Below are positions 1-40,226 of a DNA stretch of 40,226 nt, in pieces. How positions within the stretch are numbered: the stretch's first letter is position 1; each line of letters begins with the position of its first letter. Position numbers and translations under genes: made by a program. Source of the stretch: Candidatus Saccharimonadota bacterium (GTDB taxonomy: Bacteria > Patescibacteriota > Saccharimonadia > Saccharimonadales > AQU-01); assembly GCA_018499905.2 (NCBI GenBank), contig JAHBAU020000008.1, forward strand, positions 1 to 40,226. The letters run 5' to 3'. The notes under the pieces are model-generated. The model did no database searches, had not been told where the DNA came from, and was given only the letters and a program-made list of their open reading frames with translations.

Positions 1-336
1 GGCATGATCGGTGCGGTCATCGGGCTCTATGCTGCCGGTACAATGAATATGTCACTGTCACAGATCAGGCAGCACTATACTCGCATGGCCGCCATACCAG
101 AGACAAATTTTACCGTCGGCGACAAAGACGCGGTCATCAAGAAAATCGTTGAAGTGTTTCAAAGCGAGGCCGAACCCGACTTCCTTGATGGCGTTACATT
201 CCAAATGAAAGATGGCAGCTGGATCAATGTTCGACCTAGTAACACCGAGCCAGTCCTCCGTCTCAATGCCGAAGCGCCAACAAAGGAGCAGCTTGACGAT
301 TTGGTGGGTAAAGTCCTCAGTTGCATAAATTCTTGA
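1..336 (+). CDS. manB: Phosphomannomutase/phosphoglucomutase, C-terminal fragment (truncated by window edge)
   Basis: Open frame from base 1; WINVRPSNTEPVLRLNAEA matches the phosphate-binding C-terminal motif of the alpha-D-phosphohexomutase family. Confidence 0.88.
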   Translation, partial: GMIGAVIGLYAAGTMNMSLSQIRQHYTRMAAIPETNFTVGDKDAVIKKIVEVFQSEAEPDFLDGVTFQMKDGSWINVRPSNTEPVLRLNAEAPTKEQLDDLVGKVLSCINS

Positions 337-459
337 ACAGACGTCAGAGCCAGAGTACGTAGCGTCCGAAAACAAATTGTAGCTTATTTTACTACTTTCT
401 TTCTTCTATCTGTTAAAAGCACAAGCGTATAATAAATTTGCTATAATTAAAAAACAAAC

Positions 460-1056
460 ATGGTTCAATTTTCTATAAAGAAATCTACACCGGTAACAAG
501 CTCTCAGAAAAACACAAAACGCTTTGGTTTCACAAAAATACCCAAGTGGTTACTTGCACTATTGTTTGTTGGCGTTGTGGTGCTGGCATATGGAGCCTTT
601 CGATATGTCGACAAACCAGATCAACTAACAGAGGACACCACGCCAATTTCTCAAACCTCCACTAATCAAGATATTGATTTTTCACCGGCCACCGAAGAAG
701 ACAAGGCAGACATTGATAGCCGCAAAGCAGACCTCGGCAATACCACTCAGCCAACAACTCCCCCCAATACACTAAAAACTGTTACACCGGTTATCGTTGG
801 GTCAAGCAACTCCCCAGTATCTGTTCGGTCATATGTTTCTGGCGTCATAGAAAGTGGTGGTATATGCACATTAACGCTGACTAATGGCATCTCAGCCTTA
901 ACGACTGAGGGCGAGGCCTCTGCAGGACCACAAACAACTGATTGCCCCGAACTCAGCATCGCTACAGTGTCGCCCGGCACCTGGAAAGCAACAATAAGCT
1001 ATAAATCCACAACGTCTCAGGGGACCTCATCACAAGACTGGGAGATTACTCTTTAG
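460..1056 (+). CDS. Membrane-anchored hypothetical protein (N-terminal TM, Thr/Ser-rich linker, extracytoplasmic domain)
   Basis: ORF with TM segment WLLALLFVGVVVLAYGAF and a low-complexity Thr/Pro linker. Confidence 0.7.
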   Translation: MVQFSIKKSTPVTSSQKNTKRFGFTKIPKWLLALLFVGVVVLAYGAFRYVDKPDQLTEDTTPISQTSTNQDIDFSPATEEDKADIDSRKADLGNTTQPTTPPNTLKTVTPVIVGSSNSPVSVRSYVSGVIESGGICTLTLTNGISALTTEGEASAGPQTTDCPELSIATVSPGTWKATISYKSTTSQGTSSQDWEITL

Positions 1057-1063
1057 TAAGCCT

Positions 1064-3061
1064 ATGAAACGACTTGTCCTCTTTGCCCTTTCGCTTACCG
1101 CATCGCTCATCTTAGCCAATGGACTCGTCGGCAAGTCTTCAACCGTATCGGCGGTAACTGCTGCTGACTGGAAGCCCGGAAGAATTATTGACGATGGTAT
1201 ATTTTTCAATGCACATTCTATGGATGCTGGCACCATTCAGGCATTTTTAAATGCCAAGGTGCCTGTCTGCGACTCAAATGGCGACCAGCCTTACCCTGGT
1301 TACGCGAATCGTCGGGCTTACTCAGCGGCTAACGGCGTTTCAACCCCATTCACTTGTCTCAAAGAATACTCGCAAAATACGCCAACAATGAATGCCAACG
1401 CCTACTGCAGTAGCACCTACTCTGGCGGTACCAAAACGGCCGCACAAATAATAAAAGATGTGTCTGTGGCCTGCTCTATCAATCCGCAAGTCCTCCTGGT
1501 CTTATTACAGAAAGAGCAAGGGCTCGTCACTGACGACTGGCCGTGGCCAATCCAATACACAAAGGCGACAGGGTTTTCTTGTCCCGATACTGCCCCGTGC
1601 GACCCATCATTTGCCGGCTTTTTTTATCAGGTCTATTACGCCGCCCGACAATTTCAGCGCTACGCGAAAGAGCCAAATAGCTTCAACTACCGAACTGGAC
1701 AGAATAACTTTATTTCATACCAGGCTAATAACCCTGGGTGCGGAGGTACCACCGTTTATATCGAAAATCAGGCGACTGCCGGACTATATAACTACACGCC
1801 ATATCAGCCAAATCAGGCCGCACTCAACAACCTCTATGGTACTGGGGATGGCTGTAGCGCCTATGGTAATCGAAACTTTTGGCGAATGTTCAGTGACTGG
1901 TTCGGCTCAACAAGAGGGCTGGACTACTCGTGGCAGTTTGCGGGTATGCAGTTCTCAACCGGTTCTTCAAATGTTATGGGAGGAACCAAAGTTACAATTA
2001 ATGTTGTCGCCAAGAATACCGGCAATCAGTCCTGGTCAAATAGCAACTTTCCCGTCAGATTAGCTACTTTTGCCCCAAGTAATCATGCCAGTGCACTTTA
2101 TGATTCAACTTGGGTAAATAACGCTCGTCCAGCAACAGTATCCCCGGCAATTGTTCTTCCAGGTGAACACGCAAACTTTACTTTTGTGGTTAATGTGCCT
2201 GACATGGGTGGGACCTATTTCGAAAGGTTTAATTTGGTAGCCGAAGGTGCCACCTGGTTCCCTGACATAGATTTTGGAATAACCCTCAACGTCACCAAAC
2301 CACAATACAAATGGCAGATGGTCTCTCAAGCTTCTTCCAATGGCTTCAGGCTGACGCCGGGGGCTACCAGCCAGTTCACGCTTGTCGTCAGGAACACCGG
2401 AAATGTCACCTGGAATCACAATACCAATCCGGTTCGACTTGCAACCTGGGCACCTTCGTACAGATCAAGTCCCTTCTACGACCCTTCTTGGCCAGGAGAG
2501 TTTCGAGCAGCTAATCTACAAGACGGTGATGGCTTGGTAGCACCGGGTGAAACAGCGAGCTTTGTATTCAATGTCCGCGCACCAACAACACCTGGTTTTT
2601 ATGTTGAGCGCTACAATATTGTGTCGGAAGGTAAGGCTTGGTTTGACGATCCGTGGATGGAGTTTCAAGTTAATGTTGGCAATTTCTATACATGGCAAAT
2701 GGTGTCGCAATCATCGAGTACCGGCTCATTTGCACTAAGTCCCGGCAGTACAGCAACGATAACTTTAACGGCTCGCAACACTGGCAACACAACATGGAAT
2801 AACTCATCAACGCCAGCGCGACTTGCAACCTGGGCACCTTCATACCGGACTAGTAGTTTCTATGATTCATCATGGCCAGGTCAATTCCGGGCCGCCACAC
2901 TCACCCAGTCAACCGTCGCGCCGAATGGCACAGGAACGTTTGTCTTTACAGTACGCGCCCCTTCGACCCCGGGATTCTATGTGGAAAGGTTTAACTTGGT
3001 TGCTGAAGGAATCAAATGGTTCGATGACCCATGGATGGAATTCAATTTCCTCGTGCAATAG
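1064..3061 (+). CDS. Secreted protein: signal peptide, lysozyme-like N-terminal domain (tentative), three tandem NBR1-like Ig domains
   Basis: Signal peptide LVLFALSLTASLILANGL; INPQVLLVLLQKEQGLV resembles a transglycosylase/lysozyme catalytic-Glu helix; three repeats of about 127 aa. Confidence 0.75.
   Translation: MKRLVLFALSLTASLILANGLVGKSSTVSAVTAADWKPGRIIDDGIFFNAHSMDAGTIQAFLNAKVPVCDSNGDQPYPGYANRRAYSAANGVSTPFTCLKEYSQNTPTMNANAYCSSTYSGGTKTAAQIIKDVSVACSINPQVLLVLLQKEQGLVTDDWPWPIQYTKATGFSCPDTAPCDPSFAGFFYQVYYAARQFQRYAKEPNSFNYRTGQNNFISYQANNPGCGGTTVYIENQATAGLYNYTPYQPNQAALNNLYGTGDGCSAYGNRNFWRMFSDWFGSTRGLDYSWQFAGMQFSTGSSNVMGGTKVTINVVAKNTGNQSWSNSNFPVRLATFAPSNHASALYDSTWVNNARPATVSPAIVLPGEHANFTFVVNVPDMGGTYFERFNLVAEGATWFPDIDFGITLNVTKPQYKWQMVSQASSNGFRLTPGATSQFTLVVRNTGNVTWNHNTNPVRLATWAPSYRSSPFYDPSWPGEFRAANLQDGDGLVAPGETASFVFNVRAPTTPGFYVERYNIVSEGKAWFDDPWMEFQVNVGNFYTWQMVSQSSSTGSFALSPGSTATITLTARNTGNTTWNNSSTPARLATWAPSYRTSSFYDSSWPGQFRAATLTQSTVAPNGTGTFVFTVRAPSTPGFYVERFNLVAEGIKWFDDPWMEFNFLVQ
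1925..3058 (+). repeat. Three tandem in-frame coding repeats, period 381 bp (127 aa)
   Basis: Repeat starts YSWQFAGMQ (1925), YKWQMVSQ (2306), YTWQMVSQ (2687) are each 381 bp apart; units 2 and 3 share the exact string cgacttgcaacctgggcacctt. Confidence 0.9.
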
Positions 3062-3137
3062 CCACTAGCGTCACTCAGTTTGTTGCCGTATTTACACACT
3101 TAAAATAAGCTCTTTAATCTGTTACTATAGACTAGAT

Positions 3138-4211
3138 ATGGACAAAAAAGCCAAGATATATATTGCCGGACATAACGGACTTGTGGGGAGCGCCATTTAT
3201 CGCAATCTTCAGGCCGCCGGATATACAAATTTCATACTAAAAACCCACAATGAGCTAGACCTCACCGACCAGGCGGCTACCGAGGCCTTCTTTGCGTCCG
3301 AAAAACCTGAATATGTATTCCTGGCTGCTGCAAAGGTTGGCGGCATTATGGCCAACAACACCTACCGAGCCGACTTTATTCACAAGAATTTACAGATACA
3401 ATCAAATGTCATTGGTTCGAGCTATACCCACGGTGTCAAAAAACTATTATTTCTTGGCAGTAGCTGCATTTACCCCAAATTGGCAGACCAGCCTATGCGC
3501 GAAGATTCGCTGCTGACTAGCGATCTTGAATATACCAATGAGCCCTATGCCATTGCCAAAATTGCTGGCATTAAGCTTATTGAAAGTTTTAACATTCAGT
3601 TCGGCACAAATTACCTATCTGTTATGCCCACCAACCTGTACGGCATTAACGACAACTTTGATCTGGACAAATCACACGTCCTACCAGCCATGATTCGAAA
3701 AATGTTTTTGGCTCAGTGGCTCAAAACAAAAGATATGCCTGCTATCATCAAAAATCTTGGGCTGGAAGGCTCCGATGAACAAACAATCTTAGACAAGCTT
3801 GCTGGTTACGGCATTCACAAAACTGCCGACAATGTAACGCTCAGCCTCTGGGGAACCGGTAAGCCTTTCCGCGAATTTCTGCATGTTGACGACATGGCAG
3901 CAGCTTGCGTATTCGTAATGGAAAAAGTTAATTTCAAAGATGTTGCCGGTAGTGGTCCAGAGATAAAAAACACCCACATCAATGTTGGCACAGGCGAGGA
4001 TCTCAGCATCCACGACCTTGCCCATCTCGTTAAAGAACTTGTTGGGTTTGAAGGTAGCATTGACTTTGATAGTTCCAAACCAGATGGAACACCCAGGAAG
4101 TTGCTCAGCGTCGATAAATTACATGGCCTAGGCTGGAAACATACAATTGAACTACGAGAAGGTATCGGTCGCACGATTGACTGGTACAAGGATAACGTAA
4201 TTAATGCGTAA
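3138..4211 (+). CDS. fcl: GDP-L-fucose synthase
   Basis: SDR fold [19 protein letters not shown] active site, GSSCIYP, full-length similarity to WcaG/Fcl. Confidence 0.93.
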
Positions 4212-5034
4212 TCAAAGCGCGGTTTCTATCCAAGCCGGGCGACGCGCCAGCCTAAATATTAAGGAATTGTGGTCGTATCGTGAACTATTCCTCTTCTTTG
4301 CCTGGCGAGACATAAAGGTTCGCTACAAGCAGACTGCTCTGGGAGCTGGCTGGGCAATCCTGCAGCCCTTCTTAGCGACCGGTGTATTTACACTGTTTTT
4401 TAATCGTGTTGCAGGCATCAGCTCGGGTTCAGCGACTATCCCCTACCCAGTCTTTGCGTATCTGGGGCTTATGTACTGGAACTGCTTCTCTGGGTCTTTA
4501 AGTACGGTCAGCAACTCGCTCGTTTCTGCACAAGGCTTGATAACAAAAATCTACTTTCCTCGGCTAATCCCACCTTTGGCTGCGGTTGCGCTGAGCGTTG
4601 TTGATTTCTTCTTTGCTGGGGTTGCTTTTATCGCCATACTGATTGCATTCAAAGTACAGCCTGACATTTTAGGCCTGTTGATGATTCTGCCAAGTTTGGT
4701 TCTGATAGTTCTTGGGGCATTTGGTCTGGGCGTATTTTTCGCCGCTTTGAATGTGAAATATCGCGATGTTCGTTCGGCATTGCCATTTATTACACAGATT
4801 CTTTTATTTGTAACACCAGTTATCTACCCCATTAGTCTTATACCGGAACGGTTTCGCATTTATGCATACCTAAACCCTGCTGCGGGAGCAATCAGCGCAG
4901 TACGAGCCGCATTTTTTGATCAGCCGATCAACTGGGCCGGCTTTGGATTATCTGTGCTTGGGGCAGTCATCATGATTGTATTTGGGCTCTGGTATTTTAG
5001 ACGAACAGAAAAGAACTTTGTGGATGTTATATGA
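4204..5034 (+). CDS. wzm: Polysaccharide ABC transporter permease (Wzm/ABC-2 type)
   Basis: [24 protein letters not shown] motif, six hydrophobic segments, followed by a Wzt-like ATPase. Confidence 0.9.
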
Positions 5035-6332
5035 GCAAAAAAGATAGTTCCTCGTTGCCAGCAATTGAAGTTACGGGTATCAGCAAATGCTATACCATTA
5101 ATCATAAGAATAAGGCGAGCTATAGCACCCTCAAGGACGATCTGGCAAACATAGTTCGCGCGCCACTTGGTAAAAAAATTGAGAGTACGGAAGAAAAATT
5201 CTGGGCGCTCAAGAATGTTAGTTTTGAAGTACCAAAGGGCGAAATTTTTGGCGTCATTGGCAAAAATGGTTCTGGTAAATCAACACTCCTCAAAATTCTG
5301 TCGCGTATCGTCGACCCCACAGAAGGTTCAATTAAAATTCGCGGACGGGTTGCCAGCCTCCTAGAAGTCGGAACGGGCTTTCACCCAGAGCTAACCGGCC
5401 GTGAGAATATATATTTCAACGGCTCTATGCTAGGGATGAGTCGCCAGGAAATAACGTCAAAGTTTCAAGAGATAGTCGATTTTTCTGAGATTGAAAAATT
5501 TATTGATACCCCGGTTAAGTTTTACTCGTCGGGTATGTACGTACGCTTGGCCTTTGCTGTCGCGGCGCATCTTGACCCAGAAATTCTTATTCTTGACGAG
5601 GTACTGGCTGTCGGTGATGCCGCCTTTCAGCAAAAATCAATGAAGAAAATCCTGAGTACGATGACCGAAGGTAGAACAGTACTGTTTGTCAGTCACAGCA
5701 TGGGGGCCATCCGTCAGCTTTGCACCAAAGGGGTGCTCCTCAAAGAAGGTACGGTTGAAGCCAGCGGCAGCATTGGCGCTATCACCGACCGCTACCTACT
5801 AGAAACTATGAACGAAGGCGAAGAAGCAACGAGTGAGCTGAGTCCAACCTGGGTAAATAACGGCTCGGTTGATAGCGAGTGGTTTGTACCAGAAGAAATA
5901 TCACTAGTTGATGCTGATCAAAAACCCTTAAAAGGTGTGGCCGATCGCAATGAGGACGCTTGGGTTAGCATAAAAGGCACCATTAAGAAAACCGATCCAG
6001 CCTTTACACTTGGTTACGCGCTCTGGGACAAAGACTCACGCAACATGCTCTACATGTCCTTAGCGACAGATGGTAGCCAGAAAGATTGGCCAAAATTTAA
6101 TAAAGGCCCGGTGCAAATCCTTGGCAAAATTCCACGTCGACTGTTGAATACAGGCAACTACCGAGTAACGGTCGTTGACGCGCTGTTTCAAAAATACTGG
6201 ATTCATGATCCCGAAGCAAGCCCCATGCGAGTTGGGCTAAAAGTTGATGGCAAGTACACGTCGTCACCCTATTGGCTTGATAATAGGGGCGGCATTATTG
6301 CACCAGAAATTACTGATTGGAAAAACGCCTAA
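5031..6332 (+). CDS. wzt: Polysaccharide ABC transporter ATP-binding protein with C-terminal Wzt-type glycan-binding domain
   Basis: Walker A GKNGSGKST, signature YSSGMYVRLAFAVA, Walker B ILILDEVLAVGD; ~200 aa beta-rich C-terminal extension. Confidence 0.92.
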   Translation: MSKKDSSSLPAIEVTGISKCYTINHKNKASYSTLKDDLANIVRAPLGKKIESTEEKFWALKNVSFEVPKGEIFGVIGKNGSGKSTLLKILSRIVDPTEGSIKIRGRVASLLEVGTGFHPELTGRENIYFNGSMLGMSRQEITSKFQEIVDFSEIEKFIDTPVKFYSSGMYVRLAFAVAAHLDPEILILDEVLAVGDAAFQQKSMKKILSTMTEGRTVLFVSHSMGAIRQLCTKGVLLKEGTVEASGSIGAITDRYLLETMNEGEEATSELSPTWVNNGSVDSEWFVPEEISLVDADQKPLKGVADRNEDAWVSIKGTIKKTDPAFTLGYALWDKDSRNMLYMSLATDGSQKDWPKFNKGPVQILGKIPRRLLNTGNYRVTVVDALFQKYWIHDPEASPMRVGLKVDGKYTSSPYWLDNRGGIIAPEITDWKNA

Positions 6333-6341
6333 ACCCTCTGT

Positions 6342-7184
6342 CTATTTCTTAGCTGAACGAGGCTTTTTAGATTTTGCCTTGGCAAATATGGTTACTGGTT
6401 GCATTGTTTCAATTGAGTGACTGGCAATCTTTGGGGTCTTTGCTTGATAACGCTTCATATCCGCAACTTCGTCCATAGCCTTCGGTGAAACAAACGGCGG
6501 CGTTCCAATCATTATTGGTGAGCCGTCATATGAGCTTATGATGTAGGTAAGCAGGTAGTGGGGAAAATTATCGAGCGTAAGTTCAACTTCTTTGATTTTT
6601 AGTTTTGCAAAATCCTTGTTATTAACAAGTATGAGGTTGGTTTTGGTAACAAAGGCCAGTGAGTAGCCCTTCTTTTTCCCAAGCTTAAGTTGAGAGAGCG
6701 CTGAGGCGCCAAAATACTGACCCGGCGACTGAACTGCCTCAACATGTGGCGGTATACTAGGATTAAATTCAATGACGACCACCCGTGGTAAATGCTCTTT
6801 GAGCGATTCAAAGATGTAGTAATCATCACTGTCAATATCTATTGATATGAGGTCAGGAACCTGACTGCCTATCTCTCTCGTCAGTATATTCTCAAGTGAG
6901 TTTTCACCGGCCGCTTCGACAAAGGCGGTTACAAACTTGACTTTATCAAATGCCTTGTACTCACGCTGGGCTTCATCACTTCGTTTCTTGTCACTCTCAA
7001 TGAGCACCGCATGCCAGTCTTTATTGTGCCAAAGATCCCAGATATTACTTAGATATTTTCCATCCCAAGAACCAAACTCGACAGCAATCTTGCTTTTGGT
7101 ACCAATACGTTTAAAAATCTCGGCTATAACACCGTCTTCACCCCATTGTGACGTCTCTGACTTGCGATATTTTTCTAAATCCAT
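6342..7184 (-). CDS. FkbM-like SAM-dependent methyltransferase (putative)
   Basis: QWGEDGVIAEIF...IAVEFGSWDGKYLSN...LIESD...ISIDIDSDDYYIFESL; start placed at the internal ATG (7184), 6 codons inside the tracked ORF. Confidence 0.65.
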   Translation of the reverse strand: MDLEKYRKSETSQWGEDGVIAEIFKRIGTKSKIAVEFGSWDGKYLSNIWDLWHNKDWHAVLIESDKKRSDEAQREYKAFDKVKFVTAFVEAAGENSLENILTREIGSQVPDLISIDIDSDDYYIFESLKEHLPRVVVIEFNPSIPPHVEAVQSPGQYFGASALSQLKLGKKKGYSLAFVTKTNLILVNNKDFAKLKIKEVELTLDNFPHYLLTYIISSYDGSPIMIGTPPFVSPKAMDEVADMKRYQAKTPKIASHSIETMQPVTIFAKAKSKKPRSAKK

Positions 7185-7199
7185 TCTGCGAGTATAACA
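7185..7199 (-). promoter_or_regulatory. Extended -10 promoter placing the TSS at the start codon of the 6342-7184 gene
   Basis: Minus strand reads TGT-TATACT-cgcaga-ATG; a 6-nt spacer places +1 on the A of ATG. Confidence 0.55.
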
Positions 7200-7230
7200 C
7201 ACAATCGGTCACTGATTACGAAGTTAATTG

Positions 7231-7260
7231 TGTTATAATTTCTTGAGAATTACGGAGGGA
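7231..7260 (+). promoter_or_regulatory. Extended -10 promoter (TGTTATAAT, 7231-7239) and SD GGAGGGA for the 7266 methyltransferase
   Basis: TGnTATAAT exact consensus, SD at 7254-7260, ATG at 7266. Confidence 0.65.
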
Positions 7261-7265
7261 AAACC

Positions 7266-8042
7266 ATGTTCTTTAGAGACCGAGTTCAGAATGTCAAGCC
7301 AGGAGAAAAAGTACTCGAGATTGGGCCGGGGGGGACTCCGCACGAGCGAGCTGATGTTTTTTTAGACCTTGATCCCAAGCTCTTTAAAGATGAAACCGAA
7401 GCCCATTATCAACGAGGTGCGGCACCCAAGCTTAAAACCGACAAACCAATCGTGTACTACGATGGTAAGAAGTTCCCATTCAAAGATAAGGAATTTGATT
7501 ACGTCATCTGCTCTCATGTCTTAGAGCATGTTGATGACATCGCCGCTTTTGTGAAAGAAATTTTTCGCATCACAAATAAGGGTTATTTTGAATTCCCTTC
7601 CATTTTGTACGACTACATCTACGACATTCCAGTACATCCAAACTTTGTACGTTTCGACAAAGAGACCAACACTCTGAGGTGGCTCAAAAAGGCCGACACT
7701 CATTTTGCAGAGTTTAAAGATGTACAGTATTTCTTCTTCAAATCCATCGAAAAAGGCCACGAGTGCCTGGTGCAAAGCCTTGAGCTCAGCATGATTCAAG
7801 GGTTTGAATGGACCAAGCCATTCACCGTCAAGAAGGCGACTTCCATTTCGCAATTAGTGCCGCCAATAAATAAAATTCAGAAGGCCCGCCAGCTTGCCCC
7901 ACTTATCCCTCCTGCCCCGGCCGAACGACCCGTCGATCAAATTCCATTAGAAGTTTTGACGAGTGAATTAAAGCGCCGTGCCAAAAGACGTGCCCGCCGT
8001 CATGCCGGTCGCGTCGCGCGAAAATTAGGCGTAAGGAAATAG
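7266..8042 (+). CDS. SAM-dependent methyltransferase
   Basis: Motif I VLEIGPGGTPHE, FDYVICSHVLEHVDD (class I methyltransferase); good Shine-Dalgarno GGAGGGA. Confidence 0.8.
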   Translation: MFFRDRVQNVKPGEKVLEIGPGGTPHERADVFLDLDPKLFKDETEAHYQRGAAPKLKTDKPIVYYDGKKFPFKDKEFDYVICSHVLEHVDDIAAFVKEIFRITNKGYFEFPSILYDYIYDIPVHPNFVRFDKETNTLRWLKKADTHFAEFKDVQYFFFKSIEKGHECLVQSLELSMIQGFEWTKPFTVKKATSISQLVPPINKIQKARQLAPLIPPAPAERPVDQIPLEVLTSELKRRAKRRARRHAGRVARKLGVRK

Positions 8043-8044
8043 TT

Positions 8045-9082
8045 ATGAAAAAAGCCTCGCACCGCCCACTAAACGACTACAGTACAAAAGAACTGCTTTC
8101 TGAATTAAAGAATCGGGCTAAACAGAAAAAAACTGTAGTCCCTGCCAAGCTTGGGATTGGAAAATCACGCGACCCTGCGGACATTTTTGAAGATCTGAGT
8201 CGTGACGCCGAGAAAGCTCTTGTGCAATCAATAGCCAGCAAAGGTCGCACCGGTACTTATCGCGACAACAGCATTAGCAACGAGGAGCGACTTGCTGAAA
8301 AAATGTGGTGGTGGCTGAGCGAGCAAGATCACGATAGCTCAAAGCATTGGGCTAATGTCTGGCTGGAAGCAAACCGAGCAGATGAGGTCGGCAAAAAGAA
8401 CCTCTCTACACGTGAAGCGTGGCTTGAAAAAACCCTTAAAAAGATACCAAAAGGCAAAAAGATTCTTGATGCAGGTGCAGGTGAATTACAGTACAAACGC
8501 TTCTGCAAACACCTAGAATATGTAAGTCAGGATTTTGGACAGTACAACGGCGAGGGCAATACGGCTGGGTTACAAATGGGCAGCTGGGACAACTCTAAGC
8601 TTGATATCGTATCCGATATTGGCGACATCCCCGTTCCCGATAAATCCTTTGATGCAATCATGTGCATTGAAGTTTTTGAACACATACCCAAACCAATCGA
8701 TGCCTTAAAGGAGTTTTCGCGCATCATGAAGCCAGGCGGTACAGTCATTATCACCACGCCATTTTGCGCCATGACACACTTCGCGCCGTACTTTTTTTAT
8801 AATGGGTACAGCCGATATTTTTACGAGAAAATGTTGCCCGAATTTGGGTTCGAGATAAAAGAAATTACGTTTAACGGAAATTACTTTGAATATCTTGCCC
8901 AGGAAGTGCGTCGTATGGATGAGATGCGCGATCGTTATGCGTCTAAATCTGCCAAGCCAACACCATTCGACGCCATCATAACCCAGTGGATGTTACGACG
9001 ACTCGAAGAAATGTCTAAAAAAGATACGGGTTCAAATGAACTGCTGGTACAGGGAGTGATGGTTGTAGGAGTCAAAAAATGA
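8045..9082 (+). CDS. SAM-dependent methyltransferase
   Basis: ILDAGAGELQYKRF, FDAIMCIEVFEHIPKPIDALKEFSRIMKPGGTVIITTPF. Confidence 0.85.
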   Translation: MKKASHRPLNDYSTKELLSELKNRAKQKKTVVPAKLGIGKSRDPADIFEDLSRDAEKALVQSIASKGRTGTYRDNSISNEERLAEKMWWWLSEQDHDSSKHWANVWLEANRADEVGKKNLSTREAWLEKTLKKIPKGKKILDAGAGELQYKRFCKHLEYVSQDFGQYNGEGNTAGLQMGSWDNSKLDIVSDIGDIPVPDKSFDAIMCIEVFEHIPKPIDALKEFSRIMKPGGTVIITTPFCAMTHFAPYFFYNGYSRYFYEKMLPEFGFEIKEITFNGNYFEYLAQEVRRMDEMRDRYASKSAKPTPFDAIITQWMLRRLEEMSKKDTGSNELLVQGVMVVGVKK

Positions 9083-9966
9083 TCGTCGTCCGGTTAATGG
9101 GCGGCCTTGGCAACCAGATGTTCCAATATGCCGCTGGGCTTAGCTTGGCGCATAAACACAAGACAAAACTTCGCATTGACCGCTCGTGGTTTGACCTGCA
9201 CCGAGAGAATGTTGATGCGCCGCGCGATTATGAGCTTGATTGTTTTACCCTGCCTCAGGACTTTATTTCGCCAGATCAATATATAGAAATGACTGAGCAA
9301 ACGAGTTTAAAAAGACGAGTGTTCCTCGCCACCAAAGCGGCAGCTAAACCAAAATTACGACTGTACACAGAACCCCATTATCATTTTGATTCAGGATTCT
9401 GGCGGCAGAAAGATAACGTTATCATAAGTGGGTTTTGGCAAAGTGAGCAGTATTTCGGAACCGCAGCCCCGAATATACAAAAAGCTTTCTCGTTCGCCAA
9501 AGCGCCGAGTGGAAAAAATAAGCAACTCGCCCAGCAGATTGCGGCGCTTGGCGCAAACAGTGTCTCGCTGCACGTCCGCCGAAGCGACTATGCGAATATC
9601 AAGACCACAAAAGAGACGCACGGCTTGATGGGCCTTGACTATTATCGAGAGGCGATCAAACTCATCGAAAAGAAAATTCAAAACCCCACCTTTTTCGTCA
9701 TATCGGATGACCCTGAATGGTGCAAAAAGCATATTAAAATCAAGAAGCACGAAACTATCTACATCGACCATAACAAGGATGGCTGGAAAGACATGCAACT
9801 TATGTCCTTGTGTCAAAATCATATTATTGCCAACAGCAGCTTTAGCTGGTGGGGTGCATGGCTCGACCAATCACAAAAGAAAATCGTGATTGGCCCAAAG
9901 CGCTGGTTCGCCGATACGACCATCAATGTAAGTGATGTCTTACCAAAAGGCTGGAAAAAGCTATGA
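9079..9966 (+). CDS. Alpha-1,2-fucosyltransferase (GT11)
   Basis: MIVVRLMGGLGNQMFQYAAG and SLHVRRSDY (HxRRxD) GT11 motifs, ANSSFSWWGAWL. Confidence 0.93.
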   Translation: MIVVRLMGGLGNQMFQYAAGLSLAHKHKTKLRIDRSWFDLHRENVDAPRDYELDCFTLPQDFISPDQYIEMTEQTSLKRRVFLATKAAAKPKLRLYTEPHYHFDSGFWRQKDNVIISGFWQSEQYFGTAAPNIQKAFSFAKAPSGKNKQLAQQIAALGANSVSLHVRRSDYANIKTTKETHGLMGLDYYREAIKLIEKKIQNPTFFVISDDPEWCKKHIKIKKHETIYIDHNKDGWKDMQLMSLCQNHIIANSSFSWWGAWLDQSQKKIVIGPKRWFADTTINVSDVLPKGWKKL

Positions 9967-10904
9967 GCAAGCGGCCAAAAGTAACCGTTCTTATGAGTGT
10001 TTATAACTCAGAGGAATATTTGCATGAAGCAATTGACAGCATCCTTAACCAAACCTTCAAAGACTTTGAATTTTTAATTATTAATGACGGTTCAACCGAC
10101 AAAAGTTTAAAGATTATTAAAAGTTATAAAGATACAAGAATTCGCCTTATCGATCGAGAAAACTGGGGCTTAACGCGCTCTCTCAATCAAGGGCTGGAAA
10201 TAGCCAAGGGTGAGTACATTGCACGACAGGACTCCGACGATGCATCAGTTCCAGAACGGCTAGAAAAAGAAGTTGCTTATCTTGACGCACACCCGCAGGC
10301 CGGCATGGTAGGTAGTAACTACACCATTACAGACCTCAAAGGTAAACCAAAAGTAACGACAAATGTGTTTACGCATCCTGCCGACCTAAAACTTTGCCAA
10401 GTAACCTGTAATCAGTTCGGCCACGGCTCGGTCATGATGCGTAAAAGTGTTATCGACAAGGTTGGTGGATACGATGCAACTGTTGGATATGTCGAGGATT
10501 ATGATTTATGGACTAGGATCAGCCGAGTCGCCGACATCGCCAATTTTGAAGAGCCACTATATCTCTACAAAAGTAACGACAAAGGCGTAAGTTTGCAGAA
10601 CCAAGAGCTGCAGATCAAGCAAACCTTTGCGGTACGCGACAAAGCATTCAAGCATTTTCGTTCGCATCGCCGACAGTATCGCATTTACTCGTATCATCCA
10701 AGTGGGCAAGATTATCGTCGTCGCAAGTCAACGTTGTATCGCAATTTGGCGTATCTGTATCGTGAAGATGGCTCCATCATTCGGGCTGCGCAAATGTTGC
10801 TTGTAGCTATACTTTTCACTCCAAAAAATAAACGAAATTACCGACTGCTCGCCAAGACGCTGCTAAAACCCCGTGCACCGTCATGGGAGTTTGAATTCCT
10901 ATGA
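9963..10904 (+). CDS. GT2 family glycosyltransferase
   Basis: VTVLMSVYNSEEYLHEAIDSILNQTFKDFEFLIINDGSTD; 4-nt ATGA overlap with upstream gene. Confidence 0.92.
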   Translation: MSKRPKVTVLMSVYNSEEYLHEAIDSILNQTFKDFEFLIINDGSTDKSLKIIKSYKDTRIRLIDRENWGLTRSLNQGLEIAKGEYIARQDSDDASVPERLEKEVAYLDAHPQAGMVGSNYTITDLKGKPKVTTNVFTHPADLKLCQVTCNQFGHGSVMMRKSVIDKVGGYDATVGYVEDYDLWTRISRVADIANFEEPLYLYKSNDKGVSLQNQELQIKQTFAVRDKAFKHFRSHRRQYRIYSYHPSGQDYRRRKSTLYRNLAYLYREDGSIIRAAQMLLVAILFTPKNKRNYRLLAKTLLKPRAPSWEFEFL

Positions 10905-11911
10905 AAAAGGGCGCACTTGCAGTAGACATTATCATCCCAACGTATAACGGACTGCCTTGGCTTGAAAAAACAGTGCGCAGTGTCCTTGATCAAACCTACA
11001 AAAACTTCACACTGTACATTATTGATGATGGATCAACCGACAAAACCGCTGCGTACGTGAAGGCCTTGAAGGATAAACGTGTTCGTTACTTACACAAGGC
11101 AAATGGCGGACAATCAACCGCAAGAAATGTCGGCATAAAAGCATCAACTTCTCCCCTTTTAGCATTTCTTGATTCTGATGACATTTGGTACCCAACAAAG
11201 CTCGAAAAACAGGTCGCCATCATGGAAAAAAAACCAAAGGTGGGTATGGTGTATGGTCATTATTATTTGATTGATGAAGCCGATGAGATTATTACGTACC
11301 TTCAGATATGGAAACGGGGTCGCATTTTTGATGATTTATTAAACGGCAACATCATTGCCGGAAGCGCCAGCATGGTTTTAATCCGCCGCGAAGTTTTCGA
11401 TACACTCGGTTTGTTTAAAGAAGATTTTTTGATTGGCGAAGACTGGGAGATGTGGCTACGGATTGCAAATAGCTATGATATCGATTTTGTTCCAGAGATT
11501 ATTGCAGGCCTTCGACATCGACATGATGGCATGCAGAAAAATTACAAAAAAATGGCTGACGGGCTTGTATACGCTTACGGCTACATTGTGCATGAATTCA
11601 GAATGAAAGGCTGGCGTAAACGTCGTTTTGCTAATGCGACACTGTACACAGCTACCGAACTGTATATGCGGGCCGGCTTTCGCACGAAAGCCAAGATAAC
11701 ATTATTAAAACTTTTTGCACAAAGCCCGAGTGCATTTTTTGCAAACGGCGGCTGGAAAATACACTACAGTACTAGTTTTTTTATGAAGGCCATATTTAGC
11801 ACAAAGATTGTTCGGTATGCCACCTGGCAAGTCCGAAGAACCGAACGATATGCAGGCAGGTCGATAAAAGCTGTGTTGGGTCATAGTACCGAGCCGGGGG
11901 CAAAACAATGA
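10901..11911 (+). CDS. GT2 family glycosyltransferase
   Basis: VDIIIPTYNGLPWLEKTVRSVLDQTY...FLDSDDIWYPTKLEKQ. Confidence 0.92.
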   Translation: MKKGALAVDIIIPTYNGLPWLEKTVRSVLDQTYKNFTLYIIDDGSTDKTAAYVKALKDKRVRYLHKANGGQSTARNVGIKASTSPLLAFLDSDDIWYPTKLEKQVAIMEKKPKVGMVYGHYYLIDEADEIITYLQIWKRGRIFDDLLNGNIIAGSASMVLIRREVFDTLGLFKEDFLIGEDWEMWLRIANSYDIDFVPEIIAGLRHRHDGMQKNYKKMADGLVYAYGYIVHEFRMKGWRKRRFANATLYTATELYMRAGFRTKAKITLLKLFAQSPSAFFANGGWKIHYSTSFFMKAIFSTKIVRYATWQVRRTERYAGRSIKAVLGHSTEPGAKQ

Positions 11912-12930
11912 GAAACAAGATAGACACTCCGGTTGATATTGTCATGCCAACATTTAATAGCATGCGTTGGCTGCCAAAAACCATTGAAAGTATTCTGTCG
12001 CAAACTCATCAAAACTGGAAACTGTACATTACCGATGATGGCTCATCGGATGATACAAAAAAATACATTCTTGGTCTTAAAGAGAAACGAATTCACTACA
12101 TCTCTCAGCAGCACAAAGGTGCTGCTGCCGCTCGCAACTCAGGCATTACACAAGGTTCCTCGCCCTTTATTGCCTTTATTGACGCTGATGATATCTGGTA
12201 TCCAACAAAGTTGGCCGATCAGCTCCAGCTCATGCAGCAAGATACAACTGTTGGGCTCGTTTATGGGCAGCATTACAATATTAACGATCAGGATATCATT
12301 ACCTCAAGCCTCAAAATTGATAAACGAGGCGACTTGTTTGAAGAACTGTGCCACGGCAACTGTATTGCCGGTAGCGCCAGTATGGCAATGATTAGCCGCT
12401 CGATTGTTGACAAGGTTGGGGTGTTTCGCGAGGACTTGGTAAATGGCGAAGACTGGGAGTACTGGCTTCGCATTTCACAGCACTGCAAGATTGATTACGT
12501 ACCAAAAATAATTGCTGCTATCCGACAACACGGCGACAGCGTACAATCCAATACCAAAAGAATGGCCGATGGACTCGTGCAAGCATTTGAAGTTATTACG
12601 AGCGAGTACACACTCACGCGCTCTCAACGTATTTACATCGCTTCGTATTGTTTATTCAACGCAGCAAAAGACTACTTTGCGTCCACACACTACCTGCTAG
12701 CGCGAAAAACCATCATTCGTTTGCTCAAAGAAAATCCACATGCCTTGTTTGAGCTAGATAACTGGACAGTTAAATTTGGGGTTGGCCCATATTACAAAAT
12801 CCTGTTTTCTAACCCCTTCACTGACCTCCTTGGCAAACTGCTGAGACTTATCCAAAAGGCCTTGAGCAGGCTATTGGATTTTGGTTTTCGCGTTGTTCGG
12901 AAACTTACAAAAATAGTGCGAAGAGTATAG
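11908..12930 (+). CDS. GT2 family glycosyltransferase (tandem paralog of the 10901 gene)
   Basis: VDIVMPTFNSMRWLPKTIESILSQTH...FIDADDIWYPTKLADQ; collinear similarity to preceding gene. Confidence 0.92.
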   Translation: MRNKIDTPVDIVMPTFNSMRWLPKTIESILSQTHQNWKLYITDDGSSDDTKKYILGLKEKRIHYISQQHKGAAAARNSGITQGSSPFIAFIDADDIWYPTKLADQLQLMQQDTTVGLVYGQHYNINDQDIITSSLKIDKRGDLFEELCHGNCIAGSASMAMISRSIVDKVGVFREDLVNGEDWEYWLRISQHCKIDYVPKIIAAIRQHGDSVQSNTKRMADGLVQAFEVITSEYTLTRSQRIYIASYCLFNAAKDYFASTHYLLARKTIIRLLKENPHALFELDNWTVKFGVGPYYKILFSNPFTDLLGKLLRLIQKALSRLLDFGFRVVRKLTKIVRRV

Positions 12931-12939
12931 AAATCAGCT

Positions 12940-13866
12940 ATGAAACTATCGGTAGTACTCCCAACATACAATGGCGCAAACTATCTTGCGCTGGCACTAG
13001 ACAGTATTCTGACACAAACGTACACTGATTTTGAGTTACTGGTCATTAATGATGGATCAACCGACAAGACGGCTTCAATTCTTGCGGCATATGCCAAAAA
13101 GGACAAGCGGCTCCATGTGATAACCCAGCCGAACAAAGGCCTGGTAGCCAGCCTAAATCATGGCATTGAGCTCGCAAGCGGCGAGTATATTGCCCGGCAT
13201 GACGATGACGATGTGTCGCACCCAGAACGCTTCATGAAACAAGTTGCATTCTTGGACTCGCACCCCGATGTAGCTATTGTTGGCAGCTCAATGAGTGTCA
13301 TGGACGACGCAGGACAGGTCCTGCACAATCATGCTGTACTACTGCAAGATCCGGAACTGCGACACGAGTTATTGATTCGCTCCCCCTTCCCACACGGATC
13401 CGTCGTGTTTCGTAAATCAGCTGCGGTCAACGCTGGCTTGTACAATGGCGACACATGGCCCGCCGAGGACTATGATTTGTGGCTGAGGATGAGTCAGCAA
13501 GGTCAGCTGGCTAACATTGACGATTATTTGTATACCTACCGCGAAAATTCCAAAGGCATTTCATCAATGCGTCAACAAGAACAAGCCGAAAAAACAGCGG
13601 CAGTCCGCGCCCGTGCTTGGGAGCTGCGCCGTGTGCTACTGAATGCCAAACGTATTGATGTGTCAGCTTATTTAAAGCTTGATATGGGCGGCTTACGCAT
13701 CAAGCGAATTTTGGATAACTACCGCCAGGTGCATCACAAGGCCTGGCAAAGCCGCGATTCATTTATTATGATAAGAAACTTTCGGCTGATTGCTGGCAGT
13801 CCTCGCCTTTACCGCGATACAGCTGGTAAAATAAAACGGAAGCTAAGGAAGAAAGTGGACGCTTGA
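12940..13866 (+). CDS. GT2 family glycosyltransferase (paralog of the 9963 gene)
   Basis: LSVVLPTYNGANYLALALDSILTQTYTDFELLVINDGSTD...GEYIARHDDDDVSHPERF. Confidence 0.92.
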   Translation: MKLSVVLPTYNGANYLALALDSILTQTYTDFELLVINDGSTDKTASILAAYAKKDKRLHVITQPNKGLVASLNHGIELASGEYIARHDDDDVSHPERFMKQVAFLDSHPDVAIVGSSMSVMDDAGQVLHNHAVLLQDPELRHELLIRSPFPHGSVVFRKSAAVNAGLYNGDTWPAEDYDLWLRMSQQGQLANIDDYLYTYRENSKGISSMRQQEQAEKTAAVRARAWELRRVLLNAKRIDVSAYLKLDMGGLRIKRILDNYRQVHHKAWQSRDSFIMIRNFRLIAGSPRLYRDTAGKIKRKLRKKVDA

Positions 13867-14756
13867 TGCCCGTGCCCGATATTACCATTGCCATTCCTAC
13901 CTATAACCGCGAAGAAGTCCTCGTTAATACAATTCATGACGCGTTAAACCAAACTATAAAAAATATTGAAGTTTTGGTCATCGATCAAAGCCTTGCGCAT
14001 AGCGCCGCTACCCAAAAAGCCCTGGATACGATTAGGGATAAAAGGTTCCGCTATTTCCAGGTTGACCCCCCATCGGTCACCGCTGCTCGTAATTTTGCCC
14101 TGCAACAGGCAACCGCGCCAATCATCATATTCCTAGATGATGATGTGAAGCTTGACCCCAGGTTTGCAGCGCAGCATTTGGCAATCTATACAGCCAGGCC
14201 CGAGGTGAGCGCAGCTGGCGGACGCGTAATGCAAGCCGGTTTTCCGGTACATAATGAAATTTTACATTTTGATGAGTATGCTTCGTCACGCGGTGTATTT
14301 ACGTCACCTAAATCTGGTTACACCAATGCGTTTGCAGGCGGTAACTGCTCATTGCGCGTTGCAGATGCACTAAAAGTTGGGGGATTTGACACTCGGTACT
14401 ATGGTAATGCCTTTCGTGAAGAAAGTGACATGTCACTCAAAATGACAGCCGCTGGCATGAAGATTTGGTACGAGCCCAAAGCTGAATTATTGCACCTGGC
14501 CGCTCCCTATGGCGGTAATCGAGTCAAAGGCCACATTTTTGACCGTGCTGTGTTTTATCGTAATGAATTATTCTTTACGCTTCGCTGGACAAAAGGCCGA
14601 CGCTTGCGAGCCTTAAAAAGAAAATATCACGAGTACTGCTGGCAGGGCGGCAAACGGCTAAAGATCAAACGTTCAGTATTATTCTCAATGGGACTTATTG
14701 TCGCTTTGTGGCGTTTTGTATGGACAAAACAAACAATCGCTAAGGAGCGCGCGTGA
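13863..14756 (+). CDS. GT2 family glycosyltransferase
   Basis: ITIAIPTYNREEVLVNTIHDALNQT...IIFLDDDVKLDPRF. Confidence 0.9.
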   Translation: MMPVPDITIAIPTYNREEVLVNTIHDALNQTIKNIEVLVIDQSLAHSAATQKALDTIRDKRFRYFQVDPPSVTAARNFALQQATAPIIIFLDDDVKLDPRFAAQHLAIYTARPEVSAAGGRVMQAGFPVHNEILHFDEYASSRGVFTSPKSGYTNAFAGGNCSLRVADALKVGGFDTRYYGNAFREESDMSLKMTAAGMKIWYEPKAELLHLAAPYGGNRVKGHIFDRAVFYRNELFFTLRWTKGRRLRALKRKYHEYCWQGGKRLKIKRSVLFSMGLIVALWRFVWTKQTIAKERA

Positions 14757-15958
14757 GAATCGGCGTTGACGTACGGACCATGGAAGGCGGGGCTCAACAC
14801 CGGGGAATCGGACGGTTTGCCACCAGTCTTATTGAAGCGATGTCTAAAATCGACACTAGGAACGACTACTATTTTTTTGTATCACACAAAAATGCGCAGC
14901 CGCCAGATTTTCAGCTAGCTAAGGGATTCAAGCAGTCTGCGCAGCATGGTGGCAAGCAAGGACTGCGGGGCATAAAGTATGTGCGCATCATATATGCCAT
15001 GCCCAAAAAACTTGCTGTCGATACCTATGACCTGGACGTATTCTTTCAGCTTGACCCATTCATGCCAATTACGGCCCACACCACGCCCGTGGTTACCATG
15101 CTGTATGATTTGATTCCCTTTTTATTCCCCAAAACGTACCAGCACGTTCCTTTAAATGGCTACACACCCGGGCACTTTATCGGCTACACCCGATCAAAGA
15201 TAAAGTGGAAGATCCTGACCCGTATGGTCGCTACCTTTGCTCAGGCTGACAGGGTTATTAGCATTTCTGAGCATAGTAAAAAAGATCTGATTTCCTTAGT
15301 ACCCATAGTCAATCCAAAGAAAGTAGTGGCTATCCCGCTCGCAGGGGAGTTGCCAGCCAGTAAGAATCCTGGGCCAGGTGCACTCAAAATAGTACAGCAC
15401 AGATCGTTTCTTTTTTACTTTGGTGGTGCCGATCCTCGCAAAGGCTTAGTTGCCTTTACAAAAACACTTGATGCACTTTGGGAAAGCCATCCAGAGGTGT
15501 ATGTTGTCTATGCCGGCAAAGAGATTCTAGATATGCGTATACCTGAAGCGCGGCGGTTAGATAAGGCTACTAGCCAAGTCTCTCGCCCAAAACAGGTCAT
15601 CCGGCTTGGCTATATTTCTGACGATGAACTAATGTGGGCACTCAAGAACGCACGGTCGTTAGTATTTCCTAGTAGTTATGAAGGCTTTGGGTTACCTGTC
15701 TTGCAAGCCATGCAGGCCGGCTGCCCGGTGGTCGCTTATAATAATTCTTCGATTCCTGAAGTTGCGGGCAAGGCGGCCGTCCTAGTGAAAGACGGCACCT
15801 CAATGGTCCCGGCATTACAACAAATATTGTCCGATAAAACATATCGCAGTCGTCTGGTGCGAGAGGGAAGGTTGCAGGCTTCAAAATTTACTTGGGAAAA
15901 GTCAGCCCGCCAAACACTTAAAGTTCTAACCGAGGCCGCAAAGGAGAAAAAAGCATGA
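14753..15958 (+). CDS. GT4 family glycosyltransferase
   Basis: GTG start overlapping upstream stop (GTGA); RSLVFPSSYEGFGLPVLQAMQAGCPVV E(x7)E region. Confidence 0.92.
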   Translation: MRIGVDVRTMEGGAQHRGIGRFATSLIEAMSKIDTRNDYYFFVSHKNAQPPDFQLAKGFKQSAQHGGKQGLRGIKYVRIIYAMPKKLAVDTYDLDVFFQLDPFMPITAHTTPVVTMLYDLIPFLFPKTYQHVPLNGYTPGHFIGYTRSKIKWKILTRMVATFAQADRVISISEHSKKDLISLVPIVNPKKVVAIPLAGELPASKNPGPGALKIVQHRSFLFYFGGADPRKGLVAFTKTLDALWESHPEVYVVYAGKEILDMRIPEARRLDKATSQVSRPKQVIRLGYISDDELMWALKNARSLVFPSSYEGFGLPVLQAMQAGCPVVAYNNSSIPEVAGKAAVLVKDGTSMVPALQQILSDKTYRSRLVREGRLQASKFTWEKSARQTLKVLTEAAKEKKA

Positions 15959-17142
15959 GAATTGGCATAGACGCCCGCCCCCTTCAGCACGAGACACGCT
16001 ACCGCGGTATTGGCAAAGCCCTTGAGTTTTTCCTTGCAGCGTTGCCGAGCGTCCTTTCTCCAGACGACGAGCTGGTGTTCTATGTCGACAAAGAGCTTCC
16101 AAAGCCAGATTTACTTAACACGTTAAGTAAATCCCGAACTATTTTGGTACCTGCCCCCAAACTTGGCCGAAAACGCTACATCCGATCGGTTTTGAAAAGC
16201 TTTACGCCTATTCGACCATCAGTAAAAGATATTGATGTCCTGTTGCAATACGACGCTAATCTCGGTGTTTCAACACGCGTGCCAACAGTAACAATGTTTC
16301 ACGATCTCATACCATATTTATTTCGCGGACAAGAAAAAAAGATTCCGGCTAAGGGTGTTCGAAAAGCAAAAAACTCACTAGCAGGGAATTTATATTGGCA
16401 AAAGTATCTGCGTTTTTTGAAGCAATATGCCAAGGCCACGCACGTTATTGCCATTTCTGAATCCTCCAAACAAGACTACCAAAAGCATGTGCGCAAAAAT
16501 CCTAAGCAGCCTGTAACTGTCGTACATTTAGGTGTCACAAAAAGCCACCTAAGCGGCAAGCCAAGTGCTACAGCCAAGTCACTAGCTAAAGATCCATATA
16601 TTTTGTATGTTGGCGGTATCGATTTGCGCAAAAATGTCGTAGGGCTGGCTAAAACATTTTATGGCGTCAAAGAACAGCACCCAAAGCTTCGATTGCTGGT
16701 CATTGGCAAAGAGTTTGGCCTCAAAGAGCAGCTGCAGGACCTGGGTTGGTTTGCCGTATTAAACAGCAACGCTGATTATAAAAAAGATGTGGTGGTCCCA
16801 GGGTTTTTATCAGACGCTGACCTTGGTTATATTTATGCTCACGCCGAAGCTTTTGTGTTTCCCAGCCGTTATGAAGGGTTTGGCTTACCGGTTCTCGAAG
16901 CCATGCAGGCTGGCTGTCCAGTTGTGGCCTACAAAAACTCATCTGTCACCGAGATTTCCGGCAAGGCCGCCGTCTTGGTCAAGGATGGTGCATCAATGGT
17001 TCCGGCAGTCAGCCAGCTATTAACAGATAAGAATCAACAGAAAACGCTCATTGAAAATGGACGCAAACAAGTCAAAAAATTTACGTGGGAAAAAACCGCT
17101 TTAGAAACTTACCGTGTACTTAAAGCTGTTGCAGAAAAGTAG
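15955..17142 (+). CDS. GT4 family glycosyltransferase (paralog of the 14753 gene)
   Basis: EAFVFPSRYEGFGLPVLEAMQAGCPVV; ATGA overlap with upstream gene. Confidence 0.92.
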   Translation: MRIGIDARPLQHETRYRGIGKALEFFLAALPSVLSPDDELVFYVDKELPKPDLLNTLSKSRTILVPAPKLGRKRYIRSVLKSFTPIRPSVKDIDVLLQYDANLGVSTRVPTVTMFHDLIPYLFRGQEKKIPAKGVRKAKNSLAGNLYWQKYLRFLKQYAKATHVIAISESSKQDYQKHVRKNPKQPVTVVHLGVTKSHLSGKPSATAKSLAKDPYILYVGGIDLRKNVVGLAKTFYGVKEQHPKLRLLVIGKEFGLKEQLQDLGWFAVLNSNADYKKDVVVPGFLSDADLGYIYAHAEAFVFPSRYEGFGLPVLEAMQAGCPVVAYKNSSVTEISGKAAVLVKDGASMVPAVSQLLTDKNQQKTLIENGRKQVKKFTWEKTALETYRVLKAVAEK

Positions 17143-17144
17143 TC

Positions 17145-18167
17145 TTATTCGGAAACGCGTTGCGTCACTTCACCGTTTTGGATTTTACGCAGCTCTTCAA
17201 TGTCCGCATCAACCATGAGCTCAGCCAGTTCTTTAAAGGTGGTCTTTGGTTTCCAGCCAAGTTGCTTTTGGGCCTTTGCTGGGTCACCAATTAACAGGTC
17301 AACTTCTGCCGGGCGATAGTAGCGTGGGTCAATCTCAACATATTTTTCCCAATCCAAACCAACGTGACCAAACGCCACATCCAAAAATTCACGAATGGTG
17401 TGTGTTTCGTTGGTAGCAATAACATAATCATCCGGTTTGTCTTGCTGCAGCATTAGCCACATGGCTTCAACGTAATCCTTGGCATAGCCCCAGTCGCGCT
17501 TGGCGTCCAGGTTTCCTAAGTACAGCTTGTCTTGTAATCCAGCTTGAATGTGGGCGACAGCTCGGGTGATTTTACGCGTCACAAATGTTTCGCCACGCCG
17601 TGGGCTTTCATGATTAAACAAAATACCCGAGCAGGCATACATATCGTAACTTTCGCGGAAATTCTTCGTAATCCAGTGGCCATATAGCTTTGCCACACCG
17701 TATGGTGAGCGGGGATAGAACGGTGTCTCTTCATTCTGCGGAATAGCCTGGACCTTGCCGTACATTTCGCTTGAAGAAGCCTGATAAAACCGCGTATCCT
17801 TCAAGCCAAGCTTGTGAATGGCTTCCAATAGTCGCACGACTCCCATTGCTACAACGTCTCCGGTGTATACTGGTACATCAAACGAAACACGAACGTGGCT
17901 TTGCGCTGCGAGGTTATACACTTCGTCCGGACGAATATCTGCCAGAATTGTATAAAGGGAAGTAGCATCAGCAAGATCGCCGTAGACCAAATGAAGCTTT
18001 GCGCCTTTTTGGTGCGGATCCTGATAAATATGATCGATGCGGTGCGTATTAAACGTACTTGCGCGGCGAATGATGCCATATACCTCATATCCCTTTTCGA
18101 GTAATAATTCGGTTAAGTAACTGCCGTCCTGCCCAGTAATACCGGTAATAAGTGCTTTTTTCGCCAT
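17145..18167 (-). CDS. gmd: GDP-mannose 4,6-dehydratase
   Basis: [68 protein letters not shown]. Confidence 0.96.
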
Positions 18168-18209
18168 ATTCCCTCTTAAATTATCAAGATGTATTTTATC
18201 ATGTAGTCA

Positions 18210-19352
18210 GTGAGACCCAGAAAAATTCTTTTCGATGCCAACCCTATAGCCAACCCCCGCCCATCGGGTGTTGGTTACTACACCCAAGGACTGGTGCAGG
18301 CCTTGGCGGCGGCTGGCGGCGACAGTCTCGAGCTTGTCGGCCATTACTTTGCAGCCGGCAGCAGCACTAAGCGCCTACCGCAGGCGCCCAATATACGCTA
18401 CACACCTTCCCGTCTCTGGCATCCCAAAATCGTGAATCAGCTGCGTCGGCAGGGGATAGATATCCCTATTGAAATACTAGCTAGGACCAAGGCCGATTTT
18501 ATTATCTACCCGGCATTTTTTGGCCCACCAAGTCTATTTGGTACGCCCATGACTTCTATGATTCACGATGTCACCTATTTAGATCATCCCGAAATGGTTG
18601 CCAAGCGCAACCAGCAGGATCTTGCCCGTTTCGTACCAAAAACCATCGGCCGCTCAGCATTTACCGTCACGATCTCACAATTTTCAAAAGGCAAACTAGA
18701 AGAAGCCTACCCCAAGCTGCTCCACGAGACACTCATAACCCCCGTACCACCTGCGCCGTGGCAACCAGCCCATTCGCCTCAAAAAACACTCAAAAAATTT
18801 GGTATCACTAAAGATTACGTCTTATTCATTGGCAATTTAGAGCCACGCAAGAATCTTGGTAATCTGGCTTTGGCATACAGCAAACTACCAAACGCCCTGA
18901 AACAACGTTTTAGTTTGGTATTGGCCGGGGCAGAGGGCTGGAACAATCTGGACGACATGAATCAGATTCGTGCCCTTATAAAAGATGGCAATGACATTAT
19001 TTTGACCGGTTATGTAAATGATGATGAAAGAAATGCGTTGTTTGCTCAGGCCACCGCGCTGTGTTTTCCATCTACGTATGAGGGTTTTGGCATGCCAATC
19101 CTCGAGGCAATGCAGGCCAAAATACCCACGGCAATTAGCGATATGCCGGTATTTCACGAAGTTGCAGGGGAGGCCGCGCTCTATTTTGATCCGACTAAAC
19201 CAACTGCCATTGCTAAGGCTTTGCAGCGCTTACTACAAGATACGTCCTTGCGCCAACAGCTCATCAAACAGGGGAACAGGCAGGTTTCAACCTATAACTG
19301 GGAGCAGGTGGCTCAATCGGTTTTATCTAAGATTGACTCTGTTTTAGGTTAA
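18210..19352 (+). CDS. GT4 family glycosyltransferase (GTG start)
   Basis: LFIGNLEPRKNL, LCFPSTYEGFGMPILEAMQAKIPTAISD. Confidence 0.9.
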   Translation: MRPRKILFDANPIANPRPSGVGYYTQGLVQALAAAGGDSLELVGHYFAAGSSTKRLPQAPNIRYTPSRLWHPKIVNQLRRQGIDIPIEILARTKADFIIYPAFFGPPSLFGTPMTSMIHDVTYLDHPEMVAKRNQQDLARFVPKTIGRSAFTVTISQFSKGKLEEAYPKLLHETLITPVPPAPWQPAHSPQKTLKKFGITKDYVLFIGNLEPRKNLGNLALAYSKLPNALKQRFSLVLAGAEGWNNLDDMNQIRALIKDGNDIILTGYVNDDERNALFAQATALCFPSTYEGFGMPILEAMQAKIPTAISDMPVFHEVAGEAALYFDPTKPTAIAKALQRLLQDTSLRQQLIKQGNRQVSTYNWEQVAQSVLSKIDSVLG

Positions 19353-19406
19353 TTTTCATCTGTTATTTGCAGCTCCTTGGTGAAAAGCTCTATAGTATAG
19401 CTAACT

Positions 19407-20501
19407 ATGAAGAAAATTGTCATTGATGCCCGCGAATCGGGCACAACGTCTGGTCGGTATGTCGACAAGCTCCTGGAGTATCTAGGGAAGGCCAAGCCCA
19501 AATATCACATTGTGGTGTTGGCAAAACCCAAACGCGTAGAGTTTTTGCGAGGCTTGCTGCCAAAGTTTGAGATTGTCGAGTCGCCATACAAAGAGTTCAC
19601 CTTCTCGGAGCAATTTCGACTATATAAACAAATTACGAACATTAACCCAGATTTAATGCATTTCACATTTGCACAACAGCCGATTTTGTATCGTGGTAAG
19701 GTTTTGACCACATTTCATGATTTGACCACAGTTCGGTTCCGTAACCCCGCCAAAAACTGGTTGGTGTTTATGATCAAGCAAAAAATCTACGCTTGGGTTA
19801 TCAAAATTGCCGCTCGCAAGTCTGTGGCGGTGCTCTCCCCTACCGAATTCGTCAAAGACGATGTGGCCAAATTTGCCCATATTAACAGCCGTAAAATCAC
19901 TGTCACTTACGAGGCAGCCGACCAAATAACAGAGGTGGCTGAGCCTGTCGAAGGGGTAAATGACGATACCGAGTTTGTTATGTACGTCGGTCGACCGCAG
20001 CCCCACAAAAACCTGGAGCGCCTCATAGACGCCTTTGTGATGCTCAAGGTCAAACATCCAAACCTTAAATTAGTTTTTGCCGGCAAAAAGGATGCACTGT
20101 ATAAGCGCTTAAACCGCGGCGCACGGGCTGCCGGCTTTGACGACATCATCTTTACCGGCTTTGTATCCGAAGGTCAGCTACGATGGCTCTACGAACACTG
20201 TGCGGCCTATGTCTTCCCTTCTCTGTCCGAAGGCTTTGGCTTGCCAGGGCTAGAAGCCATGGTGCATGGTGCACCCGTTGTCAGCAGCAACACCACGTGT
20301 CTGCCCGAAGTCTATGGCGACGCTGCCGAATACTTTGACCCCACCGACCCGTTTGCCATCGCCAGCGCTGTTACGCGAGTCATAGATAACCCCAAAAGGG
20401 CTGAGGAACTCCGCAAACTCGGCCAAAAACAAGCCGCCAAATACTCTTGGGAAAAAACCGCCGCCGAAACTCTGGCCGTCTACGATTCGATTCTGGGCTA
20501 G
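19407..20501 (+). CDS. GT4 family glycosyltransferase
   Basis: MYVGRPQPHKNLERLIDAF, YVFPSLSEGFGLPGLEAMVHGAPVVSS. Confidence 0.91.
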   Translation: MKKIVIDARESGTTSGRYVDKLLEYLGKAKPKYHIVVLAKPKRVEFLRGLLPKFEIVESPYKEFTFSEQFRLYKQITNINPDLMHFTFAQQPILYRGKVLTTFHDLTTVRFRNPAKNWLVFMIKQKIYAWVIKIAARKSVAVLSPTEFVKDDVAKFAHINSRKITVTYEAADQITEVAEPVEGVNDDTEFVMYVGRPQPHKNLERLIDAFVMLKVKHPNLKLVFAGKKDALYKRLNRGARAAGFDDIIFTGFVSEGQLRWLYEHCAAYVFPSLSEGFGLPGLEAMVHGAPVVSSNTTCLPEVYGDAAEYFDPTDPFAIASAVTRVIDNPKRAEELRKLGQKQAAKYSWEKTAAETLAVYDSILG

Positions 20502-21280
20502 ATATCGACCCGAAGGGTGCGCAAGATTTCTTTGATGGTCATTGCGTCAGCTGATGTCAAGAATGCCTCGCTGTCTCCCGTCGCATAGGCGTAGATATAG
20601 GGGCGAAACTCACCGTTTGGACCATAGACGTTAATAAACAAAGTATTGATATTGAAGCCCATTTGCGGATCGTTAACCTTGACTGGTTCGTTTGGCGTAG
20701 CATCCTGTAGGCCTATCAGGTATTCATCATCCTTACCGGGAGTGCCAAAACGCATGGTTACTAACCGAATATCGGCCTTGTTCTTATATGTGTACGCAAG
20801 TGAGCCGTCGTCTTTTCGTTCTTCAGTCGGATAGTAGACGTTGTTGATACCGGTGTCTTCAGAACTAAGATACTCCCATGACACACAGGTGTTAGTTTTT
20901 GCAAACGGTACATCACCCGGTGCAGGCTCACACATGCCACCTTTTCCGCCCCAGTTTGCGCTAAGGCGCAACTCTGTTCCTGTCGGCGATGTCAACGAAG
21001 CCTCTGATGCGGCTAATTCAGGGTCATCATTCTGCACTTCACTCTTTAATGTCCAGGCTATAGGATACTCTACGGTAAATTTACCCACGGGGTCGGAGTA
21101 GGTCTTCTTGCCAGCAGTTGCATTGTTATCTGTATTTGTTGTGTCTGTGGTTGATTCTTTGGTCGTTTGCTTGTTCTTATTAGCGTCCCAGACGCGCCAG
21201 CCTGCTAGACCAATCGCTAGCACCACAACCACGGCCAAAATAGCGACCACATGCCCAAACCCCTGCTCTCGCTTATTCAT
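20498..21280 (-). CDS. Membrane-anchored hypothetical protein
   Basis: N-terminal TM GHVVAILAVVVVLAIGLAGWRVW then extracytoplasmic domain (PVGKFTVEYPIAWTLKSE). Confidence 0.7.
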   Translation of the reverse strand: MNKREQGFGHVVAILAVVVVLAIGLAGWRVWDANKNKQTTKESTTDTTNTDNNATAGKKTYSDPVGKFTVEYPIAWTLKSEVQNDDPELAASEASLTSPTGTELRLSANWGGKGGMCEPAPGDVPFAKTNTCVSWEYLSSEDTGINNVYYPTEERKDDGSLAYTYKNKADIRLVTMRFGTPGKDDEYLIGLQDATPNEPVKVNDPQMGFNINTLFINVYGPNGEFRPYIYAYATGDSEAFLTSADAMTIKEILRTLRVDI

Positions 21281-21333
21281 AGATGCATCCTGTTTATGAT
21301 AAAGATTATACTCGCACCATTAGTAACTTACTG

Positions 21334-21795
21334 TTATTCGTTAATTGGATATATTGGCCGGTTAACCGCGTCGATACAATAGAAATCAACGTTGCTTTGG
21401 TTACTGGAATTAATAAAGCAGTCGGTATTTGTGTGTGTATGCAGAAATTGAACGCGGTTATTCTCGGTAGGGCTAAGCCGTTCGAAACCAAATTTTTCTA
21501 CAGCACCAGCAATCGTAGCTTTATCTCCCCTCATCCCAAGTCCAACTTCGCAGCGTAGCTGACCACCCCCAAACTTTTCACCATCACGCAAGCAGTATTT
21601 ATTTTTAGTTATTTCTTGCATACCTTGCTTTTCAAGCTCGGATTTTAGGACGTCGATGTCTTGTTCTAGGCTCGCAAACATTTGACCAGTCCGCCAAGTA
21701 TCAAACTGAGTGTAGCCATAATAGATACCGACCAGCAGTATCGGCACCACAATCAAAAGAAGCCTTTTTGTATTTAGGTTGCTTAGACGCTTCAT
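21334..21795 (-). CDS. Small membrane-anchored hypothetical protein
   Basis: N-terminal TM RLLLIVVPILLVGIYYGYTQF; isolated ORF in a plausible intergenic context. Confidence 0.55.
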   Translation of the reverse strand: MKRLSNLNTKRLLLIVVPILLVGIYYGYTQFDTWRTGQMFASLEQDIDVLKSELEKQGMQEITKNKYCLRDGEKFGGGQLRCEVGLGMRGDKATIAGAVEKFGFERLSPTENNRVQFLHTHTNTDCFINSSNQSNVDFYCIDAVNRPIYPINE

Positions 21796-21913
21796 GGTCT
21801 TTATTGTACTCCGCCCTTTTTTGGTAATTGCATGGCTTAATGAAGTATTTATGAAAAATGTTTGTTAAAAAGTAAGTTGTGCAATTAGTGTATTTACATA
21901 ATGGTTTTAGTGA

Positions 21914-24463
21914 ATGGTCATTGTTATGTTTCGATATAAAAACATAAGGATCTTGGCAACTCTCTTTATAATTATTGTCCTCTGTTTGTTGCTCATGACG
22001 GTTAGTAGTGCCGACTCCACTACTTCTCCGTGGCTAACAACTACCAATCCTGTTTTGACTAAGTTATTTGATTTAAGTGCAGCGGATCAATTGCCGCCGA
22101 CGGTTGCAGGACTTGGAAATCGGGATTGCGTAAATCAACCAGTGGTGTCTAGACCTGCCAAGGTACTACAGACACAACAAATAATCGACGGTTGTTTTGT
22201 GCCAACAGGATTTGGTGTGGCTGATTCAAATGGTTGGATTAGGTTTAGTGGAGCCACGGTGGCTGGCGCAAGTGTTAATTTTGGACCTTATTCGCCTGGA
22301 ATCATCCCAATACCGGCCTCTTTAGATGTTTTTCATTACACGGGTGCCGGTGCAAACGGACTTTACTTACACCTCACCAGAAATTTGCCGCAGCCAATAG
22401 GTGTTGAGACAGCTTTGGACGGAAAGGTGACATACCGCTTTACCCGAGCTGCAGATGGAAGTGTACGCGACAAGTCTGGTGTACTACTACCGGCCCACAC
22501 AGACTCATTATCCTTTTCGACAAATGGCAAATGGGCGGTGGTTGACTCGCCAAATCGAGCAATGTTACGAATCAACCTCGAGACTCTCGAGGTTCTGCCC
22601 TTCGCGCCTGCCTTTAATTACAGCTTGGGTGTCTCGCCTGGCGTGCAAACCGCTGTATCGAATGACGGCCGCTACGCTATAGTTGCTTCGCGAACTTTTG
22701 GTGTTCTGAAACTTTATGACCTTGCCTCATGTGGTGCTGTCCCAACGAGCATTAACGCTCCTGTATCATGCGCGTCAAAGGATTTATTACCCTATTTCCA
22801 AAATCAGCTACCTGGGTTTTATGGAGTGCACACTGTGCGTTTTGTTTCTGGTGAAGTGATTAAGTTGTATGGGTTGGCGTCATCAGGTGGAGTTATTACT
22901 AGAGCAAAGTACGCCCTTGCTGCTCCTGGAACGGACCTTACGCACCCTAATTACTTAGCTTTGGGTGATTCTTTTTCATCTGGCGAAGGCGATAACCAGG
23001 GTGGGGTATTTTATGAGCCGGCAACCAATAACCCAACCAACAAATGTCATGTCAGCCGTCGAAGCTACCCCTACCTTATTGCAGCGGCTATTTCACTAAA
23101 TGATTTTCATGACGTGACATGTAGTGGCGCAGTGATTAGTAACATATCTAGAGACATATCCTATCCTTCGAGTACAACGAGTTTAGCATTTTCAGATTGG
23201 ACTCCAGGATATCAACCCCAAAAAAATTACATAATAACCCCGCCCGCCTTCCTCACCATCTCAATCGGCGGCAATGACATTGGGTTTGGTAGCATCATGG
23301 CGGAATGCGCGACTTCACACTACAAAATCCCTTTGCCGACCACCTGCCCTCAAGCAGGCGACCCAGTTGAGCGCGCCAACGCCGCTAAGCTAATCGCCGA
23401 TCAATTTCCTCGACTGATTCAAACTTATAAGGAGCTGGTTGCAGCAACAGATCAAAAAACAAAGATCTATGTGGTGGGCTATCCAAAATTTGTCAAAGGT
23501 TCTGGCGGCAGCTGTGGGCTGAATGTCCGACTTAATGATCAAGAGCGAGAATTGGTCGACAGGGGTGTCTCGTATCTAAATCAAGTCATTAAGGCAGCCG
23601 CCGAAAATGTTGGTATTCACTACCTTGATATTGAAAACGCCCTAGAAAACAGAAATTTGTGCAGTATTGTTGCCGATGACCAGATGGCCGTGAACGGACT
23701 GACCGAGGGCGATGACAAACGCTTGCCGTGGTGGGCAGCCTACTTGGTTGATGGTGTGACTGGTGTTGGCGGACTGGGCAGCCTTGGTATTGCGAACGCT
23801 AGTTATCATCCCAATGCCATCGGTCAACGACTGATGTACGAAAAAATTCTAGCGCTAACAAACGGTGATCCTTCATCGTTTAGTATTTGCCCTACGAATC
23901 AGGTATTGTGCCCTACGGCTACCCCGATTCCGATGCCTGACTCGAGTTATTTTGGTCAGGAGGCGTATGATTATGCTGCAAAATACAAGGGCGTTCCGCT
24001 ACCCTATCCAATCTCCGGGCCCAGTGCTCCGGCAAGAATAATAACCACTCCGTCTTCGACATCGAACACCATCCGAGCAAAACTCGATTATTTAATGCCT
24101 AACACCGTAGCCTCCCTATCTTTGGATCGTGTTGAATTAAAACGAGTAAATACCGGCCAGCAAACACAACTGCAAGAAGACATCATAGTACCCACCAATA
24201 CCTCGCCTGGCTTACATCGCCTAGAGGTTAGGGCTACAAATATTGCTGGCGAACAGATTACGGTTAATGAAACCATCTTTGTGCCCGGACCCGAAGGCGA
24301 CATTAACGGTAACCATGTACCCGACCATCAGGAAGCCTGCGGCTTCACGCCTGCCAGCGGACAAGACAGTGATAATGATGGCATTGACGACGCCTGCGAC
24401 GGCTCATTAACACCTAGTTTGCCTTTTCTCACTATATCTGTTCGAAAGCTTTATGCTCGATAG
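21914..24463 (+). CDS. Secreted SGNH/GDSL hydrolase with C-terminal thrombospondin type-3-like Ca-binding motif
   Basis: Signal-like N-terminus; YLALGDSFSSGEGD (block I), SIGGNDIGF (block III), YHPNAIGQ (block V); C-terminal DINGNHVPDHQE...DSDNDGIDDACDG. Start may be 21926. Confidence 0.82.
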   Translation: MVIVMFRYKNIRILATLFIIIVLCLLLMTVSSADSTTSPWLTTTNPVLTKLFDLSAADQLPPTVAGLGNRDCVNQPVVSRPAKVLQTQQIIDGCFVPTGFGVADSNGWIRFSGATVAGASVNFGPYSPGIIPIPASLDVFHYTGAGANGLYLHLTRNLPQPIGVETALDGKVTYRFTRAADGSVRDKSGVLLPAHTDSLSFSTNGKWAVVDSPNRAMLRINLETLEVLPFAPAFNYSLGVSPGVQTAVSNDGRYAIVASRTFGVLKLYDLASCGAVPTSINAPVSCASKDLLPYFQNQLPGFYGVHTVRFVSGEVIKLYGLASSGGVITRAKYALAAPGTDLTHPNYLALGDSFSSGEGDNQGGVFYEPATNNPTNKCHVSRRSYPYLIAAAISLNDFHDVTCSGAVISNISRDISYPSSTTSLAFSDWTPGYQPQKNYIITPPAFLTISIGGNDIGFGSIMAECATSHYKIPLPTTCPQAGDPVERANAAKLIADQFPRLIQTYKELVAATDQKTKIYVVGYPKFVKGSGGSCGLNVRLNDQERELVDRGVSYLNQVIKAAAENVGIHYLDIENALENRNLCSIVADDQMAVNGLTEGDDKRLPWWAAYLVDGVTGVGGLGSLGIANASYHPNAIGQRLMYEKILALTNGDPSSFSICPTNQVLCPTATPIPMPDSSYFGQEAYDYAAKYKGVPLPYPISGPSAPARIITTPSSTSNTIRAKLDYLMPNTVASLSLDRVELKRVNTGQQTQLQEDIIVPTNTSPGLHRLEVRATNIAGEQITVNETIFVPGPEGDINGNHVPDHQEACGFTPASGQDSDNDGIDDACDGSLTPSLPFLTISVRKLYAR

Positions 24464-24593
24464 AACCATACTATAACATGTATTTTTATCTTATTTTTTG
24501 TTGTGCAAAATAAATGTGTATTTCGTTTGCTACATCTGTTAAAAATACATGATATCGTATAGTTTTTAGTGTTTTTGGGCCTTTTCATCCACA

Positions 24594-24622
24594 TGAAAAA
24601 CGCGGGGCTAGTGCCCCGCGCT
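24594..24622 (-). terminator. Rho-independent terminator of the rpmH-rnpA-yidC-jag operon
   Basis: Perfect 8-bp stem cgcggggc-tagt-gccccgcg (24601-24620), followed on the minus strand by a T run (tttttc), 26 nt past the jag stop. Confidence 0.88.
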
Positions 24623-24646
24623 GATTTCTTGTGCGTATTACTGATT

Positions 24647-25111
24647 CTACTCGTTTGGTTTGAGGACGATATGGCGGTCGCGGCCTTCGCCGACTGATTC
24701 AGTTTGCAGTCCGGCATCTGAGGCGACCTTGTGCACAATACGGCGGTCGGCGGCGTTCATGGGTGCTAAATCCATAGGCTTGCCTGATTCTTTGACTGTA
24801 GCAATCCATTCTCCGGCTTTTTCGGCCAGGCGGTCGGCGCGCTGCTTTTTGTAGTCGGCAATGTCTACATTGACCCGGTTGTATGGGTAGCCGTTGTTTT
24901 TGAGTGCGCTAGATACCAGGAACTGCATGCTGCGCATTGTGTCACCGTGCTGCCCAATCAAAAAGCCGTTAAGGTGCGTAGAAGGAACGCTCAGCTCGAT
25001 AACCTCACCGTCTGTTGACGTGGCGTATACATCGGTGTTGAGGCCAAAGAAGGACAACATGTCCTCTAGATATTTTTTAGCATAACGAATTGAATCTTCG
25101 ATATCATTCAT
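24647..25111 (-). CDS. jag: KH-R3H RNA-binding protein Jag/KhpB
   Basis: GFLIGQHGDTMRSMQFLVSSAL (KH loop), PYNRVNVDIADYKKQRADRL; position next to yidC. Confidence 0.88.
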   Translation of the reverse strand: MNDIEDSIRYAKKYLEDMLSFFGLNTDVYATSTDGEVIELSVPSTHLNGFLIGQHGDTMRSMQFLVSSALKNNGYPYNRVNVDIADYKKQRADRLAEKAGEWIATVKESGKPMDLAPMNAADRRIVHKVASDAGLQTESVGEGRDRHIVLKPNE

Positions 25112-25113
25112 GA

Positions 25114-26061
25114 TTACCTCCTTCGTTTTTTAGAGGCTTTCTTCTTATTCTTTTTGGTTTTGGTTTTAACAGTCCGGCTTGGACCGGTTGCAATAACTTC
25201 ACCTTCGATAACCTGAGATTTTTTGCTGCCAGGTTTGTCTGCCACTTTTTCCATTTCGGTTTCGTCGCTGTTTAATACCCTAGACTGCTGCCAGAAGGCG
25301 ACGATACCACTCACTAGCCAGTAGAGCGATAGCGCTGAGGCGATGTTGACGGTCACCAGGAATATCATGACTGGAATAATGTAACGTGTGCTGCGCCCCA
25401 CTGCCGCGTTGACCTCTGACTGATCGGCCTGCTTGCCTTCACTAGCTTCCTTGAGAATGCGACGCAAACCACGACTTTCCTTGTCATTGGGTAAAAGTTG
25501 TTTGGACTGGTAGTACTGCATGATCGCGCTGGCAACCACAATAATCATGGCCGGCCAGTAGATATTGCCGCTCTTTTCTATAGCCGACCGGGTCAGGTCA
25601 ACGATGCCAAACAGCGTACTGTCAAACTTTGTGATGTCCGAACCAAGTTCTTTAATCCAGCTGAGATTGCGAACAAACCCATAACTAAAGTCATAGATTA
25701 CCTGCGGGTTATCAACTAGCCGCTTGAGGCCGCTATACAAACCAATGAAGATTGGTAGCTGCACTAAGATGAGGCCAAAGCTGGCAAAAGGGTTAATGCC
25801 CTTTTCTTTGTACAACTCCATCATCATCAATGATTCTTGCTGACGATTACCCTTTGACGCAGCTTTGATGCGTTTGATTTCGGGCTGCAAGGATCGGATG
25901 GCTTTGGTCTGGTGTAGCTGTTTCTTGACCAGTGGCCACATCAGTAAACGAACGAGAATAGTAAATAGAATTATTGCCAAACCAAAGTTATGGCCAGGAA
26001 TTAATCCATAAATGAGGACAATGAGGTTAAAGATGGGCTTAACAATTAAGGCCGTAAACAC
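25114..26061 (-). CDS. yidC: Membrane protein insertase YidC/Oxa1
   Basis: GHNFGLAIILFTILVRLLMWPLVKKQL...LQPEIKRIKAA, NPFASFGLILVQLPIFIGLYSGL. Confidence 0.94.
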   Translation of the reverse strand: MFTALIVKPIFNLIVLIYGLIPGHNFGLAIILFTILVRLLMWPLVKKQLHQTKAIRSLQPEIKRIKAASKGNRQQESLMMMELYKEKGINPFASFGLILVQLPIFIGLYSGLKRLVDNPQVIYDFSYGFVRNLSWIKELGSDITKFDSTLFGIVDLTRSAIEKSGNIYWPAMIIVVASAIMQYYQSKQLLPNDKESRGLRRILKEASEGKQADQSEVNAAVGRSTRYIIPVMIFLVTVNIASALSLYWLVSGIVAFWQQSRVLNSDETEMEKVADKPGSKKSQVIEGEVIATGPSRTVKTKTKKNKKKASKKRRR

Positions 26062-26073
26062 TGTTGTTGTCTC

Positions 26074-26436
26074 CTATTTCTTCGCTTCTAATGATAGCAC
26101 GCCAGCTTGCCCAAGTAATGATTTTACTATTACCGCAAGCTCTTCGGCCGACATGGTGGCCACATCCGGGCTATAGACACTAATAATAAGGTCGTATGGT
26201 TGCGTAATTTCCGTTTGGTGCTCACCGAGTATGGCATAGACCCGGCGGCGAATACGGTTGCGGACCACTGCCGACTTATGAACTTTCTTGGCCACCACCA
26301 CCGCGGCGCGGAATTCCTGGCGACGATTATTGAGCGCATATTTAAGCGCTAGTTTTTGCCCACGAACAGTTTTGCCTTTGGAATAGGCAAACCGTAAGCT
26401 TCCCAGACCGTGAAATCGATGTGTTGCGCCGATCAT
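26074..26436 (-). CDS. rnpA: Ribonuclease P protein component
   Basis: AAVVVAKKVHKSAVVRNRIRRRVYAIL (RNR motif); between yidC and rpmH. Confidence 0.93.
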   Translation of the reverse strand: MIGATHRFHGLGSLRFAYSKGKTVRGQKLALKYALNNRRQEFRAAVVVAKKVHKSAVVRNRIRRRVYAILGEHQTEITQPYDLIISVYSPDVATMSAEELAVIVKSLLGQAGVLSLEAKK

Positions 26437-26460
26437 ACTCTGGTAGCTAGTATAACGGAT

Positions 26461-26598
26461 TTAGTGCGTCAGGCGATTGCGGCCCTTAATGCGACGGGCA
26501 GCAAGTACACGACGGCCATTTTTGGTGGCCATGCGCTTCAAAAAGCCGTGCTCTTTAGAGCGTTGGCGCTTTTTTGGTTGAAAAGTTCGATTAGGCAT
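26461..26598 (-). CDS. rpmH: 50S ribosomal protein L34
   Basis: Not in the ORF track; minus-strand translation [45 protein letters not shown]. Confidence 0.97.
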
Positions 26599-26794
26599 AC
26601 TGTCTATGTGTCCTTATTCGGTGTGCTCACCTGTTAGTAATACTGACGTCTTTTGTTTAAGAAGTCGATCAGGGGTAATAATAGCGTAAAACCCTGTTAA
26701 ATGCAATCGGCTGTTGTTTTACGTCAAAAGCAACTGCCCTGCCTGCATCGAAGTAAGTAGTTTTCACAATATTTACCCAGTCAATTTTGTTTCT

Positions 26795-26920
26795 TTATCC
26801 ACCATTCATTATATGTTTTCCACAGATTAACAGATGGTCTTTTTGGGTGTGTACAACGAAGCATCTGTTCTGCAGATTCGGCGATGGGTTTGTTGTACAA
26901 ACAGCCAAACATGTGGAAAA
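26795..26920. promoter_or_regulatory. DnaA-box-like motifs upstream of dnaA
   Basis: TTATCCACC (26795-26803), TTTTCCACA (26816-26824), and its inverted copy TGTGGAAAA (26912-26920). Confidence 0.7.
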
Positions 26921-26984
26921 CCCCTATCGTTTTCGGTATGATAGCAGTCTAGACAGTCGGTTAGTTCATAAGAGGGAGTTCGGC

Positions 26985-28361
26985 GTGAGAGAGGGTCTGT
27001 GGCAAGCAGTACTGGGTGAGATTGAACTGACGGTTTCACGCGCCAGTTTTGTCACTTGGTTTAAGAACACTGCTTTATTAAAGGAAAAAGACGGCAAACT
27101 GATAATTGGCGTGCCGAATGTCTTTATAAAACAACAGCTTGAACGAAAGTTTAACTCCTTGATCTTAGAAACCTTGCAGAAAAACGGTGTGGAAGACCTG
27201 GGAGTCGAGTACAAAATCTATACCCCCAAAGTAGAGGGTGGTGGCGTCAAAAAAGACACTGATGAAGATGTGGAAATATTAAATAATCCAACCACCAAGA
27301 CCCAGCCACGTACCAACCAGACAAGTAGCCTCACCCATTCGTATCGCCAAGGCCTCAACGAACGCTATACCTTTGATAACTTTGTGGTAGGTTCGGGTAA
27401 TGAGCTTGCCTATGCCGCCTGCCAAGCCATTGCCACCTCTCCTGGCACTAAATATAATCCGCTGTTTATTTATGGCGGTGTTGGTATTGGTAAAACACAC
27501 CTTATACAAGCGGTAGGAAACGCCATTCTAACCAAAAACCCTTCAGCTCACGTCGTGTACGTATCGAGTGAACAGTTTGTACAGGAGTTCTTGGATGCAA
27601 TACGTTTTAAGAAAAATACCGATTTTGCCGGTTTTTACCGTGGCGCCGATGTGTTGATCGTTGATGACATGCAGTTTATTGCTGGCAAAGAAAAAACCCA
27701 AGAAGAGTTCTTCCATACCTTTAACGCCCTACATCAGGCCAATAAACAGATTATTATTAGCAGCGATAAGCCACCCAAAGACATTCCCACCTTAGAGGAG
27801 CGCCTGCGTTCGCGTTTTGCCTGGGGAATGAGTATTGATATGCAGGCACCGGATTTTGAAACCCGTTGTGCCATCATCCAAAACAAGGCTGTCAGCCATG
27901 GCATTACCCTTGTTAGTGACGTTGTTGAGTATTTGGCCAATAATGTACAGACCAATATTCGTGAACTCGAAGGTGCTTTGAATCAGTTGTTGGCGTTTTG
28001 TGAGATGCGCGAGCTTGAACCCTCACTCCAAGTGGCGCAGACACTAATTGGCGCAGCGCAGACTCGACCAAAACATATCAGCGCCAAGCAAATAATTGAA
28101 CGCACTGCTAAGTATTTTCAGATACAGGTCGGCGATATGCTTGGACCAAAGCGCGATAAAGACATTGTTGTGCCTCGTCAGGTCGCAATGTACATACTAC
28201 GCAGCGAACTGCATCTAAGTTTTCCAAAGATTGCGAAAGAGCTTGGTCGTAAAGACCACACCACCGCCATCCATTCGGTAGAAAAAATTGAGAAAGAATC
28301 GGCTTTTGATACAGATATTCGCTCGGCAATTAGTGAAATCAAGGAACGCCTCTATGCCTAG
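26985..28361 (+). CDS. dnaA: Chromosomal replication initiator DnaA (start re-placed to GTG 26985)
   Basis: Walker A GGVGIGKTHL, VLIVDDMQF, domain IV GRKDHTTAIHS; N-terminus VREGLWQAVLGEIELTVSRASFVTWF is canonical; SD-like GAGGGAG just upstream of GTG. Confidence 0.96.
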   Translation: MREGLWQAVLGEIELTVSRASFVTWFKNTALLKEKDGKLIIGVPNVFIKQQLERKFNSLILETLQKNGVEDLGVEYKIYTPKVEGGGVKKDTDEDVEILNNPTTKTQPRTNQTSSLTHSYRQGLNERYTFDNFVVGSGNELAYAACQAIATSPGTKYNPLFIYGGVGIGKTHLIQAVGNAILTKNPSAHVVYVSSEQFVQEFLDAIRFKKNTDFAGFYRGADVLIVDDMQFIAGKEKTQEEFFHTFNALHQANKQIIISSDKPPKDIPTLEERLRSRFAWGMSIDMQAPDFETRCAIIQNKAVSHGITLVSDVVEYLANNVQTNIRELEGALNQLLAFCEMRELEPSLQVAQTLIGAAQTRPKHISAKQIIERTAKYFQIQVGDMLGPKRDKDIVVPRQVAMYILRSELHLSFPKIAKELGRKDHTTAIHSVEKIEKESAFDTDIRSAISEIKERLYA

Positions 28362-28649
28362 CATTGTTTCCACATTGATGGTCAAAGACTGTGGACAGAC
28401 AGTGGGTTTGGGGTGGTTTGGCATGTGGGAAACAACCAACAGTTACCCACTGCGACTTAGTGATGGTGTGCAGGTATGGGTACAAAACCTGGACTTATCC
28501 CAAACAACGCACAGTTTTTACAGTGCCTTATCCACCCAAAAATATACGTTTTTTAAGAGGCGGTTTGGTGGTTATACCCACTATGCACAGGGCTTACTAA
28601 AAAAACTACTATTCATATATAGATAAATTACTAATAGGAGTACATAAGT
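28362..28649. promoter_or_regulatory. Candidate oriC between dnaA and dnaN
   Basis: TTATCCACC (28528-28536), TTATCCCAA (28495-28503), TGTGGACAG (28390-28398), TGTGGGAAA (28424-28432), GTTTCCACA (28366-28374), then an A/T-rich tract (about 28597-28636) before dnaN. Confidence 0.72.
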
Positions 28650-29741
28650 ATGAAACTTCAGGTCACACAGGAAAACCTCGCCAAAGCACTCGGTATTGTT
28701 GGACGAGTTGCCAACACAAGGGGCACCCTACCCATCCTATCCAACATAGCACTTCGAACAGTCGACAACCGCCTAAGCATCGAAGCAACCAATCTAGATA
28801 TTGCGATCACCCAGGCTATTGGATCAAAGGTTGAGACTATGGGGGCAATCACCGTCCCCGCCCGTTTAATGCAAGATTTTATTAGTAGTTTGCCCGGCGG
28901 TGTTATTAGTTTAGAGCTCGACGAGCACCGGCTAAAAATAACCACCGATAAATACCAGTCTGTTATTAATGGTACATCGTTTGAGGAGTTCCCTGTTATG
29001 CCAGCAATTGCCAAAGGAACAAGCTGGACGATGGTTGCACAGAAAATGAAACAAGCGTTATCACAGGTTTTAATTGCTGCATCGTCAGATGAAGCGCGGC
29101 CAACTTTGACCGGTGTCTATCTCCACGTGATAGACGGTAAGCTGTATGCGGTCGCAACCGATAGTTATCGCTTGGCAGAACGAGAATTGACGGCCTCCAA
29201 GAGTGATTTGTCGCTATTGGTGCCAGCCAGTGCGATTCATGAACTCATCCGGGTCATCGGCGATAGTCAGGACGAAATTGAGATTACTAGTGACGAACAA
29301 CAGGTTTTATTCCAGACCGGTGACATCAAGCTCGTTACTCGATTAATCGAGGGCAAATACCCTGATTACCGTAAACTTATTCCGCAAAAGTTTGAAACTG
29401 TCGCTACAGTTAATCGTTCGGACTTTATAAACATTACTAAAGTGTCGAGTTTGTTTGCCCGAGAAAGCGCCGGAAGTATTACAATTACCGCCGATGCCGA
29501 CAAGGGAGAGATCAGTATCCGCTCCATCGCTTCACAGCTTGGAGAGAACACCTCAACCGCAACCGCCACAATTTCCGGCGGTGGTGACATTACGCTGAAC
29601 TCACGCTACCTGCTTGATGCTTTGCAGGCGATGAATGGTGAAGAAGTTGAGTTTTGTTTTAATGGCAAACTTGAGCCCAGTGAACTCAAAGACCCAAAGA
29701 ACAAAGAATACATTCACATCATTATGCCACTCAAGAGCTAA
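28650..29741 (+). CDS. dnaN: DNA polymerase III subunit beta (sliding clamp)
   Basis: Full-length match in sequence character: LPILSNIALRT, ARPTLTGVYLHV, ATDSYRLAERE, terminal IHIIMPLKS. Confidence 0.96.
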   Translation: MKLQVTQENLAKALGIVGRVANTRGTLPILSNIALRTVDNRLSIEATNLDIAITQAIGSKVETMGAITVPARLMQDFISSLPGGVISLELDEHRLKITTDKYQSVINGTSFEEFPVMPAIAKGTSWTMVAQKMKQALSQVLIAASSDEARPTLTGVYLHVIDGKLYAVATDSYRLAERELTASKSDLSLLVPASAIHELIRVIGDSQDEIEITSDEQQVLFQTGDIKLVTRLIEGKYPDYRKLIPQKFETVATVNRSDFINITKVSSLFARESAGSITITADADKGEISIRSIASQLGENTSTATATISGGGDITLNSRYLLDALQAMNGEEVEFCFNGKLEPSELKDPKNKEYIHIIMPLKS

Positions 29742-29781
29742 GTTGCTGACCGGTACTGACTCCCTGTACTCTTAATATAAG

Positions 29782-30840
29782 ATGATTCACGATTTACGCC
29801 TGCAGCACTTTCGGTCGTATGACGATGACACATTTGAGTTTGGTGCCGGCGTTAATATTGTGGTTGGTCCAAACGCCAGCGGTAAAACCAATCTTTTAGA
29901 AGCGATACTCGTACTATCTAAGGGCTCGTCGTACCGGGCAGGTTTGCGCGAGCTTGTGGCGTTTGAACAGCCCTGGGCACGGCTCGAGTCGCATGGCGAA
30001 CAAGACAACCGTGTCTTAAAAATTGATTGTCGCCAGGCGTTGCCTCAGAAATCGTTCGTGATCGATACCAAAACCTATACGCGACTGCCGTATGCCAAGA
30101 CCCTACCAACAGTCTTGTTTGAACCAACCCATCTACGGTTACTGAGCGGTTCACCAGAATCACGGCGCGATTTTTTAGATGATTTATTGGAGCAAACAAC
30201 ACCAGGTTTTGGCACGACAAGGCGTGCCTACAAGCGAACACTCGCTCAGCGTAATAACCTGCTAAAAAAACTATCATACGGCCAGACCAGTGAACTGTTT
30301 GCTTGGAATATACGTCTGAGCGAACTCGGTGGTCAGATATTTGAAAAGCGTCGAGAGCTTATTGGCAACTTGGTTGGTGAAGTTGATGAACTGTATAAAA
30401 AACTTTCGGTGAGCGATAAGCGGGTTGAGATAGTGTATCGAGCGTCATGTCCCGAGTCGCAATACAGCACACAACTGCTCCACCGCCTTGAAGCGTCAAT
30501 GGAAGACGATATTGTCCGCGGCTATACATCATATGGCCCTCACCGCGAAGATTTTGTCCTTTTGTTTGATAGCCGCCCGGCCGCAGAGGTCGCGTCGCGT
30601 GGTGAGGTCCGTACGGCCATGCTGAGCCTCAAGATTGCCGAGCTTGGTCTCATTGAGTCAGTTCGGGGACTAAAGCCCATCCTGCTGCTCGACGATGTGT
30701 TTAGTGAACTTGATGGTGCCCGTCGTCAGGCACTCACCAACTACCTCACCAACTACCAGTCATTTATTACGACAACCGACGCAGATGTTGTACTACAGCA
30801 CTTTATAGACAACTGCACTATCATCCCAATGTCTAACTAA
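29782..30840 (+). CDS. recF: DNA replication/repair protein RecF
   Basis: LRLQHFRSYDDDTFEFGAGVNIVVGPNASGKTNLLEAI; C-terminal PILLLDDVFSELDGARR. Confidence 0.95.
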   Translation: MIHDLRLQHFRSYDDDTFEFGAGVNIVVGPNASGKTNLLEAILVLSKGSSYRAGLRELVAFEQPWARLESHGEQDNRVLKIDCRQALPQKSFVIDTKTYTRLPYAKTLPTVLFEPTHLRLLSGSPESRRDFLDDLLEQTTPGFGTTRRAYKRTLAQRNNLLKKLSYGQTSELFAWNIRLSELGGQIFEKRRELIGNLVGEVDELYKKLSVSDKRVEIVYRASCPESQYSTQLLHRLEASMEDDIVRGYTSYGPHREDFVLLFDSRPAAEVASRGEVRTAMLSLKIAELGLIESVRGLKPILLLDDVFSELDGARRQALTNYLTNYQSFITTTDADVVLQHFIDNCTIIPMSN

Positions 30841-30854
30841 TCAAAAACAGATGA

Positions 30855-32429
30855 TTATCGAGGCACAAGCCCAGAAATTACATACTTGTTCAGGTCGATA
30901 CCCTGTCGTTCCATAGCGTTATAAACACTAGTACTGACTAGCTTCCGGTTCTCTGGATTAGGAATGAACGCTCGAAACTCTTCTGAGTAAATATCTTCAC
31001 CAAAATATGCCGAAATAAACATATAGTTCTTGTAGACAGAAATACCTAAGATGTCTCGATTGCCGCGTAGCTGATATATTTTTTTATCGATACTATCGGT
31101 ATTATCTTTGGTTGTATCAACACGCAGCGCAAAGTACCGATTCTTCTTGTCGTTCACACAGATAATATACGAATCGCCATAACCAGTTAAACCGCAAAAT
31201 TCCATATCCTGGCCAAAGGTGTATTGGGTTGATCCGCTTCGTTCAAGTGTATCAAGCGCGGTGATACCAGTGTCAGTTACTAGTACCAACCCTGACTTAC
31301 TGTTGTACATAGTCCGGACATTGCTAACGCCGTATTCGAACCTTGCTTCGTCGCCCGAAATACTATAAACCTTCATAGGTTGATTGGTTTTTTCACCCAA
31401 AACACACACTGTATTCTCACCACACAACTCAACTTGTTTAGCTTGCTGTTTTACGGCAAAAGAACGGGTTGATTTATTTGAGGATGAGTAAACCATAATG
31501 GCGGTTGTTGGTGTTTTGGTTTTGACTGGCTCGTCTTCGTCGGTGCCTTCGCGCTTCTCCTCGTCTGAATAAGTGGCAACTATCATATCGTCCCTAGCAC
31601 TAAGACCTATAGCCTGAAACGTTGTTTCTGCTGGTCGATCAATACTTATTTCTTCTGGTTGAGCCTGAGCACTAGGATAGTAATAGACTTTGTCGAGAGC
31701 TAAGGAATAAGCCAAAAAGCCTTCGCGGTAAGCCAAAAACTTAAAATTAGTATTTGTGTCCAAAGCGCTCAAGACACCGGTTGTTCTAACTGTGAGACCA
31801 TTCCCCAAAACATTTGCTGTGTATGGATATTTTTCACCCGACTCGCTTGTTGGCTGTCGGCCAAAAACAATAGTCCCTTCTTTGGTGGTCAACGAACCCA
31901 ATATGGTGCCCATGGCCGTATCACTCTTGGTAATGTAGGTGGGCAACGAAGCGGTTGCCGGGATATGTGTCGTAATGATGGCGCTAAAACCACAAGCATA
32001 GGAGTATAAGACAGCCTCGTGATAGAAGTTGCACTCCGATGGGTTGTCGCCTACAAACTCACGGAACTTTTCTGACACGAGCGCTAGGCTTGTTTGGGTT
32101 GTTTTGTAGAAACCACCAATATCAACCATCTTAAACGCGTGACTATCTCCTTGTGAAGCAATTACCTCATACCTGGCTTTTGGCAGTGTCAAAGTGATTG
32201 GTTTGTCGGTCACGCTCACCTTGGTTGTTCGAAGATTAGATTGGTTGGTGATGCTGTAATCGGTTGCTTGACCCGTAGCGGCGATTTCTAGACGACCAGT
32301 GTTTGACAGTTTTACGATTCCCAATACGAGCAACAAGGCTATGCCGACATACATCCAGCGCTTAGCAAGCCACTGCACCAAGGTTGTCATTAATTGCGTC
32401 AATCGTTGCATGATTTCCCCTTGTTCCAC
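30855..32429 (-). CDS. Membrane-anchored hypothetical protein (possible beta-propeller-like extracytoplasmic domain), T4SS-like operon
   Basis: N-terminal TM MYVGIALLLVLGIVKL; 524 aa ORF abutting the next operon gene. Confidence 0.75.
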   Translation of the reverse strand: MEQGEIMQRLTQLMTTLVQWLAKRWMYVGIALLLVLGIVKLSNTGRLEIAATGQATDYSITNQSNLRTTKVSVTDKPITLTLPKARYEVIASQGDSHAFKMVDIGGFYKTTQTSLALVSEKFREFVGDNPSECNFYHEAVLYSYACGFSAIITTHIPATASLPTYITKSDTAMGTILGSLTTKEGTIVFGRQPTSESGEKYPYTANVLGNGLTVRTTGVLSALDTNTNFKFLAYREGFLAYSLALDKVYYYPSAQAQPEEISIDRPAETTFQAIGLSARDDMIVATYSDEEKREGTDEDEPVKTKTPTTAIMVYSSSNKSTRSFAVKQQAKQVELCGENTVCVLGEKTNQPMKVYSISGDEARFEYGVSNVRTMYNSKSGLVLVTDTGITALDTLERSGSTQYTFGQDMEFCGLTGYGDSYIICVNDKKNRYFALRVDTTKDNTDSIDKKIYQLRGNRDILGISVYKNYMFISAYFGEDIYSEEFRAFIPNPENRKLVSTSVYNAMERQGIDLNKYVISGLVPR

Positions 32430-34436
32430 TTAGTTACCATCAACCGACCAGTGCCAAGCTTCGTAGCCACGTTTTGCTCGGGCTATATTAATATCATCTC
32501 GCCCGCTTCCTAAACTGCCCCACTCATGAAAACCGTAAACCTCAGCATTGGCTACAAGCCAGGCAAAACAACGGTCAGACGCCTCGGTTGCTCGCCTATC
32601 GATGAGCTCACCATCACAACTAAAGTCAATTGCAAAACCCATTTGGTGATTGGAATAGCCGGGTGCTCCGCCACCTGGACAGCTAATAGTTTCACCTGGT
32701 GGCTTAGGATATGGAGGCGGGCTGGGAGTTATGCCATCGTTAGCGCACCAACCCAAATAAATTGATATTTGATCTTCCATTCTTCTAAAGGCACCGCCAG
32801 ACAGGTTTATGCCATCAGCCGTAGCAGCATTCATCATATCGTCAAGCTGCTTTGACACTTGTGAGTTAACTACAATGCCCTGAACACGACAAATCTTTAT
32901 CAGGACTAGCCTTCCGTCGTTATAACCTCTAGCACCACCGCTAGGAGTAACATCTTCTCCCGCCGCACAATCAATACCAGTTGTGTCATCAGAGACGACG
33001 TCAAGCGGCGGGTAGGCTCCTCCGCCCACACAACCGCCGCCAGAAGTAGACCCACTGCTCGGTGCGGTCAGTGAACCTAACTCAGCGAGTATGGCAGCCG
33101 CATTCGCTCGTCGTATGGGCACCTGTTCTTCAATACCACCCGGCCGTTCATAGCGTCTAAGGAATATATCACTGGCCTCATCGCTGGTAGTTGCTGCTCG
33201 GATAGGGTCTAGTACCGAGCTCCTGAACTCGTCACTTTCTAGAACCGACCACAGATATTCAAGCTGCAAACTCAGGTCACCGGCGATAACTCCCCTGCTA
33301 GCCGAAAGTTCCCGCAAAGCTTGCTTAAATGGCGGGTAGGTAAACTGGACTATGCCATACCCTGGCTGGCCATTACTACTGGGACTACCGTCTCTGTTGC
33401 GGTCTGGCGGAACGTTGTCATCAAGGCTGGAAGGCTCGCCGGGCCGAGAAACTTCATTCCGCGAGTTCAAAAAACCATATTCAACCAAACGCGGTTCAAA
33501 ATGAGACTCGGCCTGCATGTTGCCCAAAATGCCTGCTGCCTGCGCCGGTGTAAGGCCTTTCTCGATTAAGAAGAAGTAAATCCTTTGCCTATTATCGTCG
33601 CCTCTCAAAGTTACGCTGCAAGTACAACTACCGCTATTGGTCGCGGTTCCAGGACTGACTGCGCCACGTATCAAACCGGCAACTAAAGCTCCCATGGCAG
33701 ATATCCCCGACCCAGTTAAATGAACGTTCAGCCCGTCTCTCGTGTCAATGTAGCCATTTGTGTCTGCTAGTCCGCCCATGTTGGTGGGGTCGATTGTTTC
33801 GCCAAAAACAGTTTTTGCCCACGACAGTATTTTGTAATTCTTTTGCGAGGGTGAGCCCATCTCATATATAACTGCATTCGCATCGTTAAAAGCGTCTACA
33901 ATTGAGTTACGGTTAACAACTGCGATATCAATCCAGTATATTTGAGCCTCAGGCGACAGTGCACGGATTTTATCTATCATAGCTGCAACATTTTCGGTGG
34001 TCATGCCAGACAGGTTGGTTCCAAGCTCAATAATGATATGCCGAGCCGTTCTAATATATTCCTGATCAATGTCAATTTGACCTAAGCCGTCTGGCGATAT
34101 GCCACCAGATAAAGTTCTCCCGGATAAAGAGCTGCCTTGAAATGTCCAGCCCTCACTACTAAACGCGCTCTGTAGCCCGCTCTGAACCTGGGTGCCAATC
34201 GAATCACCGACAAAATAAACCGGACCAGGAGTTGAATCAACTGCTGTACCTGGTGCTGCCACAGAGCAAGTTGGGTCAGAATTAGGATCACGAAAATTCT
34301 CCTGCTCAACTATGCGATCGACATCATCTCGAGTAAACGGTAGATATTGCGCAGCGACCTGAACCGGAATCACCAACTGTAGGCTACACACAACAATGAG
34401 CAGTAATTTGCTAAATCGACGGAGTAGGGCCTTCAT
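32430..34436 (-). CDS. Secreted three-module wall-active protein: SGNH-like + lysozyme-like + VanY-like D,D-carboxypeptidase
   Basis: Signal peptide; YFVGDSIG...IIELGTN...NVHLTGSG (SGNH); LTPAQAAGILGNMQAESHFEP (phage-tail-lysozyme-like); SNHQMGFAIDF and EAWHW (VanY SxHxxGxAxD and ExWH). Confidence 0.85.
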   Translation of the reverse strand: MKALLRRFSKLLLIVVCSLQLVIPVQVAAQYLPFTRDDVDRIVEQENFRDPNSDPTCSVAAPGTAVDSTPGPVYFVGDSIGTQVQSGLQSAFSSEGWTFQGSSLSGRTLSGGISPDGLGQIDIDQEYIRTARHIIIELGTNLSGMTTENVAAMIDKIRALSPEAQIYWIDIAVVNRNSIVDAFNDANAVIYEMGSPSQKNYKILSWAKTVFGETIDPTNMGGLADTNGYIDTRDGLNVHLTGSGISAMGALVAGLIRGAVSPGTATNSGSCTCSVTLRGDDNRQRIYFFLIEKGLTPAQAAGILGNMQAESHFEPRLVEYGFLNSRNEVSRPGEPSSLDDNVPPDRNRDGSPSSNGQPGYGIVQFTYPPFKQALRELSASRGVIAGDLSLQLEYLWSVLESDEFRSSVLDPIRAATTSDEASDIFLRRYERPGGIEEQVPIRRANAAAILAELGSLTAPSSGSTSGGGCVGGGAYPPLDVVSDDTTGIDCAAGEDVTPSGGARGYNDGRLVLIKICRVQGIVVNSQVSKQLDDMMNAATADGINLSGGAFRRMEDQISIYLGWCANDGITPSPPPYPKPPGETISCPGGGAPGYSNHQMGFAIDFSCDGELIDRRATEASDRCFAWLVANAEVYGFHEWGSLGSGRDDINIARAKRGYEAWHWSVDGN

Positions 34437-36998
34437 TTATTGTCCTCCCGCGGGGTCTAAACTAAATACCTTGGTCATCGAGTCGGCAACTGTTTGATCA
34501 AGCGCGCAGGGGTTGGTAACAGTGTAAATTTCTTCCCGCGTGTCTGGATCAATGATTTTACTTGCTTCCCGTGCAGCCTCGTATTGAGCACACACCTCGT
34601 CAGTTAGTAACTCTGATTCGATTTCGAGGGCCGGATCGTCAACCGGGAAGGCATACTGAGTAACCCCGAACATTTCCCCACGATCAGTGAGTACGGCTGC
34701 CGAAACTTGGGGGGTTGTTATGTTACGGATGACGTTTCCAAGTGCCGAAAAAACATTGAGGTTGATTTCGAAACGCTTCAATTTTGGAATACTAATAGCG
34801 ATATTGGTTACCGATTGACTCGCTACAGACCGGGGATTACCCAGGTCTAGGTATCGTGCAAACAAACTTGAAGAGTTCCATTCATCGGCCTTTTGCTGAG
34901 CAATAGCCGAATCGAGTGCGGCTTGCTGTTCATCATTGACCCTGGCAGCGCCAAGTCCAATAAAGCCTTCGTCGGTTTTCTGACCTTTCGCGAAGGCATT
35001 GTAGGTTACGTCTGCACCAGCAACTATCTGATCAAATGCTTCTTGATCTTCGGCATCACCGTTGACCACTTCTGGGAACATCTTGGTCATTAAATAGTTA
35101 AGAAGCTTAAAGGCATTGTTTGAAACAATTTCCGTCACACTATTCATAAAGTCACCCAAACCAGGAATATAACTGAGTGAGCCGATAAGTAAGTTGCTTA
35201 CACCACCAAGAATATAATTTATTCCCTCTAAAATAGGTCGAATAACTGTTCGGGGCCGTATGCCAACGCAGTTGCCTCTTACCTCAGTACCATAACAAGC
35301 ACCATAAGTGTTGATTAAGCGAGCAATCACCTTGCCTTCATCAGTATTGCGCCACTCCTCAATAAATATGACCGGCTGGACGTGTTTTTCGGGGCATGCC
35401 AAAGGGCCGTCTTGGCCATTAATAACTACATTATCATCACAAGATACCGCCCCAAGTGCTCTCGACCCAGTCATTTTTTGATATATTCGACTACGATCAA
35501 AACCATCAACCAACTCTAACGCGCCACTTATGTCTTCTGCGCTGGCATCACCAGATTGAATATCGTCGTCAATCGTCGCCCAGGCCGCAAAGTAATTGGC
35601 ATATGCAGATTCGTTTATACCCCTGACATACTGAGTCATCTCTTTATTGGCAATCGCGGTATCGATACGGTCGACCATATCCGCCAAAGTTGCAGCTAGG
35701 TAGATTTGACCAGCAATAGGCACTGACGAAGCGGCGGCCTCGCCAGCTACCGGGCCGGCAATCTTTGTGACTATGGTCTGAACAGCCTTTTCGGTCAGGA
35801 ACTGACCAAGGCTTTTGTCGCCAACTTCTGCAGCAATCTTGGCTAGTGCATCACCATCAACATTCTTTATTATTCGTTCAGCAGCTTCATTAGCTAGTTT
35901 ATCGACCTCCCCTCTGCAGTCGAGCACAAAACACATGAGATATGTGGCCTTACGTTCACCAATCGGCTGCGAAATCCAGGCTATGATCTTGAGCTTTAGC
36001 TTTCTAATGGCGCTGATCTTCAAATCAGCGACCGCATCGCGTTTTTTGCATGCCAACCAGCACCACTTACTTGCTTGATATTTACGCCATAACAAACTGC
36101 GGACTTGCCACCTTTCCCTAATGCTTGGTGCGACCGTCAACTGGTCGGTGAACTTCAATACTTCTTTCGTCGTTGATCTTAATCCAGAATCACCGATCAA
36201 CTCCCCCTTGTGATATACCAAGATAGTGTTTGGATCACGCAGGTTTCTCTTAAACTCTAACCCATAGTTATTGAAAAGTTTTTCTTCAATCCGATTATCA
36301 CGCCAATTAGTAAACATTCTGCCCATAATACCGGTCCCCGGATTAACTGCCACGCAATCTTTCGAGATCATCGTGCCACACTCTCTCAAAGAAGGCGTGA
36401 TCACATTCTTCATATACTTTTCAACGAATTTCTCTGCTCGACGCTCAACTGCATACTCGATCCGGTCATTAAGCCCGCTTTTTATGGTGTTCATAATGTG
36501 CTTAACAGCAAGGCTTGGAAAAAAGAGCAACACAAGACCTGCCCCTCCACCAAGCATGGCCGCCAAAATGCCACCACCGATCAGTAATTTTTTTCGTTTG
36601 CGCTTGGCGCTCGACTGAAACTTAACAGGTTTCCATGGCATTGCGTCGTCGCCCTTAGAGCCCTTGCCACTACCACCGTCGCCATTATCTCCCCCATCGT
36701 CTTTGTTGTCACCACCACTGTCGCCCGATTTATCCGACTTATCGGCATCTTTTTTGCCAGATTCTTGAGCGTTGTCGTCACCGCGTTCTTCGGCATCACG
36801 TAGCTGATCTGAGTCTAGTGGTTCAGATGTATTCTCTGGCTCATTGTAGCTGCTCGAACCTGGACTTGTGTCGCCGCCATCCGCATCATAGACAGTTTTT
36901 GCTTCAGGGTTTGCGGCTCCTTGCTGCTGCTCATCATAGATCCCCCCTTGTCCCTGCGAAGGTCGCCTAAATTTTGGGTAGAAGTTACGATTAGCCAT
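34437..36998 (-). CDS. Large membrane protein of the T4SS-like operon; acidic Gly/Asp-rich disordered N-terminus
   Basis: GDSGGDNKDDGGDNGDGGSGKGSKGDD low-complexity region, TM KKLLIGGGILAAMLGGGAGLVLLFF, second hydrophobic block ILGGVSNLLIGSLSYIPGLGDF; several paired Cys. Confidence 0.75.
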   Translation of the reverse strand: MANRNFYPKFRRPSQGQGGIYDEQQQGAANPEAKTVYDADGGDTSPGSSSYNEPENTSEPLDSDQLRDAEERGDDNAQESGKKDADKSDKSGDSGGDNKDDGGDNGDGGSGKGSKGDDAMPWKPVKFQSSAKRKRKKLLIGGGILAAMLGGGAGLVLLFFPSLAVKHIMNTIKSGLNDRIEYAVERRAEKFVEKYMKNVITPSLRECGTMISKDCVAVNPGTGIMGRMFTNWRDNRIEEKLFNNYGLEFKRNLRDPNTILVYHKGELIGDSGLRSTTKEVLKFTDQLTVAPSIRERWQVRSLLWRKYQASKWCWLACKKRDAVADLKISAIRKLKLKIIAWISQPIGERKATYLMCFVLDCRGEVDKLANEAAERIIKNVDGDALAKIAAEVGDKSLGQFLTEKAVQTIVTKIAGPVAGEAAASSVPIAGQIYLAATLADMVDRIDTAIANKEMTQYVRGINESAYANYFAAWATIDDDIQSGDASAEDISGALELVDGFDRSRIYQKMTGSRALGAVSCDDNVVINGQDGPLACPEKHVQPVIFIEEWRNTDEGKVIARLINTYGACYGTEVRGNCVGIRPRTVIRPILEGINYILGGVSNLLIGSLSYIPGLGDFMNSVTEIVSNNAFKLLNYLMTKMFPEVVNGDAEDQEAFDQIVAGADVTYNAFAKGQKTDEGFIGLGAARVNDEQQAALDSAIAQQKADEWNSSSLFARYLDLGNPRSVASQSVTNIAISIPKLKRFEINLNVFSALGNVIRNITTPQVSAAVLTDRGEMFGVTQYAFPVDDPALEIESELLTDEVCAQYEAAREASKIIDPDTREEIYTVTNPCALDQTVADSMTKVFSLDPAGGQ

Positions 36999-37020
36999 AG
37001 TAGTTCGTGCTTACGCTTCC

Positions 37021-38934
37021 TTATACACCAGGAGTTAGCCTGTTAGTTAAGTCAATTGTTCCTTGCGGTTGATTAATATCACCCAATTGATTGGTTTGCT
37101 GCATTTGGCCCGGGTTGGTAGTGATTAGGCTGGTTTCTGTCGGACTGCCTGTGATTTGTATATGCACATGGCTTTGGCCTGCGAAGAACAATCCTTGACC
37201 CACCGGGAATTGACTTAAGCGTTTCGATTCCTCGCTCGTTAAGCGAAAAACATCAGATAACACATCGACGGCTGAAGGCGATTGTTTGAGCAATAGCTGC
37301 ATCGAGGCATTGGCTACGATTGCCCGCCCCATTCGGCTGCCCATAAAGTCCTCAACATCCTGGCTAATAGTTGTAATGCCCAGGTTATATTTTCGGGCAC
37401 GTTTAGCAAGTGAGAACAAGAAGTTTGCCGAATCTTCATATTTCATCAGCTGCCAGGCCTCATCAACTATGAGAATGCGTCGTTTTTGGTCGGACTTGGT
37501 TTTATTCCAGATGTAATTTAATACAATATACATTGCCACCGGCCGTAGTTCATCCTCGAGGTCGCGGATATTGAATACAACCATCGGATTATTAATATCG
37601 ATATTGGATTGCTGAGAGAAAATTCCGGCAAAGGTGCCACTGGTGTATTTACGCAAACGCTGTGCCAATTGTGGCCCGGTTCCGCCCATATGCAGCAAGG
37701 TGTCATACAGATCATTAATGGTCGGGGTAATGGCAGTATGCGTTAACGGATCATTCGTGATACCGGCTTTGGCGTAGGTTTCGATTAGTGCAGCATCCAG
37801 ATCGGCTTCTTCAACCGGGCTTAGAGCTGGGAGGGCTGCTACCCCGCCACCCACCATCTGTGACTGCGCGCCACCCATCATCAACCTAAATAATCCATGG
37901 AGGGTTATGAGGTTGCTACGCAAGGCATTATCAGCCTCTTCGCTGTCGATGACTTTTGGTAGATCAAATGGATTAATCCTGGTCGCCGAACTAAGCGACA
38001 GCCGAACATAAGCGCCACCAACTGCGTCACACATCCGTTGATATTCATTCTCTGGGTCTATGATAAAGATCTCAGTACCGAACATCAGACTGCGCAGGGC
38101 CTCAAGCTTGACCGCAAACGATTTACCGGCACCAGACTTGGCAAAGACCACTGAGTTACTGTTTTCAAGGCTAAAGCGATCAAATATAACCAGTCCTGAG
38201 TTGTGCATGTTTATACCATACAAAATGCCGGTATCTTGACTAAGATCGGCGCTGGTAAATGGAAAGCTGGTGCTGATCGCCCCGGTGTTCATATTGCGCC
38301 GGATCTGTAGCTGGTCAACGCATTGCGGCACAATACTATTAAAGCCTTGCTCCTGCTGTGAAGTAGCCGGCTTAGAAAATACCAACTGTTGTCCCAAGAT
38401 TGATTCAACCTTGTGACTGACAAACTCGAGCTCTTCCATGCTGCCACCGTAAATCGTGAAATAGAAACCAAATCGGAAGAAACGTTCCTCGCCGACCTGC
38501 AATTTATCACGCATCTCTTCGGCGTCCATAATAGCTGCTTGTTTTGCAGGATCGCGAACACGGCCCTTTTCAGAGTCAATCTGAATGCCGGCTTCCAGCT
38601 GGGTGACCTTTTTGCGGAGATTGTCTAATACTACCTGGCTCTCTACCGGATAAATAAACAGCGATATGTCCATTACTTCATCCAGGTTAACCATGCTGCT
38701 TAACCAACCGGTATAGATCTGCCGCGGGTAACCGTATACATAGAACGTTCGAGCATATCGGGTACCCAGATGAAAGAAGCCATTCTCATATACCAGAGAA
38801 CTTGGTGCAATAAAGTCACGAAGCGCCGTAATACCCTTTTGAAAAGCAGTATTAACCTCTTGCTGCTCCCGTAGGCGTTGTTGCTGGGCCAGCGTGACTG
38901 GATCAATCTGGGGCTGCTTTTTTCCAAAGGCCAT
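37021..38934 (-). CDS. virB4: VirB4-family T4SS ATPase
   Basis: Walker A VVFAKSGAGKSFAVK, IIDPENEYQRMC, Walker B RRILIVDEAWQLM, TTISQDVEDF; ATG 38934 chosen over GTG 38937 because SD GGAGGAAG lies 6 nt upstream. Confidence 0.94.
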   Translation of the reverse strand: MAFGKKQPQIDPVTLAQQQRLREQQEVNTAFQKGITALRDFIAPSSLVYENGFFHLGTRYARTFYVYGYPRQIYTGWLSSMVNLDEVMDISLFIYPVESQVVLDNLRKKVTQLEAGIQIDSEKGRVRDPAKQAAIMDAEEMRDKLQVGEERFFRFGFYFTIYGGSMEELEFVSHKVESILGQQLVFSKPATSQQEQGFNSIVPQCVDQLQIRRNMNTGAISTSFPFTSADLSQDTGILYGINMHNSGLVIFDRFSLENSNSVVFAKSGAGKSFAVKLEALRSLMFGTEIFIIDPENEYQRMCDAVGGAYVRLSLSSATRINPFDLPKVIDSEEADNALRSNLITLHGLFRLMMGGAQSQMVGGGVAALPALSPVEEADLDAALIETYAKAGITNDPLTHTAITPTINDLYDTLLHMGGTGPQLAQRLRKYTSGTFAGIFSQQSNIDINNPMVVFNIRDLEDELRPVAMYIVLNYIWNKTKSDQKRRILIVDEAWQLMKYEDSANFLFSLAKRARKYNLGITTISQDVEDFMGSRMGRAIVANASMQLLLKQSPSAVDVLSDVFRLTSEESKRLSQFPVGQGLFFAGQSHVHIQITGSPTETSLITTNPGQMQQTNQLGDINQPQGTIDLTNRLTPGV

Positions 38935-38954
38935 CACAAACTTCCTCCAGAAGT

Positions 38955-39042
38955 AATTTCTAATTTCGAATTTCTAATTTCTGAAACAAAACAACAACTA
39001 ACAGAAAGCTGTTCTAAATTCAAAATTCGAAACTCAAAATTT
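38955..39042. repeat. A/T-rich imperfect inverted repeat filling the gap between two T4SS-like genes
   Basis: Left arm aatttctaatttcgaatttctaatttctgaa (38955-38985) pairs imperfectly with right arm ttctaaattcaaaattcgaaactcaaaatt (39012-39041). Confidence 0.8.
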
Positions 39043-39043
39043 C

Positions 39044-39994
39044 TCATACCAGCTCCTTGTCCAAATTGGGCTGTGCGGCCATGCCATCACCTTTAGTGAT
39101 AACCGGCGCGTTCAGGTCATTAAAATTCTTTAGTTGCTGTCTGGTCGCGGTATCTGGGTTATAGACATCGTAATAGAGTTCAATCAACTCCTGCGTATCA
39201 AGCGGTAAACCCTGTACGCCACACTGTAAAAGTCCGGCTAGAACAGATTGCACACGGTTTCTGAGTTCGGTCTTAGCCTTTTCCAGATCAACTTCGTTGA
39301 TAACCACGTGCTGTTCTTGTTTTGGCTTGATCAAGCCGCCAATCCCGCTAAACAGGTTCTTGCTTGCAGTTAGCGCCTTCTGGATGTCAGGCTGTGCGAA
39401 ATAAGGAATAACAATATAAAACTTCTTATCCATAATGTTCGTCTGCATCGACAACTCATCCATAAAGCCGATGTAATCTTCCATAAGTAGTGCGAGCAGC
39501 ATGTTGTCGTGCTCCGAACGGATCTTGTCGAGCTTTTGAATATACGGCCTTAGGTCAACTTTTTGCGAATGGATAAAGATTTGAATCGGAAAATACAATG
39601 AATTTAAAAATCCTTGATAACTATACTCAACCGCTTCACGCTCCTGCGGGCTCATCAGATCAAAGTTAATAGACTTGGCCATGATGACCGAGCGGAAAGA
39701 CCCATCATTCATAATGACAATGCCGTCTCGAATTTCAGCAATCTGTAGGGCGTTCTGCGTACTATTGTTATTGACAGGCTGAGCGGGCGCGGCCGGCTGG
39801 CCGGGTGCCGGAGGGGCTTGCCCAGGCATCATACCTGGTTGCATTGGTTGTTGACCATAGTCGGGTACACCGCCTTGCGGATGCGACATGGCTGGGTTGT
39901 GCGTTTGAAAATCTTGAACGTAGCTATGGCTTAAAGCAGGTCCGGGCGCGGGCGCCGGCGCTGGTGAGGGAGAGTGAGGCTGATTTGGGTTCAT
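39044..39994 (-). CDS. VirB4/TraC N-terminal-domain-like protein of the T4SS-like operon
   Basis: IAEIRDGIVIMNDGSFRSVIMAKSINFDLMSPQEREAVEYSYQGFLNSLYFPIQIFIHSQ; Pro/Gln-rich N-terminus. Confidence 0.78.
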   Translation of the reverse strand: MNPNQPHSPSPAPAPAPGPALSHSYVQDFQTHNPAMSHPQGGVPDYGQQPMQPGMMPGQAPPAPGQPAAPAQPVNNNSTQNALQIAEIRDGIVIMNDGSFRSVIMAKSINFDLMSPQEREAVEYSYQGFLNSLYFPIQIFIHSQKVDLRPYIQKLDKIRSEHDNMLLALLMEDYIGFMDELSMQTNIMDKKFYIVIPYFAQPDIQKALTASKNLFSGIGGLIKPKQEQHVVINEVDLEKAKTELRNRVQSVLAGLLQCGVQGLPLDTQELIELYYDVYNPDTATRQQLKNFNDLNAPVITKGDGMAAQPNLDKELV

Positions 39995-40057
39995 GTGACC
40001 TTTATTGTTCCACCTTTTCTAAAACTAATAACAATACTGATATGGCGCGCTAGATGA

Positions 40058-40207
40058 TTAATGAAGATTAATCACTACCTCGTTAGGTGGGTCGAGCTGC
40101 TGATGAGCCTCCCGAGCCAAACTAGCCACACTCAAATCATTGTTACTAGCCAATTGAAGTATAGCAGGATCCGGCGGTGGTGTCACCGGCGGTGGCGGGG
40201 GGGGGGG
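40058..40207 (-). CDS. C-terminal fragment of an unidentified operon protein (truncated at contig end)
   Basis: Minus-strand open frame PPPPPPPVTPPPDPAILQLASNNDLSVASLAREAHQQLDPPNEVVINLH*; not in ORF track. Confidence 0.7.
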   Translation of the reverse strand, partial: PPPPPPPVTPPPDPAILQLASNNDLSVASLAREAHQQLDPPNEVVINLH

Positions 40208-40226
40208 CTGTCTCTTATACACATCT
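40208..40226. other. Nextera/Tn5 transposase mosaic-end adapter (sequencing artefact)
   Basis: ctgtctcttatacacatct is the exact 19-nt Nextera mosaic-end reverse complement at the extreme 3' end. Confidence 0.98.

Follow-up and report, generated by a model that had tools for sequence, protein, structure and literature searches.

A secreted three-module wall-active protein in a conserved slot of the Saccharimonadia type IV secretion locus, and the changing content of that slot

What use would the type IV secretion system (T4SS) of an epibiont have for a protein that carries three different wall-active modules? The question is raised by a gene in the window, by which we mean the whole stretch of 40,226 nucleotides analyzed here. 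The open reading frame at 32430–34436, originally predicted without a strand, is real: it lies on the minus strand, starts with ATG and encodes 668 amino acids, and a plus-strand reading was ruled out by its many stops. The translated N terminus carries a signal peptide at about residues 1–29 (34350–34436, minus strand; KALLRRFSK / LLLIVVCSLQLVIPV / VAA-Q) of the Sec type, without a lipobox. In a hydrophobicity scan of the protein the N-terminal 12-mer reached 2.9, and no transmembrane-like stretch was seen further on. The upstream VirB6 gene abuts the start directly (TAAATG), with an AGGAGG-type ribosome-binding site inside its 3′ end.

Fourth in a packed minus-strand run, the gene is preceded by genes for a TrsD-like, VirB4 N-terminal-domain-like protein (39044–39994; NF041427, 4e-6), the VirB4 ATPase (37021–38937; NF045971, 354 bits) and an 853-aa VirB6-like protein (34437–36998), which gave no significant Pfam match in the window copy and was identified from its location and from the corresponding genes of relatives. 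It is followed by a membrane-anchored, beta-rich, propeller-like protein (30855–32429), whose likely start is the ATG at 32411, with a Shine-Dalgarno sequence (AAGGGG) ahead of codon 7. This neighbor has one N-terminal transmembrane helix and then an all-beta domain (AlphaFold2 pLDDT 87.4) that weakly matches WD40-type propellers in Foldseek (TM about 0.35); its homologues occur in about 15 T4SS loci, and elsewhere one or two shorter proteins (about 200 aa) take that place. Past the run, recF, dnaN and dnaA lie on the plus strand. The locus thus combines a VirB4 of the CD1110/Patescibacteria type, TrsD-like and VirB6-like neighbors and a nearby dnaA-dnaN-recF group, as in MPF-FATA-like T4SSs of Patescibacteria, and its layout agrees with the location of Patescibacteria T4SSs near the replication origin reported in PMC12102498. 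Relatives of VirB4 in named records come mostly from Candidatus Saccharibacteria. Three records filed as Flaviaesturariibacter or Candidatus Nomurabacteria (L195, L214, L225) carry a Saccharibacteria-type VirB4 (81–88% identity) and are probably mis-binned or mis-named. Elsewhere in the window are a long surface-polysaccharide-like cluster (3138–19352) with an epimerase, an ABC transporter ATPase, methyltransferases and several glycosyltransferases, and a 665-aa protein (1064–3061, plus strand) whose C terminus holds an N_BRCA1_IG Ig-like domain (62 bits).

Three distinct modules, a secretion signal and a T4SS-like operon had been predicted, and all were borne out. When the protein was searched against Pfam, the predicted lysozyme and VanY modules scored above the cut-offs, whereas the predicted SGNH module fell below. 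The Phage_lysozyme2 module (PF18013; residues 281–451, 33084–33596, minus strand) reached 94.3 bits against a cut-off of 28.2, and its catalytic Glu310 is invariant in 61 sequences; it is the only lysozyme2 of the genome. The VanY/peptidase M15 module (PF02557; residues 523–664, 32445–32870, minus strand) reached 44.9 bits against 25. Its zinc ligands (His597, Asp604 and His662) and catalytic Glu659 are all present and, with Arg551, are kept in 94–100% of 36 sequences. By its sequence, this module may be either a D,D-carboxypeptidase or an M15 endopeptidase. A second VanY elsewhere in the genome is stronger (153 bits, against 48 for the window VanY) and can serve upkeep of the cell's own wall; the window copy diverges from it. 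A phage origin of the whole protein was rejected, since phage matches were confined to the lysozyme module (about 30% identity) and no phage genes lie around it; a plasmid origin was rejected as well, VanY being the only module to match plasmids, again at about 30%.

Only these two modules stand on the window sequence alone, and hence the SGNH esterase-like module (residues 70–250, 33687–34229, minus strand) needs the support of relatives. The window copy scored 18.1 bits with Lipase_GDSL_2, under the Pfam cut-off of 32.9, and three related loci exceeded it (L040, 45.1 bits; L048, 39.2 bits; L039, 36.3 bits). A profile built from 32 SGNH modules of T4SS loci matched the SGNH domain of Staphylococcus aureus OatA (E = 2.8e-22), and also S. 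pneumoniae OatA, PatB and many GDSL esterases. Consistently, an AlphaFold2 model built on the alignment of 32 relatives gave a confident SGNH fold (pLDDT 89.9), and Foldseek matched it to several SGNH enzymes, including PatB, OatA and Ape1, at E-values of 1.7e-7 to 1e-6. Ser79, Asn141 and His239 are kept in 97% of 33 sequences. The one departure from the predicted intactness of all catalytic motifs concerns block V (D-G-L-N-V-H), in which the Asp (Asp234) stands at −5 from the His, compared with −3 in most relatives. Since this Asp is displaced by two residues, the SGNH active site is likely, short of certainly, intact; judged by sequence, the displacement could imply weak activity. A second and stronger GDSL/SGNH domain (residues 349–639, 44 bits) is present in an 849-aa protein encoded outside the T4SS operon (21914–24463, plus strand).

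The module is related to OatA, PatB and Ape1, and the activity most likely predicted for it is removal of the O-acyl groups shielding the glycan. The N-terminal acyltransferase-3 domain typical of OatA is absent from the 668-aa protein by Pfam. In the genome (assembly 91% complete) we found neither an MBOAT O-acetyltransferase nor an intact OatA-type enzyme, the only Acyl_transf_3 match being a 143-aa frame below the cut-off. This counts against both a transferase role and an O-acetylated wall of the cell's own; other ester substrates are possible.

To compare the locus across the order, we found VirB4 first in 41 genomes and later in 158, and examined the DNA downstream of it. In most of the order's genomes VirB4 identity is 65–87% (five copies, in G084, G130, G142, G068 and G111, contain one internal stop each, by sequencing error or decay). 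Nearly throughout the order the same arrangement was found: TrsD-like gene, VirB4, VirB6, the gene in the place of the 668-aa frame (hereafter the slot), one or two further genes, and recF-dnaN-dnaA on the opposite strand. Modules were called at 110 loci with profiles seeded on Pfam-annotated slots and trained inside the order; direct Pfam searches of the proteins agreed with these profiles. At least one wall-hydrolase module was found in 106 of the 110 slot genes and, when the slot, the VirB6 C terminus (tail) or both were counted, at 107 of the 110 loci. Nearly every slot protein (108/110) has a signal-like N terminus, and two have a later transmembrane-like stretch. The expectation that relatives carry the same architecture beside VirB4 therefore held for linkage of a wall hydrolase to VirB4 and failed for the exact SGNH-lysozyme-VanY layout, which occurs at two of the 110 loci (the window and L054); conservation of this layout was rejected. 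What is conserved is the position of the slot; its content changes. In a first look outside the order (20 loci), VirB6 followed by a lysozyme-NlpC protein was seen only in L253, from another family of the same class; among 19 loci of other Patescibacteria the same layout was not found with our profiles, trained as they were inside the order, and a stray wall module lay nearby in 7.

A Pfam scan of 76 slots detected lysozyme2 in 43, M23 in 11, GDSL_2 in 11, a C39-like domain in 10, CHAP in 7, SLT in 6, glucosaminidase in 5, amidase_3 in 4, GH3 in 3 and a beta-lactamase-like domain in 3, with amidase_2, VanY, M14, GH43 and an Rpf-like transglycosylase in one or two each. Among 103 VirB6 tails the same search gave VanY in 29, M23 in 17, GDSL_2 in 5, an exo/endo-phosphatase-like domain in 5, M14 in 3 and amidase_2 in 2. 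One glycan cutter is paired with one peptide cutter in 58 of the 110 slots. VanY was never seen in a slot and its VirB6 tail together (0 of 6), a pattern that suggests exclusion; it was not significant (Fisher p = 0.19), and the idea was dropped. Some slot contents were unexpected, such as GH43 with lysozyme and CHAP, an Rpf-like transglycosylase with C39, and GH3 with SGNH/lysozyme (L137:2732-4966; L113:4852-7194; L048:7113-10715; L114:3535-5940). The five VirB6 C termini that match the endonuclease/exonuclease/phosphatase family (for example L041, 10314–14384, minus strand, which also has M23) possibly represent a non-wall activity fused to the channel protein. A second SGNH-lysozyme protein, 829 aa long and extended at its N terminus by about 450 residues, was found on another contig (L065:9134-11623; contig C7 of G040), with no VirB4 in the 20 kb examined there. 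The T4SS neighborhood is rearranged in the small genomes of one genus (g52; L146, L150, L154, L155 and L160): the VirB6-slot layout is mostly missing after VirB4, and lysozyme-NlpC or glucosaminidase proteins lie nearby.

How fast does the slot change? Among the 110 loci we counted 43 different architectures of the slot and, with the tail included, 72 combinations; modules that escaped detection inflate the number of architectures. When slot architecture was mapped on a VirB4 tree with 107 tips, no fewer than 81 changes were required; with shuffled labels the mean was 92 and the lowest value in 60 shuffles was 88, so that architecture is only slightly inherited along the tree. Of 18 genera with at least two loci, 13 differ in slot or tail, and clean swaps of the glycan cutter, all checked with Pfam, were seen in five genera. 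In one (g98), a locus with lysozyme2 (L098) and one with SLT (L101) have VirB4 proteins 93.6% identical and lie on contigs longer than 450 kb. Spearman correlations with VirB4 identity were 0.07 for NlpC, 0.10 for M23, 0.12 for lysozyme, 0.27 for C39, 0.36 for SGNH and 0.39 for VanY, low values that partly reflect saturation at about 30% module identity; recF and dnaN gave 0.83 and the TrsD-like gene 0.91, and the core of VirB6, itself fast-evolving, gave 0.37. Family labels require 13 changes on the lysozyme tree, compared with 3 when these loci are placed on the VirB4 tree; shuffled labels require about 18. Modules in cross-family pairs can be 61–71% identical where VirB4 is 69–74% identical. 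Errors in metagenome-assembled genomes might add some of the variety; several of the swaps are on long contigs.

We propose that the 668-aa protein is probably the wall opener of the Saccharimonadia T4SS, analogous to VirB1, with modules shuffled to fit host walls. The gene lies in a T4SS operon with VirB4 and VirB6 and encodes an exported glycan-cutting domain, two features of the VirB1-type class. SLT and CHAP, the domains of homology to VirB1, TraG and CD419, were not matched in it by Pfam, and we regard it as a putative functional analogue of VirB1 and not a homologue. Action at the T4SS is well supported by linkage of the slot and by fusion of modules to VirB6; together with the secretion signals, these place the enzymes at the T4SS channel, on the outer side of the membrane. 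Sec would export the protein, which would then act beside the VirB6/VirB4 channel. Acetyl groups on muramic acid block lysozyme-type enzymes; the SGNH module would take off such protecting O-acyl groups, the lysozyme module would cut the glycan, and the VanY module would trim or cut the stem peptides. Both this catalysis and its order, like the host wall as the main target, are what we infer. In this view the modules come from a common pool and are exchanged, disappear or shift between the slot gene and the VirB6 C terminus more quickly than the T4SS motor evolves; the simplest reason would be the need to fit the walls of different hosts.

The same enzymes would be used to open the cell's own wall, as any T4SS must, and the protein could open the epibiont's peptidoglycan only, for T4SS assembly, the diversity of slots being neutral replacement of equivalent cutters. 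Such a role is that of VirB1, TraG and PrgK in conjugation systems, and VirB1-type enzymes hold the corresponding position in other T4SSs (PMC12102498); Saccharibacteria make peptidoglycan (PMC10768705, for TM7x), and the frequent pairing of a glycan with a peptide cutter resembles monoderm VirB1. However, turnover is high even inside a genus, and neutral replacement explains poorly the additions beyond basic opening, namely the OatA-like SGNH esterase, GH43, GH3 and the Rpf-like transglycosylase; the esterase, moreover, has no obvious substrate in the cell's own wall, given the lack of an intact OatA-type or MBOAT enzyme in the 91% complete genome. We consider an exclusively self-directed role unlikely. 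The motor hardly changes while the cutters do, and this, together with the unusual extra activities, favors the host wall as target: penetration of the host wall is, in our view, more likely than remodeling of the cell's own wall alone.

A different possibility is a secreted lysin that would harm or kill the host or nourish the epibiont, independently of channel assembly. The multi-catalytic layout, the distant likeness (about 30% identity) to lysins of phage tails and to endolysins, and the killing of many host cells by TM7x early in infection (PMC10768705) would fit it. Against it, a plain Sec signal needs no T4SS for export, and throughout the order the slot keeps its place between VirB6 and recF, with modules found fused to VirB6, tying the enzymes to the channel and making a free lysin quite improbable. 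Improbable, too, is that the SGNH module is an OatA-like O-acetyltransferase decorating the epibiont's own wall for protection: OatA SGNH domains are its closest solved relatives by profile and PatB ranks high by fold, but no intact membrane acyl-donor partner was found in the 91% complete genome or fused to the protein, SGNH also occurs on VirB6 tails and with other hydrolases, and the Ape1 esterase matches by fold.

Returning to the wall opener, a further reading, which we offer tentatively, is that the slot holds an exchangeable cartridge of wall cutters with a fixed place at the T4SS, that its modules move between lineages and between slot and VirB6, and that the set present determines host range, as in phage lysins. 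For the questions of how Patescibacteria breach the Gram-positive wall of another organism and what fixes the range of their hosts, the slot supplies a short list of genes, and its proteins form an extensive natural collection of Gram-positive wall hydrolases.

The individual modules have known counterparts. With OatA, PatB and Ape1 the SGNH module shares the fold, the GDS and GTN blocks and the catalytic His; unlike OatA, it lacks a membrane acyltransferase domain and is joined to a lysozyme and a peptidase. The lysozyme module has the domain and catalytic Glu of phage tail lysozymes (PF18013; phi29 gp13 type), from which it differs by its identity of about 30% and by its place in a chromosomal T4SS gene with no phage region. 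The R, HxxGxAxD and ExWHW motifs are those of VanY/M15 peptidases. VirB1-type hydrolases of monoderm T4SSs carry SLT, CHAP or LytM domains. According to PMC12102498 they are multidomain (SLT with CHAP). The premise of a single lytic transglycosylase as the usual equipment of a T4SS operon is true of diderms and not of monoderms, with their multidomain TraG and PrgK (PMC12102498); a multi-module enzyme as such hence has precedent. Module shuffling, VirB6-hydrolase fusion and an SGNH esterase in this setting had no account in the main texts searched, as far as these were available, and appear undescribed, with priority uncertain, as against the known multidomain T4SS hydrolases. Like TraG of pIP501, PrgK of pCF10 and TgaA, the 668-aa protein is a secreted multidomain hydrolase with a glycan and a peptide cutter, encoded in a T4SS operon with VirB4 and VirB6; unlike them, it is made of lysozyme2, VanY and an SGNH esterase, and the contents of its slot vary by genome and are partly fused to VirB6. 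Another Saccharimonadia T4SS, the S. epibionticum ML1 locus SEML1_0006-0019, likewise has peptidase and lysozyme genes past virB4. The T4SS of S. epibionticum is essential, and these two kinds of homologue, encoded immediately after virB4, are reported to be essential for epibiotic growth (PMC12102498, citing PMC10633639); in TM7x, T4SS expression is higher at first contact with the host than in recovery (PMC10768705).
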